From the IMG/VR virus record IMGVR_UViG_3300024344_000002, positions 1-64,000 of that record: a stretch of DNA of 64,000 bases; one strand, 5' to 3'. The stretch is from a virus. The notes below the pieces were generated by a model that searched no databases, was not told where the DNA came from, and was given only the letters and a program-made list of their open reading frames with translations. The position numbers and the translations under genes were made by a program. How positions within the stretch are numbered: position 1 is the stretch's first letter; each line of letters opens with the position of its first letter. Of the stretch, positions 1 through 64,000 are shown piece by piece.

Positions 1-51
1 GTCAACTATCTCAAGCCACTCAATCCATTCCATAAAATAATCATTAGGCAT
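1..51 (-). CDS. N-terminal fragment of a gene cut by the window edge
   Basis: The first 17 codons of a minus-strand gene are visible (MPNDYFMEWIEWLEIVD), and the rest lies outside the window. The ATG at 51 is preceded by GGGAGAAAATT, which overlaps the stop codon of the next upstream gene at 62. This is the same spacing and Shine-Dalgarno style as the neighbouring gene, and it supports a real translation start in one operon. Too little is visible to assign a function. Confidence 0.5.
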   Translation of the reverse strand, partial: MPNDYFMEWIEWLEIVD

Positions 52-61
52 AATTTTCTCC

Positions 62-316
62 CTATGTCCAACTTTCCCAACTACAACCGCACTCGTTACA
101 GGTTTCCTCAGTCTTAACGCTGTAGGTTCCTGACTTCTTGACCGTAAGGTCGTAACGCTTAACGGTACGAATCTCTTTTGACCGTGGGTCAGTAGCGTTA
201 TAGTTACCATTGCACCAAACAATTTCTTCTTCAGTACCACACTCAGCAAGATGCTTGGTGTATTCTGCTGGTGTTTCCTTCCAGCCGTTTGCAATTCCTA
301 AATACTTCTTAGTCAT
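62..316 (-). CDS. Small hypothetical protein with paired cysteines
   Basis: 84-residue protein of unknown function. The ATG at 316 has a good AAGGAGAAAATT ribosome binding site. The C-terminus contains CNECGCSWESW, a Cys-rich knuckle that could bind zinc together with upstream cysteines, although only one classical CxxC pair is clear. It lies in the minus-strand block of small genes, 10 bases upstream of the next gene, so the two are probably cotranscribed. Small proteins in such blocks are often early host-takeover factors, but nothing in this sequence shows that role here. Confidence 0.6.
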   Translation of the reverse strand: MTKKYLGIANGWKETPAEYTKHLAECGTEEEIVWCNGNYNATDPRSKEIRTVKRYDLTVKKSGTYSVKTEETCNECGCSWESWT

Positions 317-370
317 AATTTTCTCCTTTTGAACTATATATATTATCGACTAGGGGTGTGACACGTTAGG

Positions 371-541
371 TCACTCGGTCGCACTTAATTCTTTTTTTTC
401 TAGCTTTTTTTCTGCTTCTTTATCCATCAATACCATAACGTCAATAATGGCATATTTGACAGCCTTAGATAGTCCAGCAGCCTCAGCGCTATAGTATGCT
501 TCCCACAATTCTGACTTGATTTTTTTGATATTTTTTTTCAT
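371..541 (-). CDS. 56-residue lysine/glutamate-rich small protein
   Basis: A 57-codon minus-strand frame that starts MKKNIKKIKSELWEAYYSAE and ends KKELSATE. The ATG at 541 is preceded by CGGGAAAAATAAA, a weak Shine-Dalgarno. The predicted protein is highly charged and amphipathic, with an alternating Lys/Glu pattern that suggests helices. Its orientation and spacing match the neighbouring minus-strand genes, and its codon use is ordinary. No family is recognised. It could be an early regulatory or host-binding peptide, but that is only inference from size and location. Confidence 0.55.
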   Translation of the reverse strand: MKKNIKKIKSELWEAYYSAEAAGLSKAVKYAIIDVMVLMDKEAEKKLEKKELSATE

Positions 542-607
542 TTTATTTTTCCCGAAATAATGTCGTTTTTTTTCTTATTGAGACCAGTCTCATTAAGCCC
601 CTCAAGC

Positions 608-645
608 CGCTTGCTTCACCTGATACAGTGAAGGCGAAGCAGGCG
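608..645. other. Intergenic stem-loop H1
   Basis: A 14-position stem (608-621 with 632-645) containing one A/C mismatch and one G-T pair closes on a 10-base loop, GATACAGTGA. It lies in the non-coding gap 542-724, which otherwise contains only shorter inverted repeats. There is no T-tract, so it is not a classical terminator. Its stem end and loop resemble stem-loop H2 at 965-1008. Confidence 0.6.
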
Positions 646-724
646 CCTAGTCCTACCTGACCTATGTGAATAGGGCGCCATTGTTATAGTGTTAGGCTTC
701 ACTCAAGAATGGCCTACTGGCCAC

Positions 725-922
725 CTATCTAAACGCCCGCATGTCTCGCTGCACATCCCGAGCCTCTTGCGACCTGTTCCATTCCTCGACTGTACAGCCG
801 AATATCTCATGTATAGGACGCGAGGCTTCTGCCTCTTGCAATTCGCGTGATGCTTCCATCAGCTCGCCCATCTTAAAGGCGTCTGTTTCTTCTACGTTAA
901 TATTTTCGTTAAATTTTGTCAT
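725..922 (-). CDS. Small protein with PIHExFGCTxEEWN motif, copy 1
   Basis: 65-residue acidic protein of unknown function. The ATG at 922 is chosen over an upstream in-frame TTG because CTTGGAGAAAAAA sits at the right distance before it. The second half carries PIHEIFGCTVEEWN, which recurs almost unchanged in the protein encoded at 1260-1463. The two are therefore probably paralogues or share a binding module. It lies between two structured non-coding gaps in the minus-strand block. Confidence 0.65.
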   Translation of the reverse strand: MTKFNENINVEETDAFKMGELMEASRELQEAEASRPIHEIFGCTVEEWNRSQEARDVQRDMRAFR

Positions 923-964
923 TTTTTTCTCCAAGTTGAAAAATGCAGGCGCTGCTCCCGTTGA

Positions 965-1008
965 AGCTGATTAGTACGCCTGAGACTATGAAGGCGTACT
1001 AGTCAGCT
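965..1008. other. Intergenic stem-loop H2
   Basis: A 17-position stem (965-981 with 992-1008) is interrupted only by one T/G pair and closes on the 10-base loop GAGACTATGA. The loop starts GA and ends TGA like H1, and both stems end CCT/AGG at the loop. It is placed between the genes at 725 and 1053, with no T-run on either side. It may act as an RNA processing or stability element or as a protein binding site. Confidence 0.65.
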
Positions 1009-1052
1009 GGTATTACCCTACCCTAGCCTATAGCCTTCTATGTATGACGTAG

Positions 1053-1190
1053 CTAGCTAGCCGTGTGCCATGATGTGCGTAGTGCATTAGCCAATTTGTA
1101 TGCTGTAGCCCTATCTGAATACAAAGATACTTGTCTATTATTTATTACTACTACCCAGTTGTTCATAATCTTTACGACTTTGATGTTCAT
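1053..1190 (-). CDS. Small hypothetical protein
   Basis: 45 residues when read from the ATG at 1190 (MNIKVVKIMNNWVVVINNRQ...). A longer version from a TTG at 1250 would add 20 residues but lacks a ribosome binding site and overlaps a hairpin. The alternating hydrophobic pattern (VVKIMNNWVVVI) suggests beta strands followed by a helix (DRATAYKLANAL), a compact fold common in small phage proteins. No specific family is recognised. It shares orientation with its neighbours. Confidence 0.5.
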   Translation of the reverse strand: MNIKVVKIMNNWVVVINNRQVSLYSDRATAYKLANALRTSWHTAS

Positions 1191-1249
1191 GGTGGGTTTG
1201 CTCTCGTTGTATGTATGCTGTCTGTTAGCGTGTTTGTTAGGCTGATACA

Positions 1250-1285
1250 ATGCAGTATACTACATATTGTGTAGTCCTACTGCAT
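1250..1285. other. Two-part hairpin at the 3' end of a small gene
   Basis: Outer stem 1250-1257 with 1278-1285 (8 perfect pairs) and inner stem 1259-1264 with 1270-1275 (6 pairs) around loop TATTG. It overlaps the last codons and stop of the minus-strand gene 1260-1463, so it would form at the end of that message. There is no T-tract after it on either strand. Confidence 0.5.
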
Positions 1286-1463
1286 CGTGTCGTGCATCCC
1301 ATGCACTACAACTATTGTTCCATTCTTCAATAGTACAACCAAATTGTTCATGGATAGGTATATCCTTTGATTGTTCTTTGATGTAATCCTCTTGCATCTC
1401 ATACTTCTCACATGCAAGTAGTTCATCTGTTTGACGATTGTATGTATAAAAGAAACTTTTCAT
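1260..1463 (-). CDS. Small protein with PIHExFGCTxEEWN motif, copy 2
   Basis: 67-residue protein of unknown function. The start at 1463 is supported by AAGGATATAGTAAT upstream. The central PIHEQFGCTIEEWN matches the motif in the 725-922 protein, followed in both by a short charged tail with an Asp-Arg pattern. The conserved block is about 14 residues, whereas the N-termini differ, which suggests a shared interaction motif rather than a recent duplication. It is probably cotranscribed with the gene at 1488-1658 from the promoter at 1692-1720. Confidence 0.65.
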   Translation of the reverse strand: MKSFFYTYNRQTDELLACEKYEMQEDYIKEQSKDIPIHEQFGCTIEEWNNSCSAWDARHDAVGLHNM

Positions 1464-1487
1464 ATTACTATATCCTTAGTGAATAGA

Positions 1488-1658
1488 CTATTTATTGATG
1501 ATGATAAGTAAAGCCTTCTTTACTTTCCATAACTGTTCAAGCTCACCCTCAACAATACTCTTGTTGTAGTTACCTAACTCATCTCTATGTTCAACAATCT
1601 TATTTTCGATTGTCACGTTAAGTTTATCTAATGTCGATTGTGCTTGTATCTTATTCAT
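1488..1658 (-). CDS. 56-residue helical small protein
   Basis: A 57-codon minus-strand frame beginning MNKIQAQSTLDKLNVTIENK and ending KKALLIIINK. The ATG at 1658 is preceded by AGAGGTAATC, a good Shine-Dalgarno, and about 34 bases further upstream by a strong sigma70 promoter. The sequence looks mostly alpha-helical and amphipathic. It is the first gene after that promoter and is followed 24 bases later by the gene 1260-1463. No function can be assigned. Confidence 0.7.
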   Translation of the reverse strand: MNKIQAQSTLDKLNVTIENKIVEHRDELGNYNKSIVEGELEQLWKVKKALLIIINK

Positions 1659-1691
1659 GATTACCTCTGATTGATTAATTGTTATGTATTA

Positions 1692-1720
1692 AGTATATTA
1701 TATATATCGTCGTTTGTCAA
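1692..1720 (-). promoter_or_regulatory. Sigma70-type promoter (minus strand), copy 1
   Basis: On the minus strand this reads TTGACA (1720-1715), a 17-base spacer, then TATACT (1697-1692). It lies about 34 bases upstream of the ATG at 1658. The transcribed leader contains AACAATTAATCAAT, also found after promoter copy 2. The perfect -35 and spacing make a host RNA polymerase promoter likely. Confidence 0.8.
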
Positions 1721-1750
1721 TAGTATTCTTAAATGAATATAGGAATAATC

Positions 1751-1834
1751 TTATTTATTATTAAGATTGTTTTCCCATAGTGTAAACACTAAGGGTAGTG
1801 TTACGATTGAACAAAGTAGTAATTCAGTAAACAT
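1751..1834 (-). CDS. Tiny putative membrane peptide (27 residues)
   Basis: Minus-strand frame starting MFTELLLCSIVTLPLVFTLW and ending ENNLNNK. The ATG at 1834 is preceded by ATGAGGTTATTAAAT and lies downstream of the strong promoter at 1883-1911. Residues 4-20 are a hydrophobic stretch able to span a membrane, with a short polar C-terminus. It is the only frame that can use that promoter before the next promoter begins. Very short frames can arise by chance, so the call rests on promoter, ribosome binding site and hydrophobicity together. Confidence 0.5.
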   Translation of the reverse strand: MFTELLLCSIVTLPLVFTLWENNLNNK

Positions 1835-1882
1835 ATTTAATAACCTCATATAGTTAATTAATTGATTAATTGTTATACTATA

Positions 1883-1911
1883 AGTATATACTACTAATCG
1901 TCATATGTCAA
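1883..1911 (-). promoter_or_regulatory. Sigma70-type promoter (minus strand), copy 2
   Basis: TTGACA (1911-1906), 17-base spacer, TATACT (1888-1883) on the minus strand. The spacer contains TGACGATTA-like sequence shared in part with copy 1 (ACGACGATA), and the leader AACAATTAATCAAT is also shared, so the two promoter units are near-duplicates. It drives the 27-residue frame at 1751-1834. The AT-rich stretch 1912-2039 upstream contains no credible gene. Confidence 0.8.
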
Positions 1912-2039
1912 GTATATTATCATTATATTATCTGATTATTCAATAATATTCTATTGTATTTTGAACTAATCCCATATTCGATTATTGTTACTATGGGGGT
2001 GTAGTTATTTGTTCATTCTTGTTGATACTTATTATCATT

Positions 2040-2086
2040 AAAAAAAAGGGGGTGGTGCAGACGAAACTAGCGAACCCTGCGCCCTT
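2040..2086 (-). terminator. Probable intrinsic terminator after the HNH/small membrane gene operon
   Basis: Just past the stop of the gene at 2095 the minus strand reads GGGCGCAG, a 16-base middle, then CTGCACC, followed by CCCCC and a run of eight T. The stem has one internal mismatch, so strength is uncertain, but position and T-run fit a terminator that isolates this operon from the promoter at 1883-1911. Confidence 0.5.
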
Positions 2087-2094
2087 TGTCTTAG

Positions 2095-2289
2095 CTAAAT
2101 CAGCCTTGTAATAACTTCAGAGACTAATTTTATCAGATACGGACTGAACCACATGATGCAGATGATAGCGAACACGAAGAAAACATCCGCCCAATCAGTC
2201 GTTGGAGGTCTATGCCTCTCTCCCCACCTGTCTGAGGATGTTAGACGCCGCTCTGAATCTTCTTTTGGCGGCTCATATGGGTTATGCAT
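2095..2289 (-). CDS. Small single-pass membrane protein, NPYEPP N-terminus
   Basis: 64 residues. A polar N-terminus (MHNPYEPPKEDSERR...) is followed by a hydrophobic segment at about residues 36-58, predicted to span the membrane once. The start at 2289 overlaps the end of the HNH gene by 8 bases, so the two are translated together. An Asn-Pro-Tyr-x-x-Pro start is a style I associate with planctomycete membrane proteins. That is a weak host hint, not proof. The function is unknown. Small membrane proteins of phages may act in lysis or superinfection exclusion. Confidence 0.6.
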   Translation of the reverse strand: MHNPYEPPKEDSERRLTSSDRWGERHRPPTTDWADVFFVFAIICIMWFSPYLIKLVSEVITRLI

Positions 2290-2749
2290 CTAATGACCGT
2301 CGATTGCCGTTCTTCTTCATTGCAACTTCTGCGTCAATACCCTTCTTCAACCTGTTATAGAAAGCAGCATATGAAACTTCACATCGAGGATCTTCTACCC
2401 ATTGCCCAATATTTTTCTCTTCTCCAAATGCCTCAATCTTAACATTCGACTTCATGTTGTTAGCATTCTCTTTAGGAGTAAGCTCCCGTAGGTTATCACG
2501 GGTGTTATTAAGCCGGTCATTATCTACATGGTCAACAAACACGTATGGATTTATAGTACCCAATACCATCCTGTGCATGGCCTTATGCCGCCCTTTAATC
2601 TTAGTTATGGCATACCCTGCTTGATTTAGATGCCAACTATACTGACTCAGCAAGGGATAATCCTCTGGACTTACTAATGCATGTTTACCAGCTCCCAGCA
2701 CACCACCTAGATAAAGTCGGAAACCGTTTTCAGTTTGTTGCTCATTCAT
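2282..2749 (-). CDS. HNH endonuclease (homing-type)
   Basis: 155 residues from the ATG at 2749, which has AGAAGAGAAA before it. The in-frame start at 2785 lacks a ribosome binding site. The HNH core spans about residues 58-98: MHRMV, then VDHVDNDRLNNTRDNLREL, then an Asn-rich KENANN. This matches the HNH_3 style of free-standing phage endonucleases, with His74 of the DH pair and the downstream Asn residues as expected catalytic or structural positions. The C-terminal 50 residues resemble a DNA-binding extension. It overlaps the genes on both sides, and may be a selfish homing nuclease or a DNA-processing enzyme. Confidence 0.8.
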   Translation of the reverse strand: MNEQQTENGFRLYLGGVLGAGKHALVSPEDYPLLSQYSWHLNQAGYAITKIKGRHKAMHRMVLGTINPYVFVDHVDNDRLNNTRDNLRELTPKENANNMKSNVKIEAFGEEKNIGQWVEDPRCEVSYAAFYNRLKKGIDAEVAMKKNGNRRSLDA

Positions 2750-2963
2750 TTTCTCTTCTTCTTTCATTGATTTGACACTTACCACGACCTTGCCGTTTAG
2801 AAATACCCAGTTTGTAGCGAGCCTTTCTTACTTGGTCTATGGTAACCCTTTGATTTATTCCCCTCTCATATCTTATCCTACTAAGCTCAGACGCTAATTC
2901 GCTGTCTGTAACTATATTAGCCAACTCACTAATAAACTTTACTTCTGTTTCGTCTAGCTTCAT
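2742..2963 (-). CDS. Small putative DNA-binding protein
   Basis: 73 residues from the ATG at 2963. A longer frame to 3053 would add a hydrophobic N-terminus encoded in what looks like the divergent promoter region, so it is not preferred. The sequence has a helix-turn-helix-like layout (FISELANIVTDSELASELS, then IDQVRKARYKLGIS) and a basic C-terminus. It is the first gene of the operon that continues into the HNH gene, overlapping it by 8 bases. It may be a regulator of the operon or a DNA-binding partner of the HNH protein. This is inferred from shape only. Confidence 0.55.
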   Translation of the reverse strand: MKLDETEVKFISELANIVTDSELASELSRIRYERGINQRVTIDQVRKARYKLGISKRQGRGKCQINERRRENE

Positions 2964-2992
2964 ATCGTAGAATGTGTATATGATGTTTCTTA

Positions 2993-3004
2993 TTTGTATA
3001 ATAA
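2993..3004 (+). promoter_or_regulatory. Candidate plus-strand promoter TTTGTATAATAA
   Basis: A perfect TATAAT preceded by TG lies 48 bases upstream of the ATG at 3052, and no TTGACA is found 17 bases upstream. It shares TGTATAATA with the motifs at 10342, 15850 and 33227. A 6-base hairpin (3015-3020 with 3026-3031) follows in the leader. Confidence 0.5.
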
Positions 3005-3051
3005 AACTATAACTCTGAAAAAAAATTTCAGCACAGACAAAGAGGTAATAC

Positions 3052-3237
3052 ATGAATATTTACGATGTACTAAGCAAAGTACACACAAAGGCAACAGGGG
3101 AAGTTCAAGAGTCTGTAGAGGAGGATCTTAAGGTAGATGATCCGCCTGTAGAAGAAGCAAAGGCAATCTTAGCAGAAAAAACTGATGAAAGTACCAAAGG
3201 GAATGACGGAAAGCGAAGTTCTAAGCGTAATAAATAA
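3052..3237 (+). CDS. Small acidic protein before the sigma-like gene
   Basis: 61 residues, rich in Glu, Asp and Lys (for example VQESVEEDLKVDDPPVEEAK), probably disordered. The AGAGGTAATAC before the ATG at 3052 is a good ribosome binding site. It opens the rightward transcription unit, and its end overlaps the next gene, which suggests translational coupling. No homologous family is recognised. It could be an anti-sigma or adaptor-like partner for the adjacent sigma-like protein, but only its position suggests this. Confidence 0.55.
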   Translation: MNIYDVLSKVHTKATGEVQESVEEDLKVDDPPVEEAKAILAEKTDESTKGNDGKRSSKRNK

Positions 3238-3727
3238 AATATGCGATAGATACGCCTACAAATTTCAATTTGGTTACTATACACCTGATGACATACGCCA
3301 AGAAGCCTTTATTATTGCTATAGATGCTTTAGATCGCTACGAAGAAGGTCGTCCACTAGAAAATTTTCTAGCGGTCCATGTGAAAAACAGGCTAAACAAC
3401 TTCAAGAGAGATAAATTTTATCGTCAGACAAAGAAGGATAACGACAAGCAGAAGCATATTAACAATAGTAAAAAATATCTAATGGAACCTCTCGATATAA
3501 GCAATATCAGGGACGAACACGAGAGGAACATGCGCTGCTCTGACGAGTTTATCGAAGATGTCTTAAACAACGAACTGTTCGATCTCATTGATCAAAACCT
3601 TTCTGTTGAATTTCGAGCCGACTATTTGCGGATACGGGACGGAGCTTACGTTCCAAAACCCAGAAGAGAGCAAATCATGCTTGAAATCAAGAAAATAATA
3701 GGAGAAGAACCCTATGAAGAAGGGTAG
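3185..3727 (+). CDS. Phage RNA polymerase sigma factor-like protein
   Basis: 180 residues (174 if the ATG at 3203 is used; neither start has an ideal ribosome binding site). Residues about 15-85 resemble sigma70 region 2: a helix with YAYKFQFGYYTPDDIRQEAF, then AIDALDRYEEGRPLENFLAVHV and a basic KNRLNNFKRDKFYR. This is the layout of core-binding and -10-recognition helices. A clear region 4 helix-turn-helix for -35 binding is not visible, and the C-terminus (KPRREQIMLEIKK) is short. Such a factor would suit promoters without a -35 element, as found before the structural genes. It overlaps both neighbours. Confidence 0.65.
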   Translation: MKVPKGMTESEVLSVINKICDRYAYKFQFGYYTPDDIRQEAFIIAIDALDRYEEGRPLENFLAVHVKNRLNNFKRDKFYRQTKKDNDKQKHINNSKKYLMEPLDISNIRDEHERNMRCSDEFIEDVLNNELFDLIDQNLSVEFRADYLRIRDGAYVPKPRREQIMLEIKKIIGEEPYEEG

Positions 3728-4508
3728 ATTCACAAAGACAGAGCAAGAATTTATCAAAAATAACCACCGAGAGATGTCAAATCTCGAAATGGCTACTCAT
3801 CTAGACCGTGACCCTATTTCCATACAGTCTTACGTGAAGGAAAAAATCGGGAACACCACGTTAGACGACCGTGAAATTGAAGCTTTGCACGATTTACAAG
3901 GTCGTCCCTTCTGGAAAGACCTCCAAAAGCAGTTTTCGGAAGAAGAATTACAATCCCTTCTCTACCACTGGAGTAGAATCATCACCCAATTCCGTGATGA
4001 CGTACTTCCTACAGAAGAATTACAGATAATTGATGCTATCAAACTGGAAATTCTCATGAACCGCGCTCTAATTTCCCAACAAACTAACATGACTCAGATA
4101 CAAAAGTATGAAGAACTCGTTACAGACGAGAAGGGAAAACCATTAGAGGTACAAGACAAAGACTATATCTTTAACTTAGAGAGACAAATCGCAGTTTGCA
4201 GAGCCGCACAAGAAACTTTGACTAGAGATTACAAAGACTTGCAAACAAAAAAGGCAGCAATGCTAAAAGATTTAAAGGCTACTCGTGAACAACGTATCAA
4301 AAGACTCGAAGATTCTAAACAAACCTTCATTGGCTGGGTAAGAAACCTTATGTCTAATCCAGATGTAAGACAAGAACTAGGCACTGAAATGGAAAAAATG
4401 CGTTTAGCAATGGAAAACGAGGCTGAAAGACTGTCTGAATACCACAAGTATGAAGATGGAACTATAGATCAACCATTTCTGACACCTGACAGTGTCAAGG
4501 ATGACTAA
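3714..4508 (+). CDS. Probable terminase small subunit
   Basis: 264 residues. The start at 3714 overlaps the sigma-like gene and has ATAGGAGAAG upstream. Residues 6-38 look like a helix-turn-helix (EQEFIKNNHREMSNLEMATHL...), as in the DNA-recognition domain of small terminases. Residues about 135-245 are a long charged coiled coil suitable for ring oligomerisation. In the family this subunit binds the packaging site and regulates the large subunit ATPase. The location a few genes before the large terminase supports the call. The protein is longer than many small subunits, and a structural or regulatory coiled-coil protein is the alternative. Confidence 0.6.
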   Translation: MKKGRFTKTEQEFIKNNHREMSNLEMATHLDRDPISIQSYVKEKIGNTTLDDREIEALHDLQGRPFWKDLQKQFSEEELQSLLYHWSRIITQFRDDVLPTEELQIIDAIKLEILMNRALISQQTNMTQIQKYEELVTDEKGKPLEVQDKDYIFNLERQIAVCRAAQETLTRDYKDLQTKKAAMLKDLKATREQRIKRLEDSKQTFIGWVRNLMSNPDVRQELGTEMEKMRLAMENEAERLSEYHKYEDGTIDQPFLTPDSVKDD

Positions 4509-5248
4509 TGAAGACTGATCTTGTTACTGGTATGCATAGAACTGGACATCATGCTATAGCTGTTTGGTTATCTCATCAGTTTTCCGGTATATCTAATTTT
4601 TCTTTCTCTACTGTAGCTAGCTGGCTTATGGCTAATGAGACAGACAAAAGTTTAATACTAATGGCTAACAATCCTCTAAGAGAAGGCCGGAATGAAAACC
4701 CAGACAAGAAGAAGCTGCCCCTAATACTAAATGATGTAAAACCACAAAACCTGATAATCACTCACGAACAAGAGAGACTAGAAAGACTAACAACAATATT
4801 ACAACAATCGCCCTACTCTATTAATAAACCCATAGTTGTAATCCGTGACTTTAGAAACTGGGTAGCAAGCTGTATCAAAATGGCTCTACGGGATAATAAA
4901 ATCATAGAAGAAGTAATAAGCTATGAAAAAATAGAGGTCTACCATAACCATATTAAAAACTTCTGGAATGACGACTACTATTTCATTCTCTATAACAAAT
5001 GGGCTACAGACAAAAACTACAGACAAGAGATTTGTAAATACTTAGAATACTTTTTCACAGATGCTGCCAAAGAGCAATTGTCTATCTTCGGTGGCGGAAG
5101 CTCTTTCGATGCTTTAGACTATTTAAAGAACGCTTCCGGTATGGATGTCAATAACCGCTACCAAGAAATGGAAAAACATCCATACTACGAAACTATATTG
5201 GAAAAATACCAAGGAACCCTAAGACTAAGTAATAGAATATTCAAATGA
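4508..5248 (+). CDS. Sulfotransferase-like protein
   Basis: 246 residues. The N-terminal GMHRTGHHAIAVWL (8-21) matches the position and shape of the 5'-phosphosulfate loop of PAPS-dependent sulfotransferases. VVIRDFRNWVAS (110-121) matches the 3'-phosphate motif with its Arg and Ser. These enzymes move a sulfate group from PAPS to sugars or other acceptors in the cytoplasm, with PAPS supplied by the host. The start overlaps the previous stop by one base (TAATG), and the end overlaps gmd by four (ATGA), so it is tightly coupled to nucleotide-sugar synthesis. The acceptor is unknown, but a surface or virion glycan is likely from context. Confidence 0.7.
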   Translation: MKTDLVTGMHRTGHHAIAVWLSHQFSGISNFSFSTVASWLMANETDKSLILMANNPLREGRNENPDKKKLPLILNDVKPQNLIITHEQERLERLTTILQQSPYSINKPIVVIRDFRNWVASCIKMALRDNKIIEEVISYEKIEVYHNHIKNFWNDDYYFILYNKWATDKNYRQEICKYLEYFFTDAAKEQLSIFGGGSSFDALDYLKNASGMDVNNRYQEMEKHPYYETILEKYQGTLRLSNRIFK

Positions 5249-6270
5249 AAAAAGCAATCATATACGGTGTAACAGGACAAGATGGATCATACCTATCTGA
5301 ATTATTACTTTCTAAAGGATACATAGTATATGGAATAGCCCGTAGAACTTCCACTAACAACACTATCAGAATAAAACATTTGCTAATACAAAAGCAGTTT
5401 CATCTTATTCAGGGTGATGTTACAGACCCTACCAGTATTTTTAGGACTCTAAACGAAATACAACCTGACGAAGTGTATAACTTGGCGGCTCAATCGCATG
5501 TCGGGACTTCTTTTAATCAACCAACATTGACTTGGAATATAACCGCACAAGGATGCCTCAATATCCTCGAAGTGATTCGTCAGATGGTGAACCGGCCACG
5601 GTTCTATCAAGCGAGTTCGTCAGAAATGTTTGGCGACCAGTTTAGCCTCGACAGGAATGGATATAAGTATCAAGATGAAAAAACCAGATTCTCGCCTCAA
5701 TCTCCATACGCTATTGCTAAGCTTGCTGGTCACAGTGCAGTTTCCCTTTATCGCCGCTCTTATGATCTATACGCCTGTGGCGGTATTCTATTCAATCATG
5801 AATCGGAAAGAAGAGGCGAGCGATTTGTAACGAGGAAGGTCAGTCGCTATGTGGCTGATTTCTATTGGGCGACCCAGCAGGGTCGTAGTATTCCCAACCT
5901 AAAACTTGGGAATCTACATGTGCAAAGAGATTGGGGTCACGCTGAAGACTATGTAAAAGCCATGTGGATGATGCTGCAACAAGACAATCCTAAAGATTAT
6001 GTAATAGCTACCGGAAATACCTACTCGATAGAAGATATGGTAAAAGAAGCCTTTCAGTGTATAAATATTAATGAGTATGAAAAATATGTAGAAATAGATG
6101 ATAGCTTAAAAAGACCATCTGAAGTTCCATATCTTAAAGGCTCTCCTAAAAAGGCCAAGAAAGAGCTAGGGTGGGAAGAAAGCATCACTTTTGAACAACT
6201 AATAAGTCGGATGGTAGAAAATGATATTCAGAGTAGATGTGAATATGGAAAAGATGTATCCGCACCTTGA
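5245..6270 (+). CDS. gmd: GDP-mannose 4,6-dehydratase
   Basis: 341 residues, close to full family length. It converts GDP-mannose to GDP-4-keto-6-deoxymannose, the precursor of fucose, rhamnose, perosamine and related sugars. The sequence shows the NADP-binding GVTGQDG (8-14), the catalytic SSSEMFG segment (124-130), the YxxxK pair Tyr155/Lys159, and the family signature FNHESERRGERFVTRK (about 183-198). No GDP-fucose synthase or reductase is seen beside it, so the host may finish the sugar. The middle of the gene (about 5470-5960) is visibly richer in G+C than both ends, a sign of mosaic origin. Confidence 0.93.
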   Translation: MKKAIIYGVTGQDGSYLSELLLSKGYIVYGIARRTSTNNTIRIKHLLIQKQFHLIQGDVTDPTSIFRTLNEIQPDEVYNLAAQSHVGTSFNQPTLTWNITAQGCLNILEVIRQMVNRPRFYQASSSEMFGDQFSLDRNGYKYQDEKTRFSPQSPYAIAKLAGHSAVSLYRRSYDLYACGGILFNHESERRGERFVTRKVSRYVADFYWATQQGRSIPNLKLGNLHVQRDWGHAEDYVKAMWMMLQQDNPKDYVIATGNTYSIEDMVKEAFQCININEYEKYVEIDDSLKRPSEVPYLKGSPKKAKKELGWEESITFEQLISRMVENDIQSRCEYGKDVSAP

Positions 6271-6481
6271 AGAAGTCGGGATACAAAAAAATCTGACTAG
6301 CGAAACATATTTTTTCATAAAGGCGGAAGATCCAGACGAAGCGTGCAGAAGTGCTGTCGTTTCTTTGACTAGGAGGATACTTGCTGAAAAGAGTACACCC
6401 GAAGTGATCGACGTTCTTGCTGACATAAGCCACGATGTATCTGTGACGAAAGTTAGAATAGTCAAACCATTAGGGTTCTAA
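6221..6481 (+). CDS. Small conserved-looking hypothetical protein
   Basis: 86 residues overlapping the end of gmd by 50 bases in another frame. The start MIFRVDVN at 6221 follows GGATGGTAGAAA. An internal ATG at 6245 would shorten the overlap. The predicted pattern of strands and helices (FRVDVN, YFFIKAEDPDEACRSAVVSLTRRIL, VRIVKPLGF) suggests a small alpha/beta fold, like ferredoxin-like or DUF-type phage proteins. The final VTKVRIVKPLGF ends in a terminal strand. Function is unknown. Confidence 0.6.
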   Translation: MIFRVDVNMEKMYPHLEEVGIQKNLTSETYFFIKAEDPDEACRSAVVSLTRRILAEKSTPEVIDVLADISHDVSVTKVRIVKPLGF

Positions 6482-6555
6482 TCAATTTTCTAATAAACTT
6501 TTGAGCCAAACGGTTTTAGGATATTCGTTTGTCCAACAACATTGAGAGGCTTACT

Positions 6556-6834
6556 ATGAGAACTGTAAAGATTATTGGCGGTTTTCTGGTTTGTTTGATG
6601 TTAGCAAATATGCTGCTAATGAAACATTATTTTGATATATTAAACGAACCAAAACCCATAGAATTAAAATTGGATGCACCTAACTTAGTTCAAATGCAAC
6701 AACGAATAGATGCTATATACGAAGAGTGCAAATTACGCGACTCTGCAATATATAGAGAAGTATTGAACTTAAGAAATGATTTAAATGGACAAAAATCTAT
6801 AGATTCGAGGGATAAGATTGCGGGATTACAATAA
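6556..6834 (+). CDS. Small membrane-anchored coiled-coil protein
   Basis: 92 residues when read from the ATG at 6556, which has GAGAGGCTTACT before it. An upstream TTG at 6529 lacks one. Residues 5-26 (KIIGGFLVCLMLANMLLMKHYF) form one membrane segment with a short cytoplasmic N-terminus, and the remainder is charged and helical. Position just before an HNH gene and the terminase is reminiscent of i-spanin or holin-associated proteins, but no lysis enzyme is nearby. The function is therefore left open. Confidence 0.55.
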   Translation: MRTVKIIGGFLVCLMLANMLLMKHYFDILNEPKPIELKLDAPNLVQMQQRIDAIYEECKLRDSAIYREVLNLRNDLNGQKSIDSRDKIAGLQ

Positions 6835-7102
6835 TCCAGTCTATCAGGATTGGAGAAAAAGAGTATACAAGCGGGATAAGCATAAATGCCAAATGCCCGG
6901 CTGTGGATATAAGAGAGCATTAAATGCCCATCATATAAAACGTTGGGCAGATGCTCCTTACTTACGATATGATATTGATAATGGAATTACCCTTTGCTGG
7001 AAGTGTCACAAAGAGGTAACTGGTTCTGAGGGTAGTTACGAACCTTTATTCATGGATATCGTAAGGAAAAACAATGGGAAAGATACCAACTCTGATTCTT
7101 AG
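6818..7102 (+). CDS. HNH endonuclease near the terminase genes
   Basis: 94 residues starting at a TTG (6818) with GAGGGATAAGA upstream. The HNH fold is clear: zinc-binding CQMPGC (24-29) and CWKC (60-63), the HH pair at 38-39, Asn55 and His64. Proteins of this size and layout encoded beside terminase genes in HK97-like phages assist DNA cleavage during packaging. That role is inferred here from location and family. It overlaps the previous gene by 17 bases and the glycosyltransferase gene by 29. Confidence 0.85.
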   Translation: MRDYNNPVYQDWRKRVYKRDKHKCQMPGCGYKRALNAHHIKRWADAPYLRYDIDNGITLCWKCHKEVTGSEGSYEPLFMDIVRKNNGKDTNSDS

Positions 7103-7901
7103 TAAAGACAGAGCGCCTCAACTAAGACTTTTGATTGAAAGTCTCTACGCTAATGCCACTGGCATATTTGAGCCTTATGTTCTATGGAAGGCTACTACTC
7201 AAGAACACCAAAACGGATATTACAAACTACAATCCGAAAAACTTGGTGTAAATTGGAGTAGAGAAACATACATGCTAGAAAATCTTTATGCGTTTCTACA
7301 AATGTTTCAAGATCAGCATTTTGCATTGTTCATGGACGATTGCATATTCTATAAACCCCTCAGAAAGACTCCAGAAGAGCTTCTAAGCCTATTTGATGAT
7401 GATACTTGGTGTCTGAGCCTAAGACTGGGAGAGAACACTACAGAAAGCACTAAGAAGCCTCTACAGCCTGTGTATAAGAAAGACGGGTTTATTAAGTATA
7501 ACTTCAAAGAACATGAAGCATATGATAACTATGGATTTTACTTTAGTTGGGATGGCGTAGTATATAATACTAACGAAGTTTTAAAAATGTTTAATAACGA
7601 CGACTTTTGTGGAACAGATAATCAATACGCTATACTTCCACAAAAGATAGAAAACTTTATGTCGAACAAACGAGATGAGTGTGAAAAGGATCTTATTTGC
7701 TGCCCAACAGAAAGTCATGTTGTTTCTATGAATTACAACTCAACTCATCCTAATGCGAGCTTTAATGATGTTCCATTGGATGAATTGGTAAAAGCTTATC
7801 TTGAACAACATATGACAATTGACTTTGACACAATTGATTTTAATGACATAAATGGCACGCATGACAATAGATCATTTGCATTGAGACCAATAATGCTATG
7901 A
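7074..7901 (+). CDS. GT-A-type glycosyltransferase
   Basis: 275 residues. The N-terminus (PTLILSKDRAPQLRLLIESL) is the usual first strand and helix of family-2-like glycosyltransferases. ALFMDDCIFYKP (84-95) carries an Asp-Asp in the place of the metal-binding DxD. A later conserved-looking block is WDGVVYNTNEV. AAGGAAAAACA precedes the ATG at 7074. It ends with an ATGA overlap with the nuclease gene. It would transfer a sugar from a nucleotide-sugar donor, possibly one derived from the gmd product. The acceptor is not known. No membrane segment is seen. Confidence 0.65.
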   Translation: MGKIPTLILSKDRAPQLRLLIESLYANATGIFEPYVLWKATTQEHQNGYYKLQSEKLGVNWSRETYMLENLYAFLQMFQDQHFALFMDDCIFYKPLRKTPEELLSLFDDDTWCLSLRLGENTTESTKKPLQPVYKKDGFIKYNFKEHEAYDNYGFYFSWDGVVYNTNEVLKMFNNDDFCGTDNQYAILPQKIENFMSNKRDECEKDLICCPTESHVVSMNYNSTHPNASFNDVPLDELVKAYLEQHMTIDFDTIDFNDINGTHDNRSFALRPIML

Positions 7902-8380
7902 AATATATAGTTCTTAGAGACACAAGAGAAAAAACTGGTTGGGATTTCAAGACTCACGACAAATGTAGAGCTGTAGTAGATTGGGGTCTGAAAACAGGAG
8001 ACTACACAGTTAGAGGTCTTGAAAAACATCTAGTCGTGGAAAGAAAGGCTAGTACCGGCGAGTTAGCTATGAACCTTGGCAAAAAGCGTTCTGCTTTTGA
8101 AGCTGAGATAAAACGAATGGATAACTTTAGATGGAAATATATACTATGCGAGTTTTCCATTGACGATCTTATGAATTTTCCTCAAAACTCTGGGATACCT
8201 AAGAAACAGCTACAATACGTTCGCATGAATGGTAAGTTTATGTGGAAAAAACTTTGCGAATACCAAGAACAGCATGGAGTTCAGATTGTCTTCTGCGACA
8301 ACAAAATAAACGCTCAAGAAAGAGCTATGTTCATATTTGATGAAGTTACGGAGATATTATTACGTGAAGACGCAAAGTGA
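7898..8380 (+). CDS. ERCC4 (XPF)-type nuclease
   Basis: 160 residues made almost entirely of one ERCC4 nuclease domain. It shows LRDTREKTGWDF (6-17), LKTGDYTV (31-38) and the hallmark VVERKAS with Glu48-Arg49-Lys50. In eukaryotic and archaeal members these residues cut branched DNA with metal ions. The usual ERKxxxD acidic residue after the motif is shifted here (ERKASTGE), a small deviation. The gene overlaps the glycosyltransferase by four bases and the start of the large terminase. It may trim branched replication DNA before packaging. Confidence 0.8.
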   Translation: MKYIVLRDTREKTGWDFKTHDKCRAVVDWGLKTGDYTVRGLEKHLVVERKASTGELAMNLGKKRSAFEAEIKRMDNFRWKYILCEFSIDDLMNFPQNSGIPKKQLQYVRMNGKFMWKKLCEYQEQHGVQIVFCDNKINAQERAMFIFDEVTEILLREDAK

Positions 8381-10340
8381 TCATATCAAAGCTATAAGTG
8401 ATGCTTGGCTTAATATCAATGTAGATGATTCTAAAATAGTAAATCCATTTAGTGTTCCTACAGAAGAAGAGTTTACTACTAAGTTAACTTGGTTAATGAC
8501 TAACCCAGAATACTTTTCTTTTATATGTAAAGAACTTCTAAACATTGATATACTTCCGACACAGGCTCTTATGCTTAAAGAGATGTGGAATAGAAAATTC
8601 CCTATGCTTATTGCTAGTCGTGGTTTCGGTAAGTCTTTTATACTTTCTGTCTATGCAATCCTCAGAGCTTTATTAATGCCGGGGAGAAAAATAGTTATCG
8701 TTGGTGCTGCTTTCCGTCAATCTAAAGTTCTCTTTGAATACATGGATAGTGTGTGGCGTAATTCACCCCTATTAAGAGACATAGTTGGCGGAAGCGGCGG
8801 ACCAAGAAGAGATGTTGATATGTGTAGGCTAAAAATTGGTGATAGCCAAGTCACATGCCTACCTCTTGGTGACGGTAGTAAAATTCGTGGTCAACGTGCT
8901 AATGATATTATTGCTGATGAATTTGCATCTATTCCTAGAGAGATATTTGAGAATGTTGTTGCTGGTTTTGCCGCTGTTAGCGCTTCGCCTGTTGAAAATG
9001 TAAGAAGAATAGCTGCTGAGAAAAAAGCTATTGAACTTGGAAAACTTACAAAAGATGAACAACAAGCGCATGAAGAAGGTGCAAACCAAATTATTCTTTC
9101 TGGTACTGCATATTATGATTTCAATCATTTTGCTGAATACTGGAAAAAATGGAAAAGCTTTATAACAAGCCAAGGAGATCCTAAGAAGTTAGAAGAAATA
9201 TTTGGTGAAGATGGGGTTCCTGACGGTTTTGATTGGCGTCAGTATTCTATCATTCGAGTTCCTTTTGAGCTTTTACCGGAAGGTTTCATGGATGCTGCTC
9301 AGGTTGCTCGCTCAAAAGCCACAGTTCACTCAGGAATCTATCAAATGGAGTTTGGCGCGTGTTTCTCTACTGATAGTAATGGTTTCTTCAAACGCTCTTT
9401 GATTGAGTCTTGTGTTGTTTCTCCTCAAAAACCTGTCAATCTTCCAAGTGGAGAAGTCAATTTTAGGGCTATGTTAAGAGGTAATCCAAACTGTAGATAC
9501 GTTTATGGCATTGACCCTGCTTCCGAAGTGGACAACTTTTCCATCGTCATCATGGAGGTTCACGAAGACCATAGTAGAGTTGTATATTCTTGGACTACCA
9601 ATAGGAGTAGACATAAAGAGCAATTAAAAGCTGGTGTAGCAGACGAAACAGATTTCTATTCTTATTGTGCTAGAAAAATTAGAGATCTAATGAAAGTCTT
9701 TCCATGTCAAGAAATAGCATTAGATGCACAAGGTGGTGGTATAGCAATTATTGAAGCCTTGCACGACAAAGACAAGATACGAGAAGGTGAATTACCAATT
9801 TGGCCTACTATCGACGATAAAAAAGAAAAAGACACTGACGGCGAAGCAGGATTACATATTGTAGAAATGATACAGTTCGCTAAGGCTGATTGGGTATCAG
9901 AGGCAAATCACGGGCTTAGAAAAGACTTTGAAGATAAAACCGTATTGTTTCCCCATTTTGATACAGCGACTCTTGGGTTAGCTATATCTGATGACAAAAT
10001 AAAAAATAGACTATATGACACACTAGAAGATTGTGTAATGGAAATAGAAGAATTAAAAGATGAACTTTCTATGATTATTATTACACAGACAACTACTGGT
10101 AGAGATAAGTGGGATACTCCTGAAGTAAAACTTCCCGGCGGAAGAAAAGATAGACTAAGAAAGGACCGTTATTCATCTTTAATAATGGCAAACATGTCTG
10201 CAAGAAGAATTCTTAGAACAGCTCCACCTCCTGTATATGATACTATTGGTGGTTTTGCTGGTGGAATTAAAGGTGATATGTCTGGGCCTGAATACGTTGG
10301 TCCAGCTTGGTTTACCGAAGGAATGAAAGATGTTTATTGA
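8364..10340 (+). CDS. terL: Terminase large subunit
   Basis: 658 residues from a GTG at 8364, preferred because ACGGAGATATTATTAC precedes it. ATG 8340 has no ribosome binding site. This is the ATP-driven DNA packaging motor and headful or site nuclease. Walker A is ASRGFGKS (84-91, Lys90) and Walker B is DIIADEFA (Asp185, Glu186). The RNase H-like nuclease carries YGIDPASEVDNFS (Asp384), LDAQGGG (Asp454) and KDRYSS (Asp601), the three expected acidic positions. Length is typical of a large subunit. It ends the packaging unit and is followed by a promoter motif and the portal gene. Confidence 0.95.
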   Translation: MKTQSDHIKAISDAWLNINVDDSKIVNPFSVPTEEEFTTKLTWLMTNPEYFSFICKELLNIDILPTQALMLKEMWNRKFPMLIASRGFGKSFILSVYAILRALLMPGRKIVIVGAAFRQSKVLFEYMDSVWRNSPLLRDIVGGSGGPRRDVDMCRLKIGDSQVTCLPLGDGSKIRGQRANDIIADEFASIPREIFENVVAGFAAVSASPVENVRRIAAEKKAIELGKLTKDEQQAHEEGANQIILSGTAYYDFNHFAEYWKKWKSFITSQGDPKKLEEIFGEDGVPDGFDWRQYSIIRVPFELLPEGFMDAAQVARSKATVHSGIYQMEFGACFSTDSNGFFKRSLIESCVVSPQKPVNLPSGEVNFRAMLRGNPNCRYVYGIDPASEVDNFSIVIMEVHEDHSRVVYSWTTNRSRHKEQLKAGVADETDFYSYCARKIRDLMKVFPCQEIALDAQGGGIAIIEALHDKDKIREGELPIWPTIDDKKEKDTDGEAGLHIVEMIQFAKADWVSEANHGLRKDFEDKTVLFPHFDTATLGLAISDDKIKNRLYDTLEDCVMEIEELKDELSMIIITQTTTGRDKWDTPEVKLPGGRKDRLRKDRYSSLIMANMSARRILRTAPPPVYDTIGGFAGGIKGDMSGPEYVGPAWFTEGMKDVY

Positions 10341-10341
10341 T

Positions 10342-10353
10342 TTGGTGTATAAT
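10342..10353 (+). promoter_or_regulatory. Late-type promoter motif TTGGTGTATAAT, site A
   Basis: Lies in the terminase-portal gap, 52 bases before the portal ATG. It contains TATAAT but has no TTGACA-like element 17 bases upstream (GAAAGA there). The same 12-base motif recurs at 12680, 15850 and 33227. Confidence 0.7.
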
Positions 10354-10404
10354 CAATTAGATTAATTCCCCGATCATTCTAATTGCAATTCAATAGGTAT
10401 ATAG

Positions 10405-12654
10405 ATGGCTAACGACAACCCAATCAAAGATCAACAAAAGACTCAAGCGTTTGTCACTTGGTCTGATGATTCTGGAAAGAGACAAGCTCTTGCTGATACT
10501 TCAGATAATATAGATTCTTACGATGGAATTCAAAAGGCCGCAGCCTATAACCGCAGATCCTTTTTAGACCTTGAGCCTAACCGTTCGGTAAGAACTGGAT
10601 TTACCAGAGAAGACTATAACAGATTTAGATCTACCGAATCTGTCCCAAAGCAGCAAAAAGACGCAATAAGAATGTGTATGCAGGCTTATGACAAAGTTGG
10701 GATAATTAGAAATGTCATAGATCTTATGGCCGACTTTGCTGGTCAGGGAATTACTATTGTTCATCCAAATAAAAGAATAGAAAAGTTTTTTAGAGCTTGG
10801 TTCAACAAAGTTAATGGAAAAGAAAGAAGTGAACGTTTTTTAAACACTCTATATAGATGTGGAAATGTAATTGTAAAAAGAAGAACAGCTAAAATTAACA
10901 AAAGAGCTGAAAAGAATCTTCGGGCTTCTGGCGATACGGACATGGACATAATTGACCTAAAAGTACCCAGAAGAGAAATACCTTGGAGATTTGACTTTCT
11001 TAATCCACTATCTGTAGAAGTTATTGGAGATGAGCTAGCTACATTTGTTGGTCAACCTCGGTACGCTCTTAGAGTCTCTAAACTTGTAAGAAACCTAGCT
11101 AATAAGGGGATTGTTGGAGATAGTCCGCATCATAGAAACCTTACTGCGATGCTTCCTCCAGACATTTTGTCAGCAGTCAAAGATGGTCAGTCTGTTATAC
11201 CTTTAGACCCAGAAAAGGTTTCTGTACACTTTTACAAGAAAGACGATTGGCTTGTTTGGGCTAATCCTATGATTTATGCGATCTTAGACGATATTATTAT
11301 GCTAGAAAAAATGAAGCTAGCAGATATATCAGCTCTTGATGGTGCTATATCGAATATAAGACTTTGGACTCTTGGTGATTTAGATAATAAGATCTTACCT
11401 ACTAAATCTGCGATTAATAAGCTAAGAAACATTCTTGCTAGCAATGTTGGTGGCGGAACTATGGATTTAGTATGGGGTCCTGAACTTAACTTTACAGAAT
11501 CTAGCACTCAAGTATTTAAATTCTTAGGAAAAGAAAAATACGAACCTGTACTTACCAATATATATGCGGGTCTTGGTGTTCCTCCTACTCTTACTGGCGC
11601 TGCTGGCTCAAGTGGTGGGTTTACTAATAACTTTATAAGTTTAAAGACTCTTGTTGAAAGACTAGAGTATGGTCGTCAGGTTTTAGTTAATTGGTGGAAC
11701 CAAGAGCTTGAAGTCGTACAAAAGGCTATGGGTTTTAGACTACCTGCAAAAATCCACTTCGACCAGATGGTACTATCCGATGAAGCCTCTGAGAAGAATC
11801 TACTAATACAATTGGCTGACAGGAACATTATTAGTGCTGAAACTGTCATCGAAAGATTTGGAGAAATTCCTGAGATAGAAAAAATTAGAATTAGAAGAGA
11901 AGAAAAAGATAGAAAGGGAGAAGCTATGCCTCAAAAGGCTGGCCCATACCACAATCCTCAACATCGTAATGATCTTGAAAAGATTGCTTTGACCAAAGAT
12001 TCTATGAATCCAGAGGATTTTGGTTTAGTTCCTTCTCCAGATACTGGTGATCATCCTTTCACAGACCCCAAAGATAGAAGGGATAAAATCAGTATTGACA
12101 ACGAAAAAGAAGAAAAAGACGAAAAGAAGTTTGAGAAAGAACAAAAAAGAATGGAGTTGAAGAAGCAAGATGAACCAGCTCCAAAAGAGGATAAGTTTAA
12201 TCCTACCGGAAGACCTGAAGATGGAAGACCTAAAAATTCAAAGGACAAGATGAAGAGAAAAGAAAAAGAAGTTAAACCTCGTCAAACTGTTAATAGTGAG
12301 TTTGTTGGTATATCTTTGTGGGCTACTAAGGCACAAGAAGAAATTACCGAAGTGGTTAATCCCGCTATACTGGCTCACTTTCAAAAGAAGAGTATAAGGT
12401 CTCTAACAAAAAGCCAAATTGACCAATTAGAACATCTAAAACTATGCATACTATGCGGTATACAACCTTTTATTGATATAGATCCTTCAATGGTTGCGGC
12501 TTTACTTAACTCACCAGTTTCGGTCTCAAAAGAGGTGGCTTCTATCATAAAAAATCTGAAAGATGATTTTTCCGTAAGAAACGATAGACAACCAAACATA
12601 GATGAGCTTCGTCAAATCAATGTTTCTGCTTATGCTTTAAGTAAAACATCATAG
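10405..12654 (+). CDS. Portal protein
   Basis: 749 residues, longer than the common 450-550. The dodecameric portal forms the DNA entry channel at one capsid vertex. The body at about residues 60-500 has portal-like features: an N-terminal AYDKVGIIRNVIDLMADFAGQ helix block, GVPPTLTGAAGSSGGF before the stem and crown helices, and NIISAETVIERFG near the end of the core. Residues about 500-640 are a highly charged Lys/Glu-rich, probably disordered tail, followed by a small hydrophobic C-terminal helical domain. Location directly after the large terminase and before the protease supports the call. Confidence 0.88.
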   Translation: MANDNPIKDQQKTQAFVTWSDDSGKRQALADTSDNIDSYDGIQKAAAYNRRSFLDLEPNRSVRTGFTREDYNRFRSTESVPKQQKDAIRMCMQAYDKVGIIRNVIDLMADFAGQGITIVHPNKRIEKFFRAWFNKVNGKERSERFLNTLYRCGNVIVKRRTAKINKRAEKNLRASGDTDMDIIDLKVPRREIPWRFDFLNPLSVEVIGDELATFVGQPRYALRVSKLVRNLANKGIVGDSPHHRNLTAMLPPDILSAVKDGQSVIPLDPEKVSVHFYKKDDWLVWANPMIYAILDDIIMLEKMKLADISALDGAISNIRLWTLGDLDNKILPTKSAINKLRNILASNVGGGTMDLVWGPELNFTESSTQVFKFLGKEKYEPVLTNIYAGLGVPPTLTGAAGSSGGFTNNFISLKTLVERLEYGRQVLVNWWNQELEVVQKAMGFRLPAKIHFDQMVLSDEASEKNLLIQLADRNIISAETVIERFGEIPEIEKIRIRREEKDRKGEAMPQKAGPYHNPQHRNDLEKIALTKDSMNPEDFGLVPSPDTGDHPFTDPKDRRDKISIDNEKEEKDEKKFEKEQKRMELKKQDEPAPKEDKFNPTGRPEDGRPKNSKDKMKRKEKEVKPRQTVNSEFVGISLWATKAQEEITEVVNPAILAHFQKKSIRSLTKSQIDQLEHLKLCILCGIQPFIDIDPSMVAALLNSPVSVSKEVASIIKNLKDDFSVRNDRQPNIDELRQINVSAYALSKTS

Positions 12655-12679
12655 AGATATTAGTGATTTTTATTTGTAT

Positions 12680-12691
12680 ATGGTGTATATT
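12680..12691 (+). promoter_or_regulatory. Late-type promoter motif ATGGTGTATATT, site B
   Basis: Found in the portal-protease gap, with the protease ATG only 17 bases downstream and an AGAGGTGATCT ribosome binding site between. It differs from the other sites by AT instead of AA within the -10 hexamer. A transcript starting about 7 bases downstream would have a very short leader. Confidence 0.55.
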
Positions 12692-12707
12692 TTTTTAGAG
12701 GTGATCT

Positions 12708-14222
12708 ATGAAAATATATGAATCAGAGATTACTGACGGTTTAGAAGAAGTTATTTCTACTAATGCAAGTGTGGCTTATTCTACTCCCGTTAGTATTTAT
12801 ATACCTAGTAAAAAACAAAAGAACGTTATTCAAAATTTGGTTGTTGCTAATGAAGCAGTTGCCGAAAACAAAGATCAATTTGATTTGTACTATTTGAATT
12901 CTGTTCTTGTTTCTACTGGATGGAATAAAAACGATGATGTTTTTCACCCTCAAGAAACTTGGGCGGCAAAAGACACTCCAGTAGACAAACAATTTAACTT
13001 TATGCATGATGAGTCAGATATCATTGGGCATATTACTGGAAGCTTAGTTGTTGATCAAGATGGCACTGAAATATCAGATACTTCTAACGCAGAAAAATTT
13101 GATATCATTACTAGCGCTGTTATCTACAACAGCTGGACTAATCCAGAATTAAAAGAAAGAATGACAAAAATCATTTCCGAAATAGAAGAAGGAAAATGGT
13201 TTGTGTCTATGGAATGCCTGTTTAATGATTTTGATTATGCAGTTATCACACCTGATGATGAACATAAGGTCATCGCTAGAGATGATGCATCTGCATTTTT
13301 AACAAAACATTTAAGGGCGTATGGAGGAAATGGAAAGTACGAAGGATACACGGTAGGAAGACTTTTGAGGAATATTGCGTTCTCTGGGAAGGGCTTAGTC
13401 AGCAATCCCGCTAATCCGCGAAGTGTGATTCTTAATGATGTCGAATCTTTTGCTGGGACGCAAGCAGAAGAAATAACTAACTCTAATATATATATGGAGA
13501 CTAATCATATGTCTGATGTTCTTAAAGAACAGGTTGAAGAGTTAAAGGCTGAATTAGCGACTGCTAAAGAAGAAGCCAAAGCTCTAGAGACCGAAATGAC
13601 TAAACAGAAAGAAGAAGAAATTCAATCCAAGATTGAAGCCTTTGAAGCTGTTGTTTCCGAAAAAGATTCAGCTATTGCTGAAGCTCAAGCTGCTGTTGAA
13701 GTTGCTGAAGCTAAAGTTGCTGAACTTGAAGAAACTATTGCGAAAAAGGACGAAGAATTGTCTGAAGCTAAAGCCAAGATTGAAGCTCATGAAGCAGAAG
13801 TCAAGACTTTGGCAAGAAAGGCTGCTCTCGTTGAAGCTGGCGCTACAGAAGAAGAAGTTGAAGAAACTTTGGCTGCTTTCTCTGATGCTACAGATGAAAT
13901 GTTTGAGCAAGTTGTTGCTCTCATGAAGAAAAAGGGCAATTTTCCCTTTAAGAAGAAAGAAGATAAAGAAGAAGATGAAGAAGAAGCTTTGAAAAAACCT
14001 AAAGCCGAAGAAGTTGAAGCAGAAGAAGCCGAAGAAGCTGAAGCTGAAGAAACAGATGAAGCTGAAGAAGAAGCTGAAGCTGAAATTCTTGAGGAAGTTG
14101 AAGAAGAAGCAGAAGCAGCCTTAGCTGATGCTGGTGACGATTCTATTGAAGAATTACGAACTAGTGCTAGTGATTGGCTTGAAAACAACGTTCTTCGTTC
14201 CACTGCAAGTATCAATAAGTAA
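12708..14222 (+). CDS. Prohead protease with fused C-terminal scaffold
   Basis: 504 residues. Residues about 1-255 are a prohead-protease-like domain, with candidate catalytic His100 in FNFMHDESD and Ser167 in KWFVSMECLF. This is a layout typical of S78/U35-type assembly proteases that cut scaffold and capsid arms during maturation. Residues 268-395 are a long Ala/Glu/Lys coiled coil, and 405-480 are an extremely acidic Glu/Ala run. Scaffolds have exactly this character. AGAGGTGATCT before the ATG gives strong translation. It stands between portal and capsid, the classical place, and contains an internal start at 13509 (separate entry). Confidence 0.85.
   Translation: MKIYESEITDGLEEVISTNASVAYSTPVSIYIPSKKQKNVIQNLVVANEAVAENKDQFDLYYLNSVLVSTGWNKNDDVFHPQETWAAKDTPVDKQFNFMHDESDIIGHITGSLVVDQDGTEISDTSNAEKFDIITSAVIYNSWTNPELKERMTKIISEIEEGKWFVSMECLFNDFDYAVITPDDEHKVIARDDASAFLTKHLRAYGGNGKYEGYTVGRLLRNIAFSGKGLVSNPANPRSVILNDVESFAGTQAEEITNSNIYMETNHMSDVLKEQVEELKAELATAKEEAKALETEMTKQKEEEIQSKIEAFEAVVSEKDSAIAEAQAAVEVAEAKVAELEETIAKKDEELSEAKAKIEAHEAEVKTLARKAALVEAGATEEEVEETLAAFSDATDEMFEQVVALMKKKGNFPFKKKEDKEEDEEEALKKPKAEEVEAEEAEEAEAEETDEAEEEAEAEILEEVEEEAEAALADAGDDSIEELRTSASDWLENNVLRSTASINK
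13509..14222 (+). CDS. Nested scaffold protein from an internal in-frame start
   Basis: In-frame ATG at codon 268 of the protease gene, preceded by GGAGA at 13496-13500 with 8 bases of spacing, which is a strong internal ribosome binding site. The product would be 237 residues beginning MSDVLKEQVEELKAEL: coiled coil followed by an acidic tail and no protease residues. This mirrors the lambda C/Nu3 arrangement, in which the scaffold is translated from inside the protease gene. The start falls precisely between the protease domain and the coiled coil. Expression is inferred from sequence only. Confidence 0.7.
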   Translation: MSDVLKEQVEELKAELATAKEEAKALETEMTKQKEEEIQSKIEAFEAVVSEKDSAIAEAQAAVEVAEAKVAELEETIAKKDEELSEAKAKIEAHEAEVKTLARKAALVEAGATEEEVEETLAAFSDATDEMFEQVVALMKKKGNFPFKKKEDKEEDEEEALKKPKAEEVEAEEAEEAEAEETDEAEEEAEAEILEEVEEEAEAALADAGDDSIEELRTSASDWLENNVLRSTASINK

Positions 14223-14246
14223 TTTTATTTTTAAGGAGACATTCAA

Positions 14247-14747
14247 ATGGCTTTAAAAGCTGATAGAAATGAACTCGATGTCGATATTTCCTTTTTCTAC
14301 AATGCTGGTACTGCTACTCGCGGTGGTGTTGTATGTTTATCGACCGTTGGTTCTGGTGCAGCAATGGACCAAGCTGGCGCAAAGGTAGCTTATTCGGCAG
14401 GTACTGATTCGACTATTCCAGTTGGTATTTTGCTCAATGATGTTGTTAACCTTGACCTTACTCGTCAACATATTAATTGGCACAAGGATGAGGTTCAAAA
14501 AGGTGGTAAGGTTTCTGTACTTAAAAAAGGTACAATCGTTACCAATATGATTAAGACCACTGGTGCGGGCTACGGCACGCCAGCAGCTGGTTCTATTGCT
14601 TACGTTGCTTCTGGAGATGCTGGATACATTAGTTCAGTCGCTTCTAACGACAACAAAGCAAATCTCGCAATTGGTAGGTTCCTTTCCACGGCAGATGAAG
14701 ACGGATACTATAAAGTAGAAGTCAATCTTCCCGGAACCCAAGGTTAA
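14247..14747 (+). CDS. Capsid decoration / head stabilisation protein
   Basis: 166 residues. AAGGAGACATTCAA is a strong ribosome binding site. The sequence is small, beta-rich and Gly/Ala/Val-rich (RGGVVCLSTVGSG..., VPVGILLNDVV-like segment, KGGKVSVLKKGTIVTN). This resembles the DUF2190-type and lambda D-like proteins that bind the outside of the capsid lattice. It lies between the protease/scaffold and major capsid genes, the normal position for a decoration protein. It shares the capsid gene's higher G+C and favoured codons, consistent with high expression. Confidence 0.7.
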   Translation: MALKADRNELDVDISFFYNAGTATRGGVVCLSTVGSGAAMDQAGAKVAYSAGTDSTIPVGILLNDVVNLDLTRQHINWHKDEVQKGGKVSVLKKGTIVTNMIKTTGAGYGTPAAGSIAYVASGDAGYISSVASNDNKANLAIGRFLSTADEDGYYKVEVNLPGTQG

Positions 14748-14780
14748 TTAACTAACAATCCTTAATAGGAGATATAAATA

Positions 14781-15788
14781 ATGAGTAGAATGACCAAACC
14801 TGATGATCATTTTATCGACCTCATTCAGCGCTCTGGTAGCTCTGAAAAAGAGGTTGCACTCGCTGCACAGCGAGAATTAGCTGTTGCTTTAGAGACTCCC
14901 TTGCGCAAGGGTGTTTTAGTTGGCGACGTTCTTGATGGAATCTTTGAAAAGATCCAGATGGCTCCCGGTTCAGCAGCTGAATTTCCACTAGACCTTCTTG
15001 CTCCGGGAACTGAAAATGAGCATGTTGCTTATACCAATCCCGGTCATGGTCGTATTCCAGAACGCGCAGTTGAAGGCGATTACGTCATGGTTCCAACCTA
15101 TACGGTTGCTTCCTCGATTGATTACCTTCTTCGCTACGCCCGTGAAGCCCGTTGGGATGTTGTCGGTCGTGCAATGCAAGTTCTTGAAGCTGGCTTTGTT
15201 AAGAAGATGAACGATGATGGCTGGCATACATTACTAGCTGCTGGTGTTGACCGAAACGTTTTGGTTTACGACGCCGATGCTTCTAATGGTCAGTTCACCA
15301 AGAGACTCATCTCTTTGATGAAAACTGTTATGCGACGTAATGCTGGTGGTAACACTGGTTCTTTGAATCGTGGCAAGCTTACTGACCTTTACCTGTCACC
15401 AGAAGCTCTTGAAGATATCCGCAACTGGGGTATTGATCAAGTTGACGAAGTTACTCGTCGTGAAATCTATCAAGCTGGTGACGATGGCGCAGCCATCACC
15501 CGTATCTTTGGTGTAAACCTTCACGATATGGATGAGCTTGGAGAAGGTCAAGAGTATCAGTTGTTCTTCAGCAACCAACTTTCCGGTAGCCTTAATGGTT
15601 CCGATCCTGAATTGGTTGTAGGTATCGACAGAACTGCTAATGACAGCTTTATCATGCCTGTCAAGCAAGATGTTCAGATCTTTGAAGACGATACTCTTCA
15701 TCGCCAACAGCGCGCTGGATTCTACGGTTGGGCTGAAGTAGGTTTTGCTGTTCTGGACAACAGACGCATCCTGCTCGGTTCTTTCTAA
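14781..15788 (+). CDS. Major capsid protein (HK97 fold)
   Basis: 335 residues, in the family's normal range. AATAGGAGATATAAATA precedes the ATG. Features consistent with the HK97 fold are the helical N-arm, an E-loop-like segment rich in charged residues (AYTNPGHGRIPERAVEGDYVM broken by a Gly/Pro turn), a long spine helix (YAREARWDVVGRAMQVLEAGF), and a C-terminal GWAEVGFAVLDNRRILLGSF-like beta end. Codon use differs from neighbours (more C- and G-ending codons), as expected for the most abundant virion protein. A strong terminator follows 25 bases after the stop. Confidence 0.88.
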   Translation: MSRMTKPDDHFIDLIQRSGSSEKEVALAAQRELAVALETPLRKGVLVGDVLDGIFEKIQMAPGSAAEFPLDLLAPGTENEHVAYTNPGHGRIPERAVEGDYVMVPTYTVASSIDYLLRYAREARWDVVGRAMQVLEAGFVKKMNDDGWHTLLAAGVDRNVLVYDADASNGQFTKRLISLMKTVMRRNAGGNTGSLNRGKLTDLYLSPEALEDIRNWGIDQVDEVTRREIYQAGDDGAAITRIFGVNLHDMDELGEGQEYQLFFSNQLSGSLNGSDPELVVGIDRTANDSFIMPVKQDVQIFEDDTLHRQQRAGFYGWAEVGFAVLDNRRILLGSF

Positions 15789-15812
15789 GAATTTTAAGCA
15801 ACTTAGCTATAG

Positions 15813-15847
15813 AAACCGCCTCTATGATTTTAGGGGCGGTTTTTTTT
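15813..15847 (+). terminator. Intrinsic terminator after the capsid gene
   Basis: Stem AAACCGCCTC (15813-15822) with GGGGCGGTTT (15833-15842), 10-base loop, then an uninterrupted T-run. It ends only a few bases before promoter motif site C, so transcription is stopped and restarted here. Confidence 0.93.
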
Positions 15848-15849
15848 AT

Positions 15850-15861
15850 ATGGTGTATAAT
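15850..15861 (+). promoter_or_regulatory. Late-type promoter motif ATGGTGTATAAT, site C
   Basis: Perfect match to the shared motif, placed directly behind the capsid terminator and 32 bases before the next ATG. No -35-like hexamer exists upstream, since that stretch is the terminator's GGCGGTTTTTT. Confidence 0.75.
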
Positions 15862-15892
15862 ACAATAGAATATTCTACTAAATGGAGAACTT

Positions 15893-16177
15893 ATGACTAA
15901 AAGAACTAAGACTCAATTAGCTTCTGAAGTAAGCTCTCTATTACCCGATAATACATCTGCTTTGATAAGTCCAGATGATATCAGAAGTATATTTACTGAT
16001 GTAGGTGATTCAGTTACTTTTTGGGATAATAGCGTACCTTCTAGTGCTAGTGATACTTGTACCAAGGGGGAAATAAAGTTTGGCTCTACTGATTACGGTG
16101 GAGGAACTATAATACATCACCTTTATATTTGTGTAGATACTGATACTTGGAAAAGAGCAGAATTAGCAACTTTCTAG
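15893..16177 (+). CDS. Small virion-associated hypothetical protein
   Basis: 94 residues. The N-terminus (TQLASEVSSLLPDNTSALISPDDIRSIFTDVGDS) is a helical motif of the kind found at the start of many phage fibre and structural proteins. A related version begins the S74 fibre at 28566 (DNSKGQITAKVLRDSMLHIVDSV). The rest is beta-rich (IHHLYICVDTDTWKRAELATF). AAATGGAGAACTT precedes the ATG. It is the first gene after promoter site C and may be an attachment or adaptor piece for the fibre encoded at 16640. Confidence 0.6.
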   Translation: MTKRTKTQLASEVSSLLPDNTSALISPDDIRSIFTDVGDSVTFWDNSVPSSASDTCTKGEIKFGSTDYGGGTIIHHLYICVDTDTWKRAELATF

Positions 16178-16196
16178 AAAGAGGAGACATAAAGAT

Positions 16197-16613
16197 ATGT
16201 CAGCTATGTCTAATTACTTAGAAGCAAAGTTGGTAAACCATGTTTTAAGAAACACGGCATTTACCACTCCCGGAGACAGCATTTATGTTGGCTTAATAAA
16301 ATTTTACGAATCTAGTAAATTAGAAACTGGAGACGATGGTCAAGAAGCTAGTGGTGGATCATATGCTAGAGTTCAAGTTAATGGAACTAGTAACTGGGAT
16401 GATCCAAGTGGCGGTGGAGCAACTCAGAATAGCAACGCTATTACTTTTCCAACTGCAACTGGTGATTGGGGAATGATCTCTGGAGTAATCGTTTCAGACG
16501 CTTCTACCGATGGTAATGTTTTACTTCATGGCTCTCTGACTACTGCTAGAGATGTAAAGAGCGGCGACGTATTCAAGTTTAACGCTGGTGATTTAGATAT
16601 CACATTTGCATAA
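16197..16613 (+). CDS. Tail-fibre-associated structural protein
   Basis: 138 residues. It opens with a short helix (NYLEAKLVNHVLRNTAFTTPGDSIYVGLI) and continues as a beta-rich domain with ARVQVNGTSNW and TFPTATGDWGMISGVIVSD. This pattern is common in small aquatic-phage structural proteins that precede fibre genes. GAAAGAGGAGACAT gives a good ribosome binding site. No enzyme motif is visible. Likely a fibre network or fibre-tip component, inferred from its neighbours. Confidence 0.65.
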   Translation: MSAMSNYLEAKLVNHVLRNTAFTTPGDSIYVGLIKFYESSKLETGDDGQEASGGSYARVQVNGTSNWDDPSGGGATQNSNAITFPTATGDWGMISGVIVSDASTDGNVLLHGSLTTARDVKSGDVFKFNAGDLDITFA

Positions 16614-16639
16614 TGACCTTTTAACTAAAGGAGGTTATT

Positions 16640-19600
16640 ATGGCTCTAGTAATAAAAGATAGAGTAAAAGAAACGACTACCACTACTGGTACTGGCACAA
16701 TTAATCTTGCTGGTGCTGCTAGTGGTTTTCAATCGTTTGTTAGTGGAGTTGGAGATGGTAATACTACATACTATGTTATCGAAGACGCTAATGGTACTGC
16801 ATGGGAAGTTGGCATCGGAACGATTACAGATGCTTCTCCAGACACACTTGCTCGAACCACTGTGCTTGCTAGTACAAATAGTAATAGCCAAATAAACCTA
16901 TCTTCTGGTACACACACTGTTTTTGGTACTTATCCTGCTGGCAAAGCTGTATATCTAGATGCTAGTGGTAATTTATCTCATACCGTAGCTTTAACAACAG
17001 ACACTAGCGGAAATTATGTTGCTACTATCACTGGTGGAACTGGCATAACGTCAACAGGAGCTACTAGTGGAGAAGGAATTGCGCACAGCTTAAGTGTAGA
17101 CGCTTCTCAGACACAAATTACTGCGGTTGGAACTATTGCTACTGGTACTTGGCAAGGAACCGCTATAGCTCAGGCTTATATAGCAAACGATGCTATCAAT
17201 GGCGATAAGATTGCTGATGACGCTGTTAATAGTGAACATTATGCCGCAGGTTCTATTGACGAAGAGCATTTAAATGCTACCAATACTCCTACTGACAATT
17301 ACGTTTTATCATACGATGATGCTAGTGGTGGATTCACTTGGGTCGCTGCTGGAGCTGGTGAAGCTAACGAATATTCTTTCAAAACTATATCAGTATCAGG
17401 GCAAGACGATGTTGTAGCGGACACTACAACCGACACTTTAACACTGACTGCTGGTTCTAATGTTACCATTACCACAACCGCTGCTAGTGACACCGTAACG
17501 ATAGCGGCTACCGACACTAATACACAGTTATCTCAGGAACAAGTAGAAGACTTTGTAGGTGGAATGCTTGGAGGAACGGAAACTCTTATCACCGTTACCT
17601 ATCAAGATGGTACTGGAGATATCGACTTCGTAGTTGATAATGATCTTTCTAACTATGATAACTCTTCTTCTGGTTTCATTACAGCTACTCTTACAGAGGA
17701 GCAAGTAGAAGATTTTGTTGGCGGTATGTTAGGGGGAACAGAGACTGGTATTACCGTCACCTATCAAGATGGCACTGGCGATATAGACTTTGTTGTCTCA
17801 GATACAACGGTAGCGGGCGATAGTGGTTCTACTGGCATAACTCCCGGCGACACTTTAACAATTGCTGGTGGGACTAACGTTACTACAGCTATGTCTGGTG
17901 ACACTTTAACAATCACAGCTACTGACAACAACACAACTTATACCGGCGGAACAAATCTAACGCTAGATGGAACCACCTTTAATGTAGATGATGCTTTTCT
18001 CAAAAATGATGCTAGTGACAGTACCACGGGTACAATTACCGCCGGTGGCTTTACTACTGCTGGCACTCTTACTGTAGATAGTGTTGGTATTTCTACCATT
18101 CAAAGTTCTGGTGAATCGTTTGCTGATAACGACACAAGTTTAATGACTTCTGCGGCCATTGATGACAGAATCAATTCTGCTGTAGCCAATGAAGACACTT
18201 TAGCTGAACTTAACGATACGAATATATCATCTGCTGCTGCTGGTCATTTGATTATTTATGACAACACCGCGTCTGTGTGGGATAATGCCGCCTTAACTGC
18301 TGGCAGTAATATCAGTATAACAAACGGTGATGGTTCTATTACTATTGCGGCTACTGATACCAATACCCAACTCACCACAGAACAAGTCGAAGACATTGTA
18401 GGTGGCATGGTAGCTGGAAACACAGAGACCGGAATTACAGTCACCTATGAAGATGGTGATGGTACTTTGGACTTTGTTGTTGGTACGCTTAATCAAGATA
18501 CTACCGGAAATGCAGCTACGGCTACAGCTTTGGAAACTGCCAGAACGATTAATGGAACTTCCTTTGATGGCACTGCAAACATAACCATAACTGCGGCAGG
18601 TAGCACTTTGTCTGATACTGTTACGGTTGCTAAAGGTGGTACTGGAGCAACCTCTCTTACCGATGGCGGTATCCTCTTGGGTAGTGGCACGGATGCTATT
18701 ACTGCAACAGCAGTTTTGGCAAATGGAGAGTTGCTGATTGGTGATAACTCTACAGATCCTACAGTTGCCACGCTGACGGCGGGTTCTAATGTTACCATTA
18801 CAAATGGTGCAGGCTCTATCACAATTGCTTCTACTGATACCAATACACAGCTTACTACAGAGCAAGTTCAAGATATAGCTGGAGGCATGTTCAGTAGTAA
18901 TACTGAGACTCTTATAACTGCTACATATCAAGATGCTGATGGCACTGTTGACTTAGTAGTAGACAACGATTTGTCAAATTATGATAACTCATCCTCTGGT
19001 TTTATAACTGCAACTTTGACTACCGAACAGGTTCAAGACATAGTTGGCGGAATGGTCACTGGCAATACAGAAACCGGGATTGCCGTTACCTATGAAGATG
19101 GAGATGGAACCTTAGATTTTGTCGTCGGGACTCTTAACCAAGACACGACTGGAAATGCAGCTACGGCTACAGCATTAGAAACGGCGAGAACTATTAATGG
19201 TACGTCTTTTGATGGTACTGCTAATATAACTGTAACCGCCGCTGGCTCAACGTTGTCTGACACAGTTACTGTTGCAAAAGGTGGCACTGGACAGACAAGC
19301 TACACAAACGGTCAATTGCTAATTGGTAATACGACTGGTAATACTTTGGCCAAGTCTACACTAACCGCTGGTTCTAATGTCACTATTACTAACGGAACTG
19401 GCAGCATTACTATTGCTGCTGATAATGACAACACTCAGCTGTCAGAAGAACAGGTCGAAGACTTTGTTGGAGGTATGGTTACAGGAAATACTGAAACTGG
19501 TATTGCTGTAACTTATGAAGACGGTGATGGAACACTAGACTTTGTTGTTTCTGACACAACAGTTGCTGGAGACAGTGGTTCTACAGGTATAACACCCGGT

Positions 19601-20143
19601 GACACGCTTACCATCGCTGGAGGCACAAATGCAACCACCGCAATGAGTGGAGATACTCTTACAGTTAATGTAGATGATGCTTTCCTAAAAAACAATGCTG
19701 ACGACACTACTAGCGGCACTGTTACTATGGCTAATCTCATAATTGGAGATGGTGGAAACATTGGATCTGCTAGTGATACAGACGCAGTGGCTATATCTGC
19801 TGGTGGAGTTGTTACTTTAGCTACAGCTCTTAAGACTACTCTTAAGTCAAATACTGATGCGTCTACTGTGACATTTGATCTAAATGTAGCTAACACACAC
19901 ACAGTTACTCTAGGCGACAATAGAACCTTAGCTATATCAAATGAAACTGCTGGACAAAAGTTTATTATTAATCTGGTCCAAGACGGAACTGGTAGCCGAA
20001 CAGTAACTTGGTTTGGCACAATCAAATGGGCTGGTGGATCTGCTCCAACCTTAACTACAACTGCTGACAAAGCAGATAGTTTTGGATTTTTATGTACAGG
20101 ATCAGATGCTTATTATGGCTTTGTTATAGGTCAAAACATATAA
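16640..20143 (+). CDS. Large modular tail fibre
   Basis: 1167 residues. A very strong AAGGAGGTTATT precedes the ATG. Residues 1-110 form an N-terminal domain (VKETTTTTGTGTINLAGAAS..., YYVIEDANGTAWEVGIGT) typical of fibre proteins that attach to the virion. Residues about 290-1015 hold six modules of roughly 60-170 residues, each starting (E/Q)QV(E/Q)D(F/I)(V/A)GGM and passing through a TYxDxxGxxDxVV strand. Linker types include DNDLSNYDNSSSG, GNAATATALETARTING and DTTVAGDSGSTG. The C-terminus is a beta-rich domain with WFGTIKWAGG. It is likely a trimeric receptor-binding fibre. Sulfotransferase and methyltransferase genes follow at once. Confidence 0.85.
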   Translation: MALVIKDRVKETTTTTGTGTINLAGAASGFQSFVSGVGDGNTTYYVIEDANGTAWEVGIGTITDASPDTLARTTVLASTNSNSQINLSSGTHTVFGTYPAGKAVYLDASGNLSHTVALTTDTSGNYVATITGGTGITSTGATSGEGIAHSLSVDASQTQITAVGTIATGTWQGTAIAQAYIANDAINGDKIADDAVNSEHYAAGSIDEEHLNATNTPTDNYVLSYDDASGGFTWVAAGAGEANEYSFKTISVSGQDDVVADTTTDTLTLTAGSNVTITTTAASDTVTIAATDTNTQLSQEQVEDFVGGMLGGTETLITVTYQDGTGDIDFVVDNDLSNYDNSSSGFITATLTEEQVEDFVGGMLGGTETGITVTYQDGTGDIDFVVSDTTVAGDSGSTGITPGDTLTIAGGTNVTTAMSGDTLTITATDNNTTYTGGTNLTLDGTTFNVDDAFLKNDASDSTTGTITAGGFTTAGTLTVDSVGISTIQSSGESFADNDTSLMTSAAIDDRINSAVANEDTLAELNDTNISSAAAGHLIIYDNTASVWDNAALTAGSNISITNGDGSITIAATDTNTQLTTEQVEDIVGGMVAGNTETGITVTYEDGDGTLDFVVGTLNQDTTGNAATATALETARTINGTSFDGTANITITAAGSTLSDTVTVAKGGTGATSLTDGGILLGSGTDAITATAVLANGELLIGDNSTDPTVATLTAGSNVTITNGAGSITIASTDTNTQLTTEQVQDIAGGMFSSNTETLITATYQDADGTVDLVVDNDLSNYDNSSSGFITATLTTEQVQDIVGGMVTGNTETGIAVTYEDGDGTLDFVVGTLNQDTTGNAATATALETARTINGTSFDGTANITVTAAGSTLSDTVTVAKGGTGQTSYTNGQLLIGNTTGNTLAKSTLTAGSNVTITNGTGSITIAADNDNTQLSEEQVEDFVGGMVTGNTETGIAVTYEDGDGTLDFVVSDTTVAGDSGSTGITPGDTLTIAGGTNATTAMSGDTLTVNVDDAFLKNNADDTTSGTVTMANLIIGDGGNIGSASDTDAVAISAGGVVTLATALKTTLKSNTDASTVTFDLNVANTHTVTLGDNRTLAISNETAGQKFIINLVQDGTGSRTVTWFGTIKWAGGSAPTLTTTADKADSFGFLCTGSDAYYGFVIGQNI
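17521..19680 (+). repeat. Six protein-level modules with divergent DNA
   Basis: The coding repeats start near 17530, 17700, 18370, 18850, 19020 and 19440. At the protein level, linkers such as GNAATATALETARTING and DNDLSNYDNSSSGFITATL occur twice unchanged. At the DNA level the copies differ at many third codon positions, so no long perfect nucleotide repeat remains. Confidence 0.8.
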
Positions 20144-20144
20144 G

Positions 20145-20783
20145 ATGAAACCTAAAAAGTGTGCTTTAGTAAGCACGCCTAGAGCGGGTACACATTATTT
20201 AAGAATGAGTTTGGACAACCATCCAAAAGTTAGATGGGGAGGAGAACTTTTTAGACCAGAAGTAAAGTGGTCAAAAGAAGAAGAGGAAATAAGAAGTTAT
20301 ATCTATGACGATGTATCTTTTGAAAATATAAATAGCTTTAATTATATTGGTTTTGTTTGGCATTTGTGTCTTGAGAGCGATTTATCGCCATCTAATGTAG
20401 ACAAGTTCATTTTATTAAAAAGGAGAAACAGTTTACTTCAAATGGCATCACTTCTTATAGCAAGTGAAACTGGTAATTGGAGAGACACTAAAGCGACCGA
20501 AAAAATAAAGCTAAATATAGCACAACTGGAATGGTTTATAGAACGTCAAGAAAACTATTACAAAAACTTTGAAAGTTGGCAAGTAGAACACAAAGTAGTT
20601 TTTTATGAAGATCTTTGTAATTCGTTTGAAGAAACAATAAGATCAATACAAGAATACTTGGAATTGGACTACTGTAGGTTAGAACCTGCTAAACTAATAA
20701 AACAGGAAACAAGACCGCTACAAAAAATTATATCCAACTACGAGGAAGTCAAATGGATTTTGCAAGATATGAATTTACTTTGA
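20145..20783 (+). CDS. Sulfotransferase
   Basis: 212 residues. VSTPRAGTHYLRMSLDNHP (9-27) is a clear 5'-phosphosulfate loop. KFILLKRRNSLLQMASLL (87-104) fits the 3'-phosphate binding segment with its Arg and Ser. The overall order resembles Stf0-like bacterial sulfotransferases. It starts two bases after the fibre gene stop with no obvious ribosome binding site, so it is probably translated by reinitiation. It overlaps the following methyltransferase by 31 bases. The substrate is unknown. A glycan on the fibre or on the host surface is the natural candidate from context. Confidence 0.78.
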   Translation: MKPKKCALVSTPRAGTHYLRMSLDNHPKVRWGGELFRPEVKWSKEEEEIRSYIYDDVSFENINSFNYIGFVWHLCLESDLSPSNVDKFILLKRRNSLLQMASLLIASETGNWRDTKATEKIKLNIAQLEWFIERQENYYKNFESWQVEHKVVFYEDLCNSFEETIRSIQEYLELDYCRLEPAKLIKQETRPLQKIISNYEEVKWILQDMNLL

Positions 20784-21373
20784 ATTGCGATCATCCTGAG
20801 TGGTTAACAGATATAAGACATATAAATATTATATATGAATTTTTGATGGCAAATGATTTCCAAAGAGTCCTTGAAATAGGTTCGTATTCTGGGGTTTCGA
20901 CTGCTGCTTTTATTGAAGCTATGAATCAAGGTAAAGATTTCAAGTTTCATATCTCTGAGCCTAACCCGACAAGACAATTACAAGCTTTGATTTCGATGTG
21001 CAAAAAGCCCGATAATATTATTCTGCACACACAGTCAGGTGAAGATGTTTTGAGCTACTGGAGAGACTTTAACTTTGTTTTTGTAGACGGTAGTCATGAT
21101 TTAGAAGGCGCTGGTGCAGAACTGTTAATGATTCTCAGACATAGTATTCCAAACGTTATGGCTCACGATACAAACCTTTCTGAAATAAAAAGCGACTATT
21201 GTGGAAGAGGTACTGAGCTACTATCTAGAGTATTTAAGTCACATAAAGATTACTACTGGATAGAAGATAAAAAAGAAAGACCCAACGAAAGAACAGATAG
21301 AGGATTTTTGTTTGCAACTAGAGAAAAAGAGAAATACAACAAAACAACAAAGATATTTGAAAAGCTATGTTAA
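20753..21373 (+). CDS. Class I SAM-dependent methyltransferase
   Basis: 206 residues. VLEIGSYSGVST (39-50) is motif I for S-adenosylmethionine binding, FVFVDGSHDLEGAGAEL (about 108-124) is the motif with the active-site acid, and MAHDT (136-140) is the following strand. This matches the Methyltransf_24 group that often modifies sugars or polyketides. GAGGAAGTCAA precedes the ATG at 20753 within the end of the sulfotransferase gene. The C-terminus is basic and charged. With the sulfotransferase and the second methyltransferase it forms a glycan-tailoring run. Confidence 0.75.
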   Translation: MDFARYEFTLNCDHPEWLTDIRHINIIYEFLMANDFQRVLEIGSYSGVSTAAFIEAMNQGKDFKFHISEPNPTRQLQALISMCKKPDNIILHTQSGEDVLSYWRDFNFVFVDGSHDLEGAGAELLMILRHSIPNVMAHDTNLSEIKSDYCGRGTELLSRVFKSHKDYYWIEDKKERPNERTDRGFLFATREKEKYNKTTKIFEKLC

Positions 21374-22047
21374 TATATTTGACTGATATTAAACAGATGC
21401 CTAAGTGGACTAAAATACACGGAACTTTAGAGGAGATTTTTGACTACGGCTCTAAACAAGGACATAAAGATATACAACACTTAAAACTTTTTGGTCTTCA
21501 TAAAGATGAAAAGCGAGATGTAAGACATAACATTTATCATCCGATAGATTACGTTTCTCATAATGTTAGGACAGTGATAGGAGAGTTTGACTCAATAGAA
21601 CACTTAGATAAATTTAGACCAGATAATTCAAGAGTAGTAAGGGAACTAGATAGAGAAAATAATGTCTCTATAATGAAAGTAAAATTTCCAATAATGCAAC
21701 AGAAGCATAAAGATTATTGCGATGATGCATATACAAATAAACTATTTAACAAATTAAGTAAAGACGAAAGAATACTTTTTTGTTATGTGACAACTAGCGG
21801 AAAGGGCATAAGGTTCGGTTTTAAGTTAAACGAAAGAGTAGAGAGTGATTTGGAGTACATTTCAAATTACTACTTTTACGGTAAGGAGTTCTTAAAGCAC
21901 GATGAGGAAAACAGGTTTGGCATTGAGCATAATGCTAGTAGTACAGGTAGTTTTTATGAGCTTGGCAATGTCGCTAGCGTATATTGGTTCTTACCTAATA
22001 CAGATAAGTGGCATGTTAGAAACTCTGTAGAACTTAAAAAATTATAA
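21367..22047 (+). CDS. Hypothetical protein, possibly PrimPol/VirE-N-like
   Basis: 226 residues, overlapping the genes on both sides by 1-7 bases. The C-terminal half contains YVTTSGKGIRFGFKLN (140-155) and then EHNASSTGSFYELGNVASVYWF. This order (Ser-Gly-Lys-Gly turn, strand, later polar strand) resembles the BT4734/VirE N-terminal domain linked to archaeo-eukaryotic primases. The expected catalytic acid pair is not obvious, so the assignment is weak. Its place among glycan-modifying genes is odd for a primase-like protein. It may instead be a member of an uncharacterised fold. Confidence 0.35.
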   Translation: MLIYLTDIKQMPKWTKIHGTLEEIFDYGSKQGHKDIQHLKLFGLHKDEKRDVRHNIYHPIDYVSHNVRTVIGEFDSIEHLDKFRPDNSRVVRELDRENNVSIMKVKFPIMQQKHKDYCDDAYTNKLFNKLSKDERILFCYVTTSGKGIRFGFKLNERVESDLEYISNYYFYGKEFLKHDEENRFGIEHNASSTGSFYELGNVASVYWFLPNTDKWHVRNSVELKKL

Positions 22048-22634
22048 TGGATTATAAATTTACGGAAGATTGGTTTTCTGAAAACAACCCAGAAAAAGTA
22101 GTTCGTCAATTTGACGAGTTTTTATCTGAGTTCAAGGATAAACCTTCGACATTTCTTGAGATTGGATCTTTCGAGGGGATGTCAACTATATGGATGTTAG
22201 AAAATATACTAACAAACAAAGAGTCAAGACTTTTTTGTATTGATGCTTGGGCTGAATGGACTGAAGATGCCTTTGTAAGATTTGTAGAAAATATAAATAA
22301 AACAGGACTTAAAGACAAAGTCCGTATTGTCAAAGGAGATTCTTCAGAGGAGTTAAGAATATTTCCAAAAGAATACTTTGATTTCATCTATGTAGATGGA
22401 GATCATGACGAAAAGGCTGTTATCAAAGATGTGATAGGATCTTTTAGAGTTTTGAAAAAGGGAGGAATAATAGCTTTTGACGATTATTTATTAGGAATAA
22501 GGTATCCAAATAGTCCCGGATCAAAGGCTATGAATGGGTCAACAAAAAAAGCAATTGATTATTTTCTTGATGTATTTCAAGATGAACTTGAAATTATACA
22601 CAAAGATTATCAGGTGTGGATCAGAAAGAAATGA
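22047..22634 (+). CDS. Class I SAM-dependent methyltransferase
   Basis: 195 residues. FLEIGSFEGMST (36-47) is motif I, FIYVDGDHDEKAVIKDV (113-129) carries the acidic active-site pair, and LKKGGIIAFDDYL (136-148) is the next strand with FDDY. The layout is close to the cephalosporin-hydroxylase/Methyltransf_24 group often used in sugar O-methylation. It shares its architecture with the enzyme at 20753, but the sequences differ widely, so these are not recent copies. It overlaps the neighbouring genes by a few bases (TAATGG, ATGA). Confidence 0.78.
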   Translation: MDYKFTEDWFSENNPEKVVRQFDEFLSEFKDKPSTFLEIGSFEGMSTIWMLENILTNKESRLFCIDAWAEWTEDAFVRFVENINKTGLKDKVRIVKGDSSEELRIFPKEYFDFIYVDGDHDEKAVIKDVIGSFRVLKKGGIIAFDDYLLGIRYPNSPGSKAMNGSTKKAIDYFLDVFQDELEIIHKDYQVWIRKK

Positions 22635-23395
22635 AGATAGCAATAGCACAACTATATACAGAAAGTCTTGACGATTGGGCTTATATAGCCGTAGATAATA
22701 AACAAAAATACTGTAGACTGCATGGATATGACTTAGTCAATAGAAGAGGACTTTATAATACTAAGCTTGATGTAAGACATCCTAGTTGGCATAGCGTCAA
22801 ATTAATATTAGAAATTTTAGAAACTTCAAATGTGGATTGGGTTTTTTGGTCTGATGTGGATGCGTTAGTAATGGATTACACGGTAAAGCTAGAAAGCTTT
22901 ATTAAACCTAAATATGATATGGTAATACCAGATCAAGGACAGGGGGAATACTGCGGAATAAAAACTAACAGTTGTCTTTGTTGCGGTCACTACTTTGTAA
23001 AAAACACAGAGTGGTCAAAACAATTTTTAAAAACTCTTTGGCGATGGCCACAGGGAGAATTTGAAAAATATAAAGAAGAGAACTATTGGGAGCAATGTGG
23101 CATGAACTATCTCTATAATAAAAATGAGATGGATTTTGATAAACATGTTTATATAGAGTCAAGAAACAGAGCATTTAACTCATTTTATTACCAGACAAAA
23201 GATGGAGATCCAATGGAGTTTTGTCAATGGGGTGAGGGATGGTTCAGAACAGAAAAATCACAAAAAGCTTTGGATGATGGCTTGGGGTCTTCCTATGTTA
23301 AAGGTGATTTCATAGTTCATTTTGCAGGAGCGCATTGCATCCCTCAAAGAAAAGAACTCATGGAAAAATATTCAGAGAAAGTAAAATGGAACTAA
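22631..23395 (+). CDS. GT34-like glycosyltransferase
   Basis: 254 residues from the ATG at 22631, which overlaps the previous stop as ATGA. A GTG at 22616 is possible but less natural. The fold signs are MKIAIAQLYT, then DWVFWSDVDALVMD with the metal-binding Asp75-x-Asp77, a Cys-bearing NSCLCCGHYFVKN, and a C-terminal FIVHFAGAHC. This order matches the GMA12/MNN10 (GT34) galactosyl- and mannosyltransferase family, which uses UDP- or GDP-sugars. The end overlaps the next structural gene by 10 bases. The acceptor is unknown. Confidence 0.75.
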   Translation: MKIAIAQLYTESLDDWAYIAVDNKQKYCRLHGYDLVNRRGLYNTKLDVRHPSWHSVKLILEILETSNVDWVFWSDVDALVMDYTVKLESFIKPKYDMVIPDQGQGEYCGIKTNSCLCCGHYFVKNTEWSKQFLKTLWRWPQGEFEKYKEENYWEQCGMNYLYNKNEMDFDKHVYIESRNRAFNSFYYQTKDGDPMEFCQWGEGWFRTEKSQKALDDGLGSSYVKGDFIVHFAGAHCIPQRKELMEKYSEKVKWN

Positions 23396-24213
23396 TAGTA
23401 AAAATTAAATCCGATGGGTCTAACCCGCGATATCAAGACGGCGACGTAGTTGATGCCATGTCTCTTGATCGTATTTATTTAGCTCATGCAGAGATGATAT
23501 GCCATCCTAATAACTTTGGTTTTAATACTAATGGGACTAGAGACTTAAATACTTTATTTCAGAAGTTTCAAGAGGCTACTCATATTTATAAGTTTGAGAG
23601 AGTTAATAGCAATGATGTTAAAAGAACTAATCTATTAACTAGTGAAGAAGATATTCTTAACACTATCCCAAATGCAGACGGCGAGGCTATCAATGCATAC
23701 AAATATATATCTAGGAGACTTAAAAGCCCTAGACACAAAATATTTGGGCCTAGTGGTAGTGAAATATGGTATGGCAAAATGAGAAGTGACGCTGAGGTTT
23801 TTATTCCAGTAGTTTGGAATCATATAGAGACCGAAAGCGATAATTTGCAAAGTGGTCATAATAGCTGGCCTTTTACAGACCTAGAAAAAAGACATTTTAT
23901 CTGCATTAACACTTCGGGAAGAAACTATGATGGCGATTCCTTTACTAGAGTTGAACTTTCTGGAGATACAGTCACCACTAGGGCTTTACCTGCTGTAGAA
24001 GATCCTCCAGAAGATCCCTCAGAAGATTATAGCCCTGTTATTCTAGCTAAAAGAAAGTGGTTTGTTCCATATTGGGACTTAAGCACAGAGCTTGGAAGTT
24101 CTGTAGATGATTTAAGAAATCCAGATCATATGTGTGATTGTAGAAAAGCAATGGACGAAAGAGAGCATATTGATATTTTGACTTATGACAAAGTCTCAGA
24201 AGGAGTATTGTAA
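23386..24213 (+). CDS. Structural-module hypothetical protein
   Basis: 275 residues from MELIVKIKSDGSNPRYQDGD at 23386. A longer start at 23335 would run deep into the previous gene and lacks a ribosome binding site. It has a beta-rich start, a helical middle (DLNTLFQKFQEATHIYKFERV), a Pro-rich hinge (VEDPPEDPSEDYSP) and a C-terminal Cys pair in HMCDCRKAMDE. Proteins of this type occur repeatedly in aquatic siphovirus tail regions with unknown role. It stands between the glycosyltransferase and the beta-helix protein. Confidence 0.5.
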   Translation: MELIVKIKSDGSNPRYQDGDVVDAMSLDRIYLAHAEMICHPNNFGFNTNGTRDLNTLFQKFQEATHIYKFERVNSNDVKRTNLLTSEEDILNTIPNADGEAINAYKYISRRLKSPRHKIFGPSGSEIWYGKMRSDAEVFIPVVWNHIETESDNLQSGHNSWPFTDLEKRHFICINTSGRNYDGDSFTRVELSGDTVTTRALPAVEDPPEDPSEDYSPVILAKRKWFVPYWDLSTELGSSVDDLRNPDHMCDCRKAMDEREHIDILTYDKVSEGVL

Positions 24214-25334
24214 TGGCTACCGTAACAAAAAGTATAGGAACAAGCTCCAGAGATTACTCTACTATTAATGCATGGGAAGCAGATTTAAATAGCGGTACTA
24301 TATATTCAAACGGAGATACTGCTGTTGGTGAAATGTATGCAGACTCTACTTTTACAGGTGCTACTAGCACTATAGAAAACGGAAGTGCGATAGGTGGTAG
24401 CTCTGGACATGATCTTGCATTAATTAAGCTCACCGTCCATGCAGACAGTAGGCATGATGGAACAGCGGAGAGTGGAGCGTTATTAAAACCGACAGCTGAT
24501 TCTGGTCATAACCAAGGCATTATTAGAATAAATGTAGATAATGTAATAGTTGAATGGTTAGATATAAGCTTAGACAGTTTAGACTCTAAGAATACTAATA
24601 AGGCAATAGTCCTTACGGGGACTAACGATGATTGCATTCTTAGGAATATACTGATTCATGACAAAGGAGGAAACCCCGGAGGTACTGGCCCATTCATGAT
24701 CCATCTACTCGGAGCAGGTGCTTCTAGTGATACGCTGACTATTCAGAATAATATTATCTATAACATAGTTGAAGGTAGCGGCGATAATGCCGCCGCCATG
24801 CTTTTAAATCTATGGGCTGGTACTGTGAATGTATATAACAATACCATATATAATATAGAATCTCAGGGTGGTTCTAAAGTAGCTATTGGAATTAGAAGCG
24901 CCCACACTAGCGGTTCTACATCAAATGTTAAAAACAATATAGTCGCAAAACTAGTTTCCGCAGCATCAAATGGAGAAAGAGCTTTTGAGGATGGAATAGC
25001 CAATGGGAGTGCTGGAACTTTCAATGAAGCTTATAACCTGTCAGATGACACGTCGGCAACCGCATACGATGCCCGTGGAACAGGGTCTCTCGCAAATAAA
25101 ACACTAGCTGAAATAAGTTTTGTTTCAACTACTGGCGGCTCAGAAGATCTTCATATAGATGCAGATTCGGATTGCGTGGACGCTGGAGTAGACTTAGGAA
25201 CTACTAACGGCGTAGAGATAGATATTAATGGGAGAAACAGAGACTCCAATGGAGACACTTGGGATATTGGCGCACATGAGTTTGTAGCAGATGCTGACAC
25301 TACTGGCGCTGCATTCATTATGTTTGTGGACTAA
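24213..25334 (+). CDS. Beta-helix tailspike-like protein
   Basis: 373 residues. Repeated short strands with Asn and Ile (IIRINVDNVIVEWLDISL, CILRNILIHDKG, LTIQNNIIYNI, VNVYNNTIYNI, SNVKNNIVAKL) are the ladder of a right-handed parallel beta-helix. The end has RDSNGDTWDIGAHEF, as in choice-of-anchor-Q proteins that follow such helices. AAGGAGTATTGTA gives a good ribosome binding site. It is likely a spike or adhesin that binds or cuts host polysaccharide. No catalytic residues can be named with confidence. Confidence 0.7.
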   Translation: MATVTKSIGTSSRDYSTINAWEADLNSGTIYSNGDTAVGEMYADSTFTGATSTIENGSAIGGSSGHDLALIKLTVHADSRHDGTAESGALLKPTADSGHNQGIIRINVDNVIVEWLDISLDSLDSKNTNKAIVLTGTNDDCILRNILIHDKGGNPGGTGPFMIHLLGAGASSDTLTIQNNIIYNIVEGSGDNAAAMLLNLWAGTVNVYNNTIYNIESQGGSKVAIGIRSAHTSGSTSNVKNNIVAKLVSAASNGERAFEDGIANGSAGTFNEAYNLSDDTSATAYDARGTGSLANKTLAEISFVSTTGGSEDLHIDADSDCVDAGVDLGTTNGVEIDINGRNRDSNGDTWDIGAHEFVADADTTGAAFIMFVD

Positions 25335-26132
25335 ATGGAAAAAAATATAACCATAATAATACAAGGGCCTCTTTGCGAAGATGGATTAAGACCAATAAAG
25401 CATTATCAAAGCTTTGGTAATGTGGTCGTTTCTTGCTGGAATACAGATCAACCTCACCTAACCACTAAAATACCTAAAGAAGCTAGACTTGCTATAAACA
25501 AATACAAGCAAAATATTGGCTATAATTTTCAAAACATAAAATATCAAATACAAACAACACTTGCGGGCTTAGACCTTTGCAAAACAGGATATGCAATCAA
25601 AGTAAGATCAGATGAGTATTTTACAGACATATTTAAAATTGTTGAGTCTATAAAAGAAAACCCAGACAAGCTTACTGTCTCAAACTTCTTTTTTAGAAAA
25701 GATGTTCTTTTCCATCCGTCAGATCATATTATTGGGGGAAAGGCTGAAAACATAAGGCATATGTTTGAAAATGCTCTTGAGTTCATAAAAGACTTTGAAG
25801 CAAACCAAATAGTCACTATAGAAGAAATTGGATTAGATAGAGCCTACACTTTTTCTGTTTTAACTGCCGAGATAGTATTTTGTTTGTCTTACTTAAAAAG
25901 TAAGGGAGTTGATGTAATATCTGATGTTAAGGGAATGAAGCCAGAAGAAGTGTATATATATCATAGAGAGATTGTCAAGGAAAACTACTCACTTGTAAGA
26001 GCTTCAGACTTAGGCCATTTTTTGATGAGGTTTAAGAGCAACCCGAACCCATATGGGCCTACAGCTTTTACTAACGAAGACGACTTTTTAGGATATGAAA
26101 TCGGTTCAATAAAATCCTTAGAAGAGTTGTAA
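25335..26132 (+). CDS. WavE-like lipopolysaccharide synthesis protein
   Basis: 265 residues, starting at the base after the previous stop. ITIIIQGPL (5-13), NVVVSCWNTDQP (29-40), the long Asn/Gln helix before TTLAGLDLCKTGYAIKVRSDEYF (74-96) and a later TAEIVFCLSYL match the WavE family order, with Arg91-Ser-Asp93-Glu in the position of a DxD-like site. WavE proteins act in LPS core synthesis in Vibrio, probably as glycosyltransferases. It lies between the beta-helix protein and the Ser-rich protein, so the glycan genes are spread among fibre genes. Confidence 0.72.
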   Translation: MEKNITIIIQGPLCEDGLRPIKHYQSFGNVVVSCWNTDQPHLTTKIPKEARLAINKYKQNIGYNFQNIKYQIQTTLAGLDLCKTGYAIKVRSDEYFTDIFKIVESIKENPDKLTVSNFFFRKDVLFHPSDHIIGGKAENIRHMFENALEFIKDFEANQIVTIEEIGLDRAYTFSVLTAEIVFCLSYLKSKGVDVISDVKGMKPEEVYIYHREIVKENYSLVRASDLGHFLMRFKSNPNPYGPTAFTNEDDFLGYEIGSIKSLEEL

Positions 26133-26133
26133 T

Positions 26134-27735
26134 ATGCTTAGTTTTCATGCTGTAAGTGAGCATCCTATATCCAGCATCCCCGCTGTTGGTGTAGAACGCA
26201 CAGGTGCTAGTTCTCTAAGTGCAGCTGGAAGTGTTTCTTCTAGTGGCATAGTGCAAATTGCTGCTGTATCTTCTGCATCTTCTTCTGCTTCTACTTCTAT
26301 CTCTCAAGAATTGCAGATAGCTGCCAAATCTTCTTTAAGCAGTTCGGTTTCTTTATCTGCATCGGGAATAAAGACTAGCACAGCATCTGCGTCTTTGTCT
26401 TGTTCTGGAGCAACTCTTTCTGTTGGCGTCAAAGATATATTTGGCTCTACGTCAATGAGTTGTTCTGCCTCTGTTTCTTCTAAGTTAGTTGGAACTTGCA
26501 TACTAGAATCAAGAATGACAAATGGTTCCACTACGAGTGGATCAGGAGCTTTGGTACATCCGGGGCTTTCTTCTTTGTCAACTTCTTCTTCAGTTTCTGG
26601 TTCTTCCGTTATGGTGAACACTGGTGCTGCCAGCATAGAAACTGATGGAGCTATAGTTTCAGCATTGGTGGGTGATCAATTACTTGCCTCTATAATCAGC
26701 GGGCCATCATCTGTAACAGCATCGCCTTCTTTACATATTGGCGCAGTAGATGCTTTATCTGGAACTTGTTCTGTTTCTTCAAATGGAATTGTAGACAAGC
26801 TTGGTCAATCCTCTTTGTCATCAAGCATTTCTACTTCTGTATCTGGAATAGTTAATATAGCTTCCTTGTCTTCGCTCAGTTGTTCAGCGTCGATGACTTC
26901 TACATCTGTATCTGACCTTGTTGCCGCTTCTCTTACAATAGGATCTGCAAGTTTTAGTTCAGATGGATTTGTTGAAATAGGATCTACATCTTCTATTGCA
27001 TGTGCTGGAACTACTCTAAGCGTAGGTGTAAATGAAACATCAGGATCTGCTAGTTTATCTTCTTCGGTTTCTGTAAGTGGAAAATTAGTAGGAACTGCAC
27101 TTATAAAAAGTTCCCTTAGCTCTAGTGTTTCTACTAGCAATGCCCCAGAACTTACAATTAAATCTGTTTCTTCACTATCATCTTCTGGGTCTTTGTCCAG
27201 TGATGGTGTTGTAAATAAACTTGGACAGTCGCATATATCCAGCGGAAATCCATATACGACAGGGTTTGATTTTGGGTTTAATGGAGGTACTTCTGTTATA
27301 GCCCACGCTACTGTTAGGCAGAATCATTTAGATTGCTTTGCAACGCTTTCTTCTAGTGGTATGCTTGAACAGTCTAACAAATCATCACTATCAACTTCTG
27401 TGTCTGTAGATTTTAGTCATGCTTTAGTTGCTACTCTCAAAAGTACGGCATTTTTAACTGGAAACAGTGTATTATCTAATAGAGCAATTGCTCATTTGCA
27501 GGCTATTAGCAGTATACAGCCTATACTTTCTACGGATTATGATAATCCTGACATAGTATCAGTTACGTTGTATATTGATAAAGGATTACTCATAACTGGC
27601 AATATAAACAAGGTAAAAGATATTGCTGGCTATATAGATAAACAAAGATCAATAACTGCGACGATAGATAAAAGCAGCGGAATGACAGGCTATATAGATA
27701 AAATAGTAGAAAAAACACTTGTCAGAGAAAGATAA
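26134..27735 (+). CDS. Ser-rich repetitive structural protein
   Basis: 533 residues with extreme serine content. After MLSFHAVSEHPISSIPAVGV it consists of 35-45 residue units built on SSLSSSxSxSxSG followed by a short hydrophobic turn. Longer duplications are seen: ATLSVGVKD...SKLVGT recurs as TTLSVGVNE...GKLVGT, and DKLGQSSLSSS recurs as NKLGQSHISSG. The last 50 residues carry four to five IDK units (YIDKGLLITGNINK, GYIDKQRSITATIDK). A beta-solenoid or low-complexity virion filament is likely. Serines could also be acceptors for glycosylation by the neighbouring enzymes, which is speculation. Confidence 0.65.
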   Translation: MLSFHAVSEHPISSIPAVGVERTGASSLSAAGSVSSSGIVQIAAVSSASSSASTSISQELQIAAKSSLSSSVSLSASGIKTSTASASLSCSGATLSVGVKDIFGSTSMSCSASVSSKLVGTCILESRMTNGSTTSGSGALVHPGLSSLSTSSSVSGSSVMVNTGAASIETDGAIVSALVGDQLLASIISGPSSVTASPSLHIGAVDALSGTCSVSSNGIVDKLGQSSLSSSISTSVSGIVNIASLSSLSCSASMTSTSVSDLVAASLTIGSASFSSDGFVEIGSTSSIACAGTTLSVGVNETSGSASLSSSVSVSGKLVGTALIKSSLSSSVSTSNAPELTIKSVSSLSSSGSLSSDGVVNKLGQSHISSGNPYTTGFDFGFNGGTSVIAHATVRQNHLDCFATLSSSGMLEQSNKSSLSTSVSVDFSHALVATLKSTAFLTGNSVLSNRAIAHLQAISSIQPILSTDYDNPDIVSVTLYIDKGLLITGNINKVKDIAGYIDKQRSITATIDKSSGMTGYIDKIVEKTLVRER

Positions 27736-27737
27736 AC

Positions 27738-28046
27738 ATGGCCGCTAACGAAATTCACGTAAATGACATTGGAACACAGTTCTTAGTAACCGTACAAGAT
27801 GGGTCTAGTGCTGTTGATATTTCAAGTTCTTCAACCAAGCAAATAATAATCAAGAAACCATCTGGAGCAAAGATCACCGGATCAGCGGTGTTTAGCAGCG
27901 ACGGAACAGATGGAAAGATGTATTACAACACTGTATCTGGAGACTTAGACGAAGCTGGGTCTTACAAGATTCAAGGAAAAGTCATCGTATCTGATGGTAC
28001 TTTTTATACAGACATAACCAGCTTCAAAGTCCACAGAAATCTATAG
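27738..28046 (+). CDS. BppU-like small baseplate/fibre domain protein
   Basis: 102 residues. It shows the typical N-terminal domain of baseplate upper proteins: GTQFLVTVQDGSSAVDIS, then KQIIIKKPSGAKITGSAVF, FSSDGTDGKMYYNT, GDLDEAGSYKIQGKVI and ITSFKVHRNL. In the family this beta sandwich anchors receptor-binding structures. CAGAGAAAGATAAAC is a fair ribosome binding site. It is separated by two bases from the Ser-rich gene and probably belongs to the same structure. Confidence 0.7.
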   Translation: MAANEIHVNDIGTQFLVTVQDGSSAVDISSSSTKQIIIKKPSGAKITGSAVFSSDGTDGKMYYNTVSGDLDEAGSYKIQGKVIVSDGTFYTDITSFKVHRNL

Positions 28047-28056
28047 GAGATGATAA

Positions 28057-28566
28057 ATGGCTTGGCAAAATGAAATGACAGTTATTGTTCGTCACCTAGT
28101 TAATGATTTAGACTCATCGAGCTATGAATACAATGACGACAGAGTAGAAGAATCTATTTTAGTAGCGGCACAGCTATCTTCTTTAGAAATAGACTTTGAA
28201 AGTGTCTATACAGTAGATGTAGATTCGCTTAGTTTGTCCCCTGATCCTACTGATTCAACAAACAAAGATGATTCTTTTATCAACCTTGTTTGTTTAAAAA
28301 CGGCTCAAATGCTAATAGGTAGTGAATTAAAGACACATTCATTAAATGCTATTTCTTTGAGAGATGGCCCTTCTGCGTTAGATCTTAGAGGAATAGTTTC
28401 TGGTCTTAAAATTTTGTTTGACGATATAAACAGAAGATTTGAAGAAGCTAAGACTCAATACAAACTAGATGGGGTTGTTGGTCAAGCTATACTTGGTCCA
28501 TACTCTCCCGGTAGTGACGCCATAGCAAGAACACATATGAATCAAAGGTCAGGGTGGTTTGAATAA
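28057..28566 (+). CDS. Head-tail connector adaptor
   Basis: 169 residues. WQNEMTVIVRHLVNDLDSSSYEYNDDRVEESILVAAQLSSLEIDF is the classical opening of neck adaptor proteins in aquatic phages, followed by helices around LVCLKTAQMLIGSELK and a C-terminal helix IKILFDDINRRFEEAK-like stretch. In the family this protein docks on the portal after packaging. TAGGAGATGATAA gives the start. The end overlaps the following fibre gene by one base (TAATGG). Confidence 0.7.
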   Translation: MAWQNEMTVIVRHLVNDLDSSSYEYNDDRVEESILVAAQLSSLEIDFESVYTVDVDSLSLSPDPTDSTNKDDSFINLVCLKTAQMLIGSELKTHSLNAISLRDGPSALDLRGIVSGLKILFDDINRRFEEAKTQYKLDGVVGQAILGPYSPGSDAIARTHMNQRSGWFE

Positions 28567-30782
28567 TGGCAGAATATAAAGAACAAGATTTAAAAGCAAA
28601 GATAGAAGCGGATTTAGCCGACAATAGTAAAGGTCAAATAACAGCTAAGGTGCTACGAGACAGTATGTTGCATATTGTTGACTCTGTAGTACCTATCGTT
28701 GCTAGTGGAACTGACATGTATTTTGTCAACCCTATCAATATTAAAGATAGCGGTGTAGGCGCTGGAAATGCGCAGCTTGGTGTTATAAACGCTAAGTGGA
28801 ATGACAATACTGTTTCTTCTGTAAAGTTTCATACTGGCGATGATGCTACACATAAGAAAAATGGTCATATTACTTTTCACACATCTGCTTCTGGAATAGA
28901 TGTTGGCGGAGATGGCTTAAAAAGAAGAGTCTCTATAGAACCAGATGGACAATTTATTGTATATGGTAGTGGAACCAAACCTGCGTTTCGTTTGATAAAC
29001 AACTACAGTCCTTCTGGTGTTGGAATGCTCATAGAGCAGACGCACAAAACTTTGGCAGTTCCTAGTGGTCAAAACATAGAAATTGGTCACTTGGATACTA
29101 GAACAGAATTTTTCCATGAAAGACTGACTTTAGACGATAGAGGATATCTTGGTTTAGGTGTAAGAAATCCAGCTGAACCAATGCATATTAGAAGTTCTGG
29201 AAATGCTATAAGGTTTGATGTTAAGTCTCGTCCGAACTCGGTTAAAAATACAGCTGATATTTTAATTTCTAAATACAGTGGTGGCGAAGCTTATTCACAG
29301 AACAATTTATTTTCTAGCTTTGGTCTCGGTGTCGATACTAATGCTAGTGGAGTTGGTAGGTTCTTTGTTGGTTATGATGACGACAGAAAGAACCAAGTTG
29401 ACTTTGGAGATTCATTATTTGTCATAGCTAGTGGCGGTAATGCTTCATTAGGATCTCTCTATCCACAAGAACGATTAGTCGTAGGTGATGATCTTGGTAA
29501 GCATACAGTCGCCAGTGGTGACATAGCAGCTGTAGTAGGTGCTAATTACGGTGATGCCTCTATACTTGTTGGGTCGGGCAATGCAAATACAAACTTGTCC
29601 AACTTTGCTCAATCTAAGTGGGATAGCTCCACAAAACAGTTTATTATCCAATCAAAATCAAATGGCATAACAAGAAGTAATCAGCTTGTTCTGGACTCTA
29701 CAAATGGAAACGTAGGGTTTGCTAGTTCTGGCACAGCTTACGATACATGGAGACCACTCTTTAATACACATGTTTATGCGAGTGGCACTTCTACTGCTGG
29801 TGTAGAAACCCCGATGGGTAATGAGTCTGCTATTTATATTGGCAAGAATACTTCTGGTAGTGGCGATCCAACTATTGGACATTGGTCTTCCATTGGTTAC
29901 AAAAGTGCTAGCGAAGTACTAAAAATTAACAACTCTGGCTCATTGTCTCCAAACAATTTAACGATTGATAGAATTGGAAACGTAGGTATTGGTACAGACT
30001 CTCCCTACGACAATTTTGCCGCTGGCAATAATAGGCTTCATGTTTTTGGAAGCAATTCTTCTTTGCTGGTTGGAGAAATGGTAACTGATTCTGCAATTAG
30101 AATCTTTGGCTCAAGAAGTACTACAAACACTGCGTACATTCAAGCTGGTACAAGTGCAGCTGATGCTGATGCTAAACTTGCAATTAGCAGAATGGATAGT
30201 GATACCAGTAATATTTCTGAACTTCATTTAAGATCTGACAAAACTACTGTTTATGGAAACATTGCTTTAAATGATAAGTGGCTGAGTAATGATGGTGGTG
30301 ATGAAGGAATTAAGGTTACTAACGATGGTAAAGTTGGTATCAATATTGGGTCTCCAACACACGAACTTCAGTTGAGTACTAACTCAGCTGGAAAACCAAT
30401 TAGTTCTGTTTGGACTGTTGTTTCTGACTCTCGTGTTAAGGAAGACATAAGTGATATCACTGGAGCTTTAGACAAGATTGATGCGCTAAGACCAGTTAAG
30501 TTCAAGTATACACATGACTATTGCAATTGTGATCATTCTGGAAATATAGATGACGACACTTATTACTACAACTTTATAGCGCAAGAAGTTGAGACGCATC
30601 TTCCTGAAGCTGTTACGACAACTAACATTGACGTACACAATCATGATACTGACGAAGTGTTGGTTGAAAACATAAAAACTCTAGATGCACATATTATTAA
30701 CGTTTACTTAGTTTCCGCAATCAAAGAGCTTAAGGCAGAACTTGATGCGGCTAAAGCGAGAATAACTGAATTAGAATCCTAA
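28566..30782 (+). CDS. Fibre/spike with S74 intramolecular chaperone
   Basis: 738 residues. Residues 1-45 (DNSKGQITAKVLRDSMLHIVDSV) are the shared helical attachment motif. The middle is beta-rich with many SG turns. Residues about 612-738 form a Peptidase_S74 chaperone: SDSRVKEDISDI places Ser620 and Lys625 five residues apart as in the endosialidase dyad, followed by IDALRPVKFKY, FIAQEVETHLPEAV and a coiled coil that ends KAELDAAKARITELES. In the family the chaperone trimerises the fibre and then cuts itself off in front of the serine, here releasing about 119 residues. Confidence 0.88.
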   Translation: MAEYKEQDLKAKIEADLADNSKGQITAKVLRDSMLHIVDSVVPIVASGTDMYFVNPINIKDSGVGAGNAQLGVINAKWNDNTVSSVKFHTGDDATHKKNGHITFHTSASGIDVGGDGLKRRVSIEPDGQFIVYGSGTKPAFRLINNYSPSGVGMLIEQTHKTLAVPSGQNIEIGHLDTRTEFFHERLTLDDRGYLGLGVRNPAEPMHIRSSGNAIRFDVKSRPNSVKNTADILISKYSGGEAYSQNNLFSSFGLGVDTNASGVGRFFVGYDDDRKNQVDFGDSLFVIASGGNASLGSLYPQERLVVGDDLGKHTVASGDIAAVVGANYGDASILVGSGNANTNLSNFAQSKWDSSTKQFIIQSKSNGITRSNQLVLDSTNGNVGFASSGTAYDTWRPLFNTHVYASGTSTAGVETPMGNESAIYIGKNTSGSGDPTIGHWSSIGYKSASEVLKINNSGSLSPNNLTIDRIGNVGIGTDSPYDNFAAGNNRLHVFGSNSSLLVGEMVTDSAIRIFGSRSTTNTAYIQAGTSAADADAKLAISRMDSDTSNISELHLRSDKTTVYGNIALNDKWLSNDGGDEGIKVTNDGKVGINIGSPTHELQLSTNSAGKPISSVWTVVSDSRVKEDISDITGALDKIDALRPVKFKYTHDYCNCDHSGNIDDDTYYYNFIAQEVETHLPEAVTTTNIDVHNHDTDEVLVENIKTLDAHIINVYLVSAIKELKAELDAAKARITELES

Positions 30783-30795
30783 AAGGGAGATAAAA

Positions 30796-30990
30796 ATGGC
30801 TGACGTAGCAACAAATATAAGTGGTTCAACTGAAAAGAATGGAACAGTTGTAACCGGAGTCGATAGATGTGGCAATTACAAAACTATAGATGCTGTTCAA
30901 AATGACGCTGCTGACGTAGCTGGTTTAGACAGTAAATATACAAACAGATTTGACGATCCTAGATACTATTCCGGTGATGCAATTGGTTAA
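30796..30990 (+). CDS. Small virion-type hypothetical protein
   Basis: 64 residues with the start MADVATNISGSTEKNGTVVT and the end RFDDPRYYSGDAIG. AAAAGGGAGATAAAA is a good ribosome binding site. DDPRYYSGDA resembles DDPRYNSGQVWEG in the protein at 32186, so both may use the same short Asp-Pro-Arg-Tyr contact motif. No other feature is visible. It stands between the S74 fibre and the zinc-ribbon neck protein. Confidence 0.55.
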   Translation: MADVATNISGSTEKNGTVVTGVDRCGNYKTIDAVQNDAADVAGLDSKYTNRFDDPRYYSGDAIG

Positions 30991-31000
30991 GGTGTAAAAA

Positions 31001-31492
31001 ATGGCTTTGAAATTACCCGCAAGTGCATTTACGAAATTGAACGAAGCTATACTTTTGTTCAACCGTACTTGTACTATAGTTTATCCAGAAAAAAAGGAAA
31101 AATGCGGAAATTGTGTTGCAAATACAATAGGTGGAAGATCTACCAACTTTTATAGAAGTGGTGGTCCTGTGCCTTTTGAAAGAGGAAATAACTGTCCACT
31201 TTGTGGTGGGTCAGGGTTTAAGTCAATTGAAAGTACCGATTCAGTTGAGCTTAGGATTTATTACAACCGAAGAGATTTTATAGATGTTGGGTTTAACGCG
31301 GATATTCCTAACAATGTAGTTCAAACGGTTGGATATGCTGATGATTATCAAAAACTTACAAAGTGCAAGGAATTACTTGTTGATGTAGGTAAGCATAATC
31401 AAGGAAGGTATAAAAGGATTTCTGAGCCATATAACCAAGGCTTCAAACAAAACCCTACACAATACATTGTTTTGTTTTGGGAAAGAGTTTAA
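31001..31492 (+). CDS. Neck protein with zinc-ribbon cysteines
   Basis: 163 residues. CGNC (35-38) and CPLCGGSGF (65-73) form a four-Cys zinc site, separated by GGRSTNFYRSGGPVPF. The remainder is a beta-rich domain (RIYYNRRDFIDVGFNADIPNNVV..., RYKRISEP). Similar proteins with this Cys pattern lie between adaptor and tail-completion genes in aquatic siphoviruses and are probably head-tail closure components. AAGGTGTAAAA precedes the ATG. It overlaps the next start by one base. Confidence 0.65.
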   Translation: MALKLPASAFTKLNEAILLFNRTCTIVYPEKKEKCGNCVANTIGGRSTNFYRSGGPVPFERGNNCPLCGGSGFKSIESTDSVELRIYYNRRDFIDVGFNADIPNNVVQTVGYADDYQKLTKCKELLVDVGKHNQGRYKRISEPYNQGFKQNPTQYIVLFWERV

Positions 31493-32184
31493 TGTCTAAA
31501 GGTTTATGGGTTGAAATAAAAGAGAGTTCAAGCGATTTTGACAAAATTATAAGAGCAAGTATAGGAAGGGTTTTGTCAAAGGCTTTTAGCGCTGCTTATC
31601 CAGCGATAGTAAAAGAATTAAAAACATTAGTACATCATCATGTTTCAAATGCAGATGTCATAAAAGATTTGATGTCTGGTGGAATGCTAAGAGGAGAACT
31701 TGGTTTATCATCAGGTTCTGCTAGCTCTGCTGCTAAAGCTATAGCTCAAGAAATAGGCAATAGCGTTGAAGCTGAGTTTACAGGATTTGATCTTACTCGT
31801 GGAAGTAGTCTGGGCGGCGGAGCGATTAACCGTGGAGGCTTGACTATATATATTCAAAAGTCTGACTTTACTAATATACTTAGTTTAGCTCAGTCAAGTA
31901 TTTCTTATTACTCTAAAAAGTATAAAACAACTGTCAAACTTGATTGGCTTAATTGGTTGTTGACTCAGGGTGATAAGATTATAGTTGCAAAATATCACTA
32001 CGCTCCCAACAAAGGAAAAGGTAGATCGGGACTTGGAAGAATGAAGAAAAAAGGTGCTTGGAGAGTAGATCCAAACTTTTCAGGTACAGTAGAAAACAAT
32101 TTTATTACAAGAGCCTTAGATAACGATACCTTCAAAAAAGATATATCAGATTTAATATCAAAAGAATTAACAAAGCATCTGTAA
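31492..32184 (+). CDS. Tail-completion / HK97 gp10-like neck protein
   Basis: 230 residues from the ATG at 31492 (GGGAAAGAGTTTA upstream). It is basic, with a helical N-terminal domain (DKIIRASIGRVLSKAFSAAYPAIVKELKTLVHHHV) and a strand-rich middle (GGLTIYIQKSDFTNIL, KTTVKLDWLNWLL). A Gly/Lys turn NKGKGRSGLGRMKKKG comes before the C-terminus. The size and order fit the family of tail-completion proteins that join tail tube and connector. The call relies on position between neck and tail tube genes and on general shape. Confidence 0.5.
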   Translation: MSKGLWVEIKESSSDFDKIIRASIGRVLSKAFSAAYPAIVKELKTLVHHHVSNADVIKDLMSGGMLRGELGLSSGSASSAAKAIAQEIGNSVEAEFTGFDLTRGSSLGGGAINRGGLTIYIQKSDFTNILSLAQSSISYYSKKYKTTVKLDWLNWLLTQGDKIIVAKYHYAPNKGKGRSGLGRMKKKGAWRVDPNFSGTVENNFITRALDNDTFKKDISDLISKELTKHL

Positions 32185-32185
32185 T

Positions 32186-33214
32186 ATGCAAGACCACACA
32201 AGATTAAACAAAATAGAAAATGTTGGCGATAGTACCCTATCACCTCTAATGCAAGACAATGTAATAGAGTTTTTTGATTGGGCTATTATAAACGCTGGTG
32301 GTTTTTACAACGTAGAAATACCAACCTCCGGCCACTACGGAGGCGACAAACACAAATTAAGATTGGTAGACGATCCTAGATATAATTCTGGGCAAGTCTG
32401 GGAAGGCTTTAGATCTAATTGGGTTTGGCAAAGTGGGCTGGCTTCAGCTACGCAACCAAACACAATAACAAAAGTAAAGCCAGATGCTGGAACTTATCCT
32501 AATGCAAAAAACTATCCCGGAGTATCTGGGATATTTGTAGATGGTAATTTTCAACCAGCTTCTGGTGCAGGCACTTATGCATATCACATAGACTATCCCA
32601 ATGGGAGAGTAGTATTTGATACAGCTATTAGCACTACTAGTACTGTTACTGCTGAGTTTAGTCATAAGTGGGTTGATGTTATTAGAGCTAATAGTGATTT
32701 TTTTAGAGAAGTTCAATATAGATCTTTCCGAGCGGACGGAGACTTTACATTGACTGGATCTGGAGATTATTCACAATTAGCGGAAAATAGACTACAACTG
32801 CCCGTTATTGCTGTAGAAATGGTCCAAGGGAGGAATTTAGAACCTTACGCGCTAGGTACAATGACTCATTATGTTAATACAGATGTATTGTTTCATGTAA
32901 TGGCCGAAGAGGATTATACAAGAGACAAACTTCTTGACATTGTCTCTTTACAAGAGGAAAAAACTATCCTTATGTTTGATAGTGATAGAATCGGTAGAAA
33001 TGATGCATTTCCGCTGGATTATAGAGGTATGGTCAAGAATGATGCTCTTAGGTATCCAGAATTGGTAAAACCTAGTGGAGAATCAGGATATAGATATGGC
33101 GGTGTTTCTGGCAGCGTTATGACTTTTAAGGAGGCTACAGTACAAGTTTCTGATGCATTTAACGAAAATCTGTATCATGGCGTTGTAAGGATGAACACAG
33201 AGGTAATTACTTAG
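32186..33214 (+). CDS. Conserved-type tail/neck structural protein
   Basis: 342 residues. The N-terminal helix (IEFFDWAIINAGGFYNVEIP) is followed by KLRLVDDPRYNSGQVWEGFRSNWVW and a beta-rich domain with SGIFVDGNF and YHIDYPNGRVVFD. The latter part (AVEMVQGRNLEPYALG..., HVMAEEDYTRDKLLDIVSLQEEKTI) resembles tail-terminator folds that cap the tube. I do not recognise a named family. The protein type commonly stands just before the tail tube gene in aquatic phages. It ends 12 bases before promoter motif site D. Confidence 0.5.
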   Translation: MQDHTRLNKIENVGDSTLSPLMQDNVIEFFDWAIINAGGFYNVEIPTSGHYGGDKHKLRLVDDPRYNSGQVWEGFRSNWVWQSGLASATQPNTITKVKPDAGTYPNAKNYPGVSGIFVDGNFQPASGAGTYAYHIDYPNGRVVFDTAISTTSTVTAEFSHKWVDVIRANSDFFREVQYRSFRADGDFTLTGSGDYSQLAENRLQLPVIAVEMVQGRNLEPYALGTMTHYVNTDVLFHVMAEEDYTRDKLLDIVSLQEEKTILMFDSDRIGRNDAFPLDYRGMVKNDALRYPELVKPSGESGYRYGGVSGSVMTFKEATVQVSDAFNENLYHGVVRMNTEVIT

Positions 33215-33226
33215 TTTTTACCTTAA

Positions 33227-33238
33227 TTGGTGTATAAT
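33227..33238 (+). promoter_or_regulatory. Late-type promoter motif TTGGTGTATAAT, site D
   Basis: Identical to site A at all 12 positions, located in the gap before the tail tube gene and 38 bases upstream of its ATG. No -35-like hexamer at 17 bases spacing (CTTAGT there). Confidence 0.75.
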
Positions 33239-33276
33239 AACTTAGAAAACAAAACTCACTTTTGGGAGAGATTATA

Positions 33277-34404
33277 ATGGCAGCAAATAGAATTTACTGG
33301 GCTATTACTGCGCTTAGTACTGCTCCTGAATCTACTGGTGCAGCTGGTCCGGGTGGCGAAAAAGCCATTACCGCAGCCAACTTTGTGCCGGGCGTTCAGA
33401 GTGTCGGTATTACTACTACATTTAATCTAGAACAGGTTTTTGAACTTGGTCAATTAGAATTGTACCAAGACGTTGAAGAAGTACCTGATATCGAAGTTTC
33501 TGTAGAGCGCGTAATAGATGAACATATACTTTTATATACTAGGTGTGTAGATCCTGCAACACCAAGTGGCAATAAGACTATTTCAGCAATCCAAAACAAT
33601 AAGGTGGATGTATTTATGAATGTACATCCAGACTCAGCCGATAATGCTGGTGATAGTGTACCAGATGCTATCGTTCATTGTTCTGGTATGTATTTATCAA
33701 GTGTTTCATTTAACATGGCAACTGATGGTAACTTAACTGAATCTATTACTCTTGTTGGAAACCACAAGAGATGGAGACAGGGTAAGGCGCACGAGACTGG
33801 TACAAATACTCACTGGAGTAGCAAAACTCCATTCGTAGTAACTGATGTTCCTCGTGGTATGCCTACAGCTACGAACATTGATGCTAAAGCAACTGGTGCT
33901 GTTGTAAAACGTCGTCAAAACGTTCACATCACACCTCCTGCTAGTGCTGGTGGTTCAGATGCAAAAGTTACAAGTGCTAGTGTAAGTTGTGACTTTGGTC
34001 GTGAACAAATTAATGTTCTTGGCGCTAGACTGCCATATCATAGATATGTTAGTTATCCTGTTGAAGTTACTTGTGATTTGGAAGTTGTAATTACTGATAT
34101 TAATGATCAAGGTATTACAGCTTTGCCAGAGTCTGACAATCTTAGCGAAGAAACTCTTAAGTTTGAAATTAAAGACGACGCAGGAGTTGCAATTGCTACT
34201 ATTGACCTTGGCACTAAAAACAAACTTACATCTGTTACTTGGGGCGGTGGAGATACTGGTGGTGGTAATGCTACCTTTAGTTACTCATACCGTAACTTTA
34301 ACAAGATGGATGTTCACAGTCATAAAACAACATATAGTATTGTTGAATGTGGCGATGACGCCAATAAGAATGTTACTGACTACACAAGTTCTATTAGTTG
34401 TTAG
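33277..34404 (+). CDS. Major tail tube protein
   Basis: 375 residues from ATG 33277, with TTTGGGAGAGATTATA in front. A TTG at 33262 is less likely because it precedes that site. Tube-like features are NLEQVFELGQLELYQDVE, PDIEVSVERVIDEHILLY, MYLSSVSFNMATDGNLTESITLVG followed by NHKRWRQG, and a C-terminal beta domain (TSVTWGGGDTGGGNATFSYSYRN broken by glycines). It has its own promoter motif and terminator, as expected for the most abundant tail protein. No sheath gene accompanies it. The tube polymerises on the tape measure. Confidence 0.75.
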   Translation: MAANRIYWAITALSTAPESTGAAGPGGEKAITAANFVPGVQSVGITTTFNLEQVFELGQLELYQDVEEVPDIEVSVERVIDEHILLYTRCVDPATPSGNKTISAIQNNKVDVFMNVHPDSADNAGDSVPDAIVHCSGMYLSSVSFNMATDGNLTESITLVGNHKRWRQGKAHETGTNTHWSSKTPFVVTDVPRGMPTATNIDAKATGAVVKRRQNVHITPPASAGGSDAKVTSASVSCDFGREQINVLGARLPYHRYVSYPVEVTCDLEVVITDINDQGITALPESDNLSEETLKFEIKDDAGVAIATIDLGTKNKLTSVTWGGGDTGGGNATFSYSYRNFNKMDVHSHKTTYSIVECGDDANKNVTDYTSSISC

Positions 34405-34425
34405 TAGTCTGAAATCTGACTTGAT

Positions 34426-34451
34426 AAGGGGTTGGTTTTCCAGCCCCTTTT
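34426..34451 (+). terminator. Intrinsic terminator after the tail tube gene
   Basis: AAGGGGTTGG (34426-34435), loop TTTT, CCAGCCCCTT (34440-34449), then TT. Ten pairs with one G-T. It closes the tail tube transcript. The following 113 bases up to 34564 hold a second hairpin (34532-34537 with 34548-34553) and a weak promoter-like TGGGATTATAAG. Confidence 0.85.
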
Positions 34452-34564
34452 GTCAGTTCACATAGCGATAGCCACAAAATTAGGATAGGCGAGTGAATGA
34501 GCTGACTTTTTATACGTATGGGATTATAAGGATCGGGAAGCAAAAAACCCGATAGTAGAATTCT

Positions 34565-35599
34565 ATGGAATTTTATGAACGGGATTTTTTTGTATCAAGG
34601 CTACTAGCCGGATATGTAAAACTAGACTTCAAAAAGCTGAAGCTCTATGTTCATCCACCTACTCCTGAAGTTAATTATGAATCTCAGGAGATTTTTATGG
34701 AAGCTTACGAAGAAGCTTTTATGTCGGGTGTTTTCACAAGACAAGAAATGCGCAACTACATGCTTCAAAACGGCTTGTGGTCAAAAGCGGAAGAAAAAGA
34801 AAAAGAAAAAGTAAAAAAAGAAGCAGAAGATTTAAAAATACAGCTTTATAAAAACTTTGTAAACCCAGTAAAGAAAAAAGCAATAAGAAGCTTGATTAGG
34901 GAAGCTGAACAAAAATTATTGAATCTAGCAATAAAGGAGTCAACGTATAATCATACTGACTGTGAAGGTTTAGCGACCTATGCAAGATTGAATTGGTTAA
35001 CGCAGAATACAACAAAAAATCTAGATGGTTCTTTGTATAGTTTTAATGAAATTGATGTATCAAGTGTATTAAAAAGATATCAAGCAGAACTGTTAGATGA
35101 TTTAGAAGCAAGGGAGATAGCTAGGACTGAACCTTGGAGGAACAATTGGAATAGCTCCAAATATACCAACGGGTTATTTAATGTGAGTTCTCCAATACAG
35201 TTAAACCAAGAACAAAAGTCGGTTTTAGCATATTCTCAGATGTACGATAATATATCTGAATCTCATGAATCACCAGTTGATGACATTATACAAGATGATG
35301 ATGCTTTAGATGGCTGGTTAATAAAACAAAGAAGAGAATCAGAAAAAAGAAAGAATCAAAAAGGAAACGAAGACAGACTTGGCGCACATAGTGGAGCTGA
35401 CGAAGTCTACGTTATTACAGAAGGAAAAGAAGAGGCCGAAGCTGTATACGATATGAATGATGGCGAAGCAATGTACAATGTTTCTGAGCGATTTGCCACT
35501 TTGGAAAGAGATGGCGAAATTGACTACACGGCTTTTGGGGATGTTAAAAGAAGACTAAATGAGCAAATGAATGACATGATGAAATCAAGGAGAGGTTGA
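34565..35599 (+). CDS. Tail assembly protein A
   Basis: 344 residues. The only SD-like AAGGAT lies 32 bases before the ATG at 34565, with a small hairpin between, so initiation may depend on RNA folding. Residues 47-73 (AYEEAFMSGVFTRQEM...GLWS), a Lys/Glu helix and STYNHTDCEGLATYARL (about 126-142) match corresponding parts of the protein at 35975, so the two are homologous. The C-terminal 150 residues are acidic and low complexity. Located between tube and tape measure genes, where tail assembly chaperones belong. Not found in virions if that role is right. Confidence 0.6.
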   Translation: MEFYERDFFVSRLLAGYVKLDFKKLKLYVHPPTPEVNYESQEIFMEAYEEAFMSGVFTRQEMRNYMLQNGLWSKAEEKEKEKVKKEAEDLKIQLYKNFVNPVKKKAIRSLIREAEQKLLNLAIKESTYNHTDCEGLATYARLNWLTQNTTKNLDGSLYSFNEIDVSSVLKRYQAELLDDLEAREIARTEPWRNNWNSSKYTNGLFNVSSPIQLNQEQKSVLAYSQMYDNISESHESPVDDIIQDDDALDGWLIKQRRESEKRKNQKGNEDRLGAHSGADEVYVITEGKEEAEAVYDMNDGEAMYNVSERFATLERDGEIDYTAFGDVKRRLNEQMNDMMKSRRG

Positions 35600-36000
35600 T
35601 GGAAGAATCATACGCAGAACTTGTCAGAAAATCTGATAAGTTTAAAACAGACAAAGATAAAAAGTACAAAGACGTTTCAAAAGATCGTCTTTTAAAAATA
35701 TCCAAGAAAAAAGTTCAAACAACTATGATTGGCGCTTTAAGCACAATCGAGCGAGTTTTTGGTTTTTTATGGGGTCATGGTTCTCAAGAAGAACTTACTC
35801 CAGAACAAGAACACATGAAAGAGCTTTTTGAAGAAGTTAGATCGGAAATATTGGACAGGGGCAACAATCAGTCTAGAAATCTCGAAGCTGAATTTGCTAA
35901 TTATGAAATTAATTGGTTGAGGTATCAAATGACGTTACCCGTTAAACCACTAAATACATTAGAAGGAGATAAAGATGGCCAAGCAGAAACAGCTGGATAA
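35599..36000 (+). CDS. Tail assembly-region small protein
   Basis: 133 residues from ATG 35599 with AAGGAGAGGTTG upstream. The start overlaps the previous stop (TGATG). The N-terminus is Lys/Asp-rich (KSDKFKTDKDKKYKDVSKDRL). A hydrophobic patch IGALSTIERVFGFLWG follows, and then a helical acidic region (TPEQEHMKELFEEVRSEIL). The end overlaps the next gene by 26 bases. No programmed frameshift site of the XXXYYYZ type was found where the two frames overlap. Likely a partner of the flanking assembly proteins. Confidence 0.6.
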   Translation: MEESYAELVRKSDKFKTDKDKKYKDVSKDRLLKISKKKVQTTMIGALSTIERVFGFLWGHGSQEELTPEQEHMKELFEEVRSEILDRGNNQSRNLEAEFANYEINWLRYQMTLPVKPLNTLEGDKDGQAETAG

Positions 36001-36916
36001 GATCGAAGTAAAAAGTGTTGACTCAAGAGGTAAAGACAGAACTGTTTATCTTAAACTACCTGACTCGAAAGTAAATAAGGAAGCTCAGTTAGCATACAAC
36101 AAGGCTTTCCGAAATGCACTTCAAGACGGCGCAATACTCAGACAAAAACTGAACAGCGTCATGAGAGAGCAAGGAGTTTGGAGTGACAAAAAACAAGACG
36201 AATACGATAAAGTACTCAAAGAGATTAATGATAGCGAACTAAGAATTAAAAAGGGTGGTATTTCACTTGCGGAAGCTAAAAAAGTGGCAATGTCCCTTAG
36301 AGATCTTAGAGACCGCTTCAGAGTGCTTATTGCAGAACGATCTTCGATGGATAGTAACACCGCAGAAGGCTTAGCAGATAATGAAAGATTTGGTTATCTA
36401 GTCTATGCTTGTTTGGTAAACGAAAAAGGTCATAGACTTTTTGATGATTATGATTCGTATCAAACAAACGAAGCAGAACCATTTGTGGTGGAAGCAGCTG
36501 GAGCTTTGGCAGAAAAGTTGTATGGATTAGATCCAGACTACGATAAAAATTTACCAGAAAATAAGTTTTTAGTTGATTATAGTTTTGCTGATGAAGAACT
36601 AAGACTTGTTAATGAAGAAGGCCATCTAGTTGACAGAGAGGGTAGACTCATCAACGAAGACGGTAGATTCATTGCCTATAATGATGACGGTGAACCATAT
36701 TTTATAGACAAAGACGGTAAACTAGTTACTGAAGATGGCGAATACGATATTGAATTTTCACCATTCTTGGACGACTCAGGAGATGCAGTTCCTGTACCCG
36801 GCCAAGAAGAAGAAAAGAAAGAAGAAGAGGAAGAAGTCGCTGTAGTAGAAGAAAAGCCTAAACCTAAAACTACAAGACGACGCAGGACAACTAAGCAAAA
36901 AGCAGATACCGAATAG
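35975..36916 (+). CDS. Tail assembly protein B with acidic heptapeptide repeats
   Basis: 313 residues, GAAGGAGATAAAG before the ATG. Residues 40-70 (AYNKAF...ILRQKL...GVWS) and SSMDSNTAEGLADNERFGYLVYACL (about 121-145) match the protein at 34565. Residues about 209-258 are six imperfect repeats of LVxxEGx type. The C-terminus has a polyglutamate run and a basic TTRRRRTTKQK end. It directly precedes a terminator and the tape measure gene. A chaperone that shields the tape measure before tube polymerisation is the likely role. Confidence 0.6.
   Translation: MAKQKQLDKIEVKSVDSRGKDRTVYLKLPDSKVNKEAQLAYNKAFRNALQDGAILRQKLNSVMREQGVWSDKKQDEYDKVLKEINDSELRIKKGGISLAEAKKVAMSLRDLRDRFRVLIAERSSMDSNTAEGLADNERFGYLVYACLVNEKGHRLFDDYDSYQTNEAEPFVVEAAGALAEKLYGLDPDYDKNLPENKFLVDYSFADEELRLVNEEGHLVDREGRLINEDGRFIAYNDDGEPYFIDKDGKLVTEDGEYDIEFSPFLDDSGDAVPVPGQEEEKKEEEEEVAVVEEKPKPKTTRRRRTTKQKADTE
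36598..36745 (+). repeat. Six coding repeats of an acidic EDG heptapeptide
   Basis: Successive units end in EEGH, REGR, EDGR, DDGE, KDGK and EDGE, mostly preceded by L/F-V/I and two polar residues. The period is 7 residues with one longer unit in the middle. Codons vary between copies. The Asp/Glu-Gly turns could bind calcium or form a short beta-solenoid. Confidence 0.7.
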
Positions 36917-36928
36917 TTAACTGGAAAG

Positions 36929-36971
36929 TGGGTATATCGTAGAACTGTCTAACGATATGCCCATTTTTTTT
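36929..36971 (+). terminator. Intrinsic terminator directly before the tape measure gene
   Basis: Stem 36929-36940 with 36952-36963 (12 pairs, one G-T), 11-base loop, then eight T. The tape measure ribosome binding site GAGG starts immediately after the T-run, and no promoter motif lies between, so tape measure transcription must read through or start elsewhere. Confidence 0.9.
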
Positions 36972-36981
36972 GAGGTAGAAG

Positions 36982-39900
36982 ATGTCCGACAAGTTTCTTT
37001 TAACAGCACAATTACACTTACAAGCCCCTACTAATACAAAACAGGTATTGAAACAGATTCAAAACCAGTTGAAAGGTGCTAATGTAAATGTTCAACTCAA
37101 AAATGCTAAGCAGACTGTTACTCAGTTAAAGCAGACAGCTAAACAACTGCAAACTGTACAAAAACAAGCTAAAGGTGCTGAAACTCAAATGGACCGGCTT
37201 GGAAAAGCTTTCGGTCAAACTTTAAAGTATATTGTTCGATACGACCTTGCTCGTAGAGTTTTTAGTCTATTTACAAATGCTATTGAACAAGGTACTAGAG
37301 ATGCTATAGCCTTTGAAAGAGAAATGGTAAAAGTTTCTCAGGTTACTGGCAAGTCAATGAGGCAACTTTCTGGCCTTACCAAAGAAATTGGAAACCTTGC
37401 TAAAGCATATGGTACTTCATCTGCTCAATTAGTAAAGACTGCTCGTGTTTTGTCTCAAACAGGTATGGCTGCTAGAGATGTAGAAATGGCTATGAAGTCT
37501 TTAGCCAAAAGTACATTAGCTCCAACCTTTGACAATATTACAGATACTGCTGAAACTGCTATTGCAGCTATGAGGCAGTTTAGATTGGAAGCCAATCAGT
37601 TAGAGGGTCTCTTAAATAAGATCAATGTTGTCGCCGGTAACTTTGCTGTTGAAGCTTCTGATATTGGTGCTGCTATTAAGCGTGCCGGTGGTGCGTTTGC
37701 TTCTGCTGGTGGACAAGTAGAAGAGTTCATAGCACTCTTCACTTCTGTCCGTGCTACAACGCGAGAAACTGCTGAAACGATTGCTACTGGTATGAGAACT
37801 ATCTTTACCAGAATACAAAGACCTAAAACAATACAATTTCTAAAACAGTTTGGTGTAGAGCTGCAAAACTTAGAAGGTCAGTTTATTGGGCCTTACCAAG
37901 CTGTAGAACAATTAAACAAAGCTCTAGCTGGTCTAGACCCTAAAGATGTTCGTTATTCAATGATTATTGAACAGCTTGGTGGTTTTAGACAAGTTTCTAA
38001 AGTTATTCCACTTATTCAACAATTTGGTACTGCCCAAGATGCTTTGAATAAACAAATGTCTTCCCAAGGAAGTTTGTCCGCAGATGCTGCCAAAGCTCAA
38101 AAAACTCTTGCTGTTCAGATCGCCCAGTTAACTGAAAATGTTAAAGAGCTATTTAGAAATATAACTTCCTCTGCCACTTTTCAAGTCCTTGCTAAAGGCG
38201 CTGTTGCATTTTCTAATGCTATTGTAAAAGCCGCTGATGCTATCTCTGGATTGATACCTATTCTTGGAGCCTTGTTTGCTGTTAAAGGTATGAAGTGGTT
38301 AATGGGAGGAGGTATGTCAACGATACTGGGTTCTGGTGGTGGAAGACCTAGACCCTATGGACCTGCACCTCAAGGATTTAGTCAGGGTGGTTGGGTTCCC
38401 GGAACTGGTAGTGGTGATACTGTACCAGCATACTTAGAACCGGGTGAATTTGTTATTCGTAAACGTTCTGCTCAAAAACTTGGTCCTAGATTAAACTCTC
38501 TTAACAAGTATGCTGGTGGCGGTGTTGTTTCTGCAAAACACACCGGGACGGTAGATGGCGATACTTATAGAGCAACTTTGAGAAATAGTGGAAAACCGTA
38601 TAGTAGTCGTACTAGACTCAAAGGTTATGACGCTGCTGAAATGCCAATTGAGCGTGAGAAAGAAATATGGAAAGCGCATGGAATAAATCCTGATACTGAT
38701 CATCCGGGTATCGTAGCTAAAGGCATAGCAGAGAGTTATGCTAGCAAATTAACTCCTAAAAAATTCACAGCGATGTTTACAGGTAAAGATGGATCAGGGC
38801 ATGGGATGGGTGCTTTTGATAGACCTCATTATAAAGCTGACGATCTTGGTGAACAGCTAGTAGGTGCGGGAGTTGGTGCAAAAGGTAAGTTTAGTATTTA
38901 TGACTGGCTTGTAAAAAATAAAGGGCAGAAGAAAGCAGACGCTATAGTGAAGGCGGGTAAAGCAACTAAGGATAAAAGTGTTCGTTCAAGAGGAGATAAG
39001 TACAACAGAGGCGGTAAAGTACGCGCTCCTAACTCTTTGTTAACTCCCGGTGAGTTTGTTGTTAACAAAAAGTCTGCTAAAAGAATTGGTTATGGCACGC
39101 TTGGCTCTCTGAATAGATATGCTGTTGGTGGTGTGGCAGGCGGTGGCTTAGGATTCGCAGGTGGTGGACTTAACGCAGAACAGGCTCAAGCGTTAATTGA
39201 CGCAATAACAAAACTAGTTCCTTCTTTTGAGAGACTACAACTAGCTACTGGAAAAGTTGGTGATGTTTTTGAGGCCACAAAAAATGCAGGAAAAGAATTA
39301 ACTAAATTTGCCGCTTCTACAGCTGAAGCTGGAGCTGAAGTTGGTCTACAGTACGCTAAGTTTAAGGCTTTTGGCGGTGCTGTTAATGCAGGTCTAGATT
39401 CTATAGGTTTGCAGAATACTGCTTTTGAATCTCTCGTAGATACTACGTTTCAAGTAAAAGCTAATTTAGCCGCTATGGGTGAAGCAGCCAATCAACTAAA
39501 AGGTGACTTCGGAGATGCTGCTCAAGGATTTTTTGAAACTTTAGCTGGTAGTGGAAAGCTAGGCAAAAAAGCTAAAGGGTTTGCAGAGGGTGGAGGCATT
39601 GGAAAGATTCGAGATAGGCTTACACAAGATGCAGAAGCTGCCGGTAGGTTTGGTGTGGGTGGCAAAGGATCTAGAGATGCTCTAAAAATGGAGCAAGAAA
39701 AACTTCCACAGATGCGAAAACAGGTGGAATCAAAACAAAAAGAATTAGACGCATCAAATAAAGCGTTAGAAAAAGCTAAGCGCGCTCAAGCATATAAAGC
39801 TCCCGGTGACACTGGAAAGCTAGACAGAGCGAGATACGAACAACAACAAGCTCAAGAAAGCTTAGGTAAAGCGAAAGGTCGTGTAGCTGGGGGAGAAAAA

Positions 39901-42900
39901 TCAGTTAGAAAAGCGCAGATGAAGGGCATGGCCATTCAAGCTGCTGCTGCTTTAGCTACTAGTGTTGGTAAAAAACTTGAAGCTACAGGAATGGCCGCAG
40001 CAGAGGCGGGTGAAGGAACTGGTATGCAAGCTGCTGCTGGTAGATCTTTAGGAATGGCTGGACAGGGTGCGCAAATGGGTGCTATGTTTGGTCCTATGGG
40101 TGCTGCTGCTGGTGCTGTTACCGGTGCGCTTATTGGTTTTGTCACAGGTCTTAGAGATGCTAAGTTAGCTCTCGCAAAAGCAAGACTTGGCGAAGTTATG
40201 GAAGACACTGCTGAAACGATGCAAAAGTTCCGTGATGGAACAGCAACAGCAGCTGAAGTGCAGGCAAAATTAAATACGCAATCTACTGCTATTGATGATT
40301 TTAAGGCTGAAGGAATGGGGGGATATGCTGGAAGCACTGCTGGAAATAATGCAACGAATATTGTTGCCGGAGCGACTTCTGGTGCAGCTATTGGTGCGGC
40401 TATTGGAAGTATCGTTCCTATCTTTGGAACTGCTGCTGGTGCAATTGTCGGTGGTATCACTGGTGCAGTTACTGGTTTCTTCGCGGATTGGGCAGGACCA
40501 GACACAGAAGCTGTCACTGCTGAATGGGCTAAATCAACGCTAGAAATGCAGAAAAATATAAAAGAATTCCGAACTGGCGTTATTAATACCTCTAAGTCTT
40601 TTTCACAATTTGAATCTAATTTTGGAAGTGAAAATATAGATAGAATTGCCAAGATGGAGGGCAAGACTAGACAACAAGTAGTAAAAGAAATAACGAAAGA
40701 AATAAACGAAAGGAACAAACAAAGAGAAGCAGCTGAAAGACTAGTTGAAGCTCAAAATGAAGCAACTAAACAAATGATTAGGATGCAGCAATTGGGTCAA
40801 GTCTTTGATGAGCTGTCTTTTAGAATGGAAGGTTTTGGTAATGTACTAGATGGATTATCTAACATCACCGGAAGTGTCAAAATAGGATCTATAGGTTCAG
40901 CTCTTTCTGACGAAAGAATGGCTTCTAGAGATCAAGCTTCAAGAGATAGATATACAGGCAACGTTGATGCACTCACTAATATGGCTGGTGAGGGCGACAT
41001 GGGCTTAAAGAATTTTGCAGATAGTGCAAAGGGTGGCGCAATACTATCTCAAGAACTTGGAAGAGCCTTGACTATGAATCGAAAAGGCATTGGTGTTACA
41101 AGAAAGTTAGACGACGAAGGCAATATGTCTATCGTCGAAGGTAGCTTCGCTCAGAATGTAATGGACACCATACCTAAAGAGCTTGCCGATAAAATTCCAC
41201 CGGATATGTACGATCAGGTTAAAGACAACATAGCTGACATGGTTGTCGCTGAAGGTGGTTTAGAAAACCTACAGAAGAAGATACAAGAAGATCCAGATGC
41301 TCTAGTGAAAGAGCTTACAGGCGGATTGACTGAATCTAATAAAGCGTTTGAACAAGCTGGTAAAATGCTTGATTCTCATAATGCTAAGCTCCAAGAAGCG
41401 TATGCTAAACGCAACTCAATGGAGATGAGCTTTATAAAAACTCTACAAGATTTAAATACTCGTAGAGCATCATTAGTTGCCGATGACAGGGTGAGAAGAG
41501 GCGGTAAAGGAATGAGTACCGCAGAAGCTAGGGCTTTAGACGCTAAAAACAGAGGCGTAGCCATGAATGCAGTTTCTGCCGGTACTATGGCTTCAACTGG
41601 TTTAACAGCTGGTTCTGGACCAAAAGAAATTGCTAAAGCTATGGCTAAAGTTCGTGAAGACATAAAACAGAGCGATGAACAATTAGCAACCCAAGGAGTG
41701 ACGGGCGTTGGTATGGACTCTTCGCAGGGGTTGGCTGATTCACAAAAAGATCTAATAAAAGCGAACGCAGACTTAAAATCTGATTATGAAAAACTGCAAG
41801 GGGTTATGCAGCAATATGCTTCTTCTCAACAAGAGATGATCGCTCTTAACAAAGAGTTAGAGCAGCAGCAAAAGAAACAAAAGACATTAGAGCAATTAGC
41901 TGAAGATATGGCTTTTGGTACTGCTGAGCAAAAAGGTGAAGCCGCCAAGGTGATGAATGAGCTTGCTAAAGCTAAGACTATGGGAATTGGCGCTGTAGAT
42001 CCTGAATATCAAAGACAAATAGTAGGTCTTCTCAAACAAACTGGTAACGAAGACTTAGTTACTTCAACTATAAATCAAACCGCAGCAAATGCTGGAGTAA
42101 TGTTAGATCCAAAGACTGGTGGTATCAAAGGGGTGACAACCGCTAGCGATAAACGTAATGAAATTGCTGACAGGATGAAAGAGCTTGACGAACAAGGTCT
42201 AGCAGCCGCAGAAGGTTTAGCTTCTGAAGAAGGTCAGATACTAGCTGACTTCTCTGCTGGTATTGAGTCTCTTCATCAGAAGTTCTTAAGTGAACTCTTT
42301 AACATGTTAGCAGAAGCAAGAAAGAGAGAGTTAGAAGATAGAAAAGCCGACTTAGAAGCAGAACAAGAGGTTACACAAAAGCAGTTAGACTTCTTCGGAA
42401 AAGATGCAGCTGCTGCCTTGGGAATAGAAGATATAAGCAAGCTCAAGTTCAAAGATGGAGATACAGAACTTACTGGAGCTGCTGCTATGGAAAGAATTAT
42501 TCAAGGAGGATTTCTGGGGCAAGTCACTCAAGCTCAAAATATACAATCAAATATGGCAGGTAACCCTCTCGCAGCAGCTGTCATGGGAGGTATGGGAACC
42601 GAAGTATTAGATGACTTCCGTGACGGAAGCCATAATGCCATTCTTGAACAGCTTGGAATTACGGCAGCGGATGTTTACTCCACAGGATCTGACGCAAATG
42701 AAGATACTGACTTAGATGCAGCTAATACAGATATGGCGCAGCATATAGCAGCTAGAATGGGAGAAGAGCTAAGCAAAGCAGGTTTTGATATTGATGGTGA
42801 TACGCTACAAAAAAGATTGCTGGACAGACTTTCACCCGAAAAAATGGAATCTCTTGGCGGCTTTGACTTTGATGATTGGATAAGTGGTCAATTAGAAGCA

Positions 42901-44673
42901 ATAGGTAGAGGCGCTAGAAATCAAGTAAAACTCACTGGCAAGAATCAAGAAGCTCTTCAAGCTTTACAAGGGGCTAATGCTACAAACTTAGGTTCAGGTG
43001 CGCAGTCCCAAATAGACAAACTGCAAGCAGAAGCTGGCATCGAAGCAGGCATACAATTTGACATAGGCAAAGCAAACGAAGAATTAGATAAATCTATTGA
43101 GAAGCTTGCTACTACAGTCAATGAAATGGCTGACCTTGATAAAAAGACAGGAGCCAAAAAAGTTGAACAAGCCGAAGCTGAAGCAAAGATTGAACAAAAG
43201 AGACAAGAAGAAAACAAAAAAGTAACAGATCAAATCAAAGGTGATACAGGAGTTCCAGTAGCTTCTGTTGGTGGAAGTGCAGCACCAATAGCTGCTACAA
43301 CATTTAATGCAAGTCCAATAGTAGGAATGAAACAGGATCTGCCAACTCCTATGTCATTATCAGACATGCCAGATGGAGAGTGGGTAGGGCCTTCATTAAG
43401 TCAAACTGGACCCGAAGCAGAAGCAAAAGTTATAGCTCAAGAAATGACTAAACAGCAGAGCATTGCTCCTAGTGCTGCAAGCGGAGGAGGAGCATCTTCG
43501 TTTATCAGTAATATGGGTAAAGGTTTATCTAATGCACTTTCAAAGGGTAGCGAGTTAATTTCCCAAGTAGACCCAACAAGCATGAAGAAGGCTATGGTAG
43601 CTGCTCAGTCATCAAGTAGACGCGAAAGATTAGCCGAACTCAAAGAACAGATAAAAGGTACTACAGAACAACAAAGTAGATTTAAATCCATTCACAAAGA
43701 GGGAACAAGCACGAATATGCTTGAAACTCTGAATAGCTATAATCCGATGACGGGGTTTGGCATGATAGGTCCGAATAGTGACTTCCAAAGCAAAACTGGC
43801 ATGAGCAAAGATTTTGTTGAAAGAGAGATGGGTAAAGGTGCAGAACAATTAAAGGGTCTAAAAGCAGAACAAGCATCTTTGTTAGCTGAAGAAAAAATGG
43901 CAGCAGAAGTAGCTGCACAAGAACAAGCAGCAGCAGACGAGGCTGCAAAGTTTGAACCTTTGATTCTAGCTATTACTGACGGTAGCTTGGCGATAGTAGA
44001 AGCGATTGAAAATTCTGCTATGAGCGCAGAGCAAAAAAGAGCTGAGGCTGAACAAGCAGCCCAAGAACAAGCAATCGCAGAACAGACAAAGACTCCAGAG
44101 CAATTAGCTCAAGAGGCGGCAAAGTCAGCATCAATGTCAACTGCGCAATCACAAGTAGATAGCTTGTCGAAATATGGACTAAACACTGGAATATCCACTG
44201 CTTCTAATACACTAAGAAGAGAACAGGAAAGACAAGCAGCAGAAGCAGAAGCTGTTAAGAAACAAGAAGAACTAGCAAAACAATTAAAGAATGGAGCGGG
44301 AGATGCCTTAGCTCAAGCTGGTGCGAGTGATCTAACGCCTGATCAACAAAAACAACTTTCCTCAAAATTAGAAGCGCCGGGTTCAGAAGGGTTATTGTCA
44401 GCTCTAGGTGTTGAACCATTACAAGAGCAAGTAGAAAGACTTGGTTCTATATTTGAAAATGCGCTTCAAGTTGAAGTTGGTGGTACTATAGATGTAAACG
44501 TTAATATGAATGGTGCTGAAGCATTAGCGAATGCTGAAAAAGCATTTGGATCATTAGCTTCTAAGAAAGCTACTGATGCAATAAATAACTTTATTAGTGA
44601 AATGAATAAAGGCGGCAATAACGCAAGACCTAAACAGAAGGAAAATTGGACTGGTAATGGAGAGGCAAGCTAA
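36982..44673 (+). CDS. Tape measure protein with embedded SNase-like domain
   Basis: 2563 residues. It sets tail length and is ejected ahead of the DNA. Residues about 100-350 are a TP901-type core (AFEREMVKVSQVTG, LVKTARVLSQTGM, NVVAGNFAVEASDIGAAIKR, ATTRETAETIATGMRTIFTR). PGEFVIRKRSAQKLG (487-) and PGEFVVNKKSAKRIG (689-) are two copies of a tape-measure motif. Between them residues about 519-665 resemble a staphylococcal nuclease (GTVDGDTYRA, RTRLKGYDAAEMP). Gly-zipper hydrophobic segments near 1041 and 1126-1170 could line a membrane pore. The rest is coiled coil rich in Ala, Glu, Lys, Gln. By the usual 0.15 nm per residue, the tail would approach 0.38 micrometre. Confidence 0.93.
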   Translation: MSDKFLLTAQLHLQAPTNTKQVLKQIQNQLKGANVNVQLKNAKQTVTQLKQTAKQLQTVQKQAKGAETQMDRLGKAFGQTLKYIVRYDLARRVFSLFTNAIEQGTRDAIAFEREMVKVSQVTGKSMRQLSGLTKEIGNLAKAYGTSSAQLVKTARVLSQTGMAARDVEMAMKSLAKSTLAPTFDNITDTAETAIAAMRQFRLEANQLEGLLNKINVVAGNFAVEASDIGAAIKRAGGAFASAGGQVEEFIALFTSVRATTRETAETIATGMRTIFTRIQRPKTIQFLKQFGVELQNLEGQFIGPYQAVEQLNKALAGLDPKDVRYSMIIEQLGGFRQVSKVIPLIQQFGTAQDALNKQMSSQGSLSADAAKAQKTLAVQIAQLTENVKELFRNITSSATFQVLAKGAVAFSNAIVKAADAISGLIPILGALFAVKGMKWLMGGGMSTILGSGGGRPRPYGPAPQGFSQGGWVPGTGSGDTVPAYLEPGEFVIRKRSAQKLGPRLNSLNKYAGGGVVSAKHTGTVDGDTYRATLRNSGKPYSSRTRLKGYDAAEMPIEREKEIWKAHGINPDTDHPGIVAKGIAESYASKLTPKKFTAMFTGKDGSGHGMGAFDRPHYKADDLGEQLVGAGVGAKGKFSIYDWLVKNKGQKKADAIVKAGKATKDKSVRSRGDKYNRGGKVRAPNSLLTPGEFVVNKKSAKRIGYGTLGSLNRYAVGGVAGGGLGFAGGGLNAEQAQALIDAITKLVPSFERLQLATGKVGDVFEATKNAGKELTKFAASTAEAGAEVGLQYAKFKAFGGAVNAGLDSIGLQNTAFESLVDTTFQVKANLAAMGEAANQLKGDFGDAAQGFFETLAGSGKLGKKAKGFAEGGGIGKIRDRLTQDAEAAGRFGVGGKGSRDALKMEQEKLPQMRKQVESKQKELDASNKALEKAKRAQAYKAPGDTGKLDRARYEQQQAQESLGKAKGRVAGGEKSVRKAQMKGMAIQAAAALATSVGKKLEATGMAAAEAGEGTGMQAAAGRSLGMAGQGAQMGAMFGPMGAAAGAVTGALIGFVTGLRDAKLALAKARLGEVMEDTAETMQKFRDGTATAAEVQAKLNTQSTAIDDFKAEGMGGYAGSTAGNNATNIVAGATSGAAIGAAIGSIVPIFGTAAGAIVGGITGAVTGFFADWAGPDTEAVTAEWAKSTLEMQKNIKEFRTGVINTSKSFSQFESNFGSENIDRIAKMEGKTRQQVVKEITKEINERNKQREAAERLVEAQNEATKQMIRMQQLGQVFDELSFRMEGFGNVLDGLSNITGSVKIGSIGSALSDERMASRDQASRDRYTGNVDALTNMAGEGDMGLKNFADSAKGGAILSQELGRALTMNRKGIGVTRKLDDEGNMSIVEGSFAQNVMDTIPKELADKIPPDMYDQVKDNIADMVVAEGGLENLQKKIQEDPDALVKELTGGLTESNKAFEQAGKMLDSHNAKLQEAYAKRNSMEMSFIKTLQDLNTRRASLVADDRVRRGGKGMSTAEARALDAKNRGVAMNAVSAGTMASTGLTAGSGPKEIAKAMAKVREDIKQSDEQLATQGVTGVGMDSSQGLADSQKDLIKANADLKSDYEKLQGVMQQYASSQQEMIALNKELEQQQKKQKTLEQLAEDMAFGTAEQKGEAAKVMNELAKAKTMGIGAVDPEYQRQIVGLLKQTGNEDLVTSTINQTAANAGVMLDPKTGGIKGVTTASDKRNEIADRMKELDEQGLAAAEGLASEEGQILADFSAGIESLHQKFLSELFNMLAEARKRELEDRKADLEAEQEVTQKQLDFFGKDAAAALGIEDISKLKFKDGDTELTGAAAMERIIQGGFLGQVTQAQNIQSNMAGNPLAAAVMGGMGTEVLDDFRDGSHNAILEQLGITAADVYSTGSDANEDTDLDAANTDMAQHIAARMGEELSKAGFDIDGDTLQKRLLDRLSPEKMESLGGFDFDDWISGQLEAIGRGARNQVKLTGKNQEALQALQGANATNLGSGAQSQIDKLQAEAGIEAGIQFDIGKANEELDKSIEKLATTVNEMADLDKKTGAKKVEQAEAEAKIEQKRQEENKKVTDQIKGDTGVPVASVGGSAAPIAATTFNASPIVGMKQDLPTPMSLSDMPDGEWVGPSLSQTGPEAEAKVIAQEMTKQQSIAPSAASGGGASSFISNMGKGLSNALSKGSELISQVDPTSMKKAMVAAQSSSRRERLAELKEQIKGTTEQQSRFKSIHKEGTSTNMLETLNSYNPMTGFGMIGPNSDFQSKTGMSKDFVEREMGKGAEQLKGLKAEQASLLAEEKMAAEVAAQEQAAADEAAKFEPLILAITDGSLAIVEAIENSAMSAEQKRAEAEQAAQEQAIAEQTKTPEQLAQEAAKSASMSTAQSQVDSLSKYGLNTGISTASNTLRREQERQAAEAEAVKKQEELAKQLKNGAGDALAQAGASDLTPDQQKQLSSKLEAPGSEGLLSALGVEPLQEQVERLGSIFENALQVEVGGTIDVNVNMNGAEALANAEKAFGSLASKKATDAINNFISEMNKGGNNARPKQKENWTGNGEAS

Positions 44674-44679
44674 GACAAG

Positions 44680-47277
44680 ATGGCTACTTATATAGGTTCA
44701 TCATTAATAAACGCAAGAGCAAGAATGCTCAGCAATGTACATGCTAGCGGAAATCTTCCTGTTTCCGTTGGTACTGTAGGTACATTGCATAGACCCGGTG
44801 AAACTAATGACATTGGACTTGTAATGTTTGGGGAGGTTGAAAGAGCGCCTCAAAGGTTTGTTGCACCAAGTGGTACAAATAGAGAGTATGCATATTGGAG
44901 AGGAAACCAAAACAAACAAACAGTTCAAAAATTTGATCAAGCTTATATGGCTTTAGAAGGTAGTGGAATATATGGTTCTGCACCTCAAGTGATAGTAGAA
45001 ACAGGTGACTCTTCAGGCAGTGGAACCTGTTCTGAAGGCAGTGGTCAGGGTGGCTGTACTTGGTTTTGGGATTTATATAGTGGTGGTTGGATATCTTATG
45101 GAAGCGTATGTCCCGATGGTTGTGGTTGTGGTAATCCACCATCTTACAATGGGTCAATGTATGGAGAAATAACTAACACTGATTGTACTGGCTCAACAGC
45201 AACCCAAACCGGACAAGGTGTAGGAGATGATGTCGGTTACGCTAGATGGTTCAAAGCCGGAGAAACAAAAGACTACCTTGGGGATGAAGCTATTACTCAA
45301 AGATCTCTTTATCTTAGTGAGAGATCGTTCATCAATGTTGGCAGTGGTGTTGATATTGGGCAGACTTCAGGATACACAGCATTTGCTAAGTTTGTGCCTA
45401 GTGGAGACATGTCTAACACCGTCTTAGTATCTCAACATAAAGAAAATCCAGCCTTATTTGTTTTGGGTTGTGACTTTGATGGCAAATTTTACATCAGATC
45501 TGACAGTTCATCAACCGAGTTAGGCCGAGACAATATAGCCCAATTTGCTAAGTCAAGAGAAACATACGAACAATACAAGTATCCAGTACACTTGATGGGT
45601 GTATACGCTTCTGGAGATTCAAGATTAAAGCTCTATGTTAATGGAAAGCTAGAAGGCGAATCAGAAACATTCACTAGAATCACAAATAAATCAGCTAACA
45701 CTAATATGATTTTGGGCAAACGAGAGTTTGCTATGACTCAAAAAGGTTTTACTGGGTGGATAGATGAGATTGGAATATCTTCAAGATCTCTTGGTTCTAC
45801 TGAAGTGCAGTCTTTTTATGATAGCACATTCTCAATATCAGATTTAATATTCAACGCTGATGTTACTCCAACAGGAGGTGCGTTAGAAGGTACTGCATTT
45901 GGTGACTCTGGTATAGACGCTTTCAATGAAACTTATGCAGAGTTACATATTGAATCTGGAAATCCTTATAACGCAAAAGGAGGAGCTTACGATTTAAAAT
46001 CTTGGGGTGGTACTAACAATGCGGTATCATCAGTTCTTACATTTGATTTAACTCAAATAGACCCTAGATTTCATCAGTTAGAATCTCTTTCTGTTGACAT
46101 GTGGGTGGAACACAACACCACGCATCCAAGCGGAGCTGATGTGTCTGTTGTGGTAGAAAATCAGAAAACGCCGAATGTTAACTTAGCTTGGGCAGCATCT
46201 GGGATAAATATCCCGTCTGGTCAAAAAAGGCTATTATCTTTTAATAAACCTTTAAGTCAGAACTTGTATACTAAGACTGGTAAAGAGTCTTATAACTTGT
46301 CATTGGATAGACACAAGCTAAAAATTATCGTTTCGTATCCTGCCTTAGATAGTTTGTACAATGCTGAGTTTAGAATTTTCTCCAGTAAATTAATGTATGA
46401 CGGCTTTGACATACTTTCTAAGTATAATAGTAAGGATGGATTGTCTATAGGTCCTACAATCTATGGGCATGGAGTTTTGGATGAAGATGGCTATTATGCA
46501 TCATATGACACTGGCGATAAAAGCTTAACATTTTTCACTGAAGGTGGAACTCCCACTGCCGCAAGTGGAAACTTAGCTTTATTTGTTGACGCTGATACTG
46601 CTGCACAAAGCTTAAACTTAGTATTGAATCATGATCCTCAAACAAGCCTTGGTAACACTGCTACCGGTTCTTTAGCAGCTAATGCTGGTGTTACAATGAA
46701 CACCACTCTTGGTTTGTTTACTAAGTTTGGACCAGCTTCTGGAAACCTTAATTTATTCTTGAAGCAAAAAGAATTTAGAAAAGCAGTTCCCGGTACATTG
46801 AATTTTGACATTACCGGCTCTGAATTTGTATATCCATACAATCAGAAAAATATGCCTTTGTTCCTTCTTTCTTCTGCTGGAACTGGGATACATGCAGCTG
46901 AAATGTTTTTGACTATGCCAAAAACTATAGCTCCTCCTATATTCGATAAACGCTTACTGTTTATTGAAGGTAGGCAACCAGTAGCTGATATACCTTTATG
47001 GATACAAACAGCTTCTGGAATTAATAGATTTTCCACTTTGTATGTGTTAGCTCCTAATGCTGCATCTACAAATACAAATATGAATCTATTTTTGAAAGAT
47101 AAAAATATATTTTCTACGTCATCATTGAAGGCTAATGCCGGTATTGTAATGAGTGGCGTTCCTCCATTGTTTGTCAGTGGTCTAGGACTTGGAAGCGGTT
47201 TATTAAATTTGAGTATACCAAACACTATTGGTTCTGGTACTTCCAACACAACACTAACTACAAAAGGTATATTTTAA
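44680..47277 (+). CDS. Tail protein with LamG-like domain and Cys/Trp insert
   Basis: 865 residues. After an N-terminal tail-tip domain comes a Gly/Cys/Trp-rich insert (about 111-172) with CTWFWDLYSGGWISYG and CPDGCGCGNPP. Residues about 210-380 resemble a concanavalin/LamG fold: SFINVGSGVDIG, YTAFAKFVPSGD, HLMGVYASGDSRLKLYVNGK, GWIDEIGISSRSLG. The final third repeats short LFL/NL strands separated by SG turns (ASGNLNLFLKQ, NTNMNLFLKDK). LamG folds often bind carbohydrates. It follows the tape measure, where the distal tail protein gene is expected, and may be an adhesive distal tail component. Confidence 0.65.
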   Translation: MATYIGSSLINARARMLSNVHASGNLPVSVGTVGTLHRPGETNDIGLVMFGEVERAPQRFVAPSGTNREYAYWRGNQNKQTVQKFDQAYMALEGSGIYGSAPQVIVETGDSSGSGTCSEGSGQGGCTWFWDLYSGGWISYGSVCPDGCGCGNPPSYNGSMYGEITNTDCTGSTATQTGQGVGDDVGYARWFKAGETKDYLGDEAITQRSLYLSERSFINVGSGVDIGQTSGYTAFAKFVPSGDMSNTVLVSQHKENPALFVLGCDFDGKFYIRSDSSSTELGRDNIAQFAKSRETYEQYKYPVHLMGVYASGDSRLKLYVNGKLEGESETFTRITNKSANTNMILGKREFAMTQKGFTGWIDEIGISSRSLGSTEVQSFYDSTFSISDLIFNADVTPTGGALEGTAFGDSGIDAFNETYAELHIESGNPYNAKGGAYDLKSWGGTNNAVSSVLTFDLTQIDPRFHQLESLSVDMWVEHNTTHPSGADVSVVVENQKTPNVNLAWAASGINIPSGQKRLLSFNKPLSQNLYTKTGKESYNLSLDRHKLKIIVSYPALDSLYNAEFRIFSSKLMYDGFDILSKYNSKDGLSIGPTIYGHGVLDEDGYYASYDTGDKSLTFFTEGGTPTAASGNLALFVDADTAAQSLNLVLNHDPQTSLGNTATGSLAANAGVTMNTTLGLFTKFGPASGNLNLFLKQKEFRKAVPGTLNFDITGSEFVYPYNQKNMPLFLLSSAGTGIHAAEMFLTMPKTIAPPIFDKRLLFIEGRQPVADIPLWIQTASGINRFSTLYVLAPNAASTNTNMNLFLKDKNIFSTSSLKANAGIVMSGVPPLFVSGLGLGSGLLNLSIPNTIGSGTSNTTLTTKGIF

Positions 47278-49847
47278 TGCCAGTTACTATAACAGATACT
47301 AGAACAGACCGAAAAAACTATTTAATTCCTGCACCTTTTGTCAATATAACAAAAAACTTTGACAAACAGGGTGATGGTGAAATTATAGGTGCTACGTACA
47401 GCATAACACTAACAGGTACTTTATTAGCTGATAGAGGGTCTCCTTTAAATCACCTAGGAATTGACACTCTAGGTATTAAAGCGGACGTATTGGCCGGTAA
47501 AAGAACTGGGTTTATTGACGACCAAATTATGACCACCCTTGTTAGCCGTGCAGCGCCTTGTAACTACAAAGACTATATACACGGTCATTGCGGTGCTGCA
47601 AATTTGGGAGAAGAATATTACAGAGCATTGCAAGTAAAGCAAAAAGCTTTATTGAATATGTTCAGTAAACTTAATGAAGGTGCTTTGTTAGAAGTAAGTC
47701 CTCCAGAAGAATCTATGGATCCTGACGTTGACGGGTTTAGAGCTTTTGTAAAATTTGAGTCTATAGACATACCAGCACACAATCCCGGAGACCCTGTTAA
47801 ATCTCAATATACTATTAATCTTAAAGCTGATTATCTTGTAGGCCCAAATGGGCAGATAGACCAAGAAGACTGGGAAAATTTAGGTAGATGGCTAGTATCT
47901 TCAGCAAGCGAAACTTGGGATATAGCAGAGATTGATGGAAAACATGTTGTAGAAAGAGCAGATGGTACTAGTGGTTATGAAAGAAATGCTTTTAACAGAA
48001 ATGATAATGCATATGAAGACATGTCAAGAGACATGCATAATGGAGAAGCTGTAGGTCATCATAAAGTGTATACTTTGACACATACTATTTCTTCAACTGG
48101 TAAATCTAAATTTGATAGAACAGCGAATAATGCAGCTGGAATACCCGGACATAAAATAATGGACGATGGTAACTATATTGAGAGTGGATCTATAGAAAAT
48201 CAAAATGGAGAAAATGTAACAACTGGAACATCTAGCACAAAAAGTATAAAAGATGGATTCAGTTCTATGTATGCACCAAATGGAAGAGCTTGGCAGCAGG
48301 CAAGAGGTTTTGTATACGATGTAATCAAATACGGAGAAAGGTTTTTAGCTGGTGATAATGGAGCTTTTGTTGACAATGCTGCTAGCACTACTTTAAAAGA
48401 AAATAGCACAAAAACTACTGAAGTTGATTATGACAATTATGACACATTTGGAATGAATCTACCTAAAAAGTCAGATGGAAGTCATATATACAAAGCATAC
48501 AATTATAAAAGAACACAAAATGTAGACAAAAGAGGAGGATCTTTTAGTGTAACAGAAACTTGGACTCTTGCTCCAGAAGATTTTTTGGCGCTAGAAAGTT
48601 TTGATGTTAGCATTTCCGAGTCTGACCAAGCAGGCGGAATCATTGAAGTGAGCATCAATGGAACAATAGAAGGTCTTTTAAACAACGCTGTAGATAACAG
48701 TGCGGCTGACAATAACACGACCGACGATAAAGAAAAGTCAATGCTCACAGATACAACGCAAGACTCAAGAGAGACTAACGTTGATATAACTGGTAAGGGT
48801 ACAGAAAAGGCCGTAGAACTTCCAGAGCCGCATCACGGGGTTATGGTTTATTCTAAGCATGAAAACGCAAAGCTGCATTACAACACTAAAGTGCAGCCTA
48901 ATCTCTATAACACTGCCCAGAAGATGATTGATGATTTGTTTGGTTATGAACAAATTGGATATGCAGGCGTAGAGGATGGAGATGCATGGACCGACAAAGG
49001 TCTTATTGTTAATCCTCTTCCAGTAAATAAGAGTATAACTCAGCAGCCCGGAACTGGAACAATAACGTATAATTTTACTTTCAGTACTAAACCAATTGGA
49101 AACATACCGTTTTGTAGTAATGAAACTATATCAGTTTCTACTAACTATCCGGGAATGGTAGTTGCTCAACATCAAGTAATAGGTAGACCATTAGGTCCGG
49201 TTCTACAAAGTCTTGGAACTCAAACGGCAGCAACAAGAAGTTTAAGCTTAAGTTGTAATGTTGATGTTAGAAGAAAATATTTGTGTATTGATAGTTTGTA
49301 CTATACTGTACATCCATATTCAAACTCAGATGCGTGTACTGCTGCTAAAGGACCAGAAGGTCAATCTTTAATATGGATAAAGAATCCTAACTATGTAAAC
49401 ACTAGAGCTTCTATTCATGGCACAGCTACTGCTGGAGCCAATTATGACGCATTGAGACCAAGAGCAACTGAAGCTATGTCTAGTGCTAGACCAAGCACTC
49501 AAAGAAATAGCTATTGGGGTACTACTGCTGTTGAACCAAATGCAACTTATAAATTATCTCAACACAATGGAATAGCTCGAATAGTAAGTTCTTTTGATCC
49601 TTTTGCTTATAGAACTTTGTACGATTCAGCAAACAAAAATTATACTGCTCATTATAGAGAGCATGGTGTTAGAAAATCGTACCATGATGCGCCTAGTGAA
49701 AGTTGGGATCCTACAACTGGAGCATGGAGTTATAGTATTACTTGGACATACGAAATGGATGATCCATACACCCAACCTTCAACAACTTACTTGAACGGGG
49801 CAAATGCAGATGCATCGGCTTCGCCTTGGCCGGGAGATGAGATGTAA
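47277..49847 (+). CDS. Tail-tip structural protein
   Basis: 856 residues, start overlapping the previous stop (TAATG). The first 190 residues (PAPFVNITKNFDKQGDGEIIGATYSITLTGTLL split by Gly) look like a distal-tail or baseplate hub domain, with FRAFVKFESIDIPAHNPG following. Two later segments repeat a similar beta pattern (SFSVTETWTLAPEDF, GIIEVSINGTIEGL; later KSYHDAPSESWDPTTGAWSYSITWTYEMDDP). This suggests duplicated domains. No enzymatic motif is seen. Inferred to be part of the tail tip from position among large tail genes. Confidence 0.6.
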   Translation: MPVTITDTRTDRKNYLIPAPFVNITKNFDKQGDGEIIGATYSITLTGTLLADRGSPLNHLGIDTLGIKADVLAGKRTGFIDDQIMTTLVSRAAPCNYKDYIHGHCGAANLGEEYYRALQVKQKALLNMFSKLNEGALLEVSPPEESMDPDVDGFRAFVKFESIDIPAHNPGDPVKSQYTINLKADYLVGPNGQIDQEDWENLGRWLVSSASETWDIAEIDGKHVVERADGTSGYERNAFNRNDNAYEDMSRDMHNGEAVGHHKVYTLTHTISSTGKSKFDRTANNAAGIPGHKIMDDGNYIESGSIENQNGENVTTGTSSTKSIKDGFSSMYAPNGRAWQQARGFVYDVIKYGERFLAGDNGAFVDNAASTTLKENSTKTTEVDYDNYDTFGMNLPKKSDGSHIYKAYNYKRTQNVDKRGGSFSVTETWTLAPEDFLALESFDVSISESDQAGGIIEVSINGTIEGLLNNAVDNSAADNNTTDDKEKSMLTDTTQDSRETNVDITGKGTEKAVELPEPHHGVMVYSKHENAKLHYNTKVQPNLYNTAQKMIDDLFGYEQIGYAGVEDGDAWTDKGLIVNPLPVNKSITQQPGTGTITYNFTFSTKPIGNIPFCSNETISVSTNYPGMVVAQHQVIGRPLGPVLQSLGTQTAATRSLSLSCNVDVRRKYLCIDSLYYTVHPYSNSDACTAAKGPEGQSLIWIKNPNYVNTRASIHGTATAGANYDALRPRATEAMSSARPSTQRNSYWGTTAVEPNATYKLSQHNGIARIVSSFDPFAYRTLYDSANKNYTAHYREHGVRKSYHDAPSESWDPTTGAWSYSITWTYEMDDPYTQPSTTYLNGANADASASPWPGDEM

Positions 49848-52800
49848 TGTCAACTGTCTATACTTATCCATTACGAGAAAGAAATATAAACGAATCCATC
49901 CTCCCTTACTATTCAGGAGATACGGGAGATGATGGTTTTGTTATTTTTCAACAGACTTTTCTTGGGGCTTCTATAAGTCAATTTGCATTAAATTTAGGTT
50001 TTAATGGAAATTCTTCCACCCTCAATGTTAGTCTCGTAGAGGACGAATGGAATTTAGACAGTAAGATGACTGCTAATACTGTAAGAGATGCAATTACAGA
50101 AGGTTATCATCATTGGGATCCTACTGCTTTTCCTGTAGGTCTTGTTAGAGACAATGGTAGGCAATTAGGCTTGGACCCTTTTGTTGCTGGTGATAGATCA
50201 AGCGTTGGTACTCATGTTTATAGAAATGGAAACAATCTAAATTTACCAGCCGGAGACTTATTCTGGGCGACAACACCCGGAGAGCCAGTTTATTTCAGGT
50301 ATTATGATGGTGCTAGACTTTCCTCCGCTTGTGTATCAAATAGAACTTGTGCAAATTCTAATACTGGCGATGCTTCTACAAGTCCTCTAACGTTTGAGTT
50401 TAATGGAATATTAAAAAGCTATAAAAGAGATTGGAGTGGAAATGGTCAAACTTATAGCGTAGTTGTAGAAGACCCAAGAGTAATACTAGAGAATACTACT
50501 GTAATATTAGATTCTTTTCAGGGTCATACAGCACCAGCTGATGCTTGGTATATGGATCAACATTATCATCCAAACGAAAAAGCGATAACTCCTAAAGAAA
50601 CGCTTGAAGCTCTTGGACAAGATGCAAAGTTTCAAAGAAAATTTGAAGAGGGTTATAACGGTTATTATAACGTAGTAAATGTATTTGGATATTATGAGGA
50701 AGCTGGAGGTTTTGGTCAGTCTGACACGAATGAGCATGGGATACCTTGGTTCGCTGCAACGGCTGATTATATTAATGCTTGGGGTTATAAACATAATAAA
50801 GGCATATTGCCAGCATTAGATATGATTCTTTCTGGAACTATGAAAGAGTATATAAAAGATGAAGAGCCTTATGGTGGCCCTCTTTACTATGGTTTAAATT
50901 CTAGACCTACTACTTTTGGCTCAAGTACTTCTTACGAAAATTCTCCAACTGGATTTCCCAATAACGCAGGAGTCCATAAGTACGCCATAGACCTTAGCCC
51001 GTTGTACAACTTAAACAACATTTACAACCCAACACCAAAAGACGTTGACTATGGTGATAGTATTGGGATGGGTACTGTTGGTGATGATTTTAGAATAAAA
51101 GGTACAAAAAATTTATTGCAATTGATACAAGAAATTTGTACAGCCGCTGGCGCTGACTTTTTTGTAGACTTGTACGTTCCTAGAAATGGAACTGGTAATC
51201 CAGCAGAACAAAAATTGTTTGATATGCACAAACATAAAGCTGGAATCATAAGAGTTATACCAATACCAAAAAATGCAGACATACAACCGGGTATTATAAA
51301 AACAGTATTAGATCAGTCTCTCTTTCTAAAGATAGGTCCTTGGGCTGATAAAATAATTAGTGCTGATGTTGGTTATGAACATACAGATCCTACAACTGGA
51401 ATGTTTACCATAGGCGCTCCATTGACCAGAGTTATTGGAGTTTCAATGACCGGAGGTCAAAGATCTAAACCTTCTGACAATTGGAGAGGGAAGGGTAAGA
51501 TACTAGGTAGTAGACGTAGAGAAGACTTCTTCTTCAATAAAGATACTGAAAAGTATTTCGATGGTGATGTTGATCCAGAACGCGATGATGTTCTTATAGA
51601 TTCAGGTCCTTTTTTAGAATTAGATGGCGCTGCACTTCAAGGCTATGCAACCACTCTTTATGACGGTCATATGTGGGGCGTATGGCGACATCCTAGCAAG
51701 AGAGACGCAGATGGCGATTTTTCACATTTCAAGGACTACAATGCTGATTGGGGTGGGAAAAAAGGAACTATTCCAAACTTCTTTGACGCAGTTGATGGCA
51801 GACCTATTCTAAAAGATGAAATAGCTGATTTAGTAGACAATGATTATTTTGATGCTAGGCCAGTTCCTATTGGTCGTTTGAAAATGGGAGCGGATAACAA
51901 CAACAACGGCGTTATAGTAAATAAAGTTGATCCATTTATGTTCAACATACCTAACAATAAAGATGTTGACAAATGGTTCACAGAAAATAGCGGCGACTAT
52001 GAAGGAGTACCAGACAAAAACCCAAGCCTATACGATAACGAGGGCAATGAACTTGAATGGCCTCAACATCCTATGGATGGTTATATAGATTTGTTTCCAG
52101 CTTGGGGATTTACTTCAAAAAGATTTGTACAAAAGTCTGAATTTGGACAACAAATTGATATACAAACAAAAGGGGAACCTATCATGGGTATGTTCCATGA
52201 TGATGACCCTTATAGAGACTTTCATCCTTACGATGGTCTTTTTGGAGGTATAGCGTTTTTCAATCCCGGTTTAGGTAAATGCGTAAGTAAACCAAAATGT
52301 ACTTATAGCGATGGGTCTTATGCTACTAAAGAAGGCATAGAAAATGGCGAGCTTTGCAATACTAAAGAATCGTGTGAAGCTGGATACAATAATACAAGAA
52401 GTTATTGTGATAAAGGTCAATACAATAATCAAGGTGATTGTGTAAACAATGGTGGTACATGGTACAGCAACGTAAAAGATCCGGGTTGCAATGGGCCTAA
52501 TGAAAAAGCATCTACTTGGGATGGTGGTATGCAACCAAAAACAGCTTGCGATAACATGCCTGAAATTTGTCAGTGTGATCCAGAGCAGGAGTTTAAAGAC
52601 AATGGAGGTGAAGATCCAGAAAATGAATGTACTACAGCTAGAAATGGTCACCCAATAGGATGTGCTGGAATATTTAAATATGATTGTATTCCTTGGGCTA
52701 ATTGTGTTACTTCGGCTGGAGACTCTATTACTGGAAGCATACCCGGTGCGCCTCCGTTAGGAGCTGGTTTATATTTGCCCGGTTCAGATTGGGGTCGTGA

Positions 52801-55800
52801 CGAGTGGTCTTGTACGCAAGCTTGTTTTCAAGTTGAAAATCTAGAAGCTTTGACTCCAGCAGATAGGCAACAAAGAACAAATATAGACGTTAAAGGGGCG
52901 ACTGTTGGAGATTTATTAGAGACGGCTCCTGTGCTTGCTGTAGATGAGAACGATGAACCAGCAGATTTAGGTGCTGAGGGTAGAAAGTTAATTAATAAGC
53001 CAAGCCTATGCTCCGCTTTGGAAGAAAAAGATTACACTGGTTACATAGACGGTGGTAGTTCAGGAGAAAGAGTTCCTGCTTGGGTAGGCGCTGTGATGTA
53101 TATAGATTCTACCACAGGACATCCAAGCCCTAGTCAGTCAACAGCTAGATTAAATGGAACACAAGGAAATAGTTTTGAAGGGAATGACAATGGTCCATAC
53201 GCTGAAGATTGTACTTGGAGAAACTTCCGACAGCCTAACGGAGGTTGGTGTAAAGACAATGATACCAACGATCACGCTTTAGGTCATACTGGATCTCATA
53301 GGTATACAAGAGAAGATGTAGATCAAACTTTTAATACTAGAGCAGAATGTGAACAAACATTAGTAGATGAAACTATAGTAAATGATGATGGTAGTTCAGT
53401 TACTAAAGGTGTAAAAAGAGAAAGAAGCGAGAATCCGCAATTATATGGTAACTTTGAATGGATAACAAAAGTTTGGGATCCGTTATGCACAAGAGCAGAA
53501 CCAAATACTCCCGATGCAGTAGATCCAAAGAAAAATAACCCCGGTCCGGGATATATCAATCCAGTTGTAGCACTAGAAGGTTCATGTACAGATCCACAAT
53601 GGACTAACAGACAAGACTGTGTTGGACTGGGAGAGACATGGGATCAAAAGAAAACAGCAGGCTCAAGAGACTTAAAAGGATTCCCTAAAATACCAAACAC
53701 TGCTACTATTCCTGTAGATTTGAGTAGTACTCAGTTTGTTGGTTTTAAAGGAGGTCCATCTAGTATAAATATAGACAACGCTAGTGGTTACTATATGGCG
53801 ACGGTCACAGAATTGAGACATGCTTCTATAGGTTTTGACAACTACTTCAACTATTTGAGAGTTTTCCAGCCTTTCTTGCCATGTTATTATTGCCAAGCTC
53901 AAGGTGGAAAATGGTGCAACTACTGCCCTACAGAAGCCAACATTGCAATGAACGGAATTACTCCTGAGCAAGCAGCAGGGTGGCAAAACCTAGCAGCTAT
54001 GGGTAATGACAAGCCAATGAACCCAATTGAAGATGGTCTTTCAAGGGGTACAGACGAAAGAGAAGGTCAAACAGAAGCAGGCTTAGTTTGCGGAAGAAAG
54101 AAAATAAAATGGAACGAATACGAAGCATCTGGCGTGACAATGCAAGATGCATTCAAGAAAGTTCAAGACTTAGCAAATAATTTCTACGGCAGAAAGTATT
54201 TAATGCCACTTCCTTTTAATCCACCTACAGTAGTTGGATGTGCCAATCCTTGGATTGAAACACAGGCAGAATGTGAAGAAACAAAAAGCACTTGCTTAGA
54301 TGATATGGGAAACATAATTCATCAACTAGACGATGACGGTGATTATATAGTGCCATTCGTACCCGTGACAGATGAGACTGAATGTGGACAACGGAATGGT
54401 GTATTCTCAGAAGTTGGTGGTTTTGATTGGGGCGCTCATGGATTGTTGAGTGAGTGGTTTAGAAAATTCGGAGTAGGTACTTGCAAGAAGGGGGCTGGTA
54501 GTGAAGAAGTTGTTGCTTGGGTTCCAGATAGAGCAGAATGTGAAAAAATCAAAGGAATTTGGATAGACCCATTACAAACAGAACAAAAATGGGATATCGT
54601 TGGTGCTGGATGGCCGGGAGAAGGTTATGACCCAGATTGGGAAAAACAGACATGGATGAATACTACTTACCCACAAGATGTAAACTTCTGGGAGGGTGGC
54701 AACTTAGCATCTTTTGTAGCTTTTCCTCATAAAGAAACAAGAAGACTGCAAGGAGACAAGGTAGATTTAAATTTTGGCGACATTGATCCAGAGAGAATGT
54801 CTAACCCAGACGAAAGGATGTTTACCCGTGAGGAACTAGAAAAAAATAAACATCACAATAATATTCACAAAGGGTATACAGGTAAAGTTTTTGTTAGAGC
54901 TGATGTTGACCCTAAAACTTATTGGTTGAAAACTAGACCAATGTGGGAACTTTTACATGCTAAAACATATCCTATTAGAAGCCCCAAACACAGACAGCCA
55001 AGGCAAGCTCCTGAGTTTATTAAAGAAAGTAGGAAGTTACTTACTAGAGATACTCTTCATAAGTATATTCCTCAAGACGAGAAGTGGCGAGCAGACGAAT
55101 TAACTGAGTTCGCATTTTATAAACCTTATGCTTTGATTACCATCCCGAATGCTGTTAGATATGGTCATGTAGATTATGCAAAAGCTGTTGATGATATGGG
55201 TGAGGGTGAAATTTGTATACCATTAATACATCATAAAAATTCAAATTGTTTGCAAAGAGCTTGGGCTAGATCTAGTGGTGTTAGTCCAGAAATAGCTGCG
55301 TGGCAAAACTTGGCAGCGTTTGGTAATGACACTTTAACCCATCCAATGATAGCTCCTGATGGATCTAAGAGCCAGATTGCAGATGCTGCTTATAAACCTT
55401 TTTATGCTGGAGTTCCTCAACAAAGTACAAGATACACTTGGGGTCCTTGGGCTATAGGAACTGGATTTGGCAAAACAGAGTATAAGCAAGATACTTCTCT
55501 ACATCCTGCTACGTTTGGTAGTGAAAGAGAATTGAACCGTTTTGCACTTGCTCAGGCTAAAAGAGCTTTAATACAGCAACAAAACACACTTGAAACTGGA
55601 ACAGTTAGTTTAGCTGGTTTACCAACTTATTTTGCTGGCACTCAGATAATGCTTACGATTGCTGACGGAACAGACGCTAATGGCAATCCTGCCTTTAAGC
55701 AGGTACAAGGTCCATATGTAACAGATGTCAATGTGCAAATAGGATCTGGAGGTGTTACCACTACGTATAATCTTACTACTGCTAGAAAGTTTGGAGATCT

Positions 55801-55924
55801 TTCGCAAAGAAATGAAGAAAGAATTAAAAACATGGAAGCAAAAATGTTTGCAAATGAGAAGGCTTTTGAGGACTTTATTGTGAGAATTCGCAGAGACTTA
55901 TTATCAGAAACTGGGAAAAACTAA
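49847..55924 (+). CDS. Giant tail-tip hub protein with Cys-rich inserts
   Basis: 2025 residues. The N-terminal 600 residues are hub-like: EFNGILKSYKRDWSGNG, TYSVVVEDPRVILENTTVILD, and LLQLIQEICTAAGADFFVD, the type seen in central tail-tip proteins. Residues about 800-1560 contain several inserts of CxxxGGxW type (GDCVNNGGTWYS, QDCVGLGETWDQ, AECEKIKGIWID). WQNLAAMGND near 1371 recurs as WQNLAAFGND near 1813. The C-terminal 150 residues again look like a hub domain (LAQAKRALIQQQNTLETGTVSLAGLP), with a final coiled coil. TAATG overlaps at both ends couple it to its neighbours. Confidence 0.7.
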   Translation: MSTVYTYPLRERNINESILPYYSGDTGDDGFVIFQQTFLGASISQFALNLGFNGNSSTLNVSLVEDEWNLDSKMTANTVRDAITEGYHHWDPTAFPVGLVRDNGRQLGLDPFVAGDRSSVGTHVYRNGNNLNLPAGDLFWATTPGEPVYFRYYDGARLSSACVSNRTCANSNTGDASTSPLTFEFNGILKSYKRDWSGNGQTYSVVVEDPRVILENTTVILDSFQGHTAPADAWYMDQHYHPNEKAITPKETLEALGQDAKFQRKFEEGYNGYYNVVNVFGYYEEAGGFGQSDTNEHGIPWFAATADYINAWGYKHNKGILPALDMILSGTMKEYIKDEEPYGGPLYYGLNSRPTTFGSSTSYENSPTGFPNNAGVHKYAIDLSPLYNLNNIYNPTPKDVDYGDSIGMGTVGDDFRIKGTKNLLQLIQEICTAAGADFFVDLYVPRNGTGNPAEQKLFDMHKHKAGIIRVIPIPKNADIQPGIIKTVLDQSLFLKIGPWADKIISADVGYEHTDPTTGMFTIGAPLTRVIGVSMTGGQRSKPSDNWRGKGKILGSRRREDFFFNKDTEKYFDGDVDPERDDVLIDSGPFLELDGAALQGYATTLYDGHMWGVWRHPSKRDADGDFSHFKDYNADWGGKKGTIPNFFDAVDGRPILKDEIADLVDNDYFDARPVPIGRLKMGADNNNNGVIVNKVDPFMFNIPNNKDVDKWFTENSGDYEGVPDKNPSLYDNEGNELEWPQHPMDGYIDLFPAWGFTSKRFVQKSEFGQQIDIQTKGEPIMGMFHDDDPYRDFHPYDGLFGGIAFFNPGLGKCVSKPKCTYSDGSYATKEGIENGELCNTKESCEAGYNNTRSYCDKGQYNNQGDCVNNGGTWYSNVKDPGCNGPNEKASTWDGGMQPKTACDNMPEICQCDPEQEFKDNGGEDPENECTTARNGHPIGCAGIFKYDCIPWANCVTSAGDSITGSIPGAPPLGAGLYLPGSDWGRDEWSCTQACFQVENLEALTPADRQQRTNIDVKGATVGDLLETAPVLAVDENDEPADLGAEGRKLINKPSLCSALEEKDYTGYIDGGSSGERVPAWVGAVMYIDSTTGHPSPSQSTARLNGTQGNSFEGNDNGPYAEDCTWRNFRQPNGGWCKDNDTNDHALGHTGSHRYTREDVDQTFNTRAECEQTLVDETIVNDDGSSVTKGVKRERSENPQLYGNFEWITKVWDPLCTRAEPNTPDAVDPKKNNPGPGYINPVVALEGSCTDPQWTNRQDCVGLGETWDQKKTAGSRDLKGFPKIPNTATIPVDLSSTQFVGFKGGPSSINIDNASGYYMATVTELRHASIGFDNYFNYLRVFQPFLPCYYCQAQGGKWCNYCPTEANIAMNGITPEQAAGWQNLAAMGNDKPMNPIEDGLSRGTDEREGQTEAGLVCGRKKIKWNEYEASGVTMQDAFKKVQDLANNFYGRKYLMPLPFNPPTVVGCANPWIETQAECEETKSTCLDDMGNIIHQLDDDGDYIVPFVPVTDETECGQRNGVFSEVGGFDWGAHGLLSEWFRKFGVGTCKKGAGSEEVVAWVPDRAECEKIKGIWIDPLQTEQKWDIVGAGWPGEGYDPDWEKQTWMNTTYPQDVNFWEGGNLASFVAFPHKETRRLQGDKVDLNFGDIDPERMSNPDERMFTREELEKNKHHNNIHKGYTGKVFVRADVDPKTYWLKTRPMWELLHAKTYPIRSPKHRQPRQAPEFIKESRKLLTRDTLHKYIPQDEKWRADELTEFAFYKPYALITIPNAVRYGHVDYAKAVDDMGEGEICIPLIHHKNSNCLQRAWARSSGVSPEIAAWQNLAAFGNDTLTHPMIAPDGSKSQIADAAYKPFYAGVPQQSTRYTWGPWAIGTGFGKTEYKQDTSLHPATFGSERELNRFALAQAKRALIQQQNTLETGTVSLAGLPTYFAGTQIMLTIADGTDANGNPAFKQVQGPYVTDVNVQIGSGGVTTTYNLTTARKFGDLSQRNEERIKNMEAKMFANEKAFEDFIVRIRRDLLSETGKN

Positions 55925-57726
55925 TGGCAAATACCAATAATCCAAGAAATGTTGACGCTGGCAAAAATGCCGAGAGCGATATTAGTCATATGTTTTTAGT
56001 CGGTGCTTATTACACCGAAGAAACAAATATGAGAAACGCTAAAGGTATGCCCGTTAGCTATGGTACTGATCATCCAGTAGAAGGTAAACAGGGACAATTA
56101 AAAAGAATTGGCACTGGTAAAGCTGCTATTGCTACCACCCCAACTTCTAATCTTATGAAGAGTTTTCCTAGTAACCCAGCTTGGCAAAGAAGTGCTGGTG
56201 TTAGTCTAGATGGTTTGTTTGTTCCATTTTCAACTACTTTTAAAATTGTAAGTGAAGAAGGTAGTGACAAAGACGCAAACGTTGAAGTTGGAACTCATGA
56301 ATACTTTCCAACCTTTGAACGTCCATTTTCAACGTTAGATCCAAAAGGTGTAGTAAAAGATAGCATTGATAATTGGTGGCATAACGGTGGTAATGCTTTT
56401 GGGTCTTTGGCTGGCAATTTTTCTTATGTAACATCGGCTAGTTTAAATCCATATGCTTCTGGTCATAGTATTTCAGCAGTTGTAAAAAACAAAACCATTG
56501 GGAATCCTAGTATATCTGCGGGTGGTTACGCTGGAGATGCTCCGCAACAGGGAAGTGCCGAGGGAACATTTGAAAATGTTGCTAGACCTATGGGTTTAAG
56601 AGGGCCAATGGTCATGGCTGGTTGGGGCTATGATACTGATGGTATGCCTGTTCCAAATGCAAGGTTTGAAGCTGAGCGTAAAGATGCCGACCCCGAATCT
56701 CATACCTATGGTATGCCTGTAGGTGTTCATGCTAGCGAAAAATTCAAATCAACGTCTTCAAGTCCACCGCAAGACCATAAACACTTTTTGCCATATTATA
56801 TGTCTAGGCAAGACCAATGGAAAGCTGGCCCAATCGACTTAAGATGGGATAGAGATAGAAAAGTTTGGGTTGGTGGTCAATTCAATCAAATATATCTCAC
56901 AAAAGCTACTCGATGTATACTTCCTGAAACGGGCATGGATGGTGCAAACTCTTTTCATTTTGGTGTTGGAGGTCTTAGTAGTCCCGGAAGACTATATAGA
57001 AATCCATGTCCTACACAAGAATGTAAGTACACATCATACTTCCCTAAAAGTATGTATTATCCAGATATAGAAATATTTGACCCAGAGGATCATGCTTGGT
57101 GTGGTAGATGTAGAACATATGGGAGTATAACAGCCTGTTCCGACTTTAAAGATGGATGTCAACCATTTTATCATGGAATTTTATTAAGATCTGTTCATCA
57201 TCAAGTAGGATCAAAAAATGCTCCTTCAAACTGCACAGACAAGTTTAGAAAAAGTTCTGGAGGATATCCCGGCAATAGAAGAGCTGGAAACCCTTGTCAT
57301 GGATGGGGTGATAGCTATTTTGGAAATCCAGAAGGTATTGGAGAAAAAATAGCAGATGGAACAATGACAGAACGAGCAAGAAGTATGCTCTATCAAAAAG
57401 TCTTCCTAGAAAACCCACTTGGACAAGGTTTAATGGTCGGAGATTCATTTTTTAGTTATGATACTGGTAAGAAGATAACTTATGAATATACAAGAACGGA
57501 CGCTGCAACTTGCGGACAAAAAGTAGGAAAACCTATCACTGTAAAAGAGACTATACCTGTTCACATAATTTTACAAGGTGAATTTTACGGTATGGAAATT
57601 ATATCTAATGCTGGATGTGAAAGAGGGTCTATGACAGCTTGCACTAGAAAATTCTTTGCTCAGGGTTTTGCTACCGCAGAAGATTGCGGACCAGATGATG
57701 ATTATCCAAGAACAGCAGCATTATAA
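55924..57726 (+). CDS. Tail-tip protein with Cys-rich C-terminus
   Basis: 600 residues. The N-terminal half is Gly/Ser/Asn-rich and contains VSLDGLFVPFSTTF and a MPV(S/P) motif repeated three times (GMPVSYG, GMPVPNA, GMPVGVH). GPIDLRWDRDRKVWVGGQ is a phrase typical of aquatic-phage tail-tip proteins. The C-terminal half has paired cysteines (CPTQEC, CGRCRTYG, NPCHGWGD) suggestive of disulphides or metal binding. It lies between the hub gene and the giant Cys-rich gene. Function beyond virion structure is unknown. Confidence 0.6.
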   Translation: MANTNNPRNVDAGKNAESDISHMFLVGAYYTEETNMRNAKGMPVSYGTDHPVEGKQGQLKRIGTGKAAIATTPTSNLMKSFPSNPAWQRSAGVSLDGLFVPFSTTFKIVSEEGSDKDANVEVGTHEYFPTFERPFSTLDPKGVVKDSIDNWWHNGGNAFGSLAGNFSYVTSASLNPYASGHSISAVVKNKTIGNPSISAGGYAGDAPQQGSAEGTFENVARPMGLRGPMVMAGWGYDTDGMPVPNARFEAERKDADPESHTYGMPVGVHASEKFKSTSSSPPQDHKHFLPYYMSRQDQWKAGPIDLRWDRDRKVWVGGQFNQIYLTKATRCILPETGMDGANSFHFGVGGLSSPGRLYRNPCPTQECKYTSYFPKSMYYPDIEIFDPEDHAWCGRCRTYGSITACSDFKDGCQPFYHGILLRSVHHQVGSKNAPSNCTDKFRKSSGGYPGNRRAGNPCHGWGDSYFGNPEGIGEKIADGTMTERARSMLYQKVFLENPLGQGLMVGDSFFSYDTGKKITYEYTRTDAATCGQKVGKPITVKETIPVHIILQGEFYGMEIISNAGCERGSMTACTRKFFAQGFATAEDCGPDDDYPRTAAL

Positions 57727-57735
57727 GGTAGGAAA

Positions 57736-60700
57736 ATGGGCGTAGGAGATCCTTGGGATACATCGTATGATCCGACTAATCCGAAAAAAAGAAACAGAGC
57801 TTCTGGCAAGTTAGCTTGGGGTCCTGATGTTTCTGATGAGTATAGCTATACAGAGGCTCACGAACATCGAGGTGCGGGAAGATTCTGTAAAGAAGGGTGC
57901 GGGTGTGTAGATCTTAGCTGTAATAGTATTACTGGTGCAACATGTTCATTACCACCGGAAATAGTCATTACGTTAGTGAAAGGTGAGACTGGAAGAGTAG
58001 AAGCAAGAGCTGGAGTTTCAGGTGGGGATGTATGGCACTTAAAATACACTAACGGTCTCTATAGAGGTAGAAAATGCTGCACTAGTGATGACACTAAAGT
58101 TACTGGTGATGTTGATAATTTTGATGAGTTTGGTAATCAAAAAGAATTTGATGAATCTACTGCGCCATTTAGTTTAAGAACTCCAAGAAACTGTGACCCC
58201 TGCAAGGTTACAACTTTACCAAACGGAAAAGAATCGCAATGTTGGCGTGGTCAGAACAAGTATTTGGGAGAAGTTAGCGCTAGTGAAGACGGGAATGGAA
58301 CATCAGAATGGGAAGGTGAGTATACAGGTAGACCAGATTATGAGAAAGCTCTTTCAGGAGAAGGCACATGGCCAAGATCATTTGAAGAACTTTCTCTAAC
58401 CCCGGATGAATGGGGCCAAGCACTTAATTCCGATTCTAAGACCGATGTAGACCATGTGATAAATGAAGATGGAACTATAACCGTAACAGAAGAAGAAGAT
58501 AGTCTACACAAAAACGACCTATACACTGGAAGTTCTTTAATAGAAGATGCTCATTATGTTTGTTATAACGAAGATGGTCATGTTATAACTGCAAGCAGTG
58601 GGCGTTGTGGTCGTGGTACTCCCGTCTTTGATGAACCAGCTCATAAACGTCAAATAACACATATAAGTAAGTGTTTTCATGACGGGCAAATTCCGGCTGC
58701 TAAAAAGCCTAAATGTAGAAACATCCAAACCGGAAAAGACATCGAAGTTTCTGGCTACAACTATTGCACTGGCTCTATGCAATATACATACGCTTTTGCG
58801 CATTGTGTAAAAAAAGATACGCAATTCGAGCCAACTGAGGCAGGTGTCGGTACTGACAAAAAATCATGTGAATCGGGTGGCGACAGATGGATAACTCTAA
58901 ATGAAATAATAAATCATTGCCAGTCTAAATTTGACGAAAGTGGCGTTTCTTCTGTCTGGCTTGATAGTGAAGCCGGATGTCAATTGAGAGGTGTTTGTAA
59001 AGCTAAAAACACCGGAGAAATTATAGAGGGTATTGATAACGAAAAAGAGTGTAGAGAAGAAGAACCAAAGAATCATTTTCTAGCTCACCAATGGGTAGAC
59101 TGGGAAAGAGACCCTGAAAGTTGTTGCGGTGGCATGATGACATCTGAAAGTCATCCAAGTCATACACCTCAAGTTTCTGGTGGCTTTGCTAATACTAGAA
59201 AAAACAACGTTTGCTTTACACCTTACAGGGAGTTAGTTCTTACTCCAGATGGCATTTCTGGTACTGATGCTCCTATACATGCTGAGGCTGGTTGTGTTGC
59301 TATACAGAACCAAGAAGAAAGAATAACGATACATGCCGATACTGAGTCTTATTGGACTGTGACATTACGAGAGTGTGGTTTTTGGGCTGATTGCTTTAAC
59401 GATCAAGGCGAAAGAAACACTAGTGTTTATGGCAAAAATCAAATGGGGTGTGGGGAAGAATTAATGCTTTACTTCCCTATGGATCAGTTCTTGAACTGTT
59501 CTGATTTTAATCTCACACTTAGCGACAAAAACACTCTTAATAGTGGCTGGAGTGAAGTACAACAAAGATGGAACAGTAATATGTCCCATTACTTTGGTAA
59601 TCCTGCTGGCTTTTTCCCCGGAAACCCTGAAGACCCAGAAGATGGAAAACATTGGTGTGCTTGGCCTAACCCTCAATTTCTTGAAAGTAGTGAAGATGCT
59701 ATTTGTGAAAGATACACGTATCAAGAAAGTGGAAAACCAATACCACGAAATCATAATCCACTAGGACATCTAAAACTAAAAGCTTTTAACTATAGACCTC
59801 AACCATTTAAAGCCACTGAAAAAACACAAAATTATGCTAAAGGAGTAGAACAAGCAGTAAACGACCACAGGTATTGGCAAAAATGCGCCGCGCAAAAAGC
59901 AGGTGGTGGAGGAAAGTGGTTTATAAATATGGGGTTGGACTATTGGTTCACCCATGACTTCCTCTATAAAAACGCTACTCCAGCCGTATGTGAATCAGTA
60001 AGTCAGGGAGTTAGAGATGCAATAGATGGATTGGAAGGTAGTCTCACTAGCCATGCTTGTGGGATTAGTCTAGGTTGGGATGCTTGGCAAAAATCAGAAG
60101 CTAATCTAGAAGCGTGCGACTGTGGCGGAGAGGCCGGAAAATCTCCAATACCCAGTAGATGCAAAACAGAAAATGAAGATAGTTCTACGTTTTCTTACAA
60201 GACTCTAAGCGATGAATTTACTGAAGACGATTGTAAAAGAGGTGGTGGAGAAGTACAAATATGTTGCGAGGATGAAAGAGGTTGTAGTCGTCCAATTACA
60301 TGGACGTTAGACCTAGTAAAAGAAGGTTCTAAATGTAGAGTTCCTCCCGTGTTTAACGAGACTGTTAATACTGGAACATGTCGGTGTGTAGTCGAAGTTG
60401 AAGGCGAAGGTGACGTTCCTGAATATAGAGTAGAAGAGAGTCAATTACCATCACAGCCTGAGTCAGAAGACGATGAAGCCGAAAATTGCAAGTCTAAAGG
60501 TCTTGAAGAAGGAAAAACTTGTATTTGGTTTGGAGATGAAATAATTGATGATGAAGGAAATGCTCTTCCCCCAACCGATGAAGACCTGTGTCGAGAGGTA
60601 GGAGAAAGCCAAGATACTGGAGGCGAAATATTTACAGCATCTGCACTAACCAGACCCGCTAATGATGAAGGCGAATGTACATGTACACTCAGTAAAGAAT

Positions 60701-63700
60701 GCGCTCAAGGAGAATGGACAGAAAGAAGAAGTTTTTCTCAAGCAGTTTTGACGGTTGACGCTCATTGCGAACCAGTATTTCCTGTTCCTTCAAATATTGT
60801 GGCCGCAGCAACAGATTCAAGGATTGTTGGAGAAAGAGGTATAACAATAAGTGGTCATACAGCTGATCAAGTAGGCCAAAATGATGGAGATAGAGTACAC
60901 GCAATTCATAATGATTCTTTAGACTATTGGGGAAAAACAGGTTTATTCCCAAAAGGTGAAGGTTTAATCAGCTTTGTTAATAATCATTGTATTGGAACTG
61001 GAAGAGAAGTATCAGTCCAAGATGCTAGTAACACATCTCCTATAACCGTAACCTCAAGAAATCACAGGCTGGTCGAAGGTACAAAGGTTATGACCTATGG
61101 CATCATAGGTAACTTTGCAGCTAACGTGCTGTCAAACAGAGACTGGCAAGAGATGCAGTACCAAGACAAAATTTACACTCCTTGTACTGGAGACTCATGC
61201 GACGACATAATGTTTCCGGGGGCAAAATGTCCGGGTGTCTACAAAGAAGATGGAACGTATGAGTGTCCCGATGAATTTTTGGCTTGTTATGGTTCTGTAA
61301 TAATGGGTAGAGACCCAGATCCAGCACCTTGGTTCGTGGCTAAAAATATTACGAGAGATACGTTTGACTTGTTTGCCTGCGACGGAAAGCCTATTGACGG
61401 AACAATAAACGCTTTTGCTAATTTACCAGAACTAGAACGTCTTGGTTGCGATGACGGCGTTTGCATAATGGGTGATATTGAGCAAACGATACTACAAGAA
61501 CAAAAGACTGAACTCACACTCAAATATACAGATGGTACTATAGTTCCATTTGCCGAAGCAGATGAAGAAAAATTAAATGGGGAACTTCCAAAAATAACAA
61601 GCTTCCCAGATATTTGTGTATCGAAGAGAAACTTCTTAGAGAAGAAAGTTCGTGACAAAAAATTAGGCGAAGTTCGTTTAACTCCTGAGCAATTAAAAGA
61701 ACAAGAATTTTGCAAAACAAAAAGAAATGAGGAAGATGAAGATCTTGAAGGACCTTTCAAGATAACAAATGTCATAGGTATTTATGACGATCCTGAAACA
61801 CCCGAAAAAGAAGGCGGTGGAAGACAGTCTTGTGAGCGTTATGGCTTTTGCAAAGTCATGAAAAAAACTGGTGAAAAAACCACTCATGAAATGTCTATGA
61901 CTAAAGAAGAATGTTTTGAACTAGCTAAGCATTATAGGTTGTATCCTAATGAAGGTACTGCTTCTTGTGAACGAGATGATACTAGATGCGTACATCCAAC
62001 GAAAAAATCTTGCATAATTGATAATACAATTCAGGTTGAACCTTATGGGGATTGTGGGACATGTAGTGAAGGAGATCACAAACATAAAGCAGACTGTTTA
62101 GAGGAAAGTGGAGATCCAGTATGGACTCCCGGAAAGCTAGTTGACTTTGAAATACAGCAAGAATTTAAAACCCAGTCAAATTGCCAAGTCGAAAAAGAAG
62201 GAACTTGGATTGAAGAAAAAACTTTATTACCACAAATAGATAAAGATAGCTGTACTGGAACTCAAAGGCATAACGGAAAAGATAGAATTCTTGCATGGTC
62301 TGAAGGCAACTATCATACCTGCGTTCAAAATAACGGCGAGGGAGATGGCGCATTTTCAGGATGTTGGGCGCAGCATAGATTTGGTCCTGCTCCTCCTGAG
62401 TCAAATATGGAAATTGACACTGATGTAGATGCGCACAGCTTTATTTCTTACAAAACCTGTCCATACACTGGTGCTTTTGCAGTGATGTTAGACGATGAAG
62501 GAGTAAATGCTGGATATGTTTCTCATTACACAAAAGAAGAGATAGATGAATTGTATCATCCGGGATGGGATGGCATTGGCTACAAGTATGAACATAGAGC
62601 GCAAGATTGGTATATGCAGGTTGAACAAAAAGGAACATGTCCTGTTTGTTGTGACCATTTCTTGCCCCACACTTTAAATGCTACTTTAACTGCACAAGAT
62701 AGTAGTTGGAATCGTGTTGGGTGTGGACGAGATATATGCAGACCAGAATTTGTAGGACATCAAGGTTATTGTTGTTCAGATACCTTTCATGGTTGTAATA
62801 TTAGTGACATTCCACATTGTGAAACTGGATTCTGTGATAAACCAGATAACCATAGTAAGGTTGAATGTGAAGCTGCCGAGGGAACATGGAAAGGAAACTG
62901 GGAAACTTATGGAAAATGTATACATGGGGAAACCGGAGAAAGGTTAATCAGATATAGAAAAGATGACTGTGATAAAGTTGTTGACAGTGATGGCGAAATA
63001 ATAGGTGAGTTTGAACCTCTTAAACGTCCAGAAGACTGTGACATGTTTATTAGAAAACGCCCTAATGTAATGGGGACTACAAACTGTAGGGATTGTGGAT
63101 GCATTTATAGAGATAGCCAGAATGCACCAATCAAAAATGATCCATGTTGTCCTAATTGTGAATGCATGACAAATGATCAAGATGTGCGACTGTTCGCAAT
63201 GGACTATCCTTATTGGACATGTCGTGAAATAGAAGACTACATGATTAATGAGGGTATTGAATGTGGTTTAGATGAAGTAGGTGTAGAGCATAATTTTGGG
63301 CTAACAACAGCAACTTGCAAATTTTATTCTGGTAGTGATGATAACTGTGCGGGTGTTAGTTGTGGTAACTTTTTTGATGAAGCAAATTGTGTAGACGATG
63401 ATGTGAATAACTGTTGTCAATGGCACGGTTTTGACGCGCCAGAAGACGACGGGAAATGTTGTGTAACACATGATGGAGTGCCTGACTGTGCAGAAATATG
63501 TAGAAATGAAGATACACAAGCTAGAATAGGTAATTTTGTTACTGATGAAGCTACATGTTCTGCAAGCGGAGGTGTGATAGCATCTGGTGAAACTGGTAGC
63601 GATTATGACACTTGCGAAATTGACGAAGATGGTGATCCTACGGGAAATTCGTGGACGACAGGGGAGTGTAAAAAAGCGCCAGCGGGTGAAGAAGATGGAA

Positions 63701-64000
63701 GATACGATTGGTCTTACGAGCCTTGTATTTGTTATCCCGAGAAAGTATCTCATGATTGTCATCCCGGACAGCTATGTACTGAAGGTTTTGAAGGAAGCTG
63801 TTTAAGAGATGGGATAAGCTCAAGCCCAAAAGATAATTGTTTAGGAGTTGGTGGAAAATGTGATTGTTCAAGTGCTTCTGATCCAACAGCTTGTGGAGAT
63901 GCAGAAACTTCGACAGAAGAAACCTGTAAAGAGGCTGGTGGAAAATTTTATTATCCACAAGGTTGTGGACCAAGACACATATCAACTGATTTTCAACTTG
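57736..64000 (+). CDS. Giant Cys-rich tail protein, 3' end outside the window
   Basis: An uninterrupted plus-strand frame of 2088 codons from ATG 57736 (TAAGGTAGGAAA upstream) to the window end, with the C-terminus missing. It begins MGVGDPWDTSYDPTNPKKRN. By my count it holds about 120 cysteines, close to 6 percent, often as CC, CxC or CxxC (FCKEGCGC, ESCCGG, GTCPVCCDHF, DPCCPNCECM). CxxxGGxW-type units recur (KSCESGGDRW, SNCQVEKEGTW, VECEAAEGTW, ETCKEAGGKF). Between them are beta-rich segments such as VLTPDGISGTDAPIHAEAGC and ITVTSRNHRLVEGTKVMTYG. It is the fourth tail-tip gene after the LamG protein and likely forms a disulphide-stabilised virion structure. Confidence 0.85.
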   Translation, partial: MGVGDPWDTSYDPTNPKKRNRASGKLAWGPDVSDEYSYTEAHEHRGAGRFCKEGCGCVDLSCNSITGATCSLPPEIVITLVKGETGRVEARAGVSGGDVWHLKYTNGLYRGRKCCTSDDTKVTGDVDNFDEFGNQKEFDESTAPFSLRTPRNCDPCKVTTLPNGKESQCWRGQNKYLGEVSASEDGNGTSEWEGEYTGRPDYEKALSGEGTWPRSFEELSLTPDEWGQALNSDSKTDVDHVINEDGTITVTEEEDSLHKNDLYTGSSLIEDAHYVCYNEDGHVITASSGRCGRGTPVFDEPAHKRQITHISKCFHDGQIPAAKKPKCRNIQTGKDIEVSGYNYCTGSMQYTYAFAHCVKKDTQFEPTEAGVGTDKKSCESGGDRWITLNEIINHCQSKFDESGVSSVWLDSEAGCQLRGVCKAKNTGEIIEGIDNEKECREEEPKNHFLAHQWVDWERDPESCCGGMMTSESHPSHTPQVSGGFANTRKNNVCFTPYRELVLTPDGISGTDAPIHAEAGCVAIQNQEERITIHADTESYWTVTLRECGFWADCFNDQGERNTSVYGKNQMGCGEELMLYFPMDQFLNCSDFNLTLSDKNTLNSGWSEVQQRWNSNMSHYFGNPAGFFPGNPEDPEDGKHWCAWPNPQFLESSEDAICERYTYQESGKPIPRNHNPLGHLKLKAFNYRPQPFKATEKTQNYAKGVEQAVNDHRYWQKCAAQKAGGGGKWFINMGLDYWFTHDFLYKNATPAVCESVSQGVRDAIDGLEGSLTSHACGISLGWDAWQKSEANLEACDCGGEAGKSPIPSRCKTENEDSSTFSYKTLSDEFTEDDCKRGGGEVQICCEDERGCSRPITWTLDLVKEGSKCRVPPVFNETVNTGTCRCVVEVEGEGDVPEYRVEESQLPSQPESEDDEAENCKSKGLEEGKTCIWFGDEIIDDEGNALPPTDEDLCREVGESQDTGGEIFTASALTRPANDEGECTCTLSKECAQGEWTERRSFSQAVLTVDAHCEPVFPVPSNIVAAATDSRIVGERGITISGHTADQVGQNDGDRVHAIHNDSLDYWGKTGLFPKGEGLISFVNNHCIGTGREVSVQDASNTSPITVTSRNHRLVEGTKVMTYGIIGNFAANVLSNRDWQEMQYQDKIYTPCTGDSCDDIMFPGAKCPGVYKEDGTYECPDEFLACYGSVIMGRDPDPAPWFVAKNITRDTFDLFACDGKPIDGTINAFANLPELERLGCDDGVCIMGDIEQTILQEQKTELTLKYTDGTIVPFAEADEEKLNGELPKITSFPDICVSKRNFLEKKVRDKKLGEVRLTPEQLKEQEFCKTKRNEEDEDLEGPFKITNVIGIYDDPETPEKEGGGRQSCERYGFCKVMKKTGEKTTHEMSMTKEECFELAKHYRLYPNEGTASCERDDTRCVHPTKKSCIIDNTIQVEPYGDCGTCSEGDHKHKADCLEESGDPVWTPGKLVDFEIQQEFKTQSNCQVEKEGTWIEEKTLLPQIDKDSCTGTQRHNGKDRILAWSEGNYHTCVQNNGEGDGAFSGCWAQHRFGPAPPESNMEIDTDVDAHSFISYKTCPYTGAFAVMLDDEGVNAGYVSHYTKEEIDELYHPGWDGIGYKYEHRAQDWYMQVEQKGTCPVCCDHFLPHTLNATLTAQDSSWNRVGCGRDICRPEFVGHQGYCCSDTFHGCNISDIPHCETGFCDKPDNHSKVECEAAEGTWKGNWETYGKCIHGETGERLIRYRKDDCDKVVDSDGEIIGEFEPLKRPEDCDMFIRKRPNVMGTTNCRDCGCIYRDSQNAPIKNDPCCPNCECMTNDQDVRLFAMDYPYWTCREIEDYMINEGIECGLDEVGVEHNFGLTTATCKFYSGSDDNCAGVSCGNFFDEANCVDDDVNNCCQWHGFDAPEDDGKCCVTHDGVPDCAEICRNEDTQARIGNFVTDEATCSASGGVIASGETGSDYDTCEIDEDGDPTGNSWTTGECKKAPAGEEDGRYDWSYEPCICYPEKVSHDCHPGQLCTEGFEGSCLRDGISSSPKDNCLGVGGKCDCSSASDPTACGDAETSTEETCKEAGGKFYYPQGCGPRHISTDFQL

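Follow-up and report, generated by a model that had tools for sequence, protein, structure and literature searches.

An exchangeable slot carrying a staphylococcal-nuclease-type domain in the tape measure protein of an uncultured aquatic phage

In an uncultured aquatic tailed phage, residues 515–661 of the 2563-aa tape measure protein (TMP) constitute a divergent staphylococcal nuclease (SNase) domain, as judged by sequence homology and a predicted structure, and the domain occupies a slot that in related phages is filled by other, mostly nuclease-like domains. The TMPs of relatives that are nearly identical elsewhere carry unrelated slot contents, suggesting that these phages inject an exchangeable nuclease into their host along with their DNA. 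The delivery of the domain, its enzymatic activity and its target are inferred.

A predicted SNase domain inside the tape measure protein

We analyzed a window of 64,000 nucleotides, the first 64 kb of a 73.3-kb linear virus record (IMG/VR IMGVR_UViG_3300024344_000002), which belongs to a tailed phage with terminase, portal and head genes. The TMP is encoded at 36982–44673 (+), and its assignment is supported by TIGR01760 (tape_meas_TP901, residues 98–419, E 6e-31, 107.7 bits against a cut-off of 28.8), by Pfam PhageMin_Tail (PF10145, residues 139–334, E 3e-27, 96.1 bits against 33.2) and by the PHROG tape measure family (E 4e-28). The gene is followed at 44680–47277 by that of an 865-aa protein with a concanavalin A-like (Laminin_G_3) domain (E 1e-10). 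Between the tail fibre gene and the tail genes, at 20145–26132, lies a set of sugar and surface-modifying genes, encoding a sulfotransferase, a methyltransferase, a glycosyltransferase of family 34 and a WavE-like protein, while a nucleotide-sugar epimerase is encoded at 5245–6270. The search for a host identified none, as the MAG hits were scattered over unrelated phyla and are probably binning noise.

A sequence-only reading had proposed an SNase-like domain in this protein on the basis of short motifs, and that observation holds. DGDT starts at residue 525, RTRLKGYDAAE at 543, HGMGAF at 607 and LGEQLV at 622, the two PGEFV motifs start at 487 and 689, and Asp527, Asp550 and Glu553 had been numbered correctly. 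The domain itself (38524–38964, +) is nevertheless not recognized when searched alone. Pfam, NCBIfam, PADLOC and phmmer against the PDB returned nothing for it, and PHROGs matched only its flanking motif. A single-sequence scan of viral contigs gave no relative of the domain, and a scan with the whole TMP gave one, cut by its contig end. The Pfam SNase profile (PF00565) matched nowhere in the genome record, although the TMP domain itself would not be expected to match given its divergence. Relatives were therefore needed to establish its identity. Even the best of them, the slot designated L180 (L numbers denote the relatives' loci), reached only 14.8 bits against the Pfam cut-off of 21, and hmmsearch of the PDB with small profiles gave only chance hits.

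Seven slots carry this domain, those of the window, L127, L141, L180, L209, L214 and L213. A profile built only from the other six finds the window's segment, and nothing else, in a six-frame translation of the window (E 3e-9). AlphaFold2, applied to the seven-sequence alignment, gave an SNase-like model with a pLDDT of 80 and a pTM of 0.75, in which residues 148–174 of the modelled piece are disordered. All 50 listed PDB matches found by Foldseek are staphylococcal nuclease (best E 3.5e-4, probability 1.00), albeit with modest TM-scores of 0.33–0.55. L209 hits a Streptomyces "thermonuclease family protein" over 89% of its length (E 4e-5), whereas L180 weakly hits free-standing cyanophage endonucleases, one of them noted as containing PF00565, and weakly the NucI thermonuclease model. 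A profile–profile comparison (hhalign) of the TMP domains with seven such proteins gave 97.5% with E 6.3e-12, while an unrelated cassette family, used as a control, gave 0.1%.

The catalytic positions are complete, covering both the metal ligands and catalytic acid (Asp21, Asp40 and Glu43 equivalents) and the catalytic arginines (Arg35 and Arg87 equivalents). In the joint alignment with thermonucleases the invariant columns are D, G, D, R, G, E and R, corresponding in the window to D525, G526 and D527 (38554–38562, D527 being the Asp21 equivalent), R545 (38614–38616, Arg35 equivalent), G548, E553 (Glu43 equivalent) and R614 (38821–38823, Arg87 equivalent). D550, the Asp40 equivalent (D550 to E553 spans 38629–38640), lies in a column that is D or N in the joint alignment but is invariant among the seven TMP domains. 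R614, in FDRPHY, aligns with the arginine of KYGR in thermonucleases and of KFGR in L180. In the L141/L213/L214 subgroup the Arg87 equivalent is less certain, because the alignment does not place it, although FGRYLID is a candidate.

The sequence-only interpretation is thus supported in part. An SNase-type domain with its metal ligands does lie inside the TMP between two PGEFV motifs, it is plausibly a nuclease carried by the ejected TMP, and the fold and the acidic and arginine positions, which had been set beforehand as the points on which the proposal would stand or fall, all came out in its favor. The suggested inactivating replacement of the arginine by histidine is not supported. It arose from aligning HGMGAF with YGRxL, whereas the arginine is R614, seven residues downstream of that histidine, and nothing in the sequence predicts inactivity. 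Nor is the suggestion that the domain was inserted by duplication of the PGEFV motif supported, since both copies occur in every relative with a complete slot that we extracted. Each copy resembles its positional counterpart in other phages (mean identity 0.79 and 0.67) more than the other copy in the same protein (0.53 on average, 0.35 in the window), so the pair is ancestral and not a mark of this insertion. The further proposal that the nuclease excludes competing phages remains a hypothesis, as do its activity and target.

Exchange of slot contents among related tape measure proteins

Terminase relatives led to TMPs in large contigs, in most of which the similarity to the window's TMP stops at residue ~517–548 and, where a further match was found, resumes at ~656–683. 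The exception is L127, whose slot is also SNase and aligns through. Profiles of the TMP N-terminal part then retrieved 460 and 503 relatives in two scans, of which 80 were kept per scan, and from these we extracted 105 distinct complete slots, including the window's, between the first and second PGEFV motifs. Loci cut by contig ends, or with a variant first motif, were set aside. As the slots were sampled by similarity of the TMP N-part, the proportions given here are not a census.

Of the 105 slots, 7 hold an SNase and 87 (L213 counted in both) match a single profile with the pattern G..FE...fDf...(D/E)AK. In the 94 stretches of that family, E is present in 94/94, D in 94/94, D or E in 94/94 and K in 89/94, which is the signature of PD-(D/E)XK nucleases. 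This assignment is made at the motif level only. A truncated 107-aa core modelled well (pLDDT 88) but had few strands and no PDB match, and no Pfam family supports it. Of the 12 remaining slots, eight (L132, L135, L138, L149, L159, L173, L216 and L230) show E..D..(D/E)xK by eye, two (L126 and L130) look like degraded relatives of the L132/L135 type, with motif residues lost, and two (L150 and L239) hold no recognizable nuclease signature, so the slot may accept other cargo. The slot of L213 (5941–7698 of that locus) stacks three modules, namely an SNase, a P-loop NTPase stretch (AAA_30, E 6e-4, below cut-off, with GPAGSGKTT) and the E..D..(D/E)xK domain. L118, a giant TMP of 4416 aa, has extra PGEFV copies with long extra segments between them (residues ~2688–4272), one stretch of which (YRGLGDDGG...WWTTD...) resembles an ADP-ribosyltransferase by eye.

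Pairs of TMPs that are nearly identical elsewhere carry unrelated or very different slot contents. The identities of the N-part, slot and C-part are 99.0%, 29.7% and 89.1% for L256/L262, 98.6%, 25.8% and 79.8% for L186/L199, and 94.3%, 29.6% and 90.0% for L145/L159. L173 and L180, which hold a PD-(D/E)XK-like and an SNase domain, respectively, have N-parts that are 83% identical, though their C-parts also differ. On a tree of the TMP N-part, the SNase is scattered and needs at least five changes, and L127 and L180 each have a non-SNase sister.

At the DNA level, homology in relatives ends about 60–90 nt after the first PGEFV and resumes about 30–60 nt before the second. In the window, the first border motif (38386–38523, +; residues 469–514), conserved in an 11-sequence alignment, has its PGEFV at 38440–38454, and the second (39001–39132, +; residues 674–717) has its PGEFV at 39046–39060. 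The copies are positional orthologues across the group and could serve as recombination borders. The base composition gives no sign of recent foreign DNA, since the GC content of the slot is 0.418 against 0.401 and 0.423 for the parts of the TMP on either side. PGEFV is also not special to the cargo slot. The T4-like cyanophages S-SM2 and Bellamy carry the same GG.VPG.G..DTVPAMLTPGEFV motif, without a matching pair, in a protein beside the baseplate hub genes (L291, 5002–7302, and L292, 5065–7464), apparently their TMP, which is annotated as a transmembrane or hypothetical protein.

Possible role of the cassette and alternative explanations

Our preferred explanation, held with moderate confidence, is that the segment is an SNase-family domain with all catalytic positions kept, carried as one cassette in an exchangeable slot of the TMP and acting as a nuclease effector. 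The sequences and the predicted structure establish the SNase homology, the complete catalytic positions, the slot bounded by two ancestral motifs and the replacement of slot content in otherwise near-identical TMPs of relatives. The remainder is inference, namely the presence of the domain in the virion within the tail tube, its exit at DNA ejection and folding thereafter, its nuclease activity, and its target. In this view, the TMP would carry the nuclease to the inner membrane, periplasm or cytoplasm of the new host, where it would cut host DNA or RNA or the DNA of a resident or rival element. A Ca2+-dependent SNase would stay nearly inert in the low-calcium cytoplasm of the producing cell and become active on delivery. 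Cassettes would be exchanged by homologous recombination through the conserved motif-coding DNA, and their replacement while the carrier stays fixed suggests conflict with hosts or rival elements. Support for delivery comes from other work. The lambda TMP was proximity-labelled from ManZ at the inner membrane during injection (PMC13190303), and Tme, a TMP-like effector of a Streptomyces contractile injection system, has a working endonuclease domain (PMC11126660). Against this explanation stand the modest TM-scores of the SNase model to the PDB (0.36–0.55), the lack of fold or Pfam support for the commonest cassette as a PD-(D/E)XK nuclease, and the four slots that look degraded or show no nuclease signature.

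Other explanations appear unlikely. The nuclease may be active but serve the entry of the particle itself, by clearing extracellular DNA at the cell surface or acting on the phage's own genome end during ejection. The intact catalytic set and the absence of an identified target are compatible with this, and SNases are often secreted and work at millimolar calcium, but the exchange of unrelated cassettes in an otherwise fixed carrier fits conflict better than a fixed housekeeping step. Somewhat less likely, the nuclease may act in the producing cell late in infection, for example by breaking down host DNA or RNA, and only be stored in the TMP afterwards. The TMP is made late at many copies per cell. 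However, an SNase would presumably be poorly active at cytoplasmic calcium levels and could harm unpackaged phage DNA, and a position inside a virion protein is not needed for such a role.

It is similarly doubtful that the slot holds structural filler, that is, folded spacers that tune TMP shape or tail length, with decayed enzymes. The slot length varies widely in relatives (145–860 aa), and the related cassettes L126 and L130 have lost motif residues, but catalytic residues stay fixed while most of the domain varies. The SNase slots share only 20–36% identity with invariant D, D, R, D and E, and the signature residues of the other family are retained in the proportions given above. Finally, a chance resemblance to SNase in a domain of another fold is very unlikely. 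Although the single-sequence searches of Pfam and the PDB found nothing, the profile match with its clean control, the structural matches, all SNase among those listed, and the bridge through L209 and L180 to annotated thermonucleases and thermonuclease models argue against it.

A broader hypothesis, which we consider only slightly more likely than not, is that a large group of uncultured aquatic tailed phages has a dedicated, recombination-bordered cargo bay inside the TMP, loaded with interchangeable nuclease effectors (SNase, PD-(D/E)XK-like, sometimes several in one slot), making the virion tail an injector of polymorphic nucleases against host or rival genomes. Enzymes carried by TMPs have been thought of mainly as cell-wall hydrolases for entry. 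A conserved slot that swaps nuclease-like domains between otherwise near-identical TMPs would mean that phages deliver protein effectors together with their DNA, much as contractile injection systems do. The stretch between two PGEFV motifs gives a sequence rule for finding such effectors in hundreds of phage genomes, and makes it directly testable whether injected nucleases shape host takeover or competition between phages.

Relationship to known systems

Enzymes on tail proteins are known, and literature searches for nuclease domains in phage TMPs found only the precedents cited here. A recurrent, motif-bordered, exchangeable nuclease slot inside phage TMPs was not found in the open-access literature searched, which leaves out most subscription papers. 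With the SNase/thermonuclease family (PF00565; NCBIfam NucI and EcnA), the window domain shares the predicted fold, the order of elements, the Asp/Asp/Glu ligands and the two arginine positions. It differs in being built into a phage TMP, in its strong divergence, which places it below all library cut-offs, and in an inserted stretch after the Glu position.

Tme of the Streptomyces davawensis contractile injection system (PMC11126660) is likewise a tape-measure-related protein carrying a nuclease domain, loaded into a tail-like injector. However, its domain is of the DNA-entry-nuclease (EndA-like) type and lies at the C-terminus in a bacterial system, while here it is an internal, motif-bordered, exchangeable slot in phage TMPs with other nuclease types. 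An SNase-related domain is also fused to a phage tail structural protein in BtI1, a relative of Bacillus phage 0305phi8-36 (PMC2147016), but there it is on the gp27-like hub protein, as a single case in that paper, and no cassette slot was described. Polymorphic toxin modules (Rhs, VgrG, MuF and similar) also combine a conserved carrier with an exchangeable enzymatic module, often a nuclease. In our case the module is internal rather than C-terminal, with a phage TMP as the carrier, and no immunity gene was identified next to it. The TMP ends at 44673 and the next ORF starts at 44680, leaving no room for an immunity gene there. The muralytic domains of TMPs and tail lysins, for example T5 pb2, are similarly enzymatic domains carried by an ejected or tail-tip protein, but those cut peptidoglycan for entry, whereas the domains described here are nuclease-like.
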